Source: Methylophaga sp. (GTDB lineage Bacteria > Pseudomonadota > Gammaproteobacteria > Nitrosococcales > Methylophagaceae). Taken from it: DNA of 64,000 nt. The stretch lies in NCBI GenBank assembly GCA_002733505.1, contig NVVW01000007.1, positions 1-64,000 of the forward strand. The letters run 5' to 3'. The notes beneath the pieces are model-generated. The model made no database searches, was not told where the DNA came from, and saw only the letters and a list, made by a program, of their open reading frames with translations. The position numbers and the translations under genes are program-made. Below, one piece after another: positions 1 to 64,000 of the stretch. Each line of letters starts with the position of its first letter. Positions within the stretch are counted from its first letter, which is position 1.

Positions 1-15
1 ATGCTTGATAAGGAC

Positions 16-102
16 TAGTCATTACCTGCACATTGCGCCTTGCCCTGACTTCCTATTTTTGCCCTAAATCTTCACACATTGAATAATCACGGGTATATAT
101 GT
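16..102. repeat. Right half of a composite intergenic repeat
   Basis: The stretch beginning TAGTCATTACCTGCACATT and ending in AATAATCACGGGTATATAT closely matches 23580-23662, a complete element of the same class. The left part lies outside the window or is missing. The terminal ATCACGGGTATA is the end sequence shared by most repeats in this window. No coding potential is visible. Confidence 0.8.
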
Positions 103-130
103 AAGGTGTTAAAGATAAAATCACATCATA

Positions 131-143
131 GGGAAATTTGCCC
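131..143. promoter_or_regulatory. Degenerate copy of the GGAA-N3-TTCC inverted repeat
   Basis: GGGAAATTTGCCC is an imperfect inverted repeat with one mismatched pair. It resembles the AGGAA-N3-TTCCT sites at 25951, 42976 and 45508. It lies about 80 bp upstream of the membrane-protein gene that precedes mxaR. Whether it is a functional operator is inference; it is the weakest member of the set. Confidence 0.35.
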
Positions 144-224
144 GAGATTGTTGGGTTTATTTGAGGTTATTATTACCAGCAAGTCATCGTATGATGGTTT
201 TGTGATTTATTCGGGGAGTAAAAA

Positions 225-629
225 ATGGAAATATTATTAATAGGTGGTGTGGCAACGGCAATGGCATTGATTTTTTCGGCTTGGTTAATGACGTTTGCTA
301 AGTGGTATCCCATTCCGGGCATAGATGGTACATTTGATTTTGCAACGATGATTCGTGCCCACGTTGATTATGCATTAATGTCAGTATTTAATTTCGGCTT
401 TTATGGTGCAGCTATGGGAGCAGGTCTAGAGCTACCTGTTGTTGCTTGCTGGTGTGTGGCGATTGGCGGATTCACTAATCCAAGCATTTTTGTCGTCGCT
501 TCATTAGATGAAGACTTTTGGGATAAAATGATCTGGAAAGTCTTGTCAGGCATTAGCTTTTTAATCACAACAACGGGTTTTGTTTGGATTGGAATAACAT
601 TTGTGAAACATGCTTTATCGGTCTTATAA
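225..629 (+). CDS. Small integral membrane protein of unknown function
   Basis: This 134-residue protein is strongly hydrophobic, with about four membrane segments (near residues 3-26, 46-64, 68-92 and 107-131). A polar stretch with the IRAHVDY motif lies just before the second segment. The start is supported by GGGGAG eight bases upstream. I do not recognise the family. It lies 80 bp upstream of mxaR on the same strand, downstream of a degenerate copy of the inverted repeat shared by the PepSY genes, so it may be co-transcribed with the mxa genes. Position suggests a link with methanol oxidation, but nothing in the sequence proves it. Confidence 0.75.
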   Translation: MEILLIGGVATAMALIFSAWLMTFAKWYPIPGIDGTFDFATMIRAHVDYALMSVFNFGFYGAAMGAGLELPVVACWCVAIGGFTNPSIFVVASLDEDFWDKMIWKVLSGISFLITTTGFVWIGITFVKHALSVL

Positions 630-711
630 CGGGATAAAATCATAGTTTATTCATGATTAATTCATGCTATGGTTTATAGGTTTTGAAATTTAATAAAGAG
701 ATGGAAAAGTA

Positions 712-1743
712 ATGAGTAAAAAACAACAAGCGGGTCTTGATCTTGATGAGGCTCGTGAGCATGCCTTGGCATTAGAAAAGGTAGTTAATAAGGTGGTCAT
801 TGGCCAAGAGAATGCCATTCGTTTAATTCTAATTGCTCTGCATGCACGTGGACATGTTCTGCTGGAAGGGGGTGTGGGTGTAGGTAAAACAACACTATTA
901 CGTGCTTTTTCAAAAGCATTAGGCGGTGCTTTTGGGCGAATCGAAGGTAGTGTTGATTTGATGCCTAATGACTTGCTTTATAGCGCATGGGTGGATGCTA
1001 AAGGCAAGCCGGTTATTGATCCCGGCCCACTGATTGCGCATGGTGATGATACGGCGGTGTTCTTTTTTAATGAAATTAACCGTGCGCGGCCACAAGTGCA
1101 ATCACTGTTATTAAGAGCGATGGCAGAATACAGCGCTGATGCATTTGGTCGTGAATATAAATTCCCGCATATGGTGGTGTTTGCTGATCGTAATGCGGTT
1201 GAGAAAGAAGAGACATTTGAATTAAGTGCGGCGGCGCGCGATCGTTTTTTGTTTGAAATTAGTATTGATCGACCTACGGATTCAGCTATTCGCCGCCAAT
1301 TGATTTTTGATCCAATATTCCATAATGTGGATGATTTATTAGCCAATATTTCTGAACCGTTATTGAATTACAAAGATCTGAATGCCATTGATCGTGAGAT
1401 TCAAAGTAGTATTTTTGTATCGGAAGAAATCGAGAACTATGTAGTTAGGTTGTGGGATGCGACATGGCAACCTGAACAAGCAGGTATCGAAATAGACGCT
1501 ATCTATATGGAAGATTTAATTGTAGCCGGAGCCAGTGTGCGCGGCATGTCAGCTATGATGCGTGCTGCTAGGGTCGCTGCGTGGTTAGCTAAGCGTGATC
1601 ATGTATTGCCCGATGATGTGCATGCTGTATTGTTGCCAGCATTGACTCATAGAGTATTCTTAGCGCCGATGTATGAAAGTAGGCGTGAGAAAATCATGCC
1701 GCTATTTGTGCAGGCGCTGCGTGACAGTATTTCTACGCCATAG
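712..1743 (+). CDS. mxaR: MoxR-family AAA+ ATPase MxaR
   Basis: MoxR ATPases are AAA+ chaperones that work with von Willebrand A-domain proteins to insert metals or mature complexes. The Walker A motif GGVGVGKT is at residues 53-60 and the Walker B-like AVFFFNEINRA at about 115-125; the length of 343 residues is normal. The following genes encode a DUF58 protein, a periplasmic/membrane protein, a vWA protein, a small TPR-like protein and a second vWA protein, which is the mxaRSACKL order. MxaR is therefore more likely than RavA or a generic MoxR. In methylotrophs these genes are needed to make active, calcium-loaded methanol dehydrogenase. The stop is followed 15 bp later by the mxaS start. 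Confidence 0.9.
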   Translation: MSKKQQAGLDLDEAREHALALEKVVNKVVIGQENAIRLILIALHARGHVLLEGGVGVGKTTLLRAFSKALGGAFGRIEGSVDLMPNDLLYSAWVDAKGKPVIDPGPLIAHGDDTAVFFFNEINRARPQVQSLLLRAMAEYSADAFGREYKFPHMVVFADRNAVEKEETFELSAAARDRFLFEISIDRPTDSAIRRQLIFDPIFHNVDDLLANISEPLLNYKDLNAIDREIQSSIFVSEEIENYVVRLWDATWQPEQAGIEIDAIYMEDLIVAGASVRGMSAMMRAARVAAWLAKRDHVLPDDVHAVLLPALTHRVFLAPMYESRREKIMPLFVQALRDSISTP

Positions 1744-1758
1744 TTATTGGAAATTAAA

Positions 1759-2631
1759 ATGAGTGAACATACTCAAGACGAATTTCGTTATCGCTATCCA
1801 CATAAAGTTTTTGGTCATATTCCGGGTGCACATACTGGTACATCGTTAGGTTCGGGTGATCGTTTTGCCGGCTTTGCTGATTTATTTGATTATCCTGATC
1901 CGCGGCGTTTAGATATTCGTGCCAGTATGCGAAACAATATGGCAAACACAGGTGGTCGCTGGTTAGTCAGACGTTATCAACAGCGTTCTTCCGTTACGCT
2001 ATGGTTGTTGGGTGATCTATCAAAATCGATGTCTGTATCAAATAACAATAACGATAAATTGGCTAATTTGGCACAGTTAATTGCCCATTCTGCAATCAGC
2101 CTAGGTGATCGTTTTGCAATGGCGGGTTTTGATGCACAATGGCGACAAGACGTATCTATTATGCCAACAACACAGCGAAGTATGCCTGCTCTGGCTGCGG
2201 ATATGATCCGCAATGCAAAACCTGCACAAGCGCCTGGTGTGGAAGGCTTAACGCATGCGACCAACTTGGTGACTAGCTCACATGCCATGATATTTTTAGC
2301 TTCGGATTTTTGTGTTGATATTAGTTTGGTCGAAAAAACATTACGTCAGTTATCGCATTACACCGTTATTCCCATCGTATGGCAACATCATGATGCTGAT
2401 CACTTTCCATCCCATGCCGGCTGGACAGAAATGCGTGATTCGGAAACAGGGCAACGGCGCAGTGTTTGGATGCGGCCGAGTATCAAAAAAAGATGGCAAC
2501 AATCGATGACAGAGCATTTTGAAAAATTAGATGCCTGTTTTACACACCACCGAGTTAAACCGTTATTTGTTGATGGTGATGTAACAGGACAGCAGTTAAG
2601 CCAGTATTTTTTAGGATTGAGAAAAGCATGA
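1759..2631 (+). CDS. mxaS: DUF58 domain protein MxaS
   Basis: The protein has 290 residues. DUF58 features are visible: the LDIRASMRNN region near residues 51-60, then GRWLVRRYQQRSSVTLWLLGD and a MIDAS-like DLSKS at 86-90, which marks a vWA-type fold. DUF58 proteins are the usual partners of MoxR ATPases. The ATG at 1759 is preferred over an in-frame TTG at 1747. The stop overlaps the mxaA start by four bases, so the two are translationally coupled. Assignment to MxaS rests on the conserved order of the cluster; outside this context it would only be called DUF58. Confidence 0.85.
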   Translation: MSEHTQDEFRYRYPHKVFGHIPGAHTGTSLGSGDRFAGFADLFDYPDPRRLDIRASMRNNMANTGGRWLVRRYQQRSSVTLWLLGDLSKSMSVSNNNNDKLANLAQLIAHSAISLGDRFAMAGFDAQWRQDVSIMPTTQRSMPALAADMIRNAKPAQAPGVEGLTHATNLVTSSHAMIFLASDFCVDISLVEKTLRQLSHYTVIPIVWQHHDADHFPSHAGWTEMRDSETGQRRSVWMRPSIKKRWQQSMTEHFEKLDACFTHHRVKPLFVDGDVTGQQLSQYFLGLRKA

Positions 2632-3461
2632 TGAAAATTATAGTTGGACTGATGCTGAGTATTTTATCAACTGTTGCGGTGGCAGAACAAATTGCTAATG
2701 TCACTTTAGATCGTGCTTGGGGTTTATTGATTGGTGATGTCATTACGGTGCAGGTCGAATTACCGGTTGCTGCCAGTGAGATTGATGTATCGTCATTGCC
2801 TGAGGTGGATGCACGTTATGGAACGTGGTTATATCTAAAAGATCGTGTGACCAAAGATAATGAGCTTAGCTTAACCTATCAAATCGTTAATGTGCCTGTT
2901 GAAAATACAGTGGTTTATACACCAGAATTTAATTTGCGACAGATGAATGATGAATGGATCACGGTGCCAGCAATGCCATTAACGATAGGTTCATTACTGC
3001 CCATAGAAGATACAAATAGTGCAGTGAAAGAAGATCATGCCCCTATTTTAATTGATACAACAGCAATCAAAAGACGATTAACGTTGTTTGCAATAATTGC
3101 GGTTGTTTCTAGCTTGTTATTATTTATTTGGCATATAGGCTGGCACCCAACACAGCGTAAACCGTTTGCACAAGCTACCTTTGAATTGTCACGTAAAAAA
3201 TGGCTGCTTACAGCGAGTAAGCAGCCAGCAAGAATCTTACATACGGCGTTTAATCGCACTGCTAATACCGTTGTTGTTCATGCTGATTTAGAAGCGCTAT
3301 TTGAGCAAGCACCTTGGTTGCAATCATTAGAAGGAGAAATATCTTCTTTTTATCAAAGCTCGGCTAATTATTTTTTCACTCAAAATACCGAACAAGAACC
3401 TGATATTGAATCAGTAATGAAATTGGCAAAATCCTGCCGAGCTAAGGAAAAATTAGCTTGA
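2628..3461 (+). CDS. mxaA: MxaA-like membrane-anchored periplasmic protein
   Basis: This 277-residue protein has a signal sequence (residues 1-19, cleavage likely after VAVA). A periplasmic domain rich in beta-strand-like segments follows, then one membrane segment near 148-167 and a cytoplasmic tail of about 110 residues. It lies between the DUF58 and vWA genes, exactly where mxaA occurs. MxaA is required for calcium insertion into methanol dehydrogenase in studied methylotrophs. The start overlaps the mxaS stop; a second ATG three bases later is equally possible. Identification depends on size, topology and context because the family is poorly conserved. Confidence 0.75.
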   Translation: MMKIIVGLMLSILSTVAVAEQIANVTLDRAWGLLIGDVITVQVELPVAASEIDVSSLPEVDARYGTWLYLKDRVTKDNELSLTYQIVNVPVENTVVYTPEFNLRQMNDEWITVPAMPLTIGSLLPIEDTNSAVKEDHAPILIDTTAIKRRLTLFAIIAVVSSLLLFIWHIGWHPTQRKPFAQATFELSRKKWLLTASKQPARILHTAFNRTANTVVVHADLEALFEQAPWLQSLEGEISSFYQSSANYFFTQNTEQEPDIESVMKLAKSCRAKEKLA

Positions 3462-4474
3462 TGATGCTCGACTTTCATTGGTTACACCCCTACTTGTTGT
3501 GGCTTTCACCTTTGGCATTGCTACCTTGGTTGAATCATAATCAAGACAAAACAGTGGCTTGGGTTGATTTTATTCCAGTAGATCCACTGTCTAAATTCAT
3601 TGGGTTTAGTTTGAAGTTACTAGCAACAATTGTACTATTAAATTTAATCATTGCTTTGGCTGGGCCTTATTTACCAGAAAAGAAAGTAGAGCGGGTGGCC
3701 GAGGGTGCTGAAATAGTGTTGTTATTTGACCGTAGTCGTAGTATGGATGATGCCTTTGCCGTAAAAGGGCAGCCAACGATGCGGACGGTAGCAACAAAGG
3801 ACAGTAAACGACGCATAGCAAAATCGTTTTTAATAGAATTTGTAAAAAAACGCCCTGACGATCGTTTTGGTTTTGTTTTATTCAGCTCACATGCCTTTGA
3901 TTTATTGCCGCTGACTTATAGTAAAGAAGCTATTTTAGCGACTATCAATGCCAGCGCTTTGGGTAAGGGCTTATCAGAAACCGATATGGCAAAAGCCTTA
4001 CTCAAAGCAGCCGATATGTTTCAAGGGCAGCCTTATCGTGGCTCACGTATTGTAATGCTGGTTTCTGATGGTGGACAAGATATGGATGACGAGCAACGCG
4101 CTAAAATAAAAGCGCTCTATCAAGAGTTGAGGATCACCGTTTATTGGATTTATATGCGTTCAATGCAAGGCATGACTTTAGATGAAGCTGATGATGATAA
4201 TATGCTCTGGCTTGATACGCCGGAGCGAAAATTACATACCTTTTTTAATGAAATTGACATGCCATATCGCGCTTTTGAAGTGGAATCAGTTAAAACATTT
4301 TCCGAAGCGTTAGATGAAATTGACCAGCAGCAAACTCAAACATTAATTGTGGAAGAAACCTTACCAAAAGAACCGAAAGAAAGACTTTTTTACTGGTTAG
4401 CGCTGATTGCCATGTTGCTCTTAACATTGGCACAGTTATATAGCGTATGGGGCGTGAGGAAAGCACATGAATAA
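3461..4474 (+). CDS. mxaC: vWA-domain membrane protein MxaC
   Basis: A 337-residue protein with an N-terminal BatA/MxaC-type hairpin of membrane segments (about 10-24 and 48-70), a vWA domain with an intact MIDAS motif DRSRS at residues 90-94, and a C-terminal membrane segment near residue 315. vWA proteins of this type bind a divalent metal and work with MoxR. The mxaA stop and this ATG overlap (TGATG). An in-frame TTG at 3458 has slightly better spacing from an AAGGA at 3444, so the exact start is uncertain. The protein stops eight bases inside mxaK. Fourth gene of the mxaRSACKL series. Confidence 0.85.
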   Translation: MMLDFHWLHPYLLWLSPLALLPWLNHNQDKTVAWVDFIPVDPLSKFIGFSLKLLATIVLLNLIIALAGPYLPEKKVERVAEGAEIVLLFDRSRSMDDAFAVKGQPTMRTVATKDSKRRIAKSFLIEFVKKRPDDRFGFVLFSSHAFDLLPLTYSKEAILATINASALGKGLSETDMAKALLKAADMFQGQPYRGSRIVMLVSDGGQDMDDEQRAKIKALYQELRITVYWIYMRSMQGMTLDEADDDNMLWLDTPERKLHTFFNEIDMPYRAFEVESVKTFSEALDEIDQQQTQTLIVEETLPKEPKERLFYWLALIAMLLLTLAQLYSVWGVRKAHE

Positions 4475-5006
4475 ATTATTACGACTGGCCTATGGTTTAC
4501 TTCTTCTCATTGTTGCATTGAGCTTATTTGCAGTAGTTAGCTCTGGGTTAGCACTTTGGCAGGCAAAAAAAGTGAATCATTTTATTGAAAATGTTAAGCA
4601 ATATAGACAGCCGTTATCGCACCCGAAAGCGTTATTTGCACAAGCTTATTATGATGTTGAAAATAGCCAGTCGCAAAAGGGCTTAGCGCTGCTGACAAAA
4701 GTAGTTACTGATGATGGTTTAGCGCTAAAAACGGCCGCTTATTACAATCGCGGTAATATTCATCTGCACCAAGCACAATCCATGGCTGATGATGATAGGC
4801 AACGTCTTTCATTTGTGGAATTAGCGAAACAAGATTATCGAATGGTCTTATTATTGTCACCACAGCAACAGCACGCTCGCTTTAACTTAGAATTGGCATT
4901 GCGGATGGTGCCAGAGCTACCAGACGACGATGTGCAATTTGATAAAGATGTTATCAGTACAGAAAGATCGATTGAAACTATTGGGTTTAGGGTAGATTTG
5001 CCGTGA
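4467..5006 (+). CDS. mxaK: MxaK, small membrane-anchored TPR-like protein
   Basis: The 179-residue protein has an N-terminal membrane anchor (residues 7-31) followed by helices with TPR character (AYYNRGNIHLHQAQ and a later ARFNLELALRMVPE segment). Size and position between two vWA genes match MxaK. It probably acts as a periplasmic adaptor in methanol dehydrogenase maturation; this is inferred from mutant phenotypes in other methylotrophs. The gene overlaps mxaC by eight bases and mxaL by four. Confidence 0.8.
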   Translation: MNKLLRLAYGLLLLIVALSLFAVVSSGLALWQAKKVNHFIENVKQYRQPLSHPKALFAQAYYDVENSQSQKGLALLTKVVTDDGLALKTAAYYNRGNIHLHQAQSMADDDRQRLSFVELAKQDYRMVLLLSPQQQHARFNLELALRMVPELPDDDVQFDKDVISTERSIETIGFRVDLP

Positions 5007-5944
5007 ATTTATCTTATCAACAACGAATCATTACATCTGCTTTAGCGATGATTGTTGCTGTTATTTTGATTGCGGCAGCATTGTGGTTTCCTAAAACCGA
5101 TCGCACGATCGAAGTCATGGATATTCTATTTGTATTAGATATTACTCAAAGCATGGATGTAGAAGATGCTGAGGTGGCTGGTGAGCAAGTTAGCCGCTTA
5201 ACGTGGGCGAAAGATTATACTCAAAAAACATTAGTTGACCTGCCTTGTGGTTCGCATGTGGGATTAGCTGTTTTTAGTGAATATCGTAGTTTGGTATTAA
5301 TAAATCCAGTTGAGGTATGTGCTAATTATCATGATTTAAAACAGATGATAGCGAAAATTAATGGTTCGATGGCATGGGCGCTTTCAAGTGAAGTATCAAA
5401 AGCCACATTCGAGGCGATAAAATCAGCAAAACTGATTGAACCTAATCCTAGTATAGTGTTTATTACAGATGGCCATGAATCACCCCCATTACATAAAACA
5501 TTATTTGCCAAATTCAGAGGTAAACCAGGCGAGGTTGCAGGTGTGTTTGTGGGTGTGGGTGGTAATGATTTGTTGGCTATTCCTAAGCACAGTCTCGAAG
5601 GTGAAGATCTAGGTGTGTGGCAAGTAAATGATGTGTTGCATCAAGATGTCTATTCCTCGGGCCGAGGGGAGTTCCAAGAACAGCATGCATTAAAAGCAAA
5701 AACTGAACATTTATCATCACAAAAAAAGGTGCATATTAAAAGGCTGGCATTAATGGTGGGCTTTGATTATATTTTATCACCATCAAGCCCGAAACCATTA
5801 ATTAAAAAAATTAAGGCAGTAGCCAACACTCATGATCAAGTCGTAAATTATAGTTGGGCTCCATGGTTTGCAGGACTAGCTTTACTGCTATTAATTGCAT
5901 TTTATTTTCCTACACAATATTTTCGTCGTAATATTTTAAGATAA
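5003..5944 (+). CDS. mxaL: vWA-domain protein MxaL
   Basis: A 313-residue vWA protein with membrane segments near residues 10-29 and 289-305. The MIDAS is DITQS (46-50), with Thr in place of the first Ser. The segment LPCGSHVGLAVFSEYRS followed by PVEVCANY, and the later ITDGHESPPL, closely resemble what I recall of MxaL proteins, and they are the strongest evidence that this is an mxa cluster rather than a generic Bat cluster. It starts at GTG and overlaps mxaK by four bases (GTGA). It is the last gene of the cluster; no mxaD follows. Confidence 0.88.
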   Translation: MNLSYQQRIITSALAMIVAVILIAAALWFPKTDRTIEVMDILFVLDITQSMDVEDAEVAGEQVSRLTWAKDYTQKTLVDLPCGSHVGLAVFSEYRSLVLINPVEVCANYHDLKQMIAKINGSMAWALSSEVSKATFEAIKSAKLIEPNPSIVFITDGHESPPLHKTLFAKFRGKPGEVAGVFVGVGGNDLLAIPKHSLEGEDLGVWQVNDVLHQDVYSSGRGEFQEQHALKAKTEHLSSQKKVHIKRLALMVGFDYILSPSSPKPLIKKIKAVANTHDQVVNYSWAPWFAGLALLLLIAFYFPTQYFRRNILR

Positions 5945-5959
5945 ACTTAAACTATCTTC

Positions 5960-6448
5960 ATGTATCATGACTACATGTTAGATATATCCATTGCAGAGCA
6001 ACAATGCCGTCTTTACCAAGATAGTAAGCTTATATTTGAGTCATCAGTCTCATCTGCATTTAATGGTACAGGCCAACAAAAAGATAGTGGTTGTACACCC
6101 TTAGGTTTACATAAAATTCGAGCCTGTATTGGCGCAGATCAACCAGAAAATACAGTCTTTGTTGGTCGAAGGCCTACGGGTGAAATATATACACCTGAAC
6201 TTGGAGTACAATTTCCTAAGCGAGATTGGATATTAACGCGTATTTTATGGCTAAGTGGACTTGAATTGGGTAAAAACCGATTGGCAAATGTTGATACAAT
6301 GCAACGTTATATATATATCCATGGATGCCCAGATAGTTTGCCGATGGGCGAGCCGTTATCTCATGGTTGTATTCGCATGCATAATAAGGATTTGTTGACT
6401 TTATTTGAACTGGTTGAGCCCGGCACTAGAGTCTTAATCCATGAATAA
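5960..6448 (+). CDS. L,D-transpeptidase (YkuD domain)
   Basis: The YkuD catalytic signature is complete: His-Gly at 121-122 and SHGCIRM at 134-140 with Cys137 as the nucleophile. Such enzymes cross-link peptidoglycan (3-3 bonds) or attach proteins to it. The protein is short (162 residues) and I see no signal peptide or LysM domain, so it may be a minimal cytoplasmic-looking YkuD protein, as found next to nagZ in several gammaproteobacteria. No good ribosome binding site is visible; Met6 at 5975 is an alternative start. The gene lies 15 bp after mxaL and before nagZ, so it may be read in the same transcript. Confidence 0.85.
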   Translation: MYHDYMLDISIAEQQCRLYQDSKLIFESSVSSAFNGTGQQKDSGCTPLGLHKIRACIGADQPENTVFVGRRPTGEIYTPELGVQFPKRDWILTRILWLSGLELGKNRLANVDTMQRYIYIHGCPDSLPMGEPLSHGCIRMHNKDLLTLFELVEPGTRVLIHE

Positions 6449-6469
6449 AATTAAATCGCCATTTCAGTT

Positions 6470-6540
6470 AGCTTTTGAGTCAGAATCTAGAGTTGGCTTT
6501 AGGTTCCCGCTTAAAACATGCGGGAATGACGATGTTTTAA
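6470..6540. repeat. Fragment of a hairpin repeat
   Basis: The short gap before nagZ contains CCCGCTTAAAACATGCGGG followed by AATGACG. This matches a hairpin arm seen at 50486-50513. It looks like a remnant of the intergenic repeat family. Confidence 0.6.
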
Positions 6541-6550
6541 AAGGTGAAAA

Positions 6551-7600
6551 ATGACGCTAGGTCCTTTAATGGTCGATATAGTTGGCTTGGAATTAAGCGA
6601 CGAAGAACATGATATTTTGCAGCACCCATTAGTAGGCGGAATTATCTTATTTAGTCGCAATTATGAATCGCCAGAACAAGTAGCCGCATTGACGGCCAGT
6701 ATTCGTGCATTACGTGATCCGCATTTAATCATTTCAGTCGATCATGAAGGCGGGCGAGTGCAACGTTTTCGTACAGGATTTACCCGATTACCACCAGTAG
6801 GCGAAATCGGCAAGCATTATAAACAGCACCCCAAACAAACCTTAAAAAATACAGAAATAGCGGGTTGGCTGATGGCAGCGGAGTTACGCGCGATTGGCGT
6901 TGATTTTAGTTTTGCACCGGTACTAGATTTAGATTATGGTGTTAGCGAAATTATTGGCGATCGGTCTTTTCATCGTGATCCAGAAGCGGTGGCATCGATG
7001 GCGTATGCTTATATTCAAGGTATGAAGCGTGCTTGGATGCCGGCGGTGGGTAAACACTTTCCTGGGCATGGAGCGGTAGAGGTGGATTCACATTTAGGAT
7101 TGCCTATTGATTCCCGTCATTTTGAAGATATATTACCAGCAGATATATTGCCATTTAAACGTTTATGCCAAACAGAACTGGCAGGTATTATGCCTGCCCA
7201 TATTATTTATGAACAATGCGATAGCTTACCTGCTGGCTTCTCACCTTATTGGATCAAAGAAATTTTACGTGATCGTTTGGGATTTCAAGGTGCTATATTA
7301 AGTGATGATTTGAGTATGGAGGGTGCCGCTGTTATGGGTAACAGTCTTGCTCGTGCCCAAGCCGCTTTGTCAGCAGGCTGTGATATGGTGTTAGTGTGTA
7401 ATAAACCAGAAAGTGTAGTACAAGTGATTGATGGCTTAAAGCTAGTAGATGATCCCGTACGCCATCTACGTTTAATTCGCTTGCATGGTCGCCATGGCTC
7501 ACCACGAGATCAGTTATTTGCCAGTCAACAGTGGAAACAAGCGGTTCAGATGGTGTCGAGATATCTTCCTGATTCAGAATTGGAGTTAGATTTAGCATGA
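6551..7600 (+). CDS. nagZ: Beta-N-acetylhexosaminidase NagZ
   Basis: NagZ is a cytoplasmic glycoside hydrolase (family 3) that removes GlcNAc from anhydro-muropeptides in cell-wall recycling. The family signature KHFPGHG is at residues 168-174, and the substrate loops DHEGGRVQR (64-72) and GDRSFHRDP (136-144) are present. Its 349 residues are typical. AAGGTG precedes the ATG at good spacing. The stop overlaps the start of the next gene (ATGA), indicating translational coupling. Adjacency to an L,D-transpeptidase gene fits a cell-wall role. Confidence 0.95.
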   Translation: MTLGPLMVDIVGLELSDEEHDILQHPLVGGIILFSRNYESPEQVAALTASIRALRDPHLIISVDHEGGRVQRFRTGFTRLPPVGEIGKHYKQHPKQTLKNTEIAGWLMAAELRAIGVDFSFAPVLDLDYGVSEIIGDRSFHRDPEAVASMAYAYIQGMKRAWMPAVGKHFPGHGAVEVDSHLGLPIDSRHFEDILPADILPFKRLCQTELAGIMPAHIIYEQCDSLPAGFSPYWIKEILRDRLGFQGAILSDDLSMEGAAVMGNSLARAQAALSAGCDMVLVCNKPESVVQVIDGLKLVDDPVRHLRLIRLHGRHGSPRDQLFASQQWKQAVQMVSRYLPDSELELDLA

Positions 7601-9351
7601 AACGGTTAATCAATATTTTTTTAGTAATGGTTACAGCGATGTTTTTATTGCCAATCAGTTATGCAGATGAAAATGTTGTAACCGATTTAGCTGCTGCTGA
7701 AGTGCGCATCATTCAGGATGTGCCACTAGGGTTGAGCAATCCGCGTGCAACAATGCAAACATTTAAGACTACGATGAAAGCAGTATCAGAGGGCAGCAAA
7801 AGAAAAATAGAACAAGCTATTTCGACATTAGATTTATCCGAATTTAGTAGTTTAATTCAGCAAACTAGAGGTCGGGAACTTGCCCATACACTGGCTTCTG
7901 TTATTGAACGAAGTAAAAAGGTTGATTTTGATGCCATACCTATTGACCCTACAGAGGGTAGATATGTATTTGGTCGCTACTCACAAGGAACCGTAGAAAT
8001 TGCTAAACAAGCGGATGGTCGATGGTTGTTTAGCAGCGCAACATTAGCGACGCTACCAGAGGTGCTGGAAGGTTTATTGGATGTACCTGCAAAACACGGT
8101 GCGAGCGATCCCCAAAAAACAATTCCCCTTCATATTAGAATACGATCTGTTATTCCAGATATATTAAAAGGCGGTTATTTACTAGGGCATTGGCAGTGGC
8201 TAGGCATATTTTTGGTTATTGTGTTGGGTTCTATCGCAGATAAAGTGGTTGCATGGCTGTTAGCTAGAAATGTTATCCGCTGGAAGAGAAAACACTCAGG
8301 TTTTCAAGACTTAGAAAACAGCGTGTTAAGACCGCTTGGTTTAATGGCGATGGCTTTAATTTGGTGGGTGGGTCTGGGCACATTAGGCTTGCCTGATACC
8401 GCATTGATTATTCTATCAATAGCAGTGAAGTTATTGGTGAGTTTATCAGGCGTTTGGAGTGCATTCCGTTTGGTTGATGTTGTGTATGCCTTGCTGATGA
8501 ATAAGGCGCGTGGCACCGCTAATCGTTTTGATGACTTGTTGGTGCCGATGATAAGCAAAAGTTTGAAAGTGTTTGTCGTTATTATCGGTATTATTTTTGT
8601 TGCTGATAATCTTAATGTTGATGTAACAAGCTTATTGGCTGGTCTTGGTTTAGGTGGTTTGGCATTTGCCTTAGCTGCCAGAGATTTATTAGGTAACTTT
8701 TTTGGTTCTATTACGGTATTACTCGATCGCCCCTTCCATATTGGTGATTGGGTGGTGGTGGGTGATGTAGAAGGCTCAGTGGAAAGGGTTGGTTTTAGAA
8801 CAACGCAAATAAGAACATTTTATAATTCAGTGATCACCTTGCCCAACTCGATGCTCACCAATACCACAATCGATAATATGGGCGCACGTCGTTTTCGTCG
8901 CATGCGGACAATGTTAGGTTTAACCTACGATACACCCCCAGAAAAAATAGATGCATTTTGTGAGGGTATACGCACCTTAATTAGTCTGCATCCTTATATG
9001 AGAAAAGATTATTATCAAGTCTATTTTAATGAATATAACTCAGCCTCGTTAGATATCTTAGTGTATGTATTTTGGGCAACACCCGATTGGAATACTGAGC
9101 TGCGTGAACGCCATCGTTTTTTATTAGATATTCTTCGCCTAGCAAAACAACTAGGGGTTGAATTTGCTTATCCGACGCAAACCTTACATTTAAAACAAAA
9201 TACTGAGCAAGTGACGGCAGCAACTGAATTATTTAAAGCTAGCATGACAGAAGAAGAGTCTCTTGCAATGGGCAAAAAAGAAGCAGAGGCTATTTTTGAT
9301 GTGACCTTAGGCAAAGGCGTTATCCCTGATCCGGTACAATTTCGTCGATGA
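7597..9351 (+). CDS. MscS-family mechanosensitive channel
   Basis: The 584-residue protein begins with a signal peptide (1-23), has a periplasmic region of about 180 residues, then several membrane segments and the MscS core. The pore helix GLGLGGLAFALAARDLLGNF and the beta-domain start RPFHIGDWVVVGDVEG are clear. It is larger than MscS itself and resembles YbdG/YnaI-type or MscM-like proteins with an extra periplasmic domain. It relieves osmotic down-shock at the inner membrane. It overlaps nagZ by four bases and dnaE begins 13 bp downstream. Confidence 0.9.
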   Translation: MKRLINIFLVMVTAMFLLPISYADENVVTDLAAAEVRIIQDVPLGLSNPRATMQTFKTTMKAVSEGSKRKIEQAISTLDLSEFSSLIQQTRGRELAHTLASVIERSKKVDFDAIPIDPTEGRYVFGRYSQGTVEIAKQADGRWLFSSATLATLPEVLEGLLDVPAKHGASDPQKTIPLHIRIRSVIPDILKGGYLLGHWQWLGIFLVIVLGSIADKVVAWLLARNVIRWKRKHSGFQDLENSVLRPLGLMAMALIWWVGLGTLGLPDTALIILSIAVKLLVSLSGVWSAFRLVDVVYALLMNKARGTANRFDDLLVPMISKSLKVFVVIIGIIFVADNLNVDVTSLLAGLGLGGLAFALAARDLLGNFFGSITVLLDRPFHIGDWVVVGDVEGSVERVGFRTTQIRTFYNSVITLPNSMLTNTTIDNMGARRFRRMRTMLGLTYDTPPEKIDAFCEGIRTLISLHPYMRKDYYQVYFNEYNSASLDILVYVFWATPDWNTELRERHRFLLDILRLAKQLGVEFAYPTQTLHLKQNTEQVTAATELFKASMTEEESLAMGKKEAEAIFDVTLGKGVIPDPVQFRR

Positions 9352-9364
9352 AATTTAGCTAAAT

Positions 9365-12300
9365 ATGACCGCACAGTTTGTTCATTTACACCTGCACACC
9401 GATTATTCTCTAGTTGATGGTTTAGTACGGATCAAGCCTTTATTTAAGGCGATTACCGATGCTGGTATGCCGGCAGTTGCAGTGACGGATCAGCATAATT
9501 TATTTGCGGCGGTGAAGGTGTATACCGCCGCTCAACAAGCGGGTGTGAAACCCATAATAGCTGCTGATTTACGCTTATGTGATCCTAATGATAGTAAGAG
9601 TAATAGTCGTTTTGTATTACTCTGTTTGAACCAACAAGGCTATTTGAATTTATCGCGATTATTGTCTCAAGCCTATATCGAAGGACAGCACTTAGGTGTG
9701 CCAATGCTAGATCTAGAATGGTTGGAGGGACAAACGGATGGTTTGATTTGTCTTGCTGGCGGGCGCGAGGGTTTATTAGGCAAGTCACTGCTTAATGGTC
9801 TGCAAGATGAAACTGACAGCATTGTTGCACATTGGAAAGCACTGTTTCCTGATCGGTTTTATTTGGAGTTAATTCGGACCGGGCGTGATGATGAAGAGCG
9901 GTATATCCAAGCCGCACTAGACCTGGCTGTAAGCCATGACTTGCCGGTCGTTGCGACCAATGATGTGCGCTTTATTGAACAAGATCACTTTGAAGCACAT
10001 GAAGCAAAAGTCTGTATTAGTGATGGCCGTTTACTTGATGATCCACGCCGACCACGCAATTACTCTGATCAACAATATCTGCGTACACAGCAAGAGATGA
10101 TAGAACTCTTTAAAGATATTCCAGAAGCTATTGAAAATACTATTGAAATAGCGAAGAGATGCAATGCTGAATTAACGTTGGGTGAGCATTATTTGCCCGA
10201 CTTCCCTGTGCCTGAGGGCATGACGATAGCTGAGTTCTTTAGCCAAGAATCGTATGAAGGTTTAGAAGATCGATTATCCGTATTATTTGCTGAAGCAGAA
10301 ATGCTCGAACAGAATCGAAAAAAATATGAAGAACGCTTACAAATAGAGCTTGATGTTATTAATGATATGGGCTTTCCGGGTTATTTTTTGATTGTTGCAG
10401 ATTTCATTAGGTGGTCAAAAAATAATGAGGTGCCAGTAGGTCCGGGTCGGGGATCAGGTGCCGGTTCATTGGTGGCGTATGCTTTAAAAATTACCGATGT
10501 TGATCCATTGCAATACGATCTGTTATTTGAACGGTTTTTAAACCCTGAGCGGGTGTCACTGCCTGATTTTGATATTGATTTTTGCATGGAAGGGCGTGAT
10601 CGCGTTATTGAATATGTATCACAGCATTATGGTCGTGACCATGTGTCACAGATCATCACTTATGGCACCATGGCTGCAAAAGCGGTATTACGTGATGTGG
10701 GGCGAGTGTTGGGTTATCCCTATGGTTTAGTGGATGGCTTAGCAAAACTAGTGCCATTCGAATTGAAAATGACCTTGACTAAGGCGCTGGAGCAAGAGCC
10801 ATTATTACAAGAACGTTATGATAAAGAAGACGATGTTAAAACACTGATTGATCTGGCTTTACAGCTAGAAGGATTGGTTAGAAATGTGGGCAAGCATGCG
10901 GGTGGTGTGGTTATAGCACCTAAAGCACTTACCGAATATACGCCAGTGTATTGTGAGCAAAATGGTGCCAGTTTAGTCTCACAATATGATAAAGATGATG
11001 TGGAAAATGTAGGGCTGGTTAAGTTTGACTTTTTAGGTTTAAAAACACTGACTGTTATTGATTGGGCGGTGAAAAATGTTAAAGCCACACTGCCAGCGGA
11101 TGAGGCGGCTAAAATTGATATTGATAATCTGCCACTTGATGATAAACCTACCTATGATTTATTAAAACGCGCTGAAACCACCGCAGTATTCCAACTGGAA
11201 TCACGCGGTATGAAGGATCTGATTAAACGGCTGCAACCTGATATCTTTGAAGATATTGTAGCCTTAGTTGCTTTGTATCGACCAGGACCATTGCAATCGG
11301 GCATGGTGGATGACTTTGTTAACCGTAAGCATGGCCGCGCCAAGGTTGCTTACCCACACCCCGATCTAGAGCCTGTTTTAAAACCTACTTACGGCGTTAT
11401 TGTCTACCAAGAACAGGTAATGCAGATCGCGCAAGTATTAGCAGGGTATAGCTTGGGCGGTGCTGATATGTTACGCCGTGCGATGGGTAAGAAAAAAGCC
11501 GAAGAAATGGCTAAGCAACGTGCGTTGTTTTTAGAAGGGGCTAAAAATAGACAAATTAATGAAAAGATAGCCAATCCGATCTTTGATTTGATGGAAAAGT
11601 TTGCAGAATATGGTTTTAATAAATCACATTCGGTTGCTTATGCGTTCATTGCCTATCAAACCGCATGGTTAAAAGCGCATTATCCTGCGGCATTTATGGC
11701 GGCAGTATTATCAGCAGATATGGATAATACCGATAAAATTGTTAGTTTTATAGATGATTGTCGAGCACTCGGTTTGGAGGTGTTAGCCCCCGATGTGAAC
11801 AGCAGTAAAATCCAGTTTACAGTGGCGGATGAGAAATCAATCCGCTATGGTTTAGGGGCAATTAAGGGTGTAGGGGAGGCGGCACTAGCAGGCATTGTTG
11901 CTGAGCGTGAACAAGGCAAAGCATTTACTAATCTCTATGATTTTTGCCAGCGAGTTGACATGAAAAAAATCAACCGACGGGTGATGGATTCCTTAGTCAA
12001 AGCGGGAGCTATGGATTCTTTAGGCGGGCACCGTGCAAGTTTAGAGGCAAGCTTAACTAAAGCGTTGAAGATAGCAGAGCAGCATCGTGATAACAATGAT
12101 AGCGGTCAAGATGATATGTTTGGTTTAGCGTCTGTTGATCATAGTAATGAAGTTAATGAGCCACTGATTGCAATGGAGCCGTGGACGGAAGAACAGTTAT
12201 TAGCCGCAGAAAAAGAAACATTAGGACTGTATTTGAGTGGTCATCCTATCGATCGCTATATTGAGGAGTTATCACTCTTTGTTCCTAAAAAAATAAGCGA

Positions 12301-12859
12301 ATTAGATGCACCAGAATCTAAAGGCTATCGACGTAATGAAAAAGCAGTGATAACAGCAGGGCTCATTGTGGCGATTCGAACAATGAAAGGTAAAAATGGC
12401 GGTAGAATGGCTTTCATTACGCTTGACGATCAAACTGCACGGCTAGAAGTACGCGTTTTTGCTGAAGTGTACGAACAATATCAAGATCAATTGCAGCCAG
12501 ATAAGTTAGTGGTCATTCAGGGTAAAATTGGCCAAGATAATTTTACCGGAAGTCTAGCAGCAACAGCAGAAACAGTATATGACATAACGCGAGCGCGAGA
12601 AATGTGTGGTAAATCATTGCTCATTACCTTAGAGAACAAAGCGAACTTACCCGATGTTGTTACACCATTACAAACCGTTTTAACGTCTTTTCGCGATGGT
12701 TTAACGGTAATTGAGCTAGAATACATCAATAAAGAAGCACGAACATTGATTCGATTAGGTGACGATTGGAAAATTTCACCGACCGATAATTTAATTGCAG
12801 ACTTATTAAAGTTACCCATGGTAAATGCCGTTAAAATGAAGTATGGAATTGCAGGATAG
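9365..12859 (+). CDS. dnaE: DNA polymerase III alpha subunit
   Basis: Replicative polymerase subunit of 1164 residues, the usual DnaE length. Visible parts in order: PHP domain (HLHTDYSLVDGL near residue 7), polymerase active-site region (PVGPGRGSGAGSLVAY near 356 and PDFDIDFC near 398), fingers (GYSLGGADMLRRAMGKKK near 693), tandem HhH region (KINRRVMDSLVKAGAMD near 868) and the OB fold towards the C-terminus. The ATG at 9365 lacks a strong ribosome binding site but starts exactly at the PHP domain. Normal gene without disruptions. Confidence 0.98.
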   Translation: MTAQFVHLHLHTDYSLVDGLVRIKPLFKAITDAGMPAVAVTDQHNLFAAVKVYTAAQQAGVKPIIAADLRLCDPNDSKSNSRFVLLCLNQQGYLNLSRLLSQAYIEGQHLGVPMLDLEWLEGQTDGLICLAGGREGLLGKSLLNGLQDETDSIVAHWKALFPDRFYLELIRTGRDDEERYIQAALDLAVSHDLPVVATNDVRFIEQDHFEAHEAKVCISDGRLLDDPRRPRNYSDQQYLRTQQEMIELFKDIPEAIENTIEIAKRCNAELTLGEHYLPDFPVPEGMTIAEFFSQESYEGLEDRLSVLFAEAEMLEQNRKKYEERLQIELDVINDMGFPGYFLIVADFIRWSKNNEVPVGPGRGSGAGSLVAYALKITDVDPLQYDLLFERFLNPERVSLPDFDIDFCMEGRDRVIEYVSQHYGRDHVSQIITYGTMAAKAVLRDVGRVLGYPYGLVDGLAKLVPFELKMTLTKALEQEPLLQERYDKEDDVKTLIDLALQLEGLVRNVGKHAGGVVIAPKALTEYTPVYCEQNGASLVSQYDKDDVENVGLVKFDFLGLKTLTVIDWAVKNVKATLPADEAAKIDIDNLPLDDKPTYDLLKRAETTAVFQLESRGMKDLIKRLQPDIFEDIVALVALYRPGPLQSGMVDDFVNRKHGRAKVAYPHPDLEPVLKPTYGVIVYQEQVMQIAQVLAGYSLGGADMLRRAMGKKKAEEMAKQRALFLEGAKNRQINEKIANPIFDLMEKFAEYGFNKSHSVAYAFIAYQTAWLKAHYPAAFMAAVLSADMDNTDKIVSFIDDCRALGLEVLAPDVNSSKIQFTVADEKSIRYGLGAIKGVGEAALAGIVAEREQGKAFTNLYDFCQRVDMKKINRRVMDSLVKAGAMDSLGGHRASLEASLTKALKIAEQHRDNNDSGQDDMFGLASVDHSNEVNEPLIAMEPWTEEQLLAAEKETLGLYLSGHPIDRYIEELSLFVPKKISELDAPESKGYRRNEKAVITAGLIVAIRTMKGKNGGRMAFITLDDQTARLEVRVFAEVYEQYQDQLQPDKLVVIQGKIGQDNFTGSLAATAETVYDITRAREMCGKSLLITLENKANLPDVVTPLQTVLTSFRDGLTVIELEYINKEARTLIRLGDDWKISPTDNLIADLLKLPMVNAVKMKYGIAG

Positions 12860-12897
12860 ATTAAGCATGAACGTCTAACATCATTGAGGATAGCAGC

Positions 12898-14010
12898 TTG
12901 GACATAACACCCTATTTAAGAATTATGGCCGATAAAGGTGCCTCGGATTTGTTTTTCTGCACAGCAGCACGGGCGCATCTTAAAATTGACGGGGAAATCA
13001 TGCCTTTTGGCGATAAAGCGTTGCCTCCTGGCGTTGTAGAGGAAATTGCTTTTTCAACAATGAGCCCAGCACAGATAGATGAGTTTGAAAAAACCATGGA
13101 AATGAACTTTGCTATTTCTCTGTTTGATGTTGGCCGTTTTCGCGTTAATATTTTTCGTCAACGTGGTGAAGTATCTATTGTTGTTCGTTATATCCAAATG
13201 CATATTCCACACTTTGAAGAGATGAGCTTGCCACCTATTTTAGGTGATTTAATCATGGAAAAACGGGGTTTAATTCTAGTTGTAGGATCGACAGGATCGG
13301 GAAAATCAACCACGCTTGCCTCAATGATTGGTTATCGCAATCGTAATTCAACATCACATATTTTAACAATAGAAGATCCATTAGAATTTATTCATCACCA
13401 TGACCAATCTGTTGTGCAGCAGCGAGAAGTGGGCATCGATACTTTGTCGTATCACAATGCCTTGATAAATGCTTTGCGCGAGGCACCAGACGTAATAATG
13501 ATTGGTGAAATAAGAGATATGGATACAATGAAACATGCCATCAATTATGCTGAAACAGGGCATTTATGTTTGGCCACCTTGCATGCCAATAATGCTAATC
13601 AGGCGATCGATAGAATTTTAAACTTTTTCCCTGAAATGGCGCATCGACAAATATTGATGGATTTATCGATGAATTTAAGAGCCATTGTTTCTCAGCGACT
13701 CATAGTCGGTATTGAGAATAAACAGGTGCCGGCAGTTGAAGTATTAATTAATACGCCTTATATATCAGAATTAATTATGAAAGGTAATATAGGCGATATC
13801 AAAGACGCGATGAAGGATAGTAGTGAAAATGGAATGGTAACATTTGATGAAGCGCTTATCGCTTTATATAATGAGGGAAAAATCACTTTAGAAGAAGCAA
13901 TACATAATGCAGATTCTAAAAATGATTTGAGTCTAGCTATACGGATGGGCGTTGATACACAAAAAGAGGGTGATGGAGACGCTGACTCCACTGAATTAAT
14001 TTTAGGGTAG
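12898..14010 (+). CDS. pilU: Type IV pilus retraction ATPase PilU
   Basis: A GspE/PilT-family ATPase of 370 residues. Walker A is GSTGSGKST at 130-138; TIEDPLEFIHHHDQ, the Asp box and ALREAPDVIMIGEIRD follow. The N-terminus MDITPYLRIMADKGASDLFF is typical of PilU rather than PilT. The start is TTG, with GAGGA upstream at 12886; the ATG at 12925 would cut into the conserved N-terminus. PilU powers or assists pilus retraction together with PilT. No pilT lies beside it, and the secretion/pilus cluster at 30208-42594 is far away. Confidence 0.9.
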   Translation: MDITPYLRIMADKGASDLFFCTAARAHLKIDGEIMPFGDKALPPGVVEEIAFSTMSPAQIDEFEKTMEMNFAISLFDVGRFRVNIFRQRGEVSIVVRYIQMHIPHFEEMSLPPILGDLIMEKRGLILVVGSTGSGKSTTLASMIGYRNRNSTSHILTIEDPLEFIHHHDQSVVQQREVGIDTLSYHNALINALREAPDVIMIGEIRDMDTMKHAINYAETGHLCLATLHANNANQAIDRILNFFPEMAHRQILMDLSMNLRAIVSQRLIVGIENKQVPAVEVLINTPYISELIMKGNIGDIKDAMKDSSENGMVTFDEALIALYNEGKITLEEAIHNADSKNDLSLAIRMGVDTQKEGDGDADSTELILG

Positions 14011-14060
14011 CGTATTTTTTTATTAAAACAATTGCTCATGCCTATCTTTTAGACATCTGA

Positions 14061-14260
14061 AACCTGTATTTCCAAGTCGTTTGAGTATATCCCCGTGATC
14101 ATTTAAATTGCAGAGTTTATACGTCATCCTCGAGATTTTTTATCGAGGATCTATAGCGGTAACACTAGACTCGCGCTAAGCTTGTGCTCAGCTTGACTGG
14201 GTAAGCATGCGAGAGTGATGAGTAGCATAAACCTGCATCTTCAAGTAATTTGGGTATAGG
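14061..14260. repeat. Composite intergenic repeat upstream of accA
   Basis: The gap between pilU and accA (14011-14305) holds a repeat element. Its left end has CCCCGTGATCATTTAAATTGCAG (14091-14113). AACCTGTATTTCCAAGTCGT at 14061 and AACCTGCATCTTCAAGTAAT at 14230 form an imperfect direct repeat ending in TTTGRGTATA. The interior contains the AAGCTTGTGCTCAGCTTGAC module (14181-14209) also found at 50608 and 53750. A TATAAT at 14262 just beyond the element could serve accA. Confidence 0.75.
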
Positions 14261-14305
14261 TGTATAATCTCTTATATAATTATCCACAGGTATACAGGTA
14301 TAGTA

Positions 14306-15262
14306 ATGCAATTAAATTTTCTAGATTATGAACAACCGATTGCGGAATTAGAGGCAAAGATTGATGAGTTGCGCCACATGAGTGGCGATAGTGAGCTAAA
14401 CATCACGGAAGAAATTCAAAAACTACAAGAAAAAAGCAAAGGATTAACACGTTCTATATTTTCATCGTTATCACCTTGGCAAACCACGCAAATGGCGCGT
14501 CACCCGCAACGTCCGTATACCTTAGATTATATTCACCGCATTATTACTGATTTTGAAGAGCTACATGGCGATCGTGCTTATGGCGATGATGGGGCATTAA
14601 TTACCGGTATCGGTCGATTAAAGGGGCGTAGTGTGATGGTGATTGGCCACCAGAAAGGCCGTGATACTAAAGAAAAGGTAGCACGTAATTTTGGTATGCC
14701 TCGACCAGAAGGGTATCGCAAAGCATTACGAATCATGAAAATGGCAGAGCGCTTTGGCCTACCTGTTATTACTTTTATTGATACGCCAGGAGCTTATCCT
14801 GGTATCGGCGCTGAAGAACGAGGTCAAAGTGAAGCGATTGCCCGTAATTTATTTGAAATGGCACAATTAAAAACGCCAATTATCAGTACCATTATTGGTG
14901 AAGGCGGTTCAGGTGGTGCGCTAGCAGTGGGTGTGGCTGATTATGTGATGATGTTGCAATACAGTATCTACTCAGTGATTTCGCCCGAAGGCTGCGCGTC
15001 TATTTTATGGAAAAGTGCAGATAAAGCACCCGACGCAGCAGAGACTTTAGGCATTACATCACAACGTTTAACCGAGCTAGAATTAGTTGATCAAGTCATT
15101 GCTGAGCCATTGGGTGGTGCGCACCGTGATATTGATGAAATGGCAAAACGGGTAGCGGCTGCAATTGATGAAAAATTAACACAGTTGGAAACATTACCCA
15201 TAGAAACTTTGTTAGAACAGCGCCAGCAAAAACTATTTAATTACGGTGAGTTTGAGGAATAA
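14306..15262 (+). CDS. accA: Acetyl-CoA carboxylase carboxyltransferase subunit alpha
   Basis: AccA (318 residues, usual length) transfers the carboxyl group from biotin to acetyl-CoA in the first step of fatty-acid synthesis, with AccD. Recognisable segments are [39 protein letters not shown] and [17 protein letters not shown], the carboxyltransferase fold and oxyanion-hole glycines. It starts just downstream of a repeat and a TATAAT-like box. tilS follows six bases after the stop, as in many gammaproteobacteria, so the two are probably co-transcribed. Confidence 0.97.
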
Positions 15263-15268
15263 TTTTGC

Positions 15269-16606
15269 GTGAGCAGTAATCATGCTTGCCTAAATGCTTC
15301 AGTTGAAGCGATCATCTCTTTAGCTACCAGCAAACAGATCTGGGTTGCCTATAGTGGCGGTGTTGATTCCCATGTTTTGTTACATCTATTGGCAACAGCA
15401 GAGCATATGCCATTAGTTAGCCTTCATGCTATTCACATTGATCACGGCCTACATGCTGATTCATCAAGCTGGACGCAACACTGCAAAATAGTAGTGGCTG
15501 ATCTTGGCATTGATCTAAGCAGCATTAAAGTTCAAGTCGCTAATATTGAAAAAATGGGTTTAGAGGCGGCGGCGAGAGCAGCAAGATATAATGCCTTTGA
15601 GCAATATCTCACCGAGAATGATGTGCTGTTGACCGCTCAGCACCAACAAGATCAAGCTGAAACACTGCTATTACAACTGTTTCGAGGAGCCGGGCCAAAA
15701 GGTTTGGCTTCGATGGCTAAACAATTTCAGCTGGGCAAGCTAAGTGTTGCACGACCATTACTAAACAGCAAGCAAAGCGATATTTTGGCTTATGCCCAAC
15801 AGCATAATTTAAAGTGGATTGAAGATCCCAGCAATGTTGAAACACGCTGGAACCGCAATTATATTCGTCATAATGTATTGCCAGAAATAGAAAAACGCTG
15901 GCCTAGTGCCGCTAAAACAATCAGCCGTAGCGCTGAAAATTGTGCAGAAGCGAGTGAGTTATTAACTGAGCTAGCCCAGCATGATTTGATGGCTATAGAA
16001 GCTGATAGTGCATCGGACTATTTAGCTATTCCCAAACTATTGGCGTTATCAGCTGCGCGGTGCCGTAACTTAATTCGTCATTTTATTGAATTAAAGGGGC
16101 TAGCACTGCCATCCGCAGCCGTGTTGCAAGGTGTGATTGACGAAGTATGCTTGGCAAAACAAGATAGTGTGCCGATGATAGCTTATGCCGATGTGGAGAT
16201 CAGGCGTTTTCAAGGCAAGCTTTATTTTATGCGGTCTTTGCCTGAGCATGATGTCTCTCAAATTATTGAATGCAATAGTACCGCTGATTTGAAAATTAAC
16301 AATCACATTACACTAAGCTGGCAACAGCTTGATGGGCAGGGTTTAAAAGAAGCGTTTATTACTGCAGGGCTAACGCTTCGTTTTAGGCAAGGTGGAGAAC
16401 AGATCCAGCTACCGAAACAGCCACATCGAAAAAGCTTGAAACACCTATTCCAACAATGGGCTATTCCACCGTGGCAACGTGACCGCATTCCATTGCTTTT
16501 TAGTGGGGAGCGACTAGTTGCAATCGTAGGCTATGCGATTGACCATAAAAGCAGCGTGACTGAGGATGAGAAAGGCTATATTCCCGAATTAAACAGCACA
16601 CAATAA
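15269..16606 (+). CDS. tilS: tRNA(Ile)-lysidine synthase
   Basis: TilS uses ATP to attach lysine to C34 of tRNA-Ile(CAU), changing its codon specificity to AUA. The PP-loop motif SGGVDS is at residues 29-34; HIDHGLH, TAQHQQDQAET and ARPLL follow, and the C-terminal TilS domain (LRFRQGGEQI and KSLKHLFQQW) is present. The length of 445 residues is normal. It starts at GTG six bases after accA. Confidence 0.93.
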   Translation: MSSNHACLNASVEAIISLATSKQIWVAYSGGVDSHVLLHLLATAEHMPLVSLHAIHIDHGLHADSSSWTQHCKIVVADLGIDLSSIKVQVANIEKMGLEAAARAARYNAFEQYLTENDVLLTAQHQQDQAETLLLQLFRGAGPKGLASMAKQFQLGKLSVARPLLNSKQSDILAYAQQHNLKWIEDPSNVETRWNRNYIRHNVLPEIEKRWPSAAKTISRSAENCAEASELLTELAQHDLMAIEADSASDYLAIPKLLALSAARCRNLIRHFIELKGLALPSAAVLQGVIDEVCLAKQDSVPMIAYADVEIRRFQGKLYFMRSLPEHDVSQIIECNSTADLKINNHITLSWQQLDGQGLKEAFITAGLTLRFRQGGEQIQLPKQPHRKSLKHLFQQWAIPPWQRDRIPLLFSGERLVAIVGYAIDHKSSVTEDEKGYIPELNSTQ

Positions 16607-16661
16607 ATTATATTTTTATTGAGTGAAAACAGCATTTCTGTTAAATTGTATAGCCGATTAG

Positions 16662-18334
<1,673 letters not shown>

Positions 18335-18335
<1 letters not shown>

Positions 18336-19171
18336 TGGATCTATGCGGTAAAGAAGTCGGTGGCAAACAGCCGTTATTTTTAATTGCTGGCACCTGCGTG
18401 GTTGAAAGCGAACAAATGACAATGGATGTGGCAGGAAGCTTAAAAGAAGTCACTGACCGTTTAGGCATTCATTTTATTTATAAATCATCATTTGATAAGG
18501 CAAATCGAACCTCAGTCCATAGTTACCGTGGCCCAGGTCTTGAAAAGGGCTTAGCGATTTTAGAAAAAGTAAAAAAGGAATACGGTGTCCCCATTATCAC
18601 TGATGTACATGAATATTCGCCTTTAGAAGAGGTGGCAAGTGTGGTGGATGTGCTACAAACGCCGGCATTTTTATGTCGCCAAACCAGCTTTATCATCAAT
18701 GTGTGCAGTCAAGGCCTGCCAGTTAATATCAAAAAAGGTCAATTTCTTGCACCTTGGGATATGCAACACGTTGCTGACAAAGCAAAATCAACCGGCAATA
18801 ATCAAATTATGCTGTGTGAACGTGGCACTTCATTTGGTTATAATACGTTGATCTCTGATATGCGTGGCTTGCCCCAAATGCGTGCGATGGATTGCCCAGT
18901 AGTGTTTGATGCAACCCATTCAGTGCAACAACCGGGTGGTATGGGCGGCTCATCAGGTGGACAACGTGAATTTGTGCCGGTGCTAGCACGTGCAGCCGTT
19001 GCAGTGGGTGTGGCGGGTGTATTTATGGAAACCCATCCTGAACCTGACAAAGCATTAAGTGATGGCGCAAATTCATGGCCGCTACACAGAATGGAAGAGT
19101 TATTAGAGACATTATTAGCTATTGATAGTACGGTTAAAAAGCAGGACTTTATTGAGGATTCATTACTTTAG
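18335..19171 (+). CDS. kdsA: 3-deoxy-D-manno-octulosonate 8-phosphate synthase
   Basis: KdsA (278 residues) condenses phosphoenolpyruvate with arabinose 5-phosphate to form KDO-8-phosphate for the lipopolysaccharide core. Visible family segments are [38 protein letters not shown], the [13 protein letters not shown] loop, [12 protein letters not shown] and [14 protein letters not shown]. The Asn in KANRTS and lack of a metal-site Cys agree with the metal-independent class. It shares its start with the pyrG stop. Confidence 0.97.
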
Positions 19172-19189
19172 GCTCTGGCATTTGTGCTA

Positions 19190-20609
<1,420 letters not shown>

Positions 20610-20616
20610 TAACCTT

Positions 20617-20781
20617 ATATACCCGTGATCATTCAGAATGCAGATTTTTAGTACGCATACTGAATGCGCTAGCTGCGTTATAATAGTGAGCAATAAAATA
20701 ACTATTACATCACTATTATGCCTTGCTATCACATCCATTATACGCACCAAAAAACCGCATTTCGAATGATAACGGGTATAT
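20617..20781. repeat. Composite repeat between eno and ftsB
   Basis: The element runs from ATACCCGTGATCATTCAGAATG (20619) to CATTTCGAATGATAACGGGTATAT (ending at 20781), with both ends inverted copies of each other. The interior holds AATAGTGAGCAATAAAAT and its near complement around 20681-20725, so the whole element could form one long hairpin. Its right end overlaps the start codon of ftsB at 20780. Confidence 0.8.
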
Positions 20782-21067
20782 GAAAGCGGCAATGATCTTA
20801 CTCGTGGTATTGTTGCTGCTATTGCAATACCGCTTATGGTTCAGTCATGATGGCTTGCCTGCTGTTTTGCATTTGAAAGGTGATGTCGAAATTCAGCGTC
20901 AAGATAATGAAATGCTACAAGAGCGAAATCAAGTATTAACAGCCGAAGTACACGATTTAAAAAGTGGACTAGATGCTGTTGAAGAACGTGCTCGTAGTGA
21001 GCTAGGCATGATTAAAGAAGGTGAAACTTTCTTTCAAATTATAGAAGAAGAATCGGCTAATGAGTAA
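20780..21067 (+). CDS. ftsB: Cell division protein FtsB
   Basis: FtsB forms a complex with FtsL and FtsQ in the divisome. The 95-residue protein has a short cytoplasmic N-terminus, one membrane segment (about 4-18) and a coiled coil (IQRQDNEMLQERNQVLTAEV) with the family ERARSELGMIKEGETFFQI motif at the end. I chose the ATG at 20780 because MKAAMILLVVLLLLLQYRLW is a typical FtsB N-terminus; an in-frame extension to 20723 would be translated repeat sequence. The start codon abuts a repeat end. ispD overlaps by eight bases. Confidence 0.92.
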   Translation: MKAAMILLVVLLLLLQYRLWFSHDGLPAVLHLKGDVEIQRQDNEMLQERNQVLTAEVHDLKSGLDAVEERARSELGMIKEGETFFQIIEEESANE

Positions 21068-21764
21068 TCAATCCGTATGGGCAATTGTACCTGCAGCGGG
21101 CATAGGTGCTCGTATGCAGGCGGATCGACCTAAGCAATATCTTGATTTAGCTGGTAGGACAGTGCTTGAACATACTTTGCAGCGCTTAGCAGATCATCCG
21201 AGAGTTAAAGGCATCATTGTTGCAATAGCTGAACATGATCCATGGTGGGTTCAAGTATCAGTGAAGAGTGATAGCCCGATCCATGTTGTTGTCGGCGGCA
21301 AAGAGCGTGCTGACTCTGTTTATAATGCATTAACAGCATTGGCAAAAATATCCGATGATGATCCATGGGTATTGGTGCATGATGCTGCTCGACCCTGTTT
21401 GCGGCATCAAGATATTGACCATATGTTAGCAACGCTTGTTAATCATTCCGTGGGAGGCGTTTTAGGGATCTCAGTAACGGATACCGTTAAGCGAACCGAT
21501 GCAGAACATGAGATCACAGCAACGGTGGAGCGGCAGGGCTTATGGCGAGCATTAACACCGCAAATGTTTCGCCTTAATACACTTAAAGAGGCTTTATACA
21601 TGGCTAAAAAACAGCAATTAGTGGTAACAGATGAAGCCAGCGCAATAGAATTATCTGGGCTGAAAGCGGTGATGGTGGAAGGCCATGCAGATAATATTAA
21701 AATCACCGTGCCTGAAGATTTAGCACTGGCAAGTTTGTTCTTGAAACAGCAAGGAGAACACTAA
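21060..21764 (+). CDS. ispD: 2-C-methyl-D-erythritol 4-phosphate cytidylyltransferase
   Basis: IspD (234 residues) couples CTP to MEP in the non-mevalonate isoprenoid pathway. The nucleotide-binding start [19 protein letters not shown], the later [11 protein letters not shown] and TDEASAIEL are diagnostic. It overlaps the ftsB stop by eight bases, and its stop shares a base with the ispF start (TAATG), giving a tight ftsB-ispD-ispF unit. Confidence 0.97.
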
Positions 21765-22237
21765 TGAGAATTGGTCATGGTTATGATGTGCATAGATTTA
21801 CTGAGGGTGACTCCATTACATTGGGAGGGGTTGTCATTCCTTATACGCATGGCTTAGAGGCGCATTCAGATGGTGATGTATTGATCCATGCAATTTGTGA
21901 TGCCTTGTTAGGTGCAGCAGGTTTATGGGATATAGGCCATCATTTCCCTGATACTGATGATGAATTTAAAAATATTGATAGCCGATTTTTATTAAGAAAA
22001 GTGATGCATGATCTTAATAAATTGAGCTGGAAAGTGAACAATGTAGATAGCACTATTATTGCTCAACAGCCTAGGCTTACACCGTTTATACCCAGCATGC
22101 GTGGAATTTTAGCTGAGGATTTAGCTATTGAGCCAGACGCCGTTAATGTAAAAGCGACCACCACAGAAAAATTAGGGTTTGCAGGCCGAAAAGAAGGCAT
22201 TGCAGCACATGCTGTTGTTTTATTAGTAAAAGCATAA
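21764..22237 (+). CDS. ispF: 2-C-methyl-D-erythritol 2,4-cyclodiphosphate synthase
   Basis: IspF (157 residues) closes CDP-ME 2-phosphate to the cyclodiphosphate in isoprenoid synthesis. The metal-binding GHGYDVHRF, the [18 protein letters not shown] segment and the C-terminal [21 protein letters not shown] are all present. It follows ispD with a one-base overlap and precedes truD by three bases. Confidence 0.97.
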
Positions 22238-22240
22238 GCT

Positions 22241-23296
22241 TTGACGAAGTTTGATTTTTCATTATTAGCACGGGTTAATGAAACCGCGACGCAGTGCAGT
22301 GCAGAAATTCGTAATAAAGCAGAATATTTCCAAGTTGAAGAAGTATTACCCTTTGATGCTGATGGTGAGGGTGGGCATGTTTGGCTCAAAATTCAGAAAA
22401 AAGGAATTAATACTGATTGGTTGGCAAATGAACTGGCTAAATTTTCAGGAGTAAAGCCTGTTGCAGTGGGTTATGCGGGTTTAAAAGACCGCCATGCCAT
22501 CACCTGCCAATGGTTTAGCATTAATTTAGAAGGCTTTGACGAACCGGATTGGTCTGAATTTGAGACGGATGATATTCATATTATCGAAAAAACACGTCAC
22601 GGTAAGAAATTAAAGCGAGGCGTGCTAGCAGGCAATCAGTTCAAGTTACGTTTGACCAATATTCAGGGCAAAAAAGAGTGTTGGGAAACGAGTCTTCGAC
22701 AAATCCAAAAACTGGGTGTGCCTAACTATTTTGGTGAACAGCGTTTTGGTCACCAAATGGGTAATTTAGATAAGGTGGATTATTGGTTTTCTACAGCTAA
22801 GCCGCCCAGAAAACGTACTCAAAAAAGCTTATATCTTTCTGCGGCTCGTTCGTGGTTATTTAATCTTGTGCTTACAGAACGTGTGCATAGAAACAATTGG
22901 AATCAGCCCTTAATGGGCGACATGATGTTGCTATCAGGAACAAAAGCTAGTCTATTTGCAGTCGATAAACTTGACGAAGAGCTGACAACGCGATTAGCGA
23001 CGATGGATATTCATCCAACAGCTGTGATGTGGGGTCGAGGAAATATTCAGGTGAAATCAGATACCTTGTTATTGGAGCAGCAAGTGTTATCTGATTGGAA
23101 TATGTGGAAGCAGGGCCTTGAAAAAGCAGGTTTAAACCAAGAAAGGCGAGCATTGCGCGTATTTCCAAGTGACTTTAGCTGGCAGTTCTTAGATAATGAC
23201 CAATTAGAAATAACGTTTTTCCTGCCAGCAGGTAGTTATGCGACAGCAGTGTTGAGAGAATTAGCAGTATGCACTAATGCACAACAGCGGAACTAA
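22241..23296 (+). CDS. truD: tRNA pseudouridine(13) synthase TruD
   Basis: TruD (351 residues) makes pseudouridine at position 13 of tRNA-Glu. The catalytic Asp lies in YAGLKDRHAITCQWFS near residue 80; NYFGEQRFGHQMGNL and the TRUD insertion domain follow. The start is TTG at 22241 with no clear ribosome binding site, so coupling with ispF is likely. In many relatives surE and pcm follow truD; here the gene is followed by about 400 bp of repeats. Confidence 0.95.
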   Translation: MTKFDFSLLARVNETATQCSAEIRNKAEYFQVEEVLPFDADGEGGHVWLKIQKKGINTDWLANELAKFSGVKPVAVGYAGLKDRHAITCQWFSINLEGFDEPDWSEFETDDIHIIEKTRHGKKLKRGVLAGNQFKLRLTNIQGKKECWETSLRQIQKLGVPNYFGEQRFGHQMGNLDKVDYWFSTAKPPRKRTQKSLYLSAARSWLFNLVLTERVHRNNWNQPLMGDMMLLSGTKASLFAVDKLDEELTTRLATMDIHPTAVMWGRGNIQVKSDTLLLEQQVLSDWNMWKQGLEKAGLNQERRALRVFPSDFSWQFLDNDQLEITFFLPAGSYATAVLRELAVCTNAQQRN

Positions 23297-23315
23297 AGGC
23301 TTGGATCTGCGCTCT

Positions 23316-23458
23316 TATATACCCGTGATCAATGAAATTGCAGGTAACTCGTCATTGCGAGCAACGCGAAGCAATCTAGGTAGGGCAAAGCTGGATTGCC
23401 GCACTGCGTTCGCAATGACAAATAAAAAATCGCAAATTGAATGATTACGGGTATATAC
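23316..23458. repeat. Composite repeat with GCAATGAC-type hairpin cargo
   Basis: Ends are ATACCCGTGATCAATGAAATTGCA and AATTGAATGATTACGGGTAT. The interior (about 23341-23420) is an inverted repeat of the CGTCATTGCGAGCAACGCGA / TGCGTTCGCAATGAC type found widely in proteobacteria. Near-identical copies lie at 29022-29157 and, reversed, at 43165-43281. It shares its last bases with the next element. Confidence 0.9.
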
Positions 23459-23662
23459 CCATAATCATTGGAATTGCAGAATTCAGGTCTAAGGCTAGAA
23501 AGCCAGTGCTACGTTGCCTACATGGATGTAGGTAAGGGGCGTGAGCAGGAGCGGAAGCTTTACAATGTTTGGCAATGACTAGTCATTGCCTGCACATTGC
23601 GCCTTGCTCTGACTTCCTATCTTAGCCCTGAAAATATGCAATTCCAATGATCACGGGTATAC
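23453..23662. repeat. Composite repeat with a second type of cargo
   Basis: Starting with TATACCCATAATCATTGGAATTGCAG and ending with CAATTCCAATGATCACGGGTATA, this element has the common ends but different contents. Its right part, from TGACTAGTCATTGCCTGC, matches 16-102. Together with the preceding element it fills the 397-bp gap after truD; I see no gene there. Confidence 0.85.
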
Positions 23663-23693
23663 ATTGAACATAATGATAAATAAGGCAAATATT

Positions 23694-24479
23694 ATGAAGA
23701 GTATATTTAAAAATACAGTATGGGTTTTATTGCTATTGCCGATCGTAGTCTTTGCTCAAACATGGCAAGCAGATAGTGGTGATAAGCAAATAGCCGTATT
23801 GGAATTGTTCACATCAGAAGGATGTGGTTTATGCCCGGCAGCCGATCGTTGGGTGCATGATTTACCCAACCAAGGCATAACGAGTGAACAACTTATTGTG
23901 TTGGGGTTTCATATTGATTATTTAAATGATTCAAAAGGGTGGGTAGATCGTTTTTCAAGCCCTGTCTTTTCAGAAAGGCAACGTCAGCAAGCGCGAATTA
24001 ATTTGGCTCAAACGGTATATACACCAGAGTTTTTTGTCAGTGGTGAAGTGATCCACTTATGGAGAAAGCATGTAAAAGACGTGGTTCATGCAGTCAATAA
24101 ATTTGAAGCAGAGGCCGACATTAAATTGGTCGTATCTCAGCAAGGTACTCAGCTTGTCATAGACAGCCATATAGATGTTAAGGGAATGGAAAATCGATCT
24201 TATTCGAAGTTGTATATTGCAATAACAGAAAACGATATCAGCAGCAAAGTAAGCGGTGGTGATAATGCCGGAGCCACCTTTAATCATCAAAATTTAGTAA
24301 GGAGATGGCTAGGGCCTTTTACGCTTAATGAAAGTGGCAAAACAGACGTGTCAACATTGCTTGAGATAGAGGATGATTGGAATTTGGAAAAATCACATAT
24401 AGTAGCTGTAGTGCAAAACTTAAATGATGGCTTTGTTCTACAAGCGCTAGAGTTATCACTCGCAGACAAAGAAAAATAA
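23694..24479 (+). CDS. DUF1223 family secreted thioredoxin-like protein
   Basis: Exported protein of 261 residues. A signal peptide (about 1-21, ending VVFA) is followed by a thioredoxin-like start, VLELFTSEGCGLCPAADRW, with a CGLC active-site-like motif. This is the DUF1223 pattern; the family has no established function but looks like a periplasmic redox protein. I chose the ATG at 23694 because AAGG lies ten bases upstream and the signal peptide begins there; an upstream TTG (23664) would extend into repeat sequence. cysG starts at the base after its stop. Confidence 0.88.
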   Translation: MKSIFKNTVWVLLLLPIVVFAQTWQADSGDKQIAVLELFTSEGCGLCPAADRWVHDLPNQGITSEQLIVLGFHIDYLNDSKGWVDRFSSPVFSERQRQQARINLAQTVYTPEFFVSGEVIHLWRKHVKDVVHAVNKFEAEADIKLVVSQQGTQLVIDSHIDVKGMENRSYSKLYIAITENDISSKVSGGDNAGATFNHQNLVRRWLGPFTLNESGKTDVSTLLEIEDDWNLEKSHIVAVVQNLNDGFVLQALELSLADKEK

Positions 24480-25871
24480 GTGGATTATTTGCCGATATTT
24501 ATCGATTTAAAAAACCGCCCCTGTCTGGTTGTGGGCGGTGGAGAAATTGCTGCCCGAAAAGCAGGGCTACTAGTTAAAGCACAGGCAAGTGTGACCATTG
24601 TTGCTCCCGATGTTTCTATTAGTACACAAACATTAATTGATGATGGTAAAGTAAAATGGGTAAATGGCTTATTTTCAGATGATTTGTTGACAGGTTGTAG
24701 TTTAGTGATTGCTGCAACAGATAATGAACAAGTAAACCGCGAGGTTTATCAGCATGCCAAGAAAAATAATATTTTAGTTAATGTAGCCGATTGCCCTGAG
24801 CTATGTGATTTTATTTTACCTTCAATTCTTGACCGATCACCCATTGTTATTGCGGTATCAAGTGGTGGAAAATCTCCAATCCTAGCTCGCCAACTGCGGG
24901 CACGACTAGAAACATTAATTCCACCTGCCTATGGGCATTTGGCAGAAATGGTTGGGCGTTATCGACAAGCGGTGCAAGCTAAATTACCTAAATTATCAAT
25001 GCGCCGCCGTTTTTGGGAATCTGTGCTACAAGGCAAAGTAGCTGATCATGTTTTGGCGGGTCGAGATCAAGAAGGTGAAGCTATATTACAAGCACTGCTT
25101 GACAAAACTCAGCCTGAACAATTACAAAAAGGTGAAGTCTATTTAGTCGGTGCTGGCCCAGGTGATCCTGAGTTATTAACATTTAAAGCGCTGCGATTAA
25201 TGCAACAGGCAGATATCGTATTTTATGATCGTTTAGTTAGCAAAGAAGTGTTAGCGTTGGTTCGGCGTGAGGCTGAACAGGTTTATGTTGGCAAGCAACG
25301 TGCGTGGCATACCGTGCGCCAAGAGGAGATCAATCAGCTTTTACTAACACATGCACAGCAAGGCAAACGTGTATTGCGATTAAAAGGGGGCGATCCGTTT
25401 ATTTTTGGTCGTGGAGGTGAAGAAATTGAAACACTGGCCGCAGAGAAAATTCCGTTTCAAGTTGTGCCAGGAATTACTGCCGCTTCGGGCTGCTCATCTT
25501 ATGCTGGCATTCCCTTAACGCATCGTGATTATTCACAGAGTTGTACTTTTGTAACAGGTCAATTGAAACAAGGTGAATTAGATCTAAATTGGCCTGCTTT
25601 AGTACAGCCTCGACAAACGATTGTAGTTTATATGGGCTTGGCTGGATTGCCAGTACTAACGAAAAAGCTACAACAACACGGTTTATCTGCTGAAATGCCG
25701 GTCGCATTAGTGCAACAAGGCACAACATCACAGCAAAAAGTGTGGATTAGCACGATTGCTGAAATAGCTGAAGTAGCTGAGCGAGAGCAACCTGTGGCAC
25801 CCACATTAGTCATAATAGGTGAGGTGGTTAAGCTACATAACTCCTTGTCTTGGTTTGAGGTTAACAGCTAA
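24480..25871 (+). CDS. cysG: Siroheme synthase CysG
   Basis: A 463-residue fusion. The N-terminal part (1-150) is an NAD-binding precorrin-2 dehydrogenase/ferrochelatase (VVGGGEIAARKAGLL), then a dimerisation region and a uroporphyrinogen III methyltransferase domain (VYLVGAGPGDPELLTFKALR, LKGGDPFIFGRGGEE, VVPGITAASGCSSYAGIPLTHR). Together they make siroheme for sulfite or nitrite reductase. The start is GTG, directly after the stop of the previous gene. Confidence 0.96.
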   Translation: MDYLPIFIDLKNRPCLVVGGGEIAARKAGLLVKAQASVTIVAPDVSISTQTLIDDGKVKWVNGLFSDDLLTGCSLVIAATDNEQVNREVYQHAKKNNILVNVADCPELCDFILPSILDRSPIVIAVSSGGKSPILARQLRARLETLIPPAYGHLAEMVGRYRQAVQAKLPKLSMRRRFWESVLQGKVADHVLAGRDQEGEAILQALLDKTQPEQLQKGEVYLVGAGPGDPELLTFKALRLMQQADIVFYDRLVSKEVLALVRREAEQVYVGKQRAWHTVRQEEINQLLLTHAQQGKRVLRLKGGDPFIFGRGGEEIETLAAEKIPFQVVPGITAASGCSSYAGIPLTHRDYSQSCTFVTGQLKQGELDLNWPALVQPRQTIVVYMGLAGLPVLTKKLQQHGLSAEMPVALVQQGTTSQQKVWISTIAEIAEVAEREQPVAPTLVIIGEVVKLHNSLSWFEVNS

Positions 25872-25950
25872 AACCCTTAATGATAGGAAGAAGTAATAAG
25901 TCAATTGCTTTTATGGTTAAGTGGCAGTACTAATTTTCATAACTAAAAAA

Positions 25951-25963
25951 AGGAATTTTTCCT
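25951..25963. promoter_or_regulatory. Inverted repeat AGGAA-N3-TTCCT upstream of the TonB receptor
   Basis: AGGAATTTTTCCT is the exact reverse complement of the site at 45508-45520 upstream of the paralogous PepSY gene. It has the same arms as the site at 42976-42988. It lies about 85 bp before the receptor start and about 50 bp upstream of a TATAAT box. A half-site AGGAA occurs at 25885. The NarL-type regulator at 44804 is a candidate binder; this is inference. Confidence 0.6.
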
Positions 25964-25984
25964 AATTGCAATGGTGAGTAATTC

Positions 25985-26017
25985 TGATATTATCGCACGC
26001 GATCAATCCACTATAAT
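25985..26017 (+). promoter_or_regulatory. Probable promoter with embedded inverted repeat
   Basis: TATAAT at 26012-26017 is a perfect -10 box, 31 bp before the receptor start. No good -35 is seen, which would suit an activated promoter. Between them ATCGCACGCGAT (25992-26003) is an inverted repeat with five-base arms that could bind another regulator. Confidence 0.5.
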
Positions 26018-26047
26018 ATTTTTAAGAGAGCGAGAGAGTTGCAGATT

Positions 26048-28384
26048 ATGAATTTACCCCACAAACGATCAGTATTATCACTGATAATATTAGGTGCTAT
26101 GACAGCGACAGCTGCCACAGCAGAAGACAGCATTAAATTAACAGATATCGAAGTTATCAGTACTACGCCGTTACATGGCGTGGGTTTACCCGCTGATAAG
26201 ATTGCCAGCAATGTGCAATCTGCAACAGATGAAGATATTGAACGTATCCAAGGTTTAGATATTTCTGATTTTATGAATAAAACGCTAGGTAGCGTAAGCC
26301 TAAATCAAGCTCAAAACAACCCTTTTCAGCCGGATCTAAAGTACCGTGGTTTTACGGCATCACCTCTTGTCGGGAACGCACAAGGGCTATCTGTCTATAT
26401 GGATGGTGTTAGAGTTAATGAGCCTTTTGGTGATGTGGTTAACTTTGAGTTAATACCCCAATCAGCTATTGCGAGCATGAACTTAATGCCAGGTTCTAAT
26501 CCGGTATTTGGTTTAAACACCTTAGGTGGTGCGTTATCGATTCAAACAAAAAGTGGTTTTACCCATCAAGGTCATAGTCTAGAGGCTTATGGCGGTTCAT
26601 TTGGTCGTTGGTCTACAACTTTAGAAAGTGGTGGTAATGACGGCAATCTTGGATATTATATAACAGGCACTCATACGGAAGAAGATGGCTGGCGAGATGA
26701 GTCACCTTCAGATATTGATCAATTATTTGCAAAATTAAGCTATCAAAACGAAACAAGCACATTAGATTTAACGCTGATGTCGATTGAAAGTGATCTAAAT
26801 GGGAATGGTGCTTCTCCTGTTGAATTGGTTGCTCTTGATCGAGAAGCGGTATTTACACATCCGGATAATACTCAAAATGATCTTGAAATGTTTGCCCTGA
26901 ATGGTTCACATTGGCTTAACGATGTAACACTGTTATCTGCTAATGCCTATTATCGCTCTAGCGATCGAACTACATTTAATGGTGATGGCTCAGAGTTATC
27001 GGTTATCGGTAATGATCTCGGTGAAGATGAAGATGGTGTTGACGGTGTCTTTGATGGAGATGACGAGATCCTCACAAATGATGCTGCTGCTCTTGGTTTT
27101 GCAGATGGCGATGATGTGGCTTTAAATAATACCAGTGACACAGAACAAGATAGTTATGGACTAGGTCTACAGTTTACTTTCCTTGATGAGATGTTTGGCA
27201 AAGAAAATCAATTAATTGTAGGTGCGAGCTATGATCGCTCTGATGTTGAACATACTTCTCAATCTGAAGTAGCTCAATTCACCGCGAGTCGAGGCACTAA
27301 TGGCACCGGTTTTATCATTGATGAAACAATTGTTGATGGTGATATTGAAACTGAAACATTTAGTTTATATTTCACTAATACAATTTCATTGACTGAACAG
27401 CTTGCGTTAACGGTTGCAGGTCGTTATAACCGAATTGAAATTGATATTTCTGGTACCAGTAAAGGCGGCGACCAAGATCTTAACGAGACAGGTGATAAAC
27501 ATGTATTTAGCCGTTTTAACCCATCTCTAGGTTTAACGTATGCCATTAATAATTCATTAAGTGCCTATGGTAGCTATAGTGAATCAAATCGCGTGCCAAG
27601 CCCTTCAGAGTTGACATGTGCACAGGATGATACGCGCGCAGAGCAAATTCAATGTGCATTACCTAACTCATTCTTAGCCGATCCACCGTTAGATGACGTT
27701 GTTGCCAGAACAGTTGAAGCTGGCCTACGAGGAAAAAATACGGGCGTTAATTGGAATGCTAATATTTATTACACAGAGCTAAAGGATGATTTATTCTTCT
27801 TCCCTGCTACTGAAGATGATCCAGCTGATCCACGATTAAGAACCGGTAATTTTGACAATATTGATAAAACGGCTCGAGCTGGATTAGAGTTAGGCCTGTT
27901 TGGTGAAGCTGAGAAATTTGATTGGTTCGCAAACTACTCTTATGTTCGCGCTACATTTGAAGATAGATTCCAATATGCGCGTGGAGTAGAAGGTGATTTA
28001 GAAACATTTACGGTTAACAAAGGCGACCGTCTTCCAGGAATCCCTGCACATAATGTGAAAATTGGTGCAGATTATCACTTTAATCAACAGTTTACCCTTG
28101 GTTTAACTGCTTCATATCACTCTAGCCAATATTATAGAGGCGATGAGGCTAATGAAGATAAGAAGATTAGCGCATATAAAGTCGTAAACCTGCATAGTCG
28201 CTATAAGATTAATAATAATGTACAGTTCTTCGCAAAAGTAGATAACTTATTTGATAGTGAGTATGATACCTTTGGTTTATACGGTGAACCAGATGAAGCA
28301 CCAGGGTTTGATTTTGAAAACCCACGCTTTGTTGGTGTTGGCGCGCCACGTGCAGGCTGGATTGGTATTAAAATATCATTGTAA
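26048..28384 (+). CDS. TonB-dependent outer-membrane receptor (candidate metal/lanthanide uptake)
   Basis: A 778-residue receptor with a signal peptide (about 1-25, ending TATA-AED), a TonB-box-like IEVISTTP, a plug domain (SDFMNKTLGSVSLNQ, then YMDGVRVNEPFGDVVNFELIP and GLNTLGGALSIQTKSG) and a 22-strand-type barrel ending GWIGIKISL. An extracellular-looking loop near residues 311-369 has 19 Asp/Glu in 57 residues and no Lys or Arg. It is followed by a small double-PepSY protein under a related operator. Methylotrophs use such receptors for lanthanide (LanA, LutH) or copper uptake; context favours a metal, but the substrate is not proven. The ATG at 26048 is preferred to an in-frame TTG at 26039. 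Confidence 0.9.
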   Translation: MNLPHKRSVLSLIILGAMTATAATAEDSIKLTDIEVISTTPLHGVGLPADKIASNVQSATDEDIERIQGLDISDFMNKTLGSVSLNQAQNNPFQPDLKYRGFTASPLVGNAQGLSVYMDGVRVNEPFGDVVNFELIPQSAIASMNLMPGSNPVFGLNTLGGALSIQTKSGFTHQGHSLEAYGGSFGRWSTTLESGGNDGNLGYYITGTHTEEDGWRDESPSDIDQLFAKLSYQNETSTLDLTLMSIESDLNGNGASPVELVALDREAVFTHPDNTQNDLEMFALNGSHWLNDVTLLSANAYYRSSDRTTFNGDGSELSVIGNDLGEDEDGVDGVFDGDDEILTNDAAALGFADGDDVALNNTSDTEQDSYGLGLQFTFLDEMFGKENQLIVGASYDRSDVEHTSQSEVAQFTASRGTNGTGFIIDETIVDGDIETETFSLYFTNTISLTEQLALTVAGRYNRIEIDISGTSKGGDQDLNETGDKHVFSRFNPSLGLTYAINNSLSAYGSYSESNRVPSPSELTCAQDDTRAEQIQCALPNSFLADPPLDDVVARTVEAGLRGKNTGVNWNANIYYTELKDDLFFFPATEDDPADPRLRTGNFDNIDKTARAGLELGLFGEAEKFDWFANYSYVRATFEDRFQYARGVEGDLETFTVNKGDRLPGIPAHNVKIGADYHFNQQFTLGLTASYHSSQYYRGDEANEDKKISAYKVVNLHSRYKINNNVQFFAKVDNLFDSEYDTFGLYGEPDEAPGFDFENPRFVGVGAPRAGWIGIKISL

Positions 28385-28398
28385 AATGCTAAGTAAGC

Positions 28399-28427
28399 TT
28401 TACTTAATCTAAAGAAGATTAAGTAAA
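28399..28427. repeat. Perfect 12-bp stem between receptor and PepSY gene
   Basis: TTTACTTAATCT and AGATTAAGTAAA flank a five-base loop, starting 15 bp after the receptor stop. It is not followed by a T run, so it is not a simple terminator; an mRNA-stability hairpin or protein-binding site is possible. Confidence 0.7.
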
Positions 28428-28439
28428 ATGACCATCATG

Positions 28440-28478
28440 AAGACCTTATGCTTTTACAGTATAAGGTCTTTATTTTAT
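28440..28478 (+). terminator. Terminator-like hairpin between receptor and PepSY gene
   Basis: AAGACCTTAT and ATAAGGTCTT form a ten-base stem with an eleven-base loop, followed by TATTTTATT. It may end the receptor transcript or act as a partial terminator so that the PepSY gene is expressed at a different level. Confidence 0.75.
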
Positions 28479-28506
28479 TGAATAATTTAAACTTAGAGAG
28501 CAGAAA

Positions 28507-29016
28507 ATGAAAAATATATTAATCATTTCAGCACTATTAATGAGTGTTAATACAGTTGCAATGGCTGACACGCATAGCCCTTATAAATTTGAGAAATGCA
28601 TGGAGGCTGCACTAGAAGAACGGCCAGGCACCATTATTAAAGTTGAATTTAAAAACGAAGAAGGCACGCATATGTATGAGTTTGATATTCGTGGTACAGA
28701 TGGCTCTGATTGGGATGTAGAATGTAATGCTCATCACGGCTTAATTGCTGAAGTTGAGCGCGAAGTGGATAATGTTAATCATCCACTGTTTAAAGCCAAG
28801 ATGAAAATAACTGAAGCAGAGGCGCGCAAAATAGCATTAGCAATTTATCCCGGCGTAATCGTCGAGGTTGAATATGAAATTGAATCTAATGGTGCTGCTT
28901 CATATGAATTTGATATTGATACTACAGTAGGTCATGAGATGAAAATTGAAGTAGATGCCGCTTCAGGTGAAATTGTAGAAGTTAACCGTGAAATTTGGCA
29001 GATAGGCTTAGAATAA
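28507..29016 (+). CDS. Secreted acidic protein with two PepSY-like repeats (lanpepsy-like)
   Basis: The 169-residue protein has a signal peptide (1-20, VAMA). It then has two copies of a PepSY-type unit (about 27-86 and 100-165), each with a helix, a pair of YEFDI-type strands and a final GxIxEVxRE strand. It is strongly acidic and has two Cys (31 and 73) at the same spacing as in its paralogue at 45603. Lanpepsy of Methylobacillus flagellatus is a periplasmic double-PepSY protein that binds lanthanides; this gene's size, composition and position after a TonB receptor fit that model. Ligand binding is inferred. GAGAG precedes the ATG. Confidence 0.85.
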
Positions 29017-29021
29017 TATAG

Positions 29022-29157
29022 ACCCGTGATCAATGAAATTGCAGGTAGTTCGTCATTGCGAGCAACGCGAAGCAATCTAGGCAGGGTAAGGCTGGATTGC
29101 CGCACTGCGTTCGCAATGACAAATAAAAAACCGCAAAATTAATGATTACGGGTATAA
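29022..29157. repeat. Composite repeat with GCAATGAC-type hairpin cargo
   Basis: Ends are GACCCGTGATCAATGAAATTGCA and AAATTAATGATTACGGGTAT. The cargo is nearly identical to that at 23316-23458. It fills the gap between the PepSY gene and the GAPDH gene. Confidence 0.9.
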
Positions 29158-29187
29158 GTCTTCAAAAATAATCATGAGAATCAAAAA

Positions 29188-30201
29188 ATGACATTACGCG
29201 TTGGAATCAATGGCTTTGGTCGCATGGGCAAACTAGCCTTGCGTGCTGGTTGGAGCAGCGATGAAATTGAATTTGTTCATATAAATGAAATCAGCGGTGA
29301 TGCTAATTGTCATGCCCACTTATTGCAGTTTGATTCGATACATGGTCGTTGGGGTGAAGATAAAGCGATCTCTGCTGTAGACAATCAGATAATGATTGAT
29401 GATAGCAGTATTTCATTTAGCCAACATAATTCACCTGAAAACGTCAATTGGCAACAATTAGATATTGATTTGATATTGGAATGTTCAGGAAAATTTAAAA
29501 CAGAGCAACAATTACAGGCTTATTTTGATCAAAGTATAAAAAAGGTTTTGGTGTCTGCCCCGTGTCCAGATCCTGCCCTGAATTTAGTTTATGGTGTTAA
29601 TCATCATTTATATGAGCCCAGCAAGCATGCGATTGTGACAGCGGCTTCGTGTACTACCAACTGTCTAGCGCCGGTCGTTAAGGTGATGCATGAAAGTTTA
29701 GGCATTGTGCATGGTTCAATGACGACAATTCACAATATCACCAACACACAAACAATAGTTGATAAAGGCCACAAAGACTTGCGTCGCGCGCGAGCTTCAA
29801 GCCAATCTTTGATCCCAACCACCACCGGATCAGCAAAGGCAATTACTACTATATTTCCTGAGTTAGAAGGCAAGTTGAATGGCTTGGCGGTGCGTGTACC
29901 GTTATTAAATGGCTCGCTTACTGACTTTGTATTTGAATCAAAAAAATCCACTGATGCTGAAGAAGTTAATGCGTTGTTGAAGTCAGCAGCAGAGGGGGAG
30001 CTAAAAGGTATATTAGGCTATGAAGATCGGCCATTAGTATCAGCTGATTACACCAATGATCCACGTTCAGGCATTGTCGATGCGCCATCCACCATGGTGA
30101 TTGATGGCACACAAGTTAAGATCTTAATATGGTATGACAATGAGTGGGGCTATGTTAATCGAATGATTGATATTGCCGAAATGATTGCCGATGGCATGTG
30201 A
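29188..30201 (+). CDS. Glyceraldehyde-3-phosphate dehydrogenase, ArsJ-associated type
   Basis: A full-length GAPDH of 337 residues: NAD-binding [15 protein letters not shown], catalytic Cys in [11 protein letters not shown], and the C-terminal [12 protein letters not shown]. The [10 protein letters not shown]...[12 protein letters not shown] region resembles the GAPDH subfamily found beside the arsJ efflux gene, which can form 1-arseno-3-phosphoglycerate from arsenate, rather than ordinary glycolytic GapA. No arsJ or other arsenic gene is nearby, so it may simply serve central metabolism. It is flanked upstream by a repeat and converges, with a six-base gap, on the minus-strand cluster. Confidence 0.85.
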
Positions 30202-30207
30202 TAGAAG

Positions 30208-31338
30208 CTAAAATTGATACACTAAACCAAGATTAGCACCGAATGACTTCCAGTTTACGCCATTAAGCCGCTCCGTTTTGAGTGAGAAGCCATTAGCAAA
30301 GAAAATGGTATCAAAACCATCACGACTTGCTTGCCAGTCTTGATAATCTACCGATAATGTTAATGCCAAATCCTTATTTAAACGGTATTGACCATGAATA
30401 TTGCCAACTAAACCATAGCCTTCAGCTTCTTGAGTAAAACTTTCGGGGTGAGCGAAATCTGACCGTAAGTTCCAATTTGCAGTAGCTTCAAAATAAGCAT
30501 AATGATACTCAAAGTTAACCCCTAAAGTAAGCTTTTCATTGATAGCAAATTCACTTTCTAAACCTAACCATGGCCCATACCAAGTGGCATCATAATTAGA
30601 ATCTAGCCCTGAAAAGGATCCTGTAGACGGGATAGTTTGAAAACCATCACTTATATTGAAATATTGAGCATGGTAGGAGAAGCCGATTTTAGGTATCAAA
30701 TAAATCTGTTGTTGTTGATTACTCATTGCTAGCCATTGGTAGCCAGCATGAATGCTGGCATCGATAGTCATACCGTCATCAGTATTGTTATTTGATCGTG
30801 AAAATTCTAAGGTTCTATTATTGCCGAAGTAATCAGAATCTTGATTGTCACCATCAAAAATATGGCCATAGGTAAAATCAAAATTGAGTAACCAGTTTGG
30901 CTGAAAATAGAGCGTGGTGCCAATATTAAGGGTCGCTATTTCAATGTCGTCCCATTCTAATTCAGATAGAATATTAGGTGTGCCATTAAGACCTGCAATA
31001 GACCAATCTAACTCATCTTTACGATAGCCGGTAGCGCCATAAAACTCAGCGTGCTGATAGCCTAAAATAGGTTTTTTATTTTTAATAGCAATAGTGCTGT
31101 CTGCAGAAGATGTTTTGGGTGTTCTTACGCTGGGATCGCGTTCAAAGACATGTAATTGTAGATTATGTTTACGGCTTGGTGAAGCTGCATTCTCTGGGAT
31201 TATTTTGGATGCAGGTGTCTTTTCTAAGCTAGCAGCAGACTGCTCCTCAAAAACATGGATCTGTAATGTTGGTGCTGATGCCGAATGAGCAGTATTCATT
31301 GACAGCGCTACAATTATTGACAGATACGACCGTTTCAT
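30208..31338 (-). CDS. Outer-membrane beta-barrel protein with N-terminal LHVFE repeats
   Basis: The 376-residue protein has a signal peptide (1-19, HSAS), two imperfect repeats beginning LQIHVFEEQ and LQLHVFERD within the first 75 residues, and then a beta-barrel of alternating strands ending in Phe (LGLVYQF). The barrel contains GDNQDSDYFGNNRTLEFSRS, which I associate with omptin-like/Protochlamydia-type outer-membrane proteins, but I am not certain of the family. The start codon overlaps the secretin stop (TAATG), so it is translated with the secretion machine and may be a partner of it. Confidence 0.75.
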   Translation of the reverse strand: MKRSYLSIIVALSMNTAHSASAPTLQIHVFEEQSAASLEKTPASKIIPENAASPSRKHNLQLHVFERDPSVRTPKTSSADSTIAIKNKKPILGYQHAEFYGATGYRKDELDWSIAGLNGTPNILSELEWDDIEIATLNIGTTLYFQPNWLLNFDFTYGHIFDGDNQDSDYFGNNRTLEFSRSNNNTDDGMTIDASIHAGYQWLAMSNQQQQIYLIPKIGFSYHAQYFNISDGFQTIPSTGSFSGLDSNYDATWYGPWLGLESEFAINEKLTLGVNFEYHYAYFEATANWNLRSDFAHPESFTQEAEGYGLVGNIHGQYRLNKDLALTLSVDYQDWQASRDGFDTIFFANGFSLKTERLNGVNWKSFGANLGLVYQF

Positions 31339-33422
31339 TATTTCATCTCAGCCATAGTTTCATTAAAAGGTAAGGCTGAAATCAAATACAGATAAGTAGC
31401 ATCATTAGCCTGCCCGCGTCGCGCCAATGATGAACTCTCGACAGAAGAGGCTAGCCATTTGCCATTCACTTGTTGATAATCTACAGCTAATGCAGAATTT
31501 GATTTGTTCACTAATTCTACGGCGGTGACATGCAGACCACCTCGGTTCCAACTTGCCAGAGGCATTGCTTTTATTGCCTTATTATCAAATAAACCTGTTA
31601 CAGCTTGACGCTGTATTTTTGCCGGCAAATATTGCTGATCTAAAGTACGCTCAATTTCAGCAATTCGAATGGTATCAGCAGCATATTGACTCATCTCTAA
31701 ATACACATTTTGACGATCATTTCTTAATTGTTCACTAGGTGACACCGGCTCTTTATCAATAAACTTATTAGGGAAAGGCGCAAGATCAGGGAAGCCATCA
31801 TTAAGAGATTGATAAAAGGGGTTGTCTGCTTGGCGTAGCTTTTGGCTATCTTGTGGTTTGCTTAGAATGCGTGGCGTGATTAATAGCACCATTTCGGTAT
31901 CTTCTTCACTTTCAATGGTTGTCCTAAAAATACGCCCTAACACCGGGATTTCACTTAAAATAGGCACTTTTTTCTCAGTATTGGTTTTACTAGTACGAAT
32001 CAAGCCACCGATGGCAACAGTGAGGTTATTACGTGCAACAACGGTGCCTGTTAATCGAGCAGTATTGACAGTATCAACAGGCAGGTTAAGCACATTGCCA
32101 GCTCCATCACTTATGGGAAGTGTAGCACCGCCCGGATTGATGGTGGAGTTTTCTTGTTCTATTTCAAGCGTCACCGTATCATCGGCATTAATACGGGGAG
32201 TAATGCGTAAGGTAATGCCTATTTCTTCCAGTTCGGTCTGCGTTTCAATATAAGAGGGCGAGATAACAATACCATTGTCAATAACAGCAGGGTTAAAGGT
32301 GAATCCTCGTGTTAGCAAGCTTTCTTCACCAATAAACAGTTCAGCTTCACGGTGGTTAGATGCCAACACCATAGGGTTGGATAGCACTCTTACCCGTTTA
32401 TTTTGTTCTAAAAACTCAATATTGGCACGCAATCTGGAATTCAAAAACTCATAAATTAATGAGCCACTATTTAATAGTGCATTATTGCCTATTTCAATAG
32501 GTAGCTGTGATTGATTACCGCCACTGGGCTGTAGTTCAAAGTTAAAAATAGAATTAAAATCTTCACCTAGGATAATATTAAGGATCTGCATTTCCAGCAT
32601 GACTTGTGGAATAGCAATATCCAGTTTTTTAATGAGATCACCAATAGCCGCTATTACATTACGATCATCGGTTCTAACAAGAATCATACTATGTTCGTTA
32701 TTAACGGTGATATAAATGGGCTGGGCGTTGATACTGACTTGTTGCAATGTTTCTGTATCAACAATTTGGCCATTGAGGCTGGCAGAAATCTGAGCTAATT
32801 GATCAGCTGTTAAGTCTCCGCTAAATAGCTCGGTACCACTGGTCGCCATATTAGTGCCGACATTGCCACGATTTGCTCGGTTAGCACGATTGCTTCTTCC
32901 CGTTGCCCGTGAGTTTCTGACACCGCCACCACCACGATTGGCATTACCTGATGAGGCTTGGTTCATGCCAGACTGCCCAGGCTCAACCCCTAAAGATAAA
33001 ATAACGCGGTTACCATATAAATCTTGAATAGCTTGAGCGATGATCTGCACATTGGCATTTAATAACTTAAACACCTCAATGTTTTCACTTTCACGTACAA
33101 TTAAATCTCTACCATATTCTTCGCGGGTCATAATACGATAGGTATTAGTATCTTCATCATAGCGATACCACAAATCACTAATGCGGCTGATGGATTTTAT
33201 AGCATCCAGCACGGTGACATTTTTTAGATGAATAGTCACCCGATTTTTAGTGACGGCAGGGGTGGCGATAATATTGCTGTTAGATAGCTCAGATAAGGTG
33301 CGGATCACGTCTATGAGCTGCGTATCGGCAAATTCAAGTTCCTTTATTTTAGTGTCAGCAATAACATTAAAGCTCACTAATAAAAGCACTAAAAAGTAAG
33401 GGATATGGAGTAATTTTGTCAT
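31338..33422 (-). CDS. Secretin (GspD/PilQ/MshL-like)
   Basis: The 694-residue protein has a signal peptide (1-22), a secretin N-terminal short domain (ELEFADTQLIDVIRTLSELSN), N1-type domains split by a Gly/Asn/Arg-rich linker near residues 155-185 (a low-complexity stretch), and a C-terminal secretin domain with VAIGGLIRTSKTNTEKKVPILSEIPVLGRIF and VLLITPRIL. Secretins form the outer-membrane pore of type II secretion and type IV pili. The ATG at 33422 begins the signal peptide; a GTG at 33443 is an alternative. About 140 residues follow the secretin domain, an unusual tail. Confidence 0.93.
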   Translation of the reverse strand: MTKLLHIPYFLVLLLVSFNVIADTKIKELEFADTQLIDVIRTLSELSNSNIIATPAVTKNRVTIHLKNVTVLDAIKSISRISDLWYRYDEDTNTYRIMTREEYGRDLIVRESENIEVFKLLNANVQIIAQAIQDLYGNRVILSLGVEPGQSGMNQASSGNANRGGGGVRNSRATGRSNRANRANRGNVGTNMATSGTELFSGDLTADQLAQISASLNGQIVDTETLQQVSINAQPIYITVNNEHSMILVRTDDRNVIAAIGDLIKKLDIAIPQVMLEMQILNIILGEDFNSIFNFELQPSGGNQSQLPIEIGNNALLNSGSLIYEFLNSRLRANIEFLEQNKRVRVLSNPMVLASNHREAELFIGEESLLTRGFTFNPAVIDNGIVISPSYIETQTELEEIGITLRITPRINADDTVTLEIEQENSTINPGGATLPISDGAGNVLNLPVDTVNTARLTGTVVARNNLTVAIGGLIRTSKTNTEKKVPILSEIPVLGRIFRTTIESEEDTEMVLLITPRILSKPQDSQKLRQADNPFYQSLNDGFPDLAPFPNKFIDKEPVSPSEQLRNDRQNVYLEMSQYAADTIRIAEIERTLDQQYLPAKIQRQAVTGLFDNKAIKAMPLASWNRGGLHVTAVELVNKSNSALAVDYQQVNGKWLASSVESSSLARRGQANDATYLYLISALPFNETMAEMK

Positions 33423-33429
33423 GATTATT

Positions 33430-33873
33430 TTATCTTTGAACACGAATAGAGCCCAGTATGCCTGCTTCGACAGTAATACTTAGCCGATCAATTTTAGTGA
33501 TGCGAATAACGCTATTGGGTTGCGCTGGATTAATGCTGATATCATCGCCTTCACGCACCAGATAGGTTCTGTTCCCTGCTACTTCAAGCAAGGCGAGCGG
33601 ATCGTCATTACCTTGATCAATAAACCCGCGTAAACGCATTTGGGGTAGACCCGTAGTGCCGGCAGGTGTTCGCATAAACCCACCTGCTCCCCTGCCAGCA
33701 GTTTGGCTGTTCACCTCAAACATCAAAATGCTGGGAGTAAACGGATCACGTATTTCTTGCGGCATTGGTATGACGGCTGGGTTTAAATAAGGGCTTTGTA
33801 TTTGCCCGCCAGAAAATGATGTAATGGGCATCAGCCATAATAAGGCAAACCCTAAAATAATGTTAAGTTTCAT
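33430..33873 (-). CDS. PilP/GspC-like periplasmic protein (MshK position)
   Basis: A 147-residue exported protein (signal peptide 1-21). A linker containing RDPFTPSILMFE is followed by a small beta domain (LRGFIDQGNDDPLALLEVAGNRTYLVREGDDI) that matches the HR-domain fold of PilP and GspC. These proteins link the secretin to the inner-membrane platform. The stop lies eight bases before the secretin ATG. Confidence 0.8.
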   Translation of the reverse strand: MKLNIILGFALLWLMPITSFSGGQIQSPYLNPAVIPMPQEIRDPFTPSILMFEVNSQTAGRGAGGFMRTPAGTTGLPQMRLRGFIDQGNDDPLALLEVAGNRTYLVREGDDISINPAQPNSVIRITKIDRLSITVEAGILGSIRVQR

Positions 33874-33881
33874 TTAAACCC

Positions 33882-35099
33882 CTACCCGACCAAAGAAAAC
33901 AGTGCTTGGAAAAACGCATAATAAACAAAGCCGACCATGCCACCGATAAGCAGGATCATGGCAGGCTCAATCATCGCTGATAAGCGCTTGATTGCAGTGT
34001 CTAACAGTTGTTCGTAATAGCTGCCTAGCTCTTGCAAAATCCGATCAAGACTACCTGTTTTTTCACCGACGGTTATCATCTGCAACACCAATACAGGCAT
34101 TTGAGGGTGCTGCAAGCTTGTCGCCATATCTTTACCGTTTAACACCTGTCCTGACCCCGCAATCAGTTGATCAGAAAAAACCCGATTATTAATCAATTCA
34201 GCGGTTATTTTAAGCGCATCAAATACCGTTACGCCACTGCGTAATAATGTAGAAAACCCCCATGTCATTTGCGCCATTGAACCTTTGGTAATCATGTCAC
34301 CAAAGATAGGGATCCGCAGCGTTATGCTGTCAATCATATAGCGCCCACGCTTGGTTTGATATATCAATAATAGGGCAATAATAAAGGCAATAAACGCACC
34401 GATAATATAAAGCCCATTGGTTTGAATATAGGCAGAAAAATCAATCAGTGACTGTGTAGATGCGGGTAATACACGCCCTTGTGCGAGTAAAAAATCGGCA
34501 AATTTAGGAATGATCTTTAAACTCATAAACGCGCCTACGCCGACGGCGACTAAAAACACAATCGAGGGGTAAATCATTGCGTTAATCATATGGGATCGCA
34601 ATGCCGCTTTTTTTTCTAAGTGGATAGCTAGCCGCTCCATGATCTCATCTAAATTACCGGTGTTTTCACCGGCAACAATAAGATTTACTGCCATATTGGA
34701 AAATACATCTTGGTGTTTTTTCATGGCTAAAGACAGCGCCGAACCCGATTCAATATCCTTTAGTATCAGCTTAATAGTCAGCCTTAAACGTGCACTCGAC
34801 ATTTGAGTTTTTGCTAATTCCAATGCCTGCAAAATCGGTAAGCCAGCACGTAGCATAAATGCCATTTGGCGAAAAAAGAATACTAAGGCTGCAGGTGAGG
34901 CAGAGCGTTGCGACGCTAACCAATCAGCAAAATTCTCTTGGCCTAGAAAGCCAGCGCTACTTTTGCTTGGCTTGATTTCCAATACGCGTAAGCCGCGATC
35001 TCGCAAGTCCTGAGCGGCGACACTGATATTATCAGCTTGCTGTTTTCCTGTTAGTTCGCTACCAGAAGAGGTGAGAGCAGTATAAGCAAATAATGCCAT
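33882..35099 (-). CDS. Inner-membrane platform protein (GspF/PilC/MshG-like)
   Basis: A 405-residue protein with two T2SSF domains (about 68-191 and 271-393) and three membrane segments (near 168-190, 221-243 and 376-398). The motifs FFRQMAFMLRAGLPILQAL and GEKTGSLDRILQELGSYYE are characteristic. It organises the pseudopilus or pilus base. It begins one base after the ATPase gene ends, so the genes are co-transcribed. Confidence 0.94.
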   Translation of the reverse strand: MALFAYTALTSSGSELTGKQQADNISVAAQDLRDRGLRVLEIKPSKSSAGFLGQENFADWLASQRSASPAALVFFFRQMAFMLRAGLPILQALELAKTQMSSARLRLTIKLILKDIESGSALSLAMKKHQDVFSNMAVNLIVAGENTGNLDEIMERLAIHLEKKAALRSHMINAMIYPSIVFLVAVGVGAFMSLKIIPKFADFLLAQGRVLPASTQSLIDFSAYIQTNGLYIIGAFIAFIIALLLIYQTKRGRYMIDSITLRIPIFGDMITKGSMAQMTWGFSTLLRSGVTVFDALKITAELINNRVFSDQLIAGSGQVLNGKDMATSLQHPQMPVLVLQMITVGEKTGSLDRILQELGSYYEQLLDTAIKRLSAMIEPAMILLIGGMVGFVYYAFFQALFSLVG

Positions 35100-35100
35100 C

Positions 35101-36753
35101 TCAATGAGCTTCCATCATGGTACGTGTTTTATGCATTGCTACGTTTTGCAACTCAGCCAAGGTTGTCATACCATTTAACACTTTTTGACAACCATCTTCC
35201 CACATAAATTGTAGATTATCGCCTGCCGCTGCTGCCGCTTCAATTTTATCTTCACCTGCACCTTGTGCTACTAAACGGGATAAATTCTCATCAAACCATA
35301 AGGTTTCAAACACGCCCAGTCGCCCACGAAACCCTCGCCCCTGGCAAATCGCACAACCTACAGAGTCAAATATTTCAATGTTTTCATCTTTTACGCCTAA
35401 TAATTTGCATTCCTCTGCGGTTGCTGATCGTGCTTTGCGGCAGTGGGTACATAAACGACGCACTAGGCGCTGTGCAATCACTGCGGTTAAGGTTGATCCA
35501 ATAAGAAAAGGTTCACAGCCAATATCAATTAAGCGGGTGACAGCACTGGCGGCATTATTAGTATGTAAGGTTGAAAATACCATATGGCCAGTCATCGCTG
35601 CTTTTACTGATACATCAGCGGTTTCATGATCACGTATTTCACCGACCATGAGCACATCGGGATCATGGCGCAATAATGATCGTAAGGCTTCGGCAAAGCT
35701 GATTTTATGCCCTGTTTGAATTTGAGACACACCCTCCATCACATATTCAATCGGGTTTTCTACCGTCATAATATTTATTTCAGGATCATTAATTTCCTGC
35801 AATGCGGCAAACAAGGTGGTTGATTTACCGCTCCCCGTTGGTCCGGTTAACAAAATCAAACCATAGGGTTTTTTAATAGCCGTTCTGAAACGTTTTAGAT
35901 CGGTCGCTAACATGCCTAAATCAACCAAACTAAGCCCACCTGATTCTTGCCCAAGTAAACGCATAGTAATGCGCTCACCCAAACGAATAGGGGCAGTAGC
36001 CACACGAATATTAAATTCGCGATCAATCGGTGCGGCTAAATGATATGAAAAACCACCATCTTGTGGTTGGCGTTGTTCAGCAATATCTAAACTAGACAAC
36101 ACTTTAACCCGAGAAACCAAACCAGCAGCCACCGATGCATCGGCATCAATAGGGTGATCACGCAACCTACCATCAATGCGCAAACGCACCCGCAAACCTT
36201 CTTCTTCCGTTACAAAATGTATATCTGATGCTTGGTTGAGGTAGGCTTCGCGGATAATCGTGTCTAGCAAGGCAACTAAATCAACGTCATCGTCTACTTT
36301 TGCTTTAGAATCAGTCGCCATCGCGCTGGGTAGGGCATGCTCTATCATCAACCGCAAAACCTGCGGATCAGTCATCACTAGCGGTAATTTTGCGCCCAAT
36401 AAGCGCAATACAGAATCAATGGTAGCGCGATCATTAGGGTTGGACACCACCAATAAGGCATGGTCACCATCAACAATTGGTAATATTTGTTTGCGCTTAA
36501 TCAGACTGGCAGGCACTTTTTTGAGTAATTCGGCATGTGGCACACGGCTGCTTAAATCGATATACTCTAGCCCGTTATTTTCAGCAACTGCCCGATATAA
36601 AGCCGATGTTGGGAAGCGATATTGCGCTAATACTAAAGGCAATAACGCACTACGTTGCCGCCGAGCATCAATACGCAGACGATCTAAAACAGTCGATTCA
36701 ATTAAACCGGTGTTGATGCCTGCTTCGATTAGTTGAGGTTCAGATAACGCCAT
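35101..36753 (-). CDS. Assembly ATPase (GspE/PilB/MshE-like)
   Basis: A 550-residue ATPase with an N-terminal T2SSE_N/MshEN-like domain, Walker A GPTGSGKS at 304-311, the Asp box, LLRHDPDVLMVGEIRD and a C-terminal zinc motif (CTHC at 435-438 and CAIC at 467-470) as in GspE and PilB. It drives insertion of pilin-like subunits. It ends one base before the GspF-like gene. Confidence 0.94.
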   Translation of the reverse strand: MALSEPQLIEAGINTGLIESTVLDRLRIDARRQRSALLPLVLAQYRFPTSALYRAVAENNGLEYIDLSSRVPHAELLKKVPASLIKRKQILPIVDGDHALLVVSNPNDRATIDSVLRLLGAKLPLVMTDPQVLRLMIEHALPSAMATDSKAKVDDDVDLVALLDTIIREAYLNQASDIHFVTEEEGLRVRLRIDGRLRDHPIDADASVAAGLVSRVKVLSSLDIAEQRQPQDGGFSYHLAAPIDREFNIRVATAPIRLGERITMRLLGQESGGLSLVDLGMLATDLKRFRTAIKKPYGLILLTGPTGSGKSTTLFAALQEINDPEINIMTVENPIEYVMEGVSQIQTGHKISFAEALRSLLRHDPDVLMVGEIRDHETADVSVKAAMTGHMVFSTLHTNNAASAVTRLIDIGCEPFLIGSTLTAVIAQRLVRRLCTHCRKARSATAEECKLLGVKDENIEIFDSVGCAICQGRGFRGRLGVFETLWFDENLSRLVAQGAGEDKIEAAAAAGDNLQFMWEDGCQKVLNGMTTLAELQNVAMHKTRTMMEAH

Positions 36754-36761
36754 AATATTGC

Positions 36762-37460
36762 TTATAAGGCCAACACAAGTTCAGATCTAAGTAGCTGTGC
36801 GTAGCCGCGCATCGGCGCTGCCGGCATAAGCTCAATGTTCAATTGCACCACGGTCACTTGCCATTCTAGACCTTCAAGCCCATGAATAAAGGCGCGCAAT
36901 GATTGATAATCACCTTCTAATACCAGCCTTTGTATTGGGCGATGAAACATAGTCTTGGCAGACATGCGATCTATCCAGTTGTAGTTTTCGGGTAAGATCG
37001 CATCAACTTCAGTGGTAACTACTCTAGCCTTAGGCCGAGATTTAGACTTGAGGCTACTTTTGAACTTAGTAGCTCGCGCTCTATTGATGGCTTGATAGGC
37101 TTCATTACTACGGATCCGCATACGGGTAGTGCGAGCAAGTTCAGAAATACGCACCATTAATTGTTGTGAGCCAAAGGGTGCTAGCCGCTGTGTGGTATTG
37201 TCAGCCATCGTGTTAATTAATGCCAACACCTGTTCTTGTTCATCAAGTTGGTGTAATAATTCTTCAACATCCTGTTCTGGTTCATCGGGGATACGTGCTG
37301 TTTGTAGCTTTATTGCGGTTCTTTCGGCTTGTTTTTGCAAGGTCACAATGGTCTTGTTTTCAGGGATGAACCGCAATAAAGAATAAGCACCTAATATTAA
37401 TACCACAATCACTGTAGCCAATAAAATTTGCTCTGTTTGTTTTAATTTAGACAGCGTCAT
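36762..37460 (-). CDS. GspM/PilO-like inner-membrane protein (MshJ position)
   Basis: A 232-residue bitopic protein: a membrane segment at about 12-29, a coiled-coil stretch (IVTLQKQAERTAIKLQTARI and EEQLLHQL-like heptads), and a C-terminal ferredoxin-like domain around RPIQRLVLEGDYQSLRAFIHGLEGLEWQVTV. This is the PilO/GspM layout. It overlaps the preceding GspL-like gene by four bases. Confidence 0.85.
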   Translation of the reverse strand: MTLSKLKQTEQILLATVIVVLILGAYSLLRFIPENKTIVTLQKQAERTAIKLQTARIPDEPEQDVEELLHQLDEQEQVLALINTMADNTTQRLAPFGSQQLMVRISELARTTRMRIRSNEAYQAINRARATKFKSSLKSKSRPKARVVTTEVDAILPENYNWIDRMSAKTMFHRPIQRLVLEGDYQSLRAFIHGLEGLEWQVTVVQLNIELMPAAPMRGYAQLLRSELVLAL

Positions 37461-39226
37461 CGTTTTTCCTGCTGTTGTTTAATGGTTTCAGCAGACACCA
37501 GCTTGACTAAGCGCATTGACACGGCAAAACCATCAAGGCTCATCGGCCCTGCGCGTGAGAACACTCTGCTATCACGCACTTCTAAACCCCAAGGTGCCAC
37601 CGCCTCTTTCATGGTTTGAATAAATGATTGTGCCGAAGTTTCACTTAATGCCCATGCGGCAAGGTTAAAGTTTTCGACTTCTACACGGCTATCTTTTGGC
37701 ATCAGCGGCAAAGTCGGCATAACGGTGGCACGCTTGCCCAACTCATCAATTTTAGTGATAACAACATCATCAGAAACAGCGGTTTGCAATATGCCTAAAA
37801 TAGCCTGAACCAAAGCAACACGATTAGGCACGTCTTCGCCAAAAAAGGCCAGCCTAGCCTCGGTGCGAAGATGCGTTTGTTCTTGCTCTTTGATCAAGGC
37901 TTTGCGTTGTTCAACTTGTTTAATATCGCCTTTAATGCGGCTCATTGCGGTATCAAGCACTTTCCACTGTGCATCGACCTCGGTTTTATGCGATTGCACA
38001 AAATGATCACGCACTAGCAATGATAATTCAGCCCCAGAAATAATTAAAAATAAGGCTAAAAACAAGGCGGCAGCACGCACTTCTACCCGCTGCCATAGCG
38101 CAGGAAGTGGCCCGCCAATTCGAACATCAGTGGTGCGAGCTAAGCCCGCCAACGCTAAGGCATGCAAGCCGGCACCTAACATACCAGGGCTGACATTCTC
38201 ACTAATAGGGGCTTCATTTAACGAGGTTAATTTGACATCGAGAGTATCGGTTAATTCATTCGCTAACAGTGGATCATTGTCTCGCCAATTTGCCAGATAA
38301 ATTGAATTAGTAGTCGCTGGGTTTAGGGTGTGGTAGCTTTCTAAACACAATTGAATCGGCGTTTTAGCAGGGTTCACATATAAATATTGAGCAGCAATAT
38401 TGCCATCTAATAGCTGTAACACCATAGCTAAATCGGCATGTGATTCCATAATAACTGCGGGCGATATATCATCTGCCAACAATGTAGCACTGCAACCCGC
38501 TAGTGGATACATTGCCTGCAAGGCCACCCCTTGGGTGCTAAAGGTTTTTGTCCAGCGTTGTAATAATGATTTATTAGTGCAACTAACCAGCCAATTATAG
38601 GTACCGGGTAGATCTGCTACCTCGCCCTGAGGCACCCAGCCGCACTCAATTTCTTCATCATCCGATTTTAGCCACTCTTGCCCAGCAAGACAGGCCTTGA
38701 GTTGGCTTGATCGGATATAGCCTAGCTCTTCTGCTAATTCACCAAAGCGCCGCAAGGCAAATTTATCGGATAATTCTAAACCGCCAGCGGGGTTCGGCTT
38801 CGCCTGTTGCAAGTCCATCACTGCTTCTGCTTGCTCTTCGGTCATATAACCGCGGCCGACCAATAAATGCCCCACGGACCATTGGGTGGTGTGTTGCATT
38901 AATAAAGGCTCTGCCTCCCAGCGTACCAATTCTTGCATTTGGGCTAAGGGGCGTGGTTTTTTGGGGTTAACGGGTAATTCAATTAAGGTTGATAACACAG
39001 TGGGGGACAATAACACCGCATCACCGCCCTCCCAACCATCTTCTTTTAGGCGCTTAATTAACTCTGCCACCGCATCGGCCATATTGGCTTGCTGTGATTG
39101 TGTTTTATGTAACACCGCCAGCTCTTTACCAACACGGGTAAACACCGCACCGCGCATAATAAAACCGTCGGTTTCACAGACTAATAGTGTTTTGGCTTTG
39201 CCGAAATTAAGGGGTAAATTCAGCAT
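37457..39226 (-). CDS. GspL-like / PilM-PilN fusion protein with MshEN-like insert
   Basis: A 589-residue protein. An actin-like PilM/GspL cytoplasmic part (1-about 360) is followed by one membrane segment (about 382-405) and a periplasmic PilN-like domain with coiled coil. Within the cytoplasmic part, residues 120-141 and 160-183 contain two segments resembling the RLGxxLxxxGxxxxxxLxxxLxxQ pattern of c-di-GMP-binding MshEN domains; the second, beginning RFGELAEELGYIRSSQL, is close to consensus. I chose the ATG at 39226, which overlaps the upstream stop (TAATG); a TTG at 39241 is an alternative. Confidence 0.85.
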   Translation of the reverse strand: MLNLPLNFGKAKTLLVCETDGFIMRGAVFTRVGKELAVLHKTQSQQANMADAVAELIKRLKEDGWEGGDAVLLSPTVLSTLIELPVNPKKPRPLAQMQELVRWEAEPLLMQHTTQWSVGHLLVGRGYMTEEQAEAVMDLQQAKPNPAGGLELSDKFALRRFGELAEELGYIRSSQLKACLAGQEWLKSDDEEIECGWVPQGEVADLPGTYNWLVSCTNKSLLQRWTKTFSTQGVALQAMYPLAGCSATLLADDISPAVIMESHADLAMVLQLLDGNIAAQYLYVNPAKTPIQLCLESYHTLNPATTNSIYLANWRDNDPLLANELTDTLDVKLTSLNEAPISENVSPGMLGAGLHALALAGLARTTDVRIGGPLPALWQRVEVRAAALFLALFLIISGAELSLLVRDHFVQSHKTEVDAQWKVLDTAMSRIKGDIKQVEQRKALIKEQEQTHLRTEARLAFFGEDVPNRVALVQAILGILQTAVSDDVVITKIDELGKRATVMPTLPLMPKDSRVEVENFNLAAWALSETSAQSFIQTMKEAVAPWGLEVRDSRVFSRAGPMSLDGFAVSMRLVKLVSAETIKQQQEKR

Positions 39227-40377
39227 TATGGGATGATCCAATCAAGATTAAGGTTTAGGCTTTGCCGTGGTACAACGCTAAATATGCGAATATTACTTGT
39301 GTCTTGAGTATCATTACCTGCATTACAGTCGCCATCAAAAATCACATAATCATCAAAATTACCCGTCGCCGGCTCTTCGAAACAAACAATGGAATAAGCT
39401 CGCGTGCCTATAGGTATTTTTGGTGTTGAAATTAAGGTGAAGTTTTTAGTTTTTGGAATACCAGATATGGCAGAATTTGCATCTAGAACTAAATAATCAT
39501 TTACGTCATCATTACCATCAATAGCAGTGCTTAAATCACTTAAATATAGTCTAAGAACTAGGTTTTCATTAGCAATCGGTAAGTCACCCGCACTTTGATT
39601 TTTAAAGGTAACATTAACAGTTGCAGGAAGCTCAACCTCCCAATCAGCACTCTTCACAAGTTCTAGCTGTCTAGCCACACTTGCATCAGATGTTTCAATA
39701 TCACCTGATGGGTATTTATTTAGACCATTTAGGTCATAACTCTGTAAGCGGATGCTTGTTGCAGTACTGGCATCAGGTGTCAGAGTGCCAGAGCTATTAT
39801 AAAGCCGCCAAGACCAACCTGAATAACGCTCATCATCAAAGACAGTTGAAGCATCAAGATTTGTTCCACCAGCACCACTAGCGTCAGTCCCAGTGTTACC
39901 ATAACCATCCCGAAAGCGCAGATCGCCATTACGCTCAGGGAGCACTTGAATATAAGGGCCACGCCAACCCGATCCAAGCCCTGTTGAAGCATCAATATCC
40001 CAAGCTGTTATAATTTCACTTGGGATGCAGGGTGAGTCATGTTCTTTAGGATCTGTAGCTGGTGATCTTTCGTCACCTGATTCAAGTAATTCAGCCACAC
40101 AATTCGGCAAGCGCCCCATATCGGCCACAAAACCACTGATTTCTGGACCGCCATTAATGGTGCGGGTGGGGTCGCCGACAATAGCGGTGCGCATCATTGC
40201 CATCCGCCGTTTGGTTTCGTCATATTTAGCTTGATCTTCGACATTTTCGGTGAGCATTAAGGTGGCGGATGCCATCAGCCCAATTAAAAACAGCACTAAC
40301 ACCATTTCTAATAAGGTGAAACCCGATTGGAGATAACGTTTAGCTTGAGACCGAGCGATAGAACTCGCCGCCGTCAT
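39226..40377 (-). CDS. Prepilin-like protein, large
   Basis: With the ATG at 40377 (AAGGA nine bases upstream) the leader is 19 residues and the processing site is G-FTLLEMVLVLFLIG, a class III prepilin signal. The mature protein, about 364 residues, is much larger than a normal pseudopilin. An open frame continues upstream to 40497, but it runs through repeat-derived sequence and would give an unlikely 59-residue leader. The protein has Gly/Asp/Ser-rich segments (GTDASGAGGTNLDAS) also present in its neighbours. Confidence 0.85.
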   Translation of the reverse strand: MTAASSIARSQAKRYLQSGFTLLEMVLVLFLIGLMASATLMLTENVEDQAKYDETKRRMAMMRTAIVGDPTRTINGGPEISGFVADMGRLPNCVAELLESGDERSPATDPKEHDSPCIPSEIITAWDIDASTGLGSGWRGPYIQVLPERNGDLRFRDGYGNTGTDASGAGGTNLDASTVFDDERYSGWSWRLYNSSGTLTPDASTATSIRLQSYDLNGLNKYPSGDIETSDASVARQLELVKSADWEVELPATVNVTFKNQSAGDLPIANENLVLRLYLSDLSTAIDGNDDVNDYLVLDANSAISGIPKTKNFTLISTPKIPIGTRAYSIVCFEEPATGNFDDYVIFDGDCNAGNDTQDTSNIRIFSVVPRQSLNLNLDWIIP

Positions 40378-40393
40378 TGATCCTTCGGTTACT

Positions 40394-40425
40394 TCGTTTC
40401 GGCAGGCTTGTAGCCGGAATCTATT
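40394..40425. repeat. Repeat fragment in front of the prepilin gene
   Basis: CGGCAGGCTTGTAGCCGGAATCT here matches 46597-46619, part of a composite repeat. It lies between two prepilin genes and accounts for the spurious upstream extension of the second one's reading frame. Confidence 0.65.
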
Positions 40426-40512
40426 GCTTACACAATATTGCGTTGGTTTAACAGCCCAAGCTGTTAGCAGGGTAAGTTTTTGATTAGTTGACTTCATTAA
40501 TAGTGCACCTTA

Positions 40513-41310
40513 TCACCGCAATAAACACAAAACAGTATCTAGTGCTTCGCTGGTGTCGGGATCTAAGGGAGGTACACACACTTCAGAGCCTACACCATCA
40601 TATTTACCATTGTCGCCCATACTTACCAGACGATCATCGCCTGTTGCAGTAGATGTATCCATACCAAATAGCAGATAGGGTCTGCCATATTTTTCATAGG
40701 GTTGAGCTTGTGTGGTGGTGGTTCGCCAAGCTAGGTGCTCATCGCCATCTAGTATTTCGGTAACAAAGGGTTTGATATTTGGATCTGCAATCCCCCAAAC
40801 CTTAGTAATAGGTACCCCTGTAATAGGGCTACCAGAGGCATCGGGCGTTAAATCATCACCAATATCCAGATAGCCGCTTTTGCGTTGAATATAAGGGCCA
40901 TTCCAGCCGCGTTTGGTGTCGGCATTCCAGCCATTAGCCAGTGGATCTTGAAACAACATCCAAAAATTAGCAGGGTGTTGACACCAAACAATTTGCTCGG
41001 CATTCGTTGCACCTGCTTCGGCTGGGAAGTTAGCAGTGGGGATGGTAGTGCAGTTATACACACCTTGCTTAGGAAAATTACGGCTACCGCTATCACGCCT
41101 AAACTGTAGTAATGCTTTGCGTAGCTCTGCCATTTCAAAATTAGTGGCATCAGCGCGTGATTGGTCGGTCACACCATTTAAGCCCAGCACAGCGGCACCT
41201 GCAATAAGACCTAGTACGGTAATGACCACCAATAGTTCTAGCAGGGTGAAGCCTGATTGTGGTTTGAACCTTGGTTTTTTGTCACGTAGAAAAAACAATA
41301 AACACCTCAT
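40513..41310 (-). CDS. Prepilin-like protein
   Basis: A 265-residue protein with a basic 20-residue leader and the cleavage/methylation site G-FTLLELLVVITVLG, including Glu5 of the mature protein. The remainder is a large soluble domain with DDLTPDASGSPITG, similar to the other two prepilins. It lies 170 bp downstream of the first prepilin gene, after a terminator-like hairpin. Confidence 0.88.
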   Translation of the reverse strand: MRCLLFFLRDKKPRFKPQSGFTLLELLVVITVLGLIAGAAVLGLNGVTDQSRADATNFEMAELRKALLQFRRDSGSRNFPKQGVYNCTTIPTANFPAEAGATNAEQIVWCQHPANFWMLFQDPLANGWNADTKRGWNGPYIQRKSGYLDIGDDLTPDASGSPITGVPITKVWGIADPNIKPFVTEILDGDEHLAWRTTTTQAQPYEKYGRPYLLFGMDTSTATGDDRLVSMGDNGKYDGVGSEVCVPPLDPDTSEALDTVLCLLR

Positions 41311-41399
41311 TTACTTGTTTCCATACAGAGTTTCAATTATTAAAATAAGCACAGTTAGGGTTAAACACTGCTTAGCGTAATAGTCGAAATAATAAACTT

Positions 41400-41441
41400 G
41401 AAAGAAAAGGAAAGCGGGACAAGATAAACACCTTGCCCCGC
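41400..41441 (-). terminator. Terminator-like hairpin after the first prepilin gene
   Basis: On the minus strand GCGGGGCAAG and CTTGTCCCGC form a ten-pair stem with an eight-base loop, followed by TTTCCTTTTCTTTC. It lies about 40 bp after the stop of the first prepilin gene and could partly stop transcription so that the major pilin is made in excess. Confidence 0.75.
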
Positions 41442-41481
41442 AGTCGTTTCGATTAAAACTGAATAGTTAAAAACTCAGTGA

Positions 41482-42594
41482 TTATCCTTCTTGATTAGCA
41501 CCAAAAAGAACTTGATCAATCATGCGGCCTTCAGGATCAACAATACCGATTAAGCGTGCTTTTTTGAAGACTTCATTTGGTTCAATAATACCATTTTCAC
41601 TAGTGTCAGAAGCCACTTGGAATAAGGCAATTGCACGAGCATAATGATTTGCAGGGTTAACATTATCAGTACCTAGTGTAGGCACTTGCGCGATTTCAAC
41701 TTTGCTGCCTAATGTTGTGCCCGGTACATCTTTACCATAGCCTAAAGCTAATACTAAAGTACATTCACCTTGGCTAATTGCATCATTGATTAAGTTAAGA
41801 ACTGAACTATCTGTTGGAGCTGGGAAGTCAGTTGCATTGCGATTAAATCGAGAATCACTAATTTGAACACCATCAGCAACACAACCTAAGCTTGTACCAG
41901 TATCATCCACACCATGAGAAGGGATGATTGAAAATGCAATGCTAGTACCAGCTGTTATTTCAGTTTCAGCCCATTCTACTTCAACATTACCCGCACCCTC
42001 TACTTCAAATTCTAATTCAGAGGCAGTATGACCACCACTTTCATTAAATACTAAGTTAGGGATAATTCCTGCTGGAATTACACCATTAACATCAATTTGT
42101 TGTAGCTCATCAATGCCTACTGCATTTAATGCGATAGCGACTCGGCGCAACACATTGTCGCCAACTTCAACAGATGGCTCCCATTGACCGAAAAACGCTA
42201 AGGTTTCAGGCGCTAGTAGTTCGCCATTTGTGTTTGCCACAACTGCACCTGAAGCATCGGTTAAGTCATCACCATCGACATTTGCTAAGTTATCCCACTG
42301 ATTAGGGTAACCTGATTCGATCGCGCGGTAGTTATTAAGCGCGCTTTGTGCGGCTAATAGGTTGTTGGCTGCTGCTGTATCTGACGCAGTTTCGCCAATG
42401 CCGTTATAAGCTACTAATGCGGCTGTGGCTAATGTCGCTAATAATGTGATTACGATTAATAATTCAAGTAATGTGAAACCTTTTTGTTTCGCTTGCAGTT
42501 TTTGTGCTTTAGCACGCATTGCATCATCTTTAATAATTGATACATCAGCAGCGCGGAACTTGCTTAGCGCACCTTTCATTTGTTTGATATTCAT
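41482..42594 (-). CDS. Prepilin-like protein, probable major subunit
   Basis: A 370-residue protein with the class III cleavage site G-FTLLELLIVITLLA after residue 39. The leader is long from the ATG at 42594; Met26 at 42519 would give a normal 14-residue leader but has no ribosome binding site. It is the first gene of the cluster and is followed by a terminator-like hairpin, so it is probably the most abundant subunit. The mature part, about 330 residues, is large for a pilin. Confidence 0.85.
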   Translation of the reverse strand: MNIKQMKGALSKFRAADVSIIKDDAMRAKAQKLQAKQKGFTLLELLIVITLLATLATAALVAYNGIGETASDTAAANNLLAAQSALNNYRAIESGYPNQWDNLANVDGDDLTDASGAVVANTNGELLAPETLAFFGQWEPSVEVGDNVLRRVAIALNAVGIDELQQIDVNGVIPAGIIPNLVFNESGGHTASELEFEVEGAGNVEVEWAETEITAGTSIAFSIIPSHGVDDTGTSLGCVADGVQISDSRFNRNATDFPAPTDSSVLNLINDAISQGECTLVLALGYGKDVPGTTLGSKVEIAQVPTLGTDNVNPANHYARAIALFQVASDTSENGIIEPNEVFKKARLIGIVDPEGRMIDQVLFGANQEG

Positions 42595-42710
42595 TATAAT
42601 AATCTCTCTTGTTTAGTTATGCCGCACTTGCTCCATGCAATCTATTGGTCATTTAGTTTTAAGTTTGGTTTTACTGCACAGATGCGAACCCAAATCACAC
42701 TCTGTTTTTA

Positions 42711-42935
42711 CTATGCTTGCTGTGGCACATCCACAACAAAGCGATATTGTTTACCACAATGGATAATGACTTCTTTTTGCTTGCGTTTAAGAATTTTGAC
42801 TTCGACTTTGATTTCACCAAAGCCATCGTGTTTTAAAATCTCGTCAAATAGTGCCAGCATTTTTTGTTCTGCTGGTGCTGCGCTATGTTGTAAGCTGTCT
42901 GTTGTCATTGTTATTTCTGTTAGTGCTGATTTCAT
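42711..42935 (-). CDS. Small conserved-looking protein of unknown function
   Basis: This 74-residue (65 from the ATG at 42908) protein has codon use like real genes here and a plausible fold: a helix (AEQKMLALFDEILKH) followed by basic beta strands (IKVEVKILKRKQKEVIIHCGKQYRFVV). No good ribosome binding site is seen at either start. A perfect copy of the AGGAA-N3-TTCCT site and a TATAAC -10-like box lie immediately upstream on its strand, so it may belong to the same regulon as the PepSY genes. I do not recognise the family. Confidence 0.6.
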   Translation of the reverse strand: MKSALTEITMTTDSLQHSAAPAEQKMLALFDEILKHDGFGEIKVEVKILKRKQKEVIIHCGKQYRFVVDVPQQA

Positions 42936-42970
42936 CTGAAGTGCATCATAAGCGGGAGTTTGCCAAAGGT

Positions 42971-42988
42971 GTTATAGGAAAATTTCCT
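42971..42988 (-). promoter_or_regulatory. Inverted repeat AGGAA-N3-TTCCT with adjoining -10 box
   Basis: AGGAAAATTTCCT (42976-42988) has the same arms as the sites at 25951 and 45508. On the minus strand the site runs straight into TATAAC (42971-42976), so it overlaps the promoter core of the small gene, much as the site at 45508 sits next to TATAAT. The kinase gene at 43479 is nearly 500 bp away on the other strand. Confidence 0.6.
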
Positions 42989-43164
42989 TTTATATGTGAT
43001 GTGGCTCACGTTTTTTGGGGAAGTAGCCCATATCAGTTGTGTTTTAAATTCATGTAGAATATTAGGAGTAATTAGTATGTTATTGATTCTTATATTTAAC
43101 ATTAGCATTTCATTAAATGTTAACGGCTATTGGTTGCACAGTGGCTAACTATTGTCGCCACACC

Positions 43165-43281
43165 TAAGATTTTATTTGTCATTGCGAACGCAGTGCGGCA
43201 ATCCAGCTTTGCCCTGCCTAGATTGCTTCGCGTTGCTCGCAATGACGAGCTAGCTGTAATTCAAATGATCACGGGTATATA
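43165..43281. repeat. Composite repeat, GCAATGAC cargo, reversed
   Basis: TTGTCATTGCGAACGCAGTG to GAATTACAGCTAGCTCGTCATT-type sequence is the reverse of the cargo at 23316 and 29022. The right end is AATGATCACGGGTATATA. The left common end is missing. Together with the next element it occupies most of the 42936-43478 gap. Confidence 0.85.
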
Positions 43282-43427
43282 CTCGTAATCATTCAATCTG
43301 TGAGTTTTCGCTCCTCCGTCACTCCGGTATGCTTTTAGCCGGAGTCTTGTTTGTGCGGAGATCCCGGCTAAAAGCATACCGGGATGACGAGGGTTTTTTG
43401 CAAATTGAATGATCACGGGTATATATG
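43275..43427. repeat. Composite repeat, GCATACCGGGATGACG cargo
   Basis: Ends are TATACTCGTAATCATTCAATCTG and AATTGAATGATCACGGGTATA. The cargo is two inverted arms, CTCCGTCACTCCGGTATGCT and AGCATACCGGGATGACGAGG, around a GTTTGTGCGGAGATCCCGG centre. Similar copies lie at 46224, 46575 and 50551. Confidence 0.9.
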
Positions 43428-43478
43428 AAAGGGGTCTGCTATAAGGTATTATTTAAATAAAACTATGGAAATAACTAA

Positions 43479-44804
43479 ATGAGTTTGCGTTCATTAATCA
43501 ATTTGCGAATTGTGCTATCAGTAATATTAATTTTGTTATTGGGTAGTGTGACTGCTGTGTGGCAGGCGCGACAGTCGGTAGCGAAAGAGGTGCAATCATC
43601 TATTACATTAGTATTACAGATGATTGAGTTTGGCTTTGAGCAAGCGCCAACGGAAAGTAAAAATAACAGTGCTTGGTTGCCACAGATTAATGCCTTGCAG
43701 CAGGCAAGGCATTTACAAATTTCAATTGCACAAGAGGGTCAGAAACCGGTTAAGTTTGTGACGCAGCGTGTTGTTGATGAAGATGAAAATAGACCGCCTA
43801 ACTGGTTTATTAAGGCAGTGATGACAGAATATTTGACCGAACGATATGATGTGGAAATGGGCGATGGTAGTATAAAGACAATCTTAATTACCGCTGATCC
43901 TATGGATGAAATTGCCGAGGCATGGGGCGAGTCTAAAGTGTTTTTTTGGTCGGTAGTGGCGATGTTGTGGGTGATGTTTTTGGCTATTAATCTGGTATTT
44001 AATTCAATGTTACGGGCTGTGCAAAGCATTCTTGTCGGATTACATCAAGTAGAGTTAGGAAGATATGACCTTACTATTGCTAAGTCAAATATTAGTGAAT
44101 TTGATATGATTGCAGTTGAAGTTAATGATATGTCTCAGGCGTTAAAAGTGGCACAACAAAATAATCAGGCTTTAGCGCGGCACACGATGAATATTCAAGA
44201 AACAGAGCGGCGGACGATGTCGCGGGAGCTGCATGATGAAATGGGGCAATCATTAACCGCTATTAAGGCAATGGCGGTGACATCTAAACAAGAAAATGTC
44301 GATGTGCCAACGGTAGCAGATTCTATTATTGGAATTTGTGACCATTTGGCAAAAGTGGTGCGTTCGATGATGCGCACACTTCATCCCTTAAGTTTGACTG
44401 AGCTAGGGCTTGGAGCAACTTTGACCGATTTAACCAATGAATGGCAGCGACGCCACCCAGCACTGGATATAAACTTTCATTATGATGAGGCTGTAGAAGC
44501 GCTTGATTATGAGGTTGCTATTCATGTTTATCGTGTGGTGCAAGAGTGTTTAACCAATGTAGTGCGCCATGCACAGGCGACGCAAGTAACCGTGATGATT
44601 GACTGGGTGGAGAAGGGTGATGAGCCACGCGTAGAATTAACAGTAAGTGATAATGGCGTGGGCGGCCAAGTGGGCGCCGAAGGTTTTGGTATATTAGGTA
44701 TGCGAGAGCGGGTCGAAAACTTGGGTGGCCAATTTAAATCGGAATCTAGCAATGGTAATGGTATGACGGTAACAGCGTGGATGCCTTTTATTAGGAAAAA
44801 ATAA
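43479..44804 (+). CDS. MoxY/MxaY-like sensor histidine kinase
   Basis: A 441-residue NarX-type kinase. It has a membrane segment at 9-28, a periplasmic domain of about 125 residues resembling the LapD/MoxY N-terminal domain, a second membrane segment (155-174), a HAMP-like linker, the HisKA_3 site SRELHDEMGQ with His252, the N-box VVQECLTNVVRHA (353-365), DNGVGG (391-396) and GFGILGMRERV (402-412). MoxY of Paracoccus and MxaY of Methylotuvimicrobium are kinases of this type that control methanol dehydrogenase genes. The ligand is unknown; the acidic VVDEDENRPP stretch (98-107) is notable. The stop overlaps the regulator start (TAATG). Confidence 0.88.
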   Translation: MSLRSLINLRIVLSVILILLLGSVTAVWQARQSVAKEVQSSITLVLQMIEFGFEQAPTESKNNSAWLPQINALQQARHLQISIAQEGQKPVKFVTQRVVDEDENRPPNWFIKAVMTEYLTERYDVEMGDGSIKTILITADPMDEIAEAWGESKVFFWSVVAMLWVMFLAINLVFNSMLRAVQSILVGLHQVELGRYDLTIAKSNISEFDMIAVEVNDMSQALKVAQQNNQALARHTMNIQETERRTMSRELHDEMGQSLTAIKAMAVTSKQENVDVPTVADSIIGICDHLAKVVRSMMRTLHPLSLTELGLGATLTDLTNEWQRRHPALDINFHYDEAVEALDYEVAIHVYRVVQECLTNVVRHAQATQVTVMIDWVEKGDEPRVELTVSDNGVGGQVGAEGFGILGMRERVENLGGQFKSESSNGNGMTVTAWMPFIRKK

Positions 44805-45457
44805 TGAATGATAAATTGAAAGTATTGCTTGTTGATGATCACACCGTGGTGCGTGCGGGCTTTCGCATGCTGTTATCGTCACAAGATTTTATTGAACAGA
44901 TCATGGATGTTGATCGCGGTGAGCTGGCGTGTCAACACTATAATGAATTTCAGCCCGATGTGGTGGTGATGGATTTATCAATGCCGGGTATTGGCGGTTT
45001 GGAATCAATACGCCGTTTAATTCAATTGGATGCTAATGCAGTAGTGTTGGTGTATAGCATTCATGATGAAATTATTTATGTCGATCGGGCATTGCAAGCG
45101 GGCGCAAAAGGCTATGTCAGTAAAAATAGCGCGGCAGAGATATTGGCAGAGGCGGTGTCGGTGGTGGCATCAGGCAAGCAATATATCGAAGCAGGCTTAT
45201 TACCAGAACAATATAATACAATTCATAACGATGAAGATAAATTGAGAGAGGTGATTGATGTGCTTTCACCGCGTGAATTTGATGTGTTTTGTTTATTGGC
45301 AAAAGGCATGACCGTGCGCGAAGCGGCGGCTGATTTGTGCTTAGGATATAAAACGGTAGCGAATTACAGCACCCAGATCAAAAACAAGCTTAGTGCCAGT
45401 ACAGCAGCAGATTTGGCACGAATTGCGATAACCTTGGGCATTATAAAAAGCCACTAG
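44804..45457 (+). CDS. NarL/LuxR-type response regulator (MxaB/MoxX-like)
   Basis: A 217-residue regulator with an N-terminal receiver (acidic pair Asp11-Asp12, phospho-acceptor Asp57 in VVVMDLSMPGIGG, Lys near 105) and a C-terminal LuxR helix-turn-helix (LSPREFDVFCLLAKGMTVREAA and GYKTVANYSTQIKNKL). It is translationally coupled to the kinase, so the two form a cognate pair. NarL-type regulators bind short inverted repeats; the three candidate sites just downstream make autogenous-neighbourhood control of the PepSY gene likely. Identity with MxaB is by analogy only. Confidence 0.9.
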   Translation: MNDKLKVLLVDDHTVVRAGFRMLLSSQDFIEQIMDVDRGELACQHYNEFQPDVVVMDLSMPGIGGLESIRRLIQLDANAVVLVYSIHDEIIYVDRALQAGAKGYVSKNSAAEILAEAVSVVASGKQYIEAGLLPEQYNTIHNDEDKLREVIDVLSPREFDVFCLLAKGMTVREAAADLCLGYKTVANYSTQIKNKLSASTAADLARIAITLGIIKSH

Positions 45458-45466
45458 AAAGGCGGC

Positions 45467-45527
45467 AGGTGAAAATCCTATTTCTTTTCGGGAATAAGTT
45501 CCCATGCAGGAAAAATTCCTATATAAT
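45467..45527 (+). promoter_or_regulatory. Promoter with three candidate operator sites upstream of the second PepSY gene
   Basis: Three related inverted repeats lie in series: degenerate AGGTGAAAATCCT (45467-45479), perfect GGGAATAAGTTCCC (45490-45503) and perfect AGGAAAAATTCCT (45508-45520). One base further on is TATAAT at 45522-45527, a consensus -10 box. The middle and last sites fall in the -35 and spacer region, so a bound regulator would contact RNA polymerase directly, as repressor or activator. Confidence 0.65.
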
Positions 45528-45602
45528 AAAAGCACGTGATTGTTGTTCTTGTGGGTAGAAAGTAATCATTCTTTTTATGATTATATTTATAAGGAAGTAA
45601 CA

Positions 45603-46151
45603 ATGAAAACACTACTATTAAAAATTGTGCCAGCTGCGCTAGCTGTTGCACTTTCTTCAAATATCTACGCAAGCGATCAAGCTGATTTAGATGATATTAG
45701 AGGTTGGGGCTTAGTAAGCGTCGAAACTTGTTTAGATGCGGCATTAGATACTGTTCCAGGTAATGCGCGCAAACTTGAATTGAAAATGGAAGGCGATGAT
45801 CCTACCTATGAATTTGAGATTGATGCAAGAGATGGTAATACCTACAATGTTGAGTGTAATGCTGAAGAAGGCTTTATTACTGAAATTGAACGTAGCGTTG
45901 CTGCCGATGATCCGGTATTCGTAAAATATGCAAAAATCACTGAAGCGCAAGCACGCGCAACTGCTTTAGATTTCAACCCAGGTAAAGTAGTTTCTAATGA
46001 ATATGAAATTGGTATGGATGGTTCAGTGACCTATGAATATGATATTCAAACCACATTGGGTTATGAAGTTAAAGTTGATGTTAATGCGGTAACCGGTGAA
46101 ATCGAAGAAGCCAATATTGAATTATATGAAATTGGTATGGAACAAGAATAA
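45603..46151 (+). CDS. Secreted acidic protein with two PepSY-like repeats, paralogue
   Basis: A 182-residue protein with a signal peptide (1-23, IYAS) and two PepSY-like units (about 38-97 and 112-178). It aligns without large gaps to the protein at 28507 (for example YEFEIDARDGNTYNVECNA against [19 protein letters not shown]). Cys43 and Cys85 have the same 42-residue spacing as in the paralogue and could form a disulfide. The ATG at 45603 is preceded by AAGGA; an upstream TTG frame at 45540 is spurious. It lies directly after the kinase/regulator pair, so it may be the periplasmic metal buffer or signal input for it. Function is inferred. Confidence 0.85.
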   Translation: MKTLLLKIVPAALAVALSSNIYASDQADLDDIRGWGLVSVETCLDAALDTVPGNARKLELKMEGDDPTYEFEIDARDGNTYNVECNAEEGFITEIERSVAADDPVFVKYAKITEAQARATALDFNPGKVVSNEYEIGMDGSVTYEYDIQTTLGYEVKVDVNAVTGEIEEANIELYEIGMEQE

Positions 46152-46182
46152 GTCTAATTACTTATTTTTAGTATAAATAATT

Positions 46183-46217
46183 AACCGCTGGTGCATTAGC
46201 ATCAGCGGTTTTTTTAT
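46183..46217 (+). terminator. Rho-independent terminator after the second PepSY gene
   Basis: AACCGCTG and CAGCGGTT, extended by TGC/GCA pairing and a GU pair, close a four-base loop and are followed by a run of T. A clear strong terminator 30 bp after the stop. Confidence 0.9.
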
Positions 46218-46223
46218 GAGTAA

Positions 46224-46372
46224 TATACTCCCATAATTATTCAATCTGTGCATTTTTTCTCCTCCGTCACTCCGGTATGTTTTAAGCCGGAGGCTTGCTT
46301 GTGCGGAGATCCCGGCTTAAAACATACCGGGATGACGAGGTTTTTTTTACAGATTGAGTGATTACGGGTAAA
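46224..46372. repeat. Composite repeat, CATACCGGGATGACG cargo
   Basis: Ends are TATACTCCCATAATTATTCAATC and GATTGAGTGATTACGGGTA. The arms are CTCCGTCACTCCGGTATGTT and AACATACCGGGATGACGAGG. It lies between the PepSY terminator and the tRNA gene. Confidence 0.9.
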
Positions 46373-46381
46373 ACGCTTAAT

Positions 46382-46466
46382 TGGTACCGAGGGTCGGAAT
46401 CGAACCGACACTTCCGAAGAAACCGGATTTTGAATCCGGCGCGTCTACCAGTTCCGCCACCCCGGC
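46382..46466 (-). tRNA. tRNA-Leu (anticodon CAA)
   Basis: The 85-base minus-strand sequence folds as a class II tRNA. The acceptor stem GCCGGGG pairs with CCTCGGT, including G-U pairs at 1-72 and 5-68. It has a D-arm GGTAGACGC, anticodon stem CCGGA/TCCGG with loop TTCAAAA (CAA at 34-36), a long variable arm, T-arm GGTTCGATTCC and an encoded CCA end. It reads UUG codons. Confidence 0.95.
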
Positions 46467-46574
46467 CAAATTAACAATGCGAATTATACCGAGATAGGGC
46501 GGTTATTGGAAGTGTTAAATAGTAGGGCATCTCTAAAAACCTAAGCACAATTTATGAAACACATAAAACAGCAC

Positions 46575-46690
46575 CTTTTTCACCCCTCCGTCACTCCGGC
46601 AGGCTTGTAGCCGGAGTCTTGTTTGTGCGGAGATCCCGGCTAAAAGAATACCGGGATGACGAGTTTTTTTTGCAAGGTGAAGTATATCCA
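46575..46690. repeat. Composite repeat, incomplete ends
   Basis: Arms CTCCGTCACTCCGGCAGGCT and GAATACCGGGATGACGAG enclose the GTTTGTGCGGAGATCCCGG centre. The left common end is lacking and the right one is altered to AAGTATATCCAAACAATTTGG. The remainder of the 46467-46820 gap shows no gene; queA's promoter probably lies in 46690-46815. Confidence 0.8.
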
Positions 46691-46820
46691 AACAATTTGG
46701 AGTGGCGTTAACTAGTTTAATAACAAAATAACGCGAGCAAATTAGAACATATCGATGATTTATCAGAAGAAATGGCATATTTAGGTCAAAAAATACTGGC
46801 AAGTTTGGTATGATCCTTAT

Positions 46821-47861
46821 ATGCAACGTACCGATTTTAAATTTGAACTGCCAGAGCAGCTTATTGCTCAATATCCCTCCGCTGAACGAAACGCCAGCCG
46901 CTTATTAGTGCTTGATGGTAAATCGGGGCAGATAAGCGATCGCCACTTTATTGACTTACCTTCATTATTACAGCCAAATGATTTATTGGTGTTTAATGAT
47001 ACCAAAGTAATACCTGCTCGATTATTGGGTCAAAAAGACAGTGGTGGCCAAGTAGAAGTGTTGGTCGAACGGGTGCTGGATGATCATCGAGTGCTCGCAC
47101 ATATTCGTAGTAGCAAATCACCTAAAGCAGGGCGGCGCTTGCTACTTGAAGATTCACTAGATGTTGAGGTGTTAGGACGGCAGGGAGCTTTGTTTGAGCT
47201 GTATTTTGATGATGATGATACGGTGAGTGATCTGCTGGAGCAATATGGACGATTACCGCTACCACCGTATATTGAGCGAGAAGTCGATAAAAGTGATTTA
47301 GAGCGTTATCAAACTGTTTATGCTGAACATGCAGGAGCAGTAGCGGCGCCGACAGCAGGTTTGCATTTTGATCAGACCATGCTTGATACTATTGCTGAAT
47401 TAGCCATTGAAACTGCGCGTATTACTTTGCATGTGGGTGCCGGCACCTTTCAGCCGGTGCGCGTCGATGATATCAAAACGCATCAGATGCATTTTGAACG
47501 AATTGATGTGTCAGATGAAGTATGTCAACAAGTTGTAGCAACGAAAGCACGAGGTGGGCGAGTGATTGCGGTGGGTACAACCAGTGTTCGTGCCTTAGAA
47601 AGCGCTTCACTATCAGGTGAAATTCAGCCATTTAAGGGTGAAACAGATATTTTTATTTATCCCGGATATCAATTTCGTAGCGTAGACGCGATGATAACGA
47701 ACTTCCATTTATCAGAGTCAACGCTATTAATGTTAGTGTCGGCATTTGCCGGTAGAGAAAATATAATGACGGCTTATCAACATGCAATTGAACAACAATA
47801 CCGCTTTTTTAGCTATGGTGATGCGATGTTGTTAACTAAGGAAGCTCTGAACAAGTCATGA
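46821..47861 (+). CDS. queA: S-adenosylmethionine:tRNA ribosyltransferase-isomerase
   Basis: QueA (346 residues) transfers the ribosyl part of SAM to preQ1 in tRNA, forming epoxyqueuosine. Typical segments: [77 protein letters not shown] and [17 protein letters not shown]. The last seven codons overlap one end of a small inverted-repeat element (47840-47997). tgt is not adjacent here. Confidence 0.96.
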
Positions 47862-47997
47862 ACTCATATCTCACGCCCAAAATATCCAGTTTCTGCGTTA
47901 AAAAACTTCGCAATAGCGCGCTATTACCTGCGTTTTTTGTCTTAAAACTGAACATTTTTGACGCAAGCTATTTCGCCCAGACTTATTCAGAGGCTCC
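47840..47997. mobile_element. MITE-like inverted-repeat element at the 3' end of queA
   Basis: GGAAGCTCTGAACAAGTC (47840-47857) is repeated in inverted form, with three mismatches, as GACTTATTCAGAGGCTCC (47980-47997). The interior has further imperfect inverted symmetry around a central AATAGCGCGCTATT palindrome (47912-47925). There is no reading frame. The left end encodes the last residues of QueA. It is of a different type from the ATACCCGTGATC repeats. Confidence 0.65.
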
Positions 47998-48008
47998 CTA
48001 AAAGAATT

Positions 48009-48743
48009 ATGAAAACCTTAGACAATATTCGTTTTGTGTTGGTGGGTACAACACACCCGGGAAACATCGGTGCCGCTGCCAGAGCAATGAAAACAATGGG
48101 CTTGTCTAATTTACATTTAGTGCAACCCAAGCATTATCCGAGTGCTGAGGCAACGGCGCGTGCATCAGGTGCCGATGATGTCTTAGCGAGTGCACAGGTG
48201 CATGACAGCCTTGCGCAAGCGATTGCAGATTGCCAGCATGTTTATGGAATGAGTGCGCGGTTACGGCATTTGCCGGTGCCGGTGGTGGATCCGAGAGAAG
48301 CTATTACACATATTCAACAACAAGCAGATGATGCGAAGATTGCTATTGTATTTGGGCGAGAGCATTCTGGATTATCTAATGAGGAGTTAGATCGTTGCCA
48401 ACATTTAATTAATATTCCAGCGAATGTGGAATATAGTTCATTGAACTTAGCCGCCGCAGTACAGGTGTTGGCCTATGAAATTAAAATGAGCTTTGACCCC
48501 ACTATTACGGTAGGCCGCGTTGGCGAAGAACGCGAAGCCATTGATGCCAGTGATTTGGAACATTTATACAGCCATTTTGAGCAAACATTAACCGCAATCG
48601 GTTTTTTAGATCCTGAAAACCCGCGAAATTTAATGCGGCGACTGCGTAGGTTGTATAATCGTGCAGAATTAGATCGCAATGAGTTACAAATTTTGCATGG
48701 AATTTTGCGAGCAGCAGAAACAACAAGAGGCCAACACAAATGA
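48009..48743 (+). CDS. trmJ: tRNA (cytidine/uridine-2'-O-)-methyltransferase TrmJ
   Basis: A SPOUT-class methyltransferase of 244 residues for 2'-O-methylation of position 32 of tRNA. The knotted-fold motifs are visible: FVLVGTTHPGNIGAAARAMKTMGLSNLHLV, VFGREHSGLSNEEL and IPANVEYSSLNLAAAVQVLAYEI. I chose the ATG at 48009, where the family begins, rather than an upstream TTG at 47958 inside the MITE-like element. It overlaps cysE by four bases (ATGA); trmJ-cysE-iscR is a conserved order. Confidence 0.94.
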   Translation: MKTLDNIRFVLVGTTHPGNIGAAARAMKTMGLSNLHLVQPKHYPSAEATARASGADDVLASAQVHDSLAQAIADCQHVYGMSARLRHLPVPVVDPREAITHIQQQADDAKIAIVFGREHSGLSNEELDRCQHLINIPANVEYSSLNLAAAVQVLAYEIKMSFDPTITVGRVGEEREAIDASDLEHLYSHFEQTLTAIGFLDPENPRNLMRRLRRLYNRAELDRNELQILHGILRAAETTRGQHK

Positions 48744-49546
48744 GCGAGAAAGTCACCTTATGGCAACACATTAAGGAAGATATAAACTGCGTATTTGATC
48801 GTGATCCCGCTGCGCGTAATGTGTTTGAAATCATTACCACTTATCCGGGTGTGCAAGCACTGCAATGGCATCGGTTAAGCCACTGGTTTTGGACGCATAA
48901 ACTAAAATGGTTTGCCCGTTTTTTATCAACGATAAGCCGCTGGTTAACGGGGGTTGAGATTCATCCTGCCGTTAAAATTGGTCGACGTTTTTTTATCGAT
49001 CATGGCATGGGTGTGGTGATTGGTGAAACCGCAGAAATAGGTGATGATTGCACACTTTATCATGGTGTGACATTAGGTGGAACCTCATGGAAAGAAGGCA
49101 AGCGTCATCCAACTTTAGCTAATAATGTGGTAGTAGGCGCGGGGGCAAAAGTATTAGGGCCTATATACGTGCATGAAGGCGCACGCGTGGGTTCAAATGC
49201 GGTAGTGATTAGAGATGTTCCGGCGGGTGAAACAGTTATTGGTGTGCCCGGTCGTGTTGTTAGAAGAGATATAAGTGACGATAAAAAGCAACAACAAAAG
49301 TTGGCTGAAGCGGTGGGCTTTGATGCTTATGGCACATCAGATGAAACCTTAGATCCGGTTGAGAGTGCGATACATGGTTTAATTGAGCATATCCAAGCCA
49401 TAGACAAGCGTGTTGAACTGATGGCAGAGACAATTGAATCGCTAGGTGGAACGGTACCAGAGATTGAAATGCCTGAATTGTCAAAATGTAATTTAGAGCA
49501 ACCGGTGGAAAATGAGCACTCAGATCCTACTATTAAAGTTGACTAA
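48740..49546 (+). CDS. cysE: Serine O-acetyltransferase
   Basis: CysE (268 residues) acetylates serine as the first step of cysteine synthesis. The N-terminal helical domain (DINCVFDRDPAARNVFEIITTYPGVQAL) is followed by left-handed beta-helix hexapeptide repeats (IDHGMGVVIGETAEIGDDCTLYHGVTLGG). The C-terminal tail of about 75 residues is longer than in many SATs and has a coiled-coil look. Upstream of iscR, it supplies cysteine for iron-sulfur cluster assembly. Confidence 0.95.
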   Translation: MSEKVTLWQHIKEDINCVFDRDPAARNVFEIITTYPGVQALQWHRLSHWFWTHKLKWFARFLSTISRWLTGVEIHPAVKIGRRFFIDHGMGVVIGETAEIGDDCTLYHGVTLGGTSWKEGKRHPTLANNVVVGAGAKVLGPIYVHEGARVGSNAVVIRDVPAGETVIGVPGRVVRRDISDDKKQQQKLAEAVGFDAYGTSDETLDPVESAIHGLIEHIQAIDKRVELMAETIESLGGTVPEIEMPELSKCNLEQPVENEHSDPTIKVD

Positions 49547-49597
49547 AATAGTGGGTTATGTGAAGATCAAAACCATACGAAAGATTAAGGTTCTGAT

Positions 49598-50041
49598 ATG
49601 CGTTTAACAACAAAAGGTCGATATGCGGTAACAGCAATGTTAGATTTGAGCTTAAACTATGGAGCGGGCTCAATTACGCTGGCAGACATTTCTGAACGAC
49701 AGTCAATTTCCTTGTCGTATTTAGAGCAATTATTTTCAAAACTGCGAAAGCATAAATTAGTGAGCAGTGCTCGTGGACCAGGTGGTGGTTATAAATTAAG
49801 CCGGCCAGCAGTAGATATTACTGTGTTTGATGTTATTTCGGCGGTGGATGAAAATATTGACAATACTGCGTGTCAACATAAAGGCAATTGCCGTGATGGC
49901 AAAAAATGTTTAAGTCATCATTTGTGGTGCAGTTTGAGTGAACAGATCCAGAATTATCTATCTGGAATAACGCTGGAACAAGTTATTACTGATTACCAAG
50001 AAAACAGTGATGAACAAAAGATAACAATAAGTGGTTTATAA
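49598..50041 (+). CDS. iscR: Rrf2-family regulator IscR
   Basis: A 147-residue Rrf2 regulator with an N-terminal winged helix ([20 protein letters not shown]) and cluster ligands Cys92, Cys98, Cys104 and His107, exactly the numbering in Escherichia coli IscR. With a [2Fe-2S] cluster it represses iron-sulfur assembly genes. Only an IscA-type gene follows; iscS and iscU are absent here. No obvious type 1 IscR site was seen in the short upstream gap. Confidence 0.93.
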
Positions 50042-50045
50042 AGAG

Positions 50046-50372
50046 ATGATTACATTAACAAGCTCCGCAGTAGAACGTGTTCGTGAAATGATGGCCAAAC
50101 GTGAAGATCATATTGGCTTACGCATCGGTGTGACCAAAAGTGGTTGCTCAGGCTATAGTTATGCGCTTGATTTTGCTGAAACGGCTACTGATAACGATAC
50201 CATTACCGAACAAGATGGCGTTAAGATAGTGATTGAGCAGTCTAGCTTAGCTTTGCTCGAAGGCATGGAGTTGGATTTTGTGAAGCAAGGTTTAAATCAA
50301 AGCTTTAAATTCAATAATCCTAATGTGATTTCATCCTGCGGCTGTGGTGAAAGCTTTAGCGTAACAAAATAG
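50046..50372 (+). CDS. IscA/SufA-type iron-sulfur carrier
   Basis: A 108-residue A-type carrier with the three conserved Cys (one in KSGCSGYSY, two in the C-terminal SSCGCGESF). It receives and delivers iron-sulfur clusters to apoproteins. The ATG at 50046, five bases after the iscR stop, gives the family N-terminus (MITLTSSAVERV). Because iscS, iscU, hscA and fdx are not next to it, it may work with the SUF machinery encoded at 52256-57988. Confidence 0.9.
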   Translation: MITLTSSAVERVREMMAKREDHIGLRIGVTKSGCSGYSYALDFAETATDNDTITEQDGVKIVIEQSSLALLEGMELDFVKQGLNQSFKFNNPNVISSCGCGESFSVTK

Positions 50373-50405
50373 CCACACCGGACTATTCTATCCAACCACC
50401 TGTTG

Positions 50406-50551
50406 CCTGTAATCATTGAAACTGCAAAAAAATCCTCGTCATCCCGGTATGCTTTTAGCCGGGATCTTATGGCTAGTAGACTAGACTCCCGCTTAAAACA
50501 TGCGGGAGTGACGAAAAACATAAATCTGCAATTTGAAGTGTTATGGGTATA
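50406..50551. repeat. Composite repeat, mixed hairpin cargo
   Basis: It runs from TAATCATTGAAACTGCAAAA to AATTTGAAGTGTTATGGGTATA. The cargo combines CCTCGTCATCCCGGTATGCT with a CTCCCGCTTAAAACATGCGG hairpin, that is, two cargo types joined. The 50373-50875 gap is almost wholly repeats. Confidence 0.85.
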
Positions 50552-50836
50552 TACCCATAATCATTCAATCTGTAAACTTTCGCTCTTCCGTCACTCCGGT
50601 ATGCTTACCCAGTCAAGCTGAGAACAAGCTTAGCCGGAGTCTTGCTTGTGCGGAGGTTCCGGCTAAAAGCATACCGGGATGACGAGGTTTTTTGGCTCTT
50701 CTCCGTTCGTGGTGAGCCTGTCGAACCATGAACTCACAGCCACCTTCCTTCCTTCCTTCGACAAGCTCAGGACAGTCGGGCTCAGGACGAACGGATCTTA
50801 TTTTCAAAAGTTGCAGTTTCAATGAACACGGATATA
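50551..50836. repeat. Composite repeat with nested insertions
   Basis: The left part is the CTCCGTCACTCCGGTATGCT/AGCATACCGGGATGACGAGG cargo, with an extra ACCCAGTCAAGCTGAG-type module (50608-50632) in its first hairpin. It is followed by CGTTCGTGGTGAGCCTGTCG and CTTCGACAAGCTCAGGACAG, a hairpin type common in proteobacteria. The right end is CAGTTTCAATGAACACGGATATA. Confidence 0.85.
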
Positions 50837-50875
50837 AAGCGCCAACGTGGTGTTGACGCTTTAATTTTTTAAAGA

Positions 50876-51565
50876 TTATTGGGTAATTGCAATTAACTCA
50901 ATTTCAAAAATCAGCGTTTCATTAGGACCAATAGGTGAGTTAGCTCCTGCACCTTGAGGGCCATAAGCCAAGTTACCAGGAATGACGACTTCCCATTTTG
51001 CGCCTTCTTTCATCAGTTGCAGAACTTCTTGCCAACCTTGAATAACACCGGTGACAGGGAATGTTGCAGGTTCACCGCGGTCATAAGAGCTATCAAACAC
51101 GGTACCGTCTAATAAGCTACCTTTATAATGAGCGATAACCTTATCTTCAGAAGTAGGGACTGCACCATCGCCTTCTTTGATAATGCGATATTGCAAGCCA
51201 CTTGCAGTAGTGATTACGCCATCTTTGTTAGCATTTTCTGCCATGAAAACTTGTGAGGCTTGTTGTTTTTGGTTCATAACTTTAGCCATCTCAGCGGCTT
51301 TTTTCTGTTGGAATTCACCAATCACTCTGCCAGCTTCTTCTTGATTAAGTTGTGGTTGCTTGCCTGCAAACATATCAACTACACCTGCGGTGAATGCATC
51401 CATTTCTAAATCAACACCTTCAGCCACCATGTTTTGTCCAACTTGAATACCGAAGATATAGCTTAGTTTTTGTTGTTCTGTCTCTAATGTTGCGGCGTCT
51501 GTCTCAGCCATTGCATGTGCTCCAAAAAATAAAAAGGGAAGAAGTATGAGAGGTTTTAAGTTCAT
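50876..51565 (-). CDS. FKBP-type peptidyl-prolyl isomerase, Mip/FklB-like
   Basis: A 229-residue exported isomerase. A signal peptide (1-20, AMAE) is followed by an N-terminal helical dimerisation domain (YIFGIQVGQNMVAEGVDLEMDAFTAGV) and a FKBP domain (VIAHYKGSLLDGTVFDSSYDRGEPATFPV, VIQGWQEVLQLMKEGAKWEVVIPGNLAYG). It assists folding in the periplasm. It is divergently oriented to the SUF operon, with a 227-bp shared intergenic region. Confidence 0.95.
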   Translation of the reverse strand: MNLKPLILLPFLFFGAHAMAETDAATLETEQQKLSYIFGIQVGQNMVAEGVDLEMDAFTAGVVDMFAGKQPQLNQEEAGRVIGEFQQKKAAEMAKVMNQKQQASQVFMAENANKDGVITTASGLQYRIIKEGDGAVPTSEDKVIAHYKGSLLDGTVFDSSYDRGEPATFPVTGVIQGWQEVLQLMKEGAKWEVVIPGNLAYGPQGAGANSPIGPNETLIFEIELIAITQ

Positions 51566-51740
51566 TGTGTATGCTCTTTTAATAGGTTATCGGTTAATGA
51601 CGCCATCAACATTATGATGCTGGCGTATTAGTAAGCAGAACATTTAAAAAGTTCAGCAACGGCGAATTATCTCATAAAAATGAGGGTAATAGATACCTAT
51701 CTAAAATGCAGGCCGATCTTGTAATAACTGACTTTTATAC

Positions 51741-51779
51741 TTGGTTATTATTTTAATTGGTACTATAATAGTACCAATT
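51741..51779 (+). promoter_or_regulatory. SUF operon promoter and palindromic operator
   Basis: A 25-bp perfect palindrome (51755-51779) has arms AATTGGTACTAT and ATAGTACCAATT around a single central A. It contains the -10 box TATAAT (51764-51769). A -35-like TTGGTT (51741-51746) lies 17 bp upstream. A protein bound to the palindrome would block the promoter, so autoregulation by the Rrf2 protein encoded 13 bp downstream is likely. Confidence 0.8.
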
Positions 51780-51792
51780 AGGAGATGTTCAT

Positions 51793-52263
51793 ATGTTACG
51801 GATGGGTAAATTAACAGATTACGGTATTGTTTTGATGAGCTATTTAGCATCAAGAACATATCAACAACATAGCGCTCACACCTTGTCTGATGCGGTTAAT
51901 ATGCCGTTGCCGACCGTGCGAAAAGTGTTAAAAGCATTATCACATAACGGATTGTTAATTTCGGAACGTGGTGCGCAAGGTGGTTACAATTTGAGTCGTA
52001 GCCCTAACAAAATTTCAATTGCCGAAATTATTACGGCGATTGAAGGACCGATTGCGCTGACTGAATGTGTGGGTGAAGAAAGCCATTGTGAGCTGGAGCC
52101 ATATTGTGATGTGCAGACCAATTGGACGCGTATTAATAATGCTGTTTTCCATGCATTAGATGAAGTGAAATTATCCGATATGCTAGTGCCTCAAGCTTCA
52201 GGCGTGAGCCCAATACATTTTTACCCAGAAGCAACATTACAAAATGGTGAATTACATGCCTGA
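51793..52263 (+). CDS. Rrf2-family SUF system regulator
   Basis: A 156-residue Rrf2 protein with the winged-helix start [20 protein letters not shown] and three Cys (92, 99 and 105) suited to an iron-sulfur cluster. It is of the type encoded at the head of proteobacterial sufBCDSU operons as FeS assembly SUF regulator. AGGAGATG precedes the start. It probably binds the palindrome at 51755-51779. It overlaps sufB by eight bases. Confidence 0.92.
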
Positions 52264-53719
52264 GACAGAACAAGCACAAGAACTACAACAAATAGATGAC
52301 GTGCTAGATAGTGATTATAAAGCAGGTTTTGTGACCGATATTGAGGCAGATACCTTTCTGCCGGGATTGAGTGAACAGACTGTACGCGATATTTCTCGAA
52401 TTAAAGGTGAGCCTGAATTTTTATTGGAATGGCGCTTAAAGGCTTATCGCCACTGGTTAACATTGGAAACGCCTAAATGGGCGCATGTTCATTATCCTGA
52501 AATTGACTATCAATCAATCAGCTATTATTCATCGCCTAAACAAAACAAAGATGGCCCTAAGAGTTTAGATGAGGTCGATCCAGAATTATTGCGCACTTAT
52601 GAAAAGCTAGGGGTGCCTCTTGATGAGCGTGCTCGTCTTGCAGGTGTAGCGGTTGATGCGGTATTTGATAGTGTATCGGTTGCCAATACCTTCCAAGATA
52701 AATTGGCTGAAGATGGCATTCTTTTTATGCCGTTTTCAAAAGCGGTGCATCAGCATCCTGAATTGATTAAAAAATATCTCGGCAGTGTGGTGCCGTATAG
52801 AGATAACTTTTATGCTGCCCTTAATTCAGCTGTATTTAGTGACGGCTCATTTGTTTATATTCCCAAAGGCACACGTTGCCCAATGGAATTATCAACGTAT
52901 TTCCGCATCAATGCGGCGAATACGGGGCAGTTCGAACGCACCCTTATTATTGCCGATGATGATGCTTATGTAAGTTATTTAGAAGGCTGTACCGCACCGA
53001 TGCGCGATGAAAATCAATTGCATGCTGCGGTGGTGGAATTAGTAGCACATGATCGTGCTGAGATTAAATATTCAACGGTGCAAAATTGGTATCCCGGCGA
53101 TAAAAATGGTGTCGGTGGTATTTTTAACTTTGTAACTAAACGCGCTGCTTGTCGCGGTGAAAGTTCAAAAGTGTCATGGACACAAGTTGAAACAGGGTCG
53201 GCCATTACCTGGAAATATCCAAGCATTATTTTGCAAGGTGATAACTCAGTGGGTGAATTTTACTCAATTGCGGTGACTAATAATATGCAGCAGGCGGATA
53301 CCGGCACTAAGATGATCCATCTTGGTAAAAACACCAGCTCTACCATTATAGCAAAAGGTATTTCAGCAGGGCGTTCACAAAATTCCTATCGGGGATTAGT
53401 GCGTATAGGTGCTAATGCTGAAAATGCGCGTAACCATACTGAATGTGATTCTCTATTAATGGGTGATCAATGTGGCGCGCACACCTTTCCTTATATCGAG
53501 GTGAAGAATCCAACAGCGCAAATTGAGCATGAAGCTTCAACATCAAAAATTAGTGAAGATCAGCTGTTTTATTGCAAGCAACGCGGATTAGATGTTGAGG
53601 ATGCGGTATCAATGATCGTAAATGGCTTTTGTAAGCAGGTGATGCGTCAATTACCAATGGAATTTGCGGTTGAAGCACAGAATTTATTAGGTCTATCCCT
53701 TGAGGGATCAGTAGGTTAG
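52256..53719 (+). CDS. sufB: Fe-S cluster scaffold protein SufB
   Basis: SufB (487 residues) forms the SufBC2D scaffold on which clusters are built. Visible conserved segments: [88 protein letters not shown] and [24 protein letters not shown]. The ATG at 52256 is used; an in-frame GTG at 52244 is possible. A 211-bp gap with repeat remnants separates it from sufC. Confidence 0.96.
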
Positions 53720-53734
53720 CTAGGCTTATTGTCA

Positions 53735-53870
53735 TTGCCGAGATCTTACCCAGTCAAGCTGAGCACAAGCTTATCGGGAATCTATGGATAAATAATGTGA
53801 GAACGCTATTTAAATGATTGTTAAGACCAGCAATTAGCTCCCCGATTAAAGCTGTTGGGGATGACGGCTT
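53735..53870. repeat. Repeat remnants between sufB and sufC
   Basis: TTGTCATTGCCGAGATCTTA leads into ACCCAGTCAAGCTGAGCACA (53750-53769), the same module as at 14181 and 50608. CTCCCCGATTAAAGCTGTTGGGGATGACG (split arms) ends the stretch. The common ends are absent. It interrupts the suf operon without a visible terminator. Confidence 0.65.
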
Positions 53871-53930
53871 ATTTAGAACGGCAACGCTTTAAATAAGCAA
53901 AACAAATATCAGAATTAAAGAGATAATTTA

Positions 53931-54677
53931 ATGTTAGAAATTAAAAACCTTCATGCCAGCATTGATGGCAAAGAAATTTTACGCGGTATTAATTTAACGG
54001 TGAATGCCGGTGAAGTGCATGCCATTATGGGGCCAAATGGTTCAGGAAAAAGCACTTTATCTAATGTGATTGCAGGTCGTGATGGTTATGAAATTACGCA
54101 AGGAACAGTCACCTATAAAGGTGAAAACTTATTGCAATTAAAAGCTGAAGAACGCGCCCAACGTGGCGTGTTTTTAGCATTTCAATATCCCGTTGAAATT
54201 CCAGGTGTGAGTAATATTTATTTACTTAAAGCCGCACTGAATGCAGTACGTAAATATCAGGGTTTGGATGATCTAGATGCGATTGATTTTTTAACGTTAG
54301 TTCGTAGCAAATTAGAGCTGGTTAAAATGGATGAAGAATTTTTGCATCGTGGGGTCAATGAAGGTTTCTCTGGTGGTGAGAAAAAGCGTAATGAGATTTT
54401 GCAAATGGCTTTGTTAGAACCTTCACTAGCTATTCTTGATGAAACTGATTCTGGTCTAGATATAGATGCCTTAAAAACTGTTTCAGATGGCGTCAATGCT
54501 CTACGCTCATCGGATCGTTCAATTGTAATGATTACCCATTATCAGCGATTGCTTGACTATATAGTGCCTGATTTTGTTCATGTACTTTCAGAGGGGCAAA
54601 TCGTTAAAACAGGTGGCAAAGAATTGGCCTTAGAATTAGAAGCAAAAGGCTATAGCTGGGTTAATAAAAATGCCTAA
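53931..54677 (+). CDS. sufC: Fe-S assembly ATPase SufC
   Basis: A 248-residue ABC-type ATPase. Walker A is GPNGSGKS, the signature [36 protein letters not shown] contains the ABC motif and Walker B, and [20 protein letters not shown] is typical of SufC. It powers the SufBCD scaffold. It overlaps sufD by eight bases. Confidence 0.97.
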
Positions 54678-55974
54678 AAGCAAAAGATTAACTGAGTTAG
54701 CGACACCTTTTGCGAGTGTTGTGGTTGAACTTGAACAAGAAACTAGTTTCGTAAAAGAACTGCGCGGCAATGCATTGGCACAATTTAATAGCTACGGTCT
54801 GCCAGCGAAAAAAGAAGAAGATTGGAAATACACCAGTTTGTGGGGTTTTTCGCAGCAACAATTTTCTCATCAAGCAATCCCCCATACTGTTAGCCAAGCA
54901 CAAACTGAGCAGTTAGCGCTATTAAAACAAGCTTATCGTGTGGTTATTGTTGACGGTGTGTTTTCTAATGAATTGTCTCAAATTGATAACTTGCCGACGG
55001 GATTAACCGTTAGCTCATTGGCTGAGGGTTTAGCATCGGTGCAATCCCACCTAGGTGGTCAAATAAACATTGAGAAAGCAGGTTTTAATGCACTGAATAC
55101 CATGCTGATGAATGATGGTGTAGTGATTACGGTAGCAAAGGGTATTAATATTGAGCAGCCTATTGAGTTATTAGTCATTAACTCTGGCGCTACTGAGAAT
55201 CTAGCTACCCATTTACGCAATGTGATTGTTTTAGAAGAAAACAGTCAAGTGACGGTGATTGAGCATTATGTGGGCTTAAGCGATATACAGTATTTAACTA
55301 ATGTTGTGACTGAAGTTGTCTTAGCTAAAAGTGCTGAATTAACCCATTACAAACTACAACAAGAGTCTGAGAATGCATTCCATATTGCAACATTAGCAGC
55401 AAGCCAAGCCGCACATAGCCAGTGGAAGACTAATAGCATTTCATTAGGCGCAAAATTAGCTAGAAATGATGTGCATACTCAGCTATTAGGTGAGCAAGCC
55501 CATGTAGTGATGGATGGTTTGTATCTGCTTAATAATAAGCAACATAGTGATTTTCATACACGTATTGATCATGCTGTACCGAATACGACTAGCGAAGAGT
55601 TATTCAAAGGGGTGATTGATGATAAAGGTCATGGTGTATTTAATGGCAAGGTAATCGTGCACAAAGATGCCCAAAAAACCGATTCTAACCAACAAAATCA
55701 CAATTTATTATTGTCACGTAACTGTGAAATTGATAGCAAACCAGAATTAGAAATTTATGCTGATGATGTGAAATGCGCTCACGGTAGCACCGTCGGTCAA
55801 ATGAATGAAGATCATTTATTCTTTTTACGTACACGTGGTTTAGATGAGGTGAGTGCGCGTAACTTGTTAACATATGCGTTTGCAGTTGAGGTGTTAGAGC
55901 GTATTCCTGCTGGTGATATCCGTAAAGCATTATCAGCAGTAGTTGAACAACGGTTGCCTCAAGGCGGACAATAG
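54670..55974 (+). CDS. sufD: Fe-S cluster assembly protein SufD
   Basis: SufD (434 residues), a SufB homologue, partners it in SufBC2D and helps iron acquisition. Recognised features: [11 protein letters not shown] near residue 39, the beta-helix core, [38 protein letters not shown] and [22 protein letters not shown]. It overlaps the end of sufC and precedes sufS by two bases. Confidence 0.96.
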
Positions 55975-55976
55975 AT

Positions 55977-57194
55977 ATGTTAGATATTCAAACAATTAGA
56001 AAAGATTTCCCTATACTTGATCAGCAAGTTAATGGTTACCCTTTAGTATATTTAGATAATGCAGCTACCAGTCAAAAGCCTGTGCAAGTCATTGATGCAG
56101 TAGCTAATTATTATCGACAAGACAATGCTAACGTACATCGTGGCGTACATCTCTTAAGCCAGCGTGCCACTGATGCTTATGAAGGTGCTCGTAGCAAAGT
56201 ACGCGGCTTTTTAAATGCAAATTCAGATAAAGAAATTGTATTTGTTCGGGGTGCAACCGAAGCAATCAATTTAATTGCTCAAAGCTTTGTTAGACCGAAC
56301 ATAAAGGCGGGCGACGAAATTGTCATTAGCCATATGGAGCATCACGCTAATATCGTGCCGTGGCAGATGTTGTGCGAGCAAACGGGTGCGATTTTAAAAA
56401 TTATCCCCATGACCACAGTGGGCGAACTTGATTTATCGACTATTGATGAACTGCTCAATGAACGTACAAAAATTTTAGCAGTGGGGCATGTATCTAATGC
56501 ACTAGGCACGATTAATCCAATTAAAGAGCTGATCAGAAAAGCGCATGCTAAAGGTATTCCTGTGTTAATTGATGGCGCCCAAGCGGTGCCACATATGGTA
56601 GTTGATGTTCAGCAGTTGGATTGTGATTTTTATGTGTTATCAGGTCATAAAATGTTTGCGCCAACCGGCATTGGGGCACTATATGGCAAGCAAGAGTTAT
56701 TAGCAGCGATGCCGCCGTGGCAGGGTGGTGGCGATATGATTTTATCGGTTAGTTTTGAACACACTCAATACAATGAACTACCTTATAAATTTGAAGCAGG
56801 TACGCCGAATATTGCGGGTGCAATTGGAATGGGTGTTGCAATTGACTATATGCAGAACTTAGGTATTGCTAATCTAGCTCAGCACGAACATGATTTGTTA
56901 GTCGCCGCCACAGAAAAAGTGACAGCATTAGAAGGTGTCAGAATCATTGGTACGGCTAAACAAAAAGCCAGTGTATTGTCATTTATGATTGAAGGTGTGC
57001 ATCCACATGATGTGGGTACGATATTCGATCAACAGGGTGTGGCTATTCGTACAGGTCATCATTGTGCTCAACCAGTAATGCAGTTCTTTGGTATAGCCGC
57101 TACAGCACGAGCATCATTTGCTTTTTATAATACGATGGAAGAAGTGGACGCACTTATCGATAGTATCAAAAAAGTACAGGAATTATTCGCATGA
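55977..57194 (+). CDS. sufS: Cysteine desulfurase SufS
   Basis: A PLP-dependent desulfurase of 405 residues providing sulfur for clusters. Visible: VYLDNAATSQKP, the PLP Lys in VLSGHKMFAPTGIGALYGK, SHMEHHANIVPWQ and the active Cys in RTGHHCAQPVMQFFG, which is the SufS (group II) type. It overlaps sufU by four bases. Confidence 0.96.
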   Translation: MLDIQTIRKDFPILDQQVNGYPLVYLDNAATSQKPVQVIDAVANYYRQDNANVHRGVHLLSQRATDAYEGARSKVRGFLNANSDKEIVFVRGATEAINLIAQSFVRPNIKAGDEIVISHMEHHANIVPWQMLCEQTGAILKIIPMTTVGELDLSTIDELLNERTKILAVGHVSNALGTINPIKELIRKAHAKGIPVLIDGAQAVPHMVVDVQQLDCDFYVLSGHKMFAPTGIGALYGKQELLAAMPPWQGGGDMILSVSFEHTQYNELPYKFEAGTPNIAGAIGMGVAIDYMQNLGIANLAQHEHDLLVAATEKVTALEGVRIIGTAKQKASVLSFMIEGVHPHDVGTIFDQQGVAIRTGHHCAQPVMQFFGIAATARASFAFYNTMEEVDALIDSIKKVQELFA

Positions 57195-57640
57195 GTGCTA
57201 ATTTAAGAGATCTCTATCAACAGGTGATAATGGATCACAATAAAAAACCACGTAATTTTCGTGAGATGGATAATGCCAATCATTTAGCTCACGGTAATAA
57301 TCCCTTATGTGGTGATGCGTTAGTGGTATTTGTTAAGCTTGATGATGATGTGATTGAAGATCTTAGTTTTCAAGGCAGTGGCTGCGCTATTTCAGTGGCA
57401 TCAGCTTCATTGATGACCGAAGCATTAAAAGGCAAAACATTAGAACAAGCTGAGCATATTTATCAACAAATGCATAAACAATTAACCGGCGAAGAATTTG
57501 AGCAAACGGCCTTAGGAAAACTAGCAGTGCTAGGCGGTGTTAAAGAATTCCCAGCACGTGTTAAATGTGCAACATTATCGTGGCATACCATGCATGCAGC
57601 AATGGATAGTGATCACGATATTTCAGTAACTACAGAATAA
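57191..57640 (+). CDS. sufU: SUF-type scaffold/sulfur transfer protein SufU
   Basis: An IscU-like protein of 149 residues with three Cys (NPLCGDALVVF, GSGCAISVASASLM and ARVKCATLSWHTM) and the insertion typical of SufU. In studied bacteria SufU is a zinc-dependent sulfur acceptor from SufS. Its presence instead of SufE gives the SufBCDSU arrangement. Confidence 0.93.
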   Translation: MSANLRDLYQQVIMDHNKKPRNFREMDNANHLAHGNNPLCGDALVVFVKLDDDVIEDLSFQGSGCAISVASASLMTEALKGKTLEQAEHIYQQMHKQLTGEEFEQTALGKLAVLGGVKEFPARVKCATLSWHTMHAAMDSDHDISVTTE

Positions 57641-57655
57641 CAGAAGGTAGAGATC

Positions 57656-57988
57656 ATGAGTGAACATTATTTTGATATTAGCCCTGAAGAGCTGAAAGAC
57701 GATGTAATTGAGATGTTAAAAACCATCTACGATCCAGAGATCCCTATAAACATTTATGAACTGGGATTAATTTATGATATTAAAATTAGCGATGAAAACA
57801 ATGTTGACATTAATATGACGCTAACGGCACCAGGTTGTCCGGTAGCCCAAACATTCCCTGGTGATATTGAATCCAAAGTATCTACCGTACCTAACGTAAA
57901 TAAAGTTAAGGTTGAGCTTGTCTGGCATCCAGTATGGACTAAAGATATGATGAGTGAGGCTGCGCAACTTCAATTAGGTATGTTCTAA
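57656..57988 (+). CDS. sufT: SufT, DUF59/MIP18-family protein
   Basis: A 110-residue DUF59 protein (MLKTIYDPEIPINIYELGLIYDI and NMTLTAPGCPVAQTFPGDIE, with the conserved Cys). Such proteins aid maturation of iron-sulfur enzymes and are often the last gene of suf operons. Its stop overlaps by four bases the stop of the convergent gene on the minus strand. Confidence 0.93.
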   Translation: MSEHYFDISPEELKDDVIEMLKTIYDPEIPINIYELGLIYDIKISDENNVDINMTLTAPGCPVAQTFPGDIESKVSTVPNVNKVKVELVWHPVWTKDMMSEAAQLQLGMF

Positions 57989-59715
57989 AGGCCTATTTCT
58001 TCGCAGCGCAAATGGATAGTTTTTAATGCTTTATCATTAGGATAAATAGTTAAACCTTCTCTTGTGATCTCGCAGGCATGCTCATTGTTTTGCAAATAAC
58101 TTAAGGCTTCAACCGTTAGCTTGTAATATAAAATATGTGGGTTGCGTTTTAACTCCTGCTCGCTCCAGTCAGCAAACATACGAACATTATCATCAAGACC
58201 AAACTTAACGCTATTAAAAAACAGTGAGCTTATCATTGTTTCTGTTGCCAGTTGTTTGAAATAAGGGTTCTGCATAGACAAATGAAATGACTTGTCGGCA
58301 GAAGATTTCTTCAATAAAAAATCTTTGAACTCTAGTGTGGATGCCATAGTGTGAGCTAAAAACCCAGCCACAGCTAACCCCCCTAAAACCGCAAAGACTT
58401 TAATTGAGTTTCTGGCCGCATTAGAAAGAATCACTTTACGCCTGCGATGAAAAGGATGCGTTACCGTAAATAAGATAATTAAAAATACAAACCAATGGCT
58501 GGCGGAGATGTAAAAGGGTAGCTCCACCTGTGTGTGTAACGTGATGGGTAATAGGAGTGCAGCATAGGCATATCTTCTGCTAGGAGGTAGTTTTTTTAGT
58601 GTCAGTAATAGGGCAATTAAAAATAGTAATAAGCCTGTACCTGCTACCAGTCCACCTTCCATCAACCAGAAAATAGTTTCGTTATGAGGGTGTGCTACCC
58701 GTTGATTAGGTAAATTAGCATTAGGGTGATCAGCATAGAATTGCGGTTTTCCTAATTGCCATACCCGAATAAAACTGCCTATTCCATGTCCAAAAATCGG
58801 CTGTTCTTTAAAGGCATCGTAGGCAATGGTATAGATGCCTAAGCGTGCTGAACCTGAGAAGCCTGAGTTGATAGCCGTTGTTTTTTCTAATGCGTTAGCT
58901 AGACCGTGTTCACGTTCAATAATACTGGCAGAGAAAATTGAGCTAATAATTATTACCGTAATTATTAGCCAACGTTTTTTATCAAGCATAACGGTATGCC
59001 AGCGACTAAGTAGGAGTAAAGGTAATGCCAATATAAATGCTAGCGCACCGACGCGAGAGCCGGAATAACTGACAATAAATGCACCCAAAGCAATTGCAAG
59101 TAGGATCAACCAAAACCGCCATTGTTTGCCATGGCGGATGTAAGGTCGGGTTGATAACCAGAGTGCGGTAATAATACTGGTGACTTGAAAACTAGCTTGG
59201 TTATTAATTTGTTGGAATAGCCCTGTTGGAATGCCACTAGGATTGATAGGTAGCCACGAAGGCAACTTAGTAACGAATATGATTTGTGCTAGACCCACAA
59301 TAGAGTGGAGTAAGGCTGACATGACAATTAAAAATAAAAGTCGGTCAATGCGACCTTGTTTTAAACCATGTTGATAAAGACCAAAGAAAAATAATAGCCC
59401 GCCCCAGATATACAATAGCCTAAACACCCAAGTGCTGGCTATTTCTACCCCTGCTGACATGCCACTAAAAAAGGCGACGATAGGGAAGGCCATAATTAAT
59501 AAAAAGTAACGGGGAATATGAAAATATTTTGCTTGGCTGAATTTATATAAAGAATAAAAGCTAATTACAGAAGCAAAAAACCAGATCACAATGTTGTTAG
59601 GAATACGAAATCCTGTACCGCCGATATTAGGGTGAAAATAAAAAGGAGAAACTAGTAATAAGGTGACTAATAGCCATTCAATGGGTTTTAAGGTGGAAAA
59701 ACGACTTGTCTTCAT
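57985..59715 (-). CDS. O-antigen ligase / PglL-like membrane protein
   Basis: A 576-residue protein with about 11 membrane segments. A large periplasmic loop contains FKEQPIFGHGIGSF and, after an Asn/Pro-rich stretch, AHPHNETIFWLMEGGLVAG: the Wzy_C pattern. A C-terminal soluble tail of about 100 residues has helical repeats. The family includes WaaL ligases and PglL oligosaccharyltransferases that glycosylate pilins; the C-terminal tail favours the PglL side, and the prepilin cluster at 39226-42594 would offer substrates, but this is a guess. Confidence 0.85.
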   Translation of the reverse strand: MKTSRFSTLKPIEWLLVTLLLVSPFYFHPNIGGTGFRIPNNIVIWFFASVISFYSLYKFSQAKYFHIPRYFLLIMAFPIVAFFSGMSAGVEIASTWVFRLLYIWGGLLFFFGLYQHGLKQGRIDRLLFLIVMSALLHSIVGLAQIIFVTKLPSWLPINPSGIPTGLFQQINNQASFQVTSIITALWLSTRPYIRHGKQWRFWLILLAIALGAFIVSYSGSRVGALAFILALPLLLLSRWHTVMLDKKRWLIITVIIISSIFSASIIEREHGLANALEKTTAINSGFSGSARLGIYTIAYDAFKEQPIFGHGIGSFIRVWQLGKPQFYADHPNANLPNQRVAHPHNETIFWLMEGGLVAGTGLLLFLIALLLTLKKLPPSRRYAYAALLLPITLHTQVELPFYISASHWFVFLIILFTVTHPFHRRRKVILSNAARNSIKVFAVLGGLAVAGFLAHTMASTLEFKDFLLKKSSADKSFHLSMQNPYFKQLATETMISSLFFNSVKFGLDDNVRMFADWSEQELKRNPHILYYKLTVEALSYLQNNEHACEITREGLTIYPNDKALKTIHLRCEEIGL

Positions 59716-59725
59716 TTTATTTCAA

Positions 59726-59753
59726 TTGTTCAAGTGATAATCACGGGTATAAT
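59726..59753 (+). promoter_or_regulatory. Promoter formed partly by a repeat end
   Basis: TTGTTC (59726-59731) and TATAAT (59748-59753) are separated by 16 bp. The TATAAT overlaps the end sequence AATCACGGGTATA shared with the composite repeats, so the -10 box of the malic enzyme gene seems to come from a repeat remnant. Confidence 0.55.
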
Positions 59754-59793
59754 AGCTTATATTAATTAAGAATAAACATCGAAACTAGAATAT

Positions 59794-61476
59794 ATGAGCA
59801 AATCAACTGAACTTTCATACGCTGGCATCACTTTGTTGAGCATGCCTTTATTAAATAAAGGCACGGCTTTTAGTGACGATGAACGCGAAGAATTTAATTT
59901 GCTTGGTTTGCTGCCCAAAAAACATGAAACACTGCAACAACAAGTCCAAAGGGCATACACACAATATTCCAGCTTCGAAAAGCCTATTAAGAAGCATATT
60001 TATTTGCGTGCAATGCAAGATAATAATGAAACCTTATTTTATCGTTTAGTGCAAGATCATCTGGAAGAAATGATGCCTATCATTTACACGCCTGTGGTCG
60101 GCGAAGCATGCGAACGATTCTCTGAAATTTATCGACGTGCACGTGGTTTATTTATAGCGTATCCAGATCGTGACCAAATTGATGACATGCTGGCTAATGT
60201 CGCCGAGCAAGATATAAAAGTGATTGTGGTCACCGATGGCAGCCGTATTCTTGGTCTGGGTGATCAGGGTATTGGCGGTATGGGGATCCCGATTGGCAAA
60301 TTATCTTTATATACCGCATGTGCCGGCATTAATCCTGCTAACACTCTACCTATAACCTTAGATGTGGGTACTAATAATCAACAATTATTAGACGATCCCT
60401 TATATATGGGATGGCATCATCAACGCATTGAACCTCAGCAATATGATGAGTTCTTAGAATTTTTTGTATCGGCTGTGAAAAAACGCTGGCCATCCGTGTT
60501 ATTGCAGTTTGAAGATTTTGAACAGGCTAAGGCATTGCCATTACTCAATCGTTACCGTGATCAAATTTGTTGCTTTAATGATGATATTCAAGGCACAGCG
60601 GCAGTCACGGTAGGCACATTATTAGCAGCGAGCCATGTCAAAAATGAAACGCTGTCACAACAACGCATTGTATTTGTGGGTGCGGGTGCTGCTGGTTGTG
60701 GTATAGCAGAACAAATTGTTGCACAAATGTGTGCAGAAGGTATTTCTGAATATCAAGCGCGTAGCCAAATATTTATGGTGGGCCGTAATGGCTTGCTGGT
60801 AGAAGGTTCTACAGAAGTATTAGATTTCCAACAAAATCTGGCTCAAAAAAAATCAGCTGTGGCGGATTGGGGCATTGCTAATGAATATGCTTCTTTAATT
60901 GAAGTAATGCAGTTTGCTAAACCGACAGTGTTGATCGGTGTATCTGGCCAGCCAAGTTTATTCACAGAATCTATAATTAAAGCGATGCAACAAGGCTACA
61001 AACGCCCAATAGTGTTTCCATTAAGCAATCCATCGAAAAAAATTGAAGCCACGCCACAACAACTTATTGAATGGACAGATGGCCAAGCACTTATTGCCAC
61101 AGGCAGCCCATTTGATTCTGTTGAATATAAAGGAGACGTATTTTCTATTCCGCAGTGTAACAATAGTTATATTTTCCCGGGCTTTGGTTTAGCGGTAGTG
61201 GCAGCAAATATAACTAGAATTACGGATGAAATGTTAATGAAATCAAGCGAAGTGCTTGCACAAGCATCGCCTGTTGTTATTAAAGGAAAGGGTGCATTAT
61301 TACCCGCCTTAACGGATATTGCTGAATTGAGTAAAAAGATTGCTTTCGCAGTGGCTAAAATAGCTCAACAACAAGGCTTTGCTGAGAAAATAACGGATCA
61401 ACAGTTAAATGACACGATTGAAAAAAACTTTTGGCTGCCGGAATATAAACAATACACACGACGGGCAAGCAGTTAA
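59794..61476 (+). CDS. maeA: NAD-dependent malic enzyme
   Basis: The 560-residue enzyme decarboxylates malate to pyruvate with NAD reduction. Visible: [22 protein letters not shown], the metal/substrate region [51 protein letters not shown] and the nucleotide fold [17 protein letters not shown]. Its length and the MaeA/SfcA type N-terminus support the NAD-dependent form. The gene has its own promoter and is not part of an obvious operon. Confidence 0.93.
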
Positions 61477-61513
61477 GTTTGAAAGCAATTAATTATAATG
61501 TTGAGGTTTGCTA

Positions 61514-62020
61514 ATGGCATTTACTTTATATCTTATGCGTCACGCCAAATCAGATTGGTCGGCTGCGGATAGTTCAGATTTTGACCGACCGATTAATGCG
61601 CGTGGTGAGCGCAGTGCAATAGCAATAGGTCGATGGCTGGTTAATAATAATCATATTCCGCAACAGATTGTTTCATCACCGGCGATGCGAGCAAAACAAA
61701 CAACGGAGCTAGTGGCGGCGGCATTTACGGGTAGTTCACCTGATAACATTAGTTACCAACAAGATCTGTATCTCGCCAGTGTAAAAATGCTATCACAGCT
61801 TATCCACAACCATAAAACCAAACTGAATAGTTTGATGGTGGTGGCTCATAACCCTGGGCTGGAAGACTTAGTAGAACACTTATTAGCAGAGTCAGATAAC
61901 GGCATTACATCAATAACAACAGCAAATATGGCAATATTTGAATACCCAGACAGTGCGTTTGACATTAATAGTGATAAAGGAAAATTAATTCAATTTATAA
62001 GGCCAAATGAAATAAGTTGA
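61514..62020 (+). CDS. SixA-like phosphohistidine phosphatase
   Basis: A 168-residue histidine phosphatase with the RHG-type motif LMRHAKSDWS near residue 8 and the second His in VVAHNPGLEDLVEHLL. The SDFDRPINARGERSA segment is typical of the SixA branch, which removes phosphate from histidine phosphotransfer proteins. GAGG lies ten bases before the ATG at 61514. The target is unknown; no phosphorelay gene is adjacent. Confidence 0.88.
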   Translation: MAFTLYLMRHAKSDWSAADSSDFDRPINARGERSAIAIGRWLVNNNHIPQQIVSSPAMRAKQTTELVAAAFTGSSPDNISYQQDLYLASVKMLSQLIHNHKTKLNSLMVVAHNPGLEDLVEHLLAESDNGITSITTANMAIFEYPDSAFDINSDKGKLIQFIRPNEIS

Positions 62021-62047
62021 TAATATTCCCACTAAAAACATAAGCTA

Positions 62048-64000
62048 TTAAATTAAAGAATCTCGTTGCTGTTGTAACTGCGATAAAGCCTGATCCATGT
62101 CAGCCAATTTAGCACGCTCTTTTTGAACCACTTCAGCAGGTGCTTTAGCGGTATAGTTTTCGTTGTTTAATTTACCTGAAGATTGTTTTATAAGCTTTTC
62201 TAATTTAACAATTTCTTTATCTAGACGTTGAATCTCAGCATCTTTATCAATTAAGCCTTCTAATGGAATTAGAATTTCCATTTTACCCACTAATGCGGTT
62301 GAGGCTGCTGGTGCTTCACCTTCCAAAATCTCAATTTTTTCGAGGTTAGCTAAGCGACTTAAGAAATCGCGGTTAGCTTCAAGTCGAGCCTGATCTTCAA
62401 CAGTACTGTCCTTAAGTAATACCGGTAATTGTTTCTTCGGGGGGATATTCATTTGCGAACGGATAGAGCGAATGCCGGTAACGAATTCCATCATCCATTC
62501 CATATCAGCTACGGCAGTAACATCAATTTTACTATCATCGGCAACAGGATATGGTTGAGTCATAATAGTATCACCTGACTTGCCAGCAAGCGGGGCTACA
62601 GTTTGCCAAATTTCTTCAGTAATAAAAGGCATAATGGGGTGGGTTAGCCGTAATGTGGTTTCTAATACGCGAAGCAAGGTACGACGAGTGCCACGCTTAG
62701 CCGCATCAGAAGCACTGTCATTATTAAGCACAGGTTTAGAAAGCTCTAAGTACCAGTCACAATAATTGTTCCAGATAAAGTCATAAATACCTTGTGCGGC
62801 ATGATCAAATCGATAGGCTTCAATAGCTACGGTGACTTCTTGCTCTGTAGTTTGTAGCTTAGAAATGATCCAGCGATCAGCTAGGCTTAATTCCACCTCA
62901 TTATTATCAATACCGTTATCTTGCCCTTGCGTATTCATCAATACATAACGCGCGGCATTCCATAACTTATTACAGAAATTACGATAGCCGCCAATACGGC
63001 TCATATCAAAATTAATATCACGCCCCGTTGAAGCTAATGATGCAAAGGTAAAACGTAGAGCATCAGTGCCATGAGATTCAATGCCCTCGGGGAATTCTTT
63101 GCGTGTTGCTTTTTCAATTTTAGGCGCATTTTTGGGTTGCATTAGCCCTGTAGTACGCTTTTCAACCAAAGATTCCAAGTCAATCCCATCGATAATATCA
63201 ATAGGATCAAGCACGTTTCCTTTCGATTTTGACATTTTATGACCGTGTGAATCACGTACTAAGCCATGGATATAGACTTCTTTAAATGGCACATCGTCCA
63301 TAAATTTAAGACCCATCATCATCATTCTGGCTACCCAGAAAAAGATAATATCAAAGCCAGTGACTAATACGCTGGTGGGATACCATGTTTTTAATGCTTC
63401 AGTCTTTTCAGGCCAACCTAATGTTGAAAATGGCCATAAAGCGGATGAAAACCAAGTGTCGAGCACGTCTTCATCTTGGCGCAACACAATGTTGTCAGCT
63501 AAATTGTGTTTAGTTCGCACCGCAGCTTCATCATGACCCACATACACGCCGCCCTCTTCATCATACCAAGCAGGAATGCGATGTCCCCACCAGATTTGAC
63601 GTGAAATACACCAATCTTGAATGCCATCCATCCAGTTATAGAATGTTTTGTCCCAATTTCCGGGTACAAATTTAATTTTACCTTGTTGTACGGCTTTAAC
63701 CGCAGGTTCAGCTAGCACATCGGCTTTTACATACCATTGATCCGTTAATAACGGCTCAATCACAGCGCCACTACGATCACCGCGTGGCACCATTAAGGTG
63801 TGGTCTTTAATACTTTCTAATAGACCAAGTGCATCAAGATCTTCAACAATTTGTTTGCGGGCATCATAGCGATCAAGGCCACGATATTTCTCAGGGGCTT
63901 CATCATTGATAGCGGCATCAATAGTCAGAATATTGTATTTTGGTAGATCATGACGTTGACCCATCTCCGCATCGTTAAAATCATGTGCTGGTGTTATTTT
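62048..64000 (-). CDS. valS: Valyl-tRNA synthetase, C-terminal part
   Basis: The reading frame is open to the right edge of the window (651 residues here; about 280 N-terminal residues lie outside). Present are the C-terminal part of the CP1 editing domain ([17 protein letters not shown]), [21 protein letters not shown], the [12 protein letters not shown] active-site loop, [14 protein letters not shown], the anticodon-binding domain and the C-terminal coiled coil ([22 protein letters not shown]). It charges tRNA-Val. No disruption is seen. Confidence 0.97.

Follow-up and report, generated by a model that had tools for sequence, protein, structure and literature searches.

The window analysed in this study, a stretch of 64,000 nucleotides from the Methylophaga sp. 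contig NVVW01000007.1, carries a small gene on the minus strand, located between a prepilin gene cluster and a divergently oriented gene for a MoxY-like histidine kinase, as described in the original prediction. In this genome, the small gene stands first in a type II secretion-like operon in which GspE, GspF, a secretin and prepilin-motif proteins are encoded in a row. The prepilin-motif proteins comprise the first pseudopilin and two more; the operon also encodes a PilO-like protein (weak match) and a Pom-type outer membrane protein, and its ATPase GspE carries the domains T2SSE and MshEN. Two further proteins of the operon, comprising 594 (37457-39241) and 147 amino acids (33430-33873), were without any Pfam match. 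Elsewhere in the window, a further PepSY-like gene (28507-29016) directly follows the gene for a TonB-dependent receptor. All main features are listed in Table 1.

Table 1. Genes and putative control elements at the locus (positions refer to the window).
Feature	Position	Strand	Basis or remark
Repeat copy, followed by TATTAT at 24 nt	25951..25963	+	ahead of TonB-dependent receptor gene
TonB-dependent receptor, proposed member of the common regulon	26039..28384	+	repeat copy upstream
Remainder of type II secretion-like operon	30208..41310	-	prepilin-motif proteins, GspE, GspF, secretin
First pseudopilin, 370 aa	41482..42594	-	N_methyl/T4 prepilin motif; small gene directly 5' in relatives
Small gene, 65 aa (MTTDSLQHSAAPAEQKMLALFDEILKHDGFGEIKVEVKILKRKQKEVIIHCGKQYRFVVDVPQQA)	42711..42908	-	at least 94 relatives, alignment A1, dN/dS, in-frame stop in L003
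TATGAT, probable true -10, 25 nt downstream of repeat	42945..42950	-	conserved TAnnAT, offset enrichment, composite motif
TATAAC adjoining repeat, -10 of the original prediction	42971..42976	-	drifts in relatives
Shared perfect inverted repeat AGGAAATTTTCCT, putative site of MoxX-type LuxR-family response regulator	42976..42988	-	centred at about -44
CRP/FNR-like palindrome TGTGATGTGGCTCACG	42995..43010	.	sequence; similar palindromes in several relatives
MoxY-like histidine kinase (LapD_MoxY_N, HisKA_3, HATPase)	43479..44804	+	domain matches; divergent from small gene
MoxX-type response regulator (receiver and GerE/LuxR HTH), proposed activator	44804..45457	+	domain matches, orthologue counts
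Second repeat copy AGGAAAAATTCCT, abutting TATATAAT	45508..45520	+	ahead of PepSY gene; spacing unlike activator-type sites
Two-domain PepSY protein	45540..46151	+	LanPepSY-like by domain content

The longer minus-strand frame at this position (42711-42935) comprises 74 amino acids, and an internal ATG gives a product of 65 amino acids (42711-42908). The shorter form is preferred and the longer one appears unlikely, since in the relative L003 a TAA codon lies in frame upstream and the match begins at the internal methionine. Moreover, the predicted transcription start (approximately position 42938) leaves the 74-amino-acid start nearly leaderless. The small gene is real, coding and under strong purifying selection, as dN/dS values of about 0.02-0.26 were obtained in comparison with three relatives, with nucleotide changes being mostly silent. 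An AlphaFold2 model (mean pLDDT 78) features a helix (residues 11-26) and three strands, and the protein is probably cytosolic. These results agree with the earlier description of a coding frame of 65-74 residues composed of a helix and basic strands.

Scanning the genomes of bacteria and archaea identified at least 94 relatives of the small protein, so that a lack of homologues with conserved reading frame, one of the points on which the original prediction could have failed, can be dismissed. The relatives originate from Gamma- and Betaproteobacteria, Desulfobulbales, Clostridia, Phycisphaerae and Omnitrophota; the 80 of them kept for locus counts include members of Methylophaga, Methylomonas, Methylophilaceae, Burkholderiales and Rhodocyclales. 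The family is patchily distributed, as only 3 of 397 other sampled Pseudomonadota genomes carry the gene, and it is strikingly conserved, featuring 12 invariant positions across 56 family sequences (alignment A1). Searches for the small protein in phages yielded no match and those in plasmids a single one. The family is also unannotated: no sequence match above cut-off was obtained in Pfam, NCBIfam or PDB, and within these libraries the protein is undescribed, as proposed before. Weak matches to Imm64, EasF/EgtD and small_w_EgtBD (E 0.005-0.06, below cut-off) were rejected as chance, and TIGR04374 was not found in 150 sampled Pseudomonadota genomes. A Foldseek search with the structural model gave nothing below an E-value of 0.06, and dsRBD- and SRP14-like matches were set aside as weak. 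The histidine/cysteine pair within the motif IIHCGKQY is kept in many family members, as would be expected of a chaperone that binds or carries metal or heme without regulating. Such a function is considered improbable, because the histidine is replaced by aspartate in Methylophilaceae and Burkholderiales and the cysteine by tyrosine in several members, leaving the family without a fixed ligand set.

Genomic neighborhoods of the relatives were evaluated. Among the 75 loci with a scorable downstream side, 48 encode a pseudopilin within four genes downstream, the small gene lying immediately before the pseudopilin operon, whereas 12 feature a TonB receptor within three genes downstream, usually after a PEP-CTERM gene; the two sets do not overlap. 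In Methylomonas, the small gene has the secretin genes on one side and the gene for the first pseudopilin on the other. On an Aquabacterium olei plasmid, the one case in which a whole heme-uptake operon was checked, it is followed by genes for a PEP-CTERM protein, a TonB receptor, ChuX/HutX, an ABC substrate-binding protein, a permease and an ATPase. In anaerobes, FeoB, flavodoxin, DUF3793, a DtxR-type repressor or ZIP are encoded nearby. A MoxY gene is adjacent in only 11 of the 80 loci, all of Methylophaga, Colwellia-MAG or Neptuniibacter type. Based on these neighbors, the family tracks metal acquisition and secretion rather than MoxY, and the originally assumed association with MoxY-like kinases has to be abandoned in favor of pseudopilin or TonB operons as the usual partners.

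Core components of type II secretion and type IV pilus systems (GspE, GspF, secretin, pseudopilins) follow the small gene in the window; a small, conserved protein of the cytosol encoded first in the operon is not known to us as a component of these systems. The frequent position ahead of pseudopilins, and the one between secretin and pseudopilin genes in Methylomonas, would suit a cytoplasmic accessory of the secretion machine, e.g., one that serves the GspE ATPase or the platform in the inner membrane as an adaptor, instead of a regulator. This explanation is rather unlikely given that in at least 12 loci the gene precedes a TonB receptor without a pseudopilin nearby, that several anaerobes possess FeoB, flavodoxin or ZIP beside it and no pseudopilin, and that the strongly conserved core of the protein differs little between these contexts.

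A regulatory function is suggested by resemblance to HemP/HmuP (PF10636), small transcriptional regulators of heme-receptor genes that act as activators in most species and as a repressor in S. maltophilia (PMC9241770). The family shares with these proteins the size, the hairpin pattern E-h-x-I-x-H-x-G-x-x-Y-R and, in Aquabacterium olei, the placement as first gene of a TonB-receptor/heme-uptake operon. The latter position, at the head of a TonB-receptor operon, applies to Aquabacterium and Methylophilaceae, whereas in the present genome the secretion operon follows instead. Alignment of the HemP profile with the family by hhalign resulted in a probability of 61% and a score of 24.7, a weak resemblance above the controls (maximum 17.8 for 60 column shuffles and 17.9 for 110 windows of real proteins from other families). 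In contrast to HemP, the family possesses an N-terminal helix and an HDGFGEI block, is encoded at the start of secretion operons in most relatives, and lacks the C-terminal KLILTK, which is absent from the consensus and from all alignment rows shown; the corresponding motif KLILxK was described for HemP (PMC9241770). The Pfam model hemP gave no match at the small gene of this genome (G000) and none among 56 family members at E ≤ 0.1, and the solved HemP structures 2jra, 4ynx and 2loj were not among the 50 Foldseek matches listed. Since the Pfam match and the KLILTK tail are missing and the profile resemblance is weak, the leading idea is that the protein works like HemP, not that it is HemP. 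DUF2292/YezD (PF10055) proteins are also small and show a helix followed by a (F/Y)G-x-h-x-h-x-h strand; kinship with them was rejected, because their profile score of 18.3 only marginally exceeds the same controls and the family has no Pfam match to PF10055.

The exact repeat AGGAANNNTTCCT occurs in five copies in the 2.37-Mb genome (two for the control pattern), three of them within the window, and these precede the small gene, the PepSY gene (45508), the TonB receptor gene (25951), a cytochrome b561 gene (contig C17) and a gene matching TIGR03863 (contig C42). A loose search allowing three mismatches remained at background level (29 found, 28.8 expected). The repeat upstream of the small gene is kept across Methylophaga-type genomes and Colwellia-labelled MAGs, and its TATA-extended form AGGAANNNTTCCTATA yielded about 59 matches in 56 family genomes compared to eight for the control. 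Thus, membership of the small gene in a candidate regulon, as originally proposed, is upheld by a conserved control site common to the PepSY gene and others.

The original prediction further stated that the repeat runs into TATAAC in the same manner as at the PepSY gene, which is correct as far as the letters are concerned (42976-42971, and 45508-45520 into TATATAAT), and placed the working promoter within this overlap, which is not supported by conservation. In the upstream-region alignment (A2, disregarding row L093, which is in the wrong orientation), an invariant AAAAGGAAWTTTTCCTAT block is followed by a TAnnAT hexamer 24-25 nt further downstream, whereas the hexamer adjoining the repeat reads TATCAC, TATAGC or TATATG in relatives. 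Among 106 site/strand cases, 39 showed a TA...T hexamer at offsets 24 or 25, compared to eight at most for any other offset, with offset 1 scoring high partly because many sites were fetched with a TATA-containing pattern. The composite motif GGAANNNTTCC-N25/26-TATNAT was found four times in this genome and not at all for the control; its sites belong to the small gene, the TonB receptor, the PedA1/PQQ-ABC-like gene and cytochrome b561. Because the adjoining TATAAC drifts while TAnnAT 24-25 nt downstream stays, we infer that the repeat is an upstream activator-type site, centred near -44 with a transcription start near 42938. For LuxR-type proteins, a centre near -44 is a classic activator position. 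A sigma-70 scan found neither promoter nor terminator on the strand of the small gene; absence of the former is expected of an activator-dependent promoter without a -35 element. Reading the repeat as a repressor operator overlapping the -10, with TATAAC and TATATAAT as the real -10 elements, would accommodate their literal adjacency at the small gene and the PepSY gene and the TATA retained after the repeat in several relatives. This possibility is given little weight in view of the hexamer conservation described above and because, of the remaining four sites in the genome, three have TATTAT exactly 24 nt from the repeat. The PepSY-gene site differs in spacing, with TATAAT right after the repeat, and may work otherwise.

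Further palindromes were noticed in the vicinity of these sites. The palindrome TGTGATGTGGCTCACG lies two helical turns (20.5 bp) upstream of the repeat centre, and similar ones are present in several Methylophaga relatives and absent in others. At the PepSY gene, a second palindrome, GGGAATAAGTTCCC, is located directly upstream of the repeat (45487-45520). Between the small gene and the kinase gene (43180-43420), REP/MITE-like inverted repeats (CATTGCGAACGCAGTGCGGCAATCC; CCCGGCTAAAAGCATACCGGGATGACG) were observed.

Regarding the protein that recognizes the activator-type site, the adjacent LuxR-type response regulator MoxX, operating under the MoxY-like kinase, is the most likely candidate. 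Orthologues of MoxX with 65% identity or more are encoded in 29 of 30 family genomes with AGGAANNNTTCCTATA and in 7 of 26 without it, and the TATA-extended repeat occurs in none of 11 genomes lacking a MoxX-type match at E ≤ 1e-50, both counts being confounded by kinship. The location of the site in relatives appears to be stronger evidence than these co-occurrence counts: the composite site separates a TonB receptor gene (product 72% identical to that of the window) from a gene for a MoxX-family regulator in L214 and L218, and it separates a TonB receptor gene from a histidine kinase gene with a sub-threshold LapD_MoxY_N match in L212. Counting the window, three distinct arrangements therefore place a palindrome at activator spacing beside genes of MoxX or MoxY type, which argues against recognition by another factor, such as an unrelated repressor or the paralogue of MoxX encoded on contig C18. 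Composite cytochrome b561 sites speak for such a factor, as they occur in genomes without a close MoxX orthologue that encode the paralogue (45-49% identity), among them G008, G012 and G015 with only a paralogue of 45-47% identity; another factor accordingly keeps a real, though minor, share of the probability.

Genes sharing the repeat encode a TonB receptor, a PQQ/PedA1-type ABC binding protein with a beta-propeller partner, a PepSY protein and cytochrome b561, a combination suggesting that the regulon most likely serves metal acquisition. The site on contig C42 precedes a gene with a partial match to TIGR03863, followed by a TIGR03866 match, both below cut-offs; these models (PQQ_ABC_bind and PQQ_ABC_repeats) represent what we take to be the ABC set associated with PQQ-dependent alcohol dehydrogenases, with PedA1 as a member. 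With the two-domain PepSY protein and the TonB receptor, they represent the putative lanthanide-uptake-type genes of the regulon. Lanthanide is the best guess for the metal, since the lanthanide switch of M. buryatense is under the control of a MoxY-type kinase, MxaY (PMC5018670), since LanPepSY, which binds lanthanides, is among the two-PepSY proteins (PMC12482762), and since PedA1A2BC is required for growth of P. putida at low La3+ (PMC6839425). As in M. buryatense, a LapD_MoxY_N kinase and a LuxR-type response regulator are encoded beside metal-uptake-like genes; in contrast to MxaY/MoxYX of that species, the linked targets here are the TonB receptor, the PQQ-ABC-like gene, the PepSY gene and the secretion operon and not mxaF/xoxF (PMC5018670, in which a text search did not find an MxaB/MoxX site). 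The repeat-sharing PepSY, TonB receptor and PQQ-ABC genes resemble the kinds represented by LanPepSY, LanA/LutH and PedA1A2BC (PMC12482762, PMC6839425), whereas neither a secretion operon nor a small protein was found within this uptake set in the papers searched. Text searches of papers on La-dependent expression in methanotrophs likewise gave no secretion or pilin genes. A regulon for iron or heme, or for metals generally, is a less probable but serious alternative, given the FeoB, hmu-type operon and DtxR contexts of the family in other taxa and the resemblance of a motif-bearing receptor in a relative to FecA. Signalling of MoxY type and the presence of the motif at the PedA1/PQQ-ABC-type gene and, as the repeat, at the two-PepSY gene point to lanthanides instead, and no Fur-like box was recognised, though without a systematic search.

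Based on these results, a HemP-like small regulator or accessory protein heading a secretion operon is proposed, within a MoxYX-controlled regulon that probably serves lanthanide acquisition; we give this overall reading about an even chance, with the binder, the metal, the single transcription unit and the regulatory role all being deduced from sequence. MoxX would switch on the secretion-like operon via the repeat centred near -44, and the small protein, made from the operon head, would tune expression of its own operon in the manner of HemP/HmuP. New in this study is a small-protein family that is conserved and lacks annotation, for which a role like that of HemP is plausible; its gene heads a secretion operon within a control circuit outlined here. 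A broader and more doubtful extension is that in several phyla the unnamed family represents a common factor that regulates or couples metal acquisition, and that in marine methylotrophs it ties a dedicated type II secretion-like machine to the MoxYX lanthanide regulon. If true, marine methylotrophs would gain rare earths by means of a secreted protein. With regard to the uptake of poorly soluble lanthanides by bacteria, the TonB receptor, the PQQ-ABC-type gene, the PepSY gene and the secretion operon, all linked to a two-component system by the control site (repeat, 24-25 nt, -10), represent a short list of candidate uptake genes that can be tested directly.

Further copies of the repeat were observed in relatives. 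It precedes genes for FecA-like TonB receptors and porin-like proteins (L135, L139, L144, L154, L163, L166 and L155, L165, L167), and therefore the regulon varies between species. In L124, it precedes a gene for a PEP-CTERM/exosortase-associated acyltransferase (TIGR03694).
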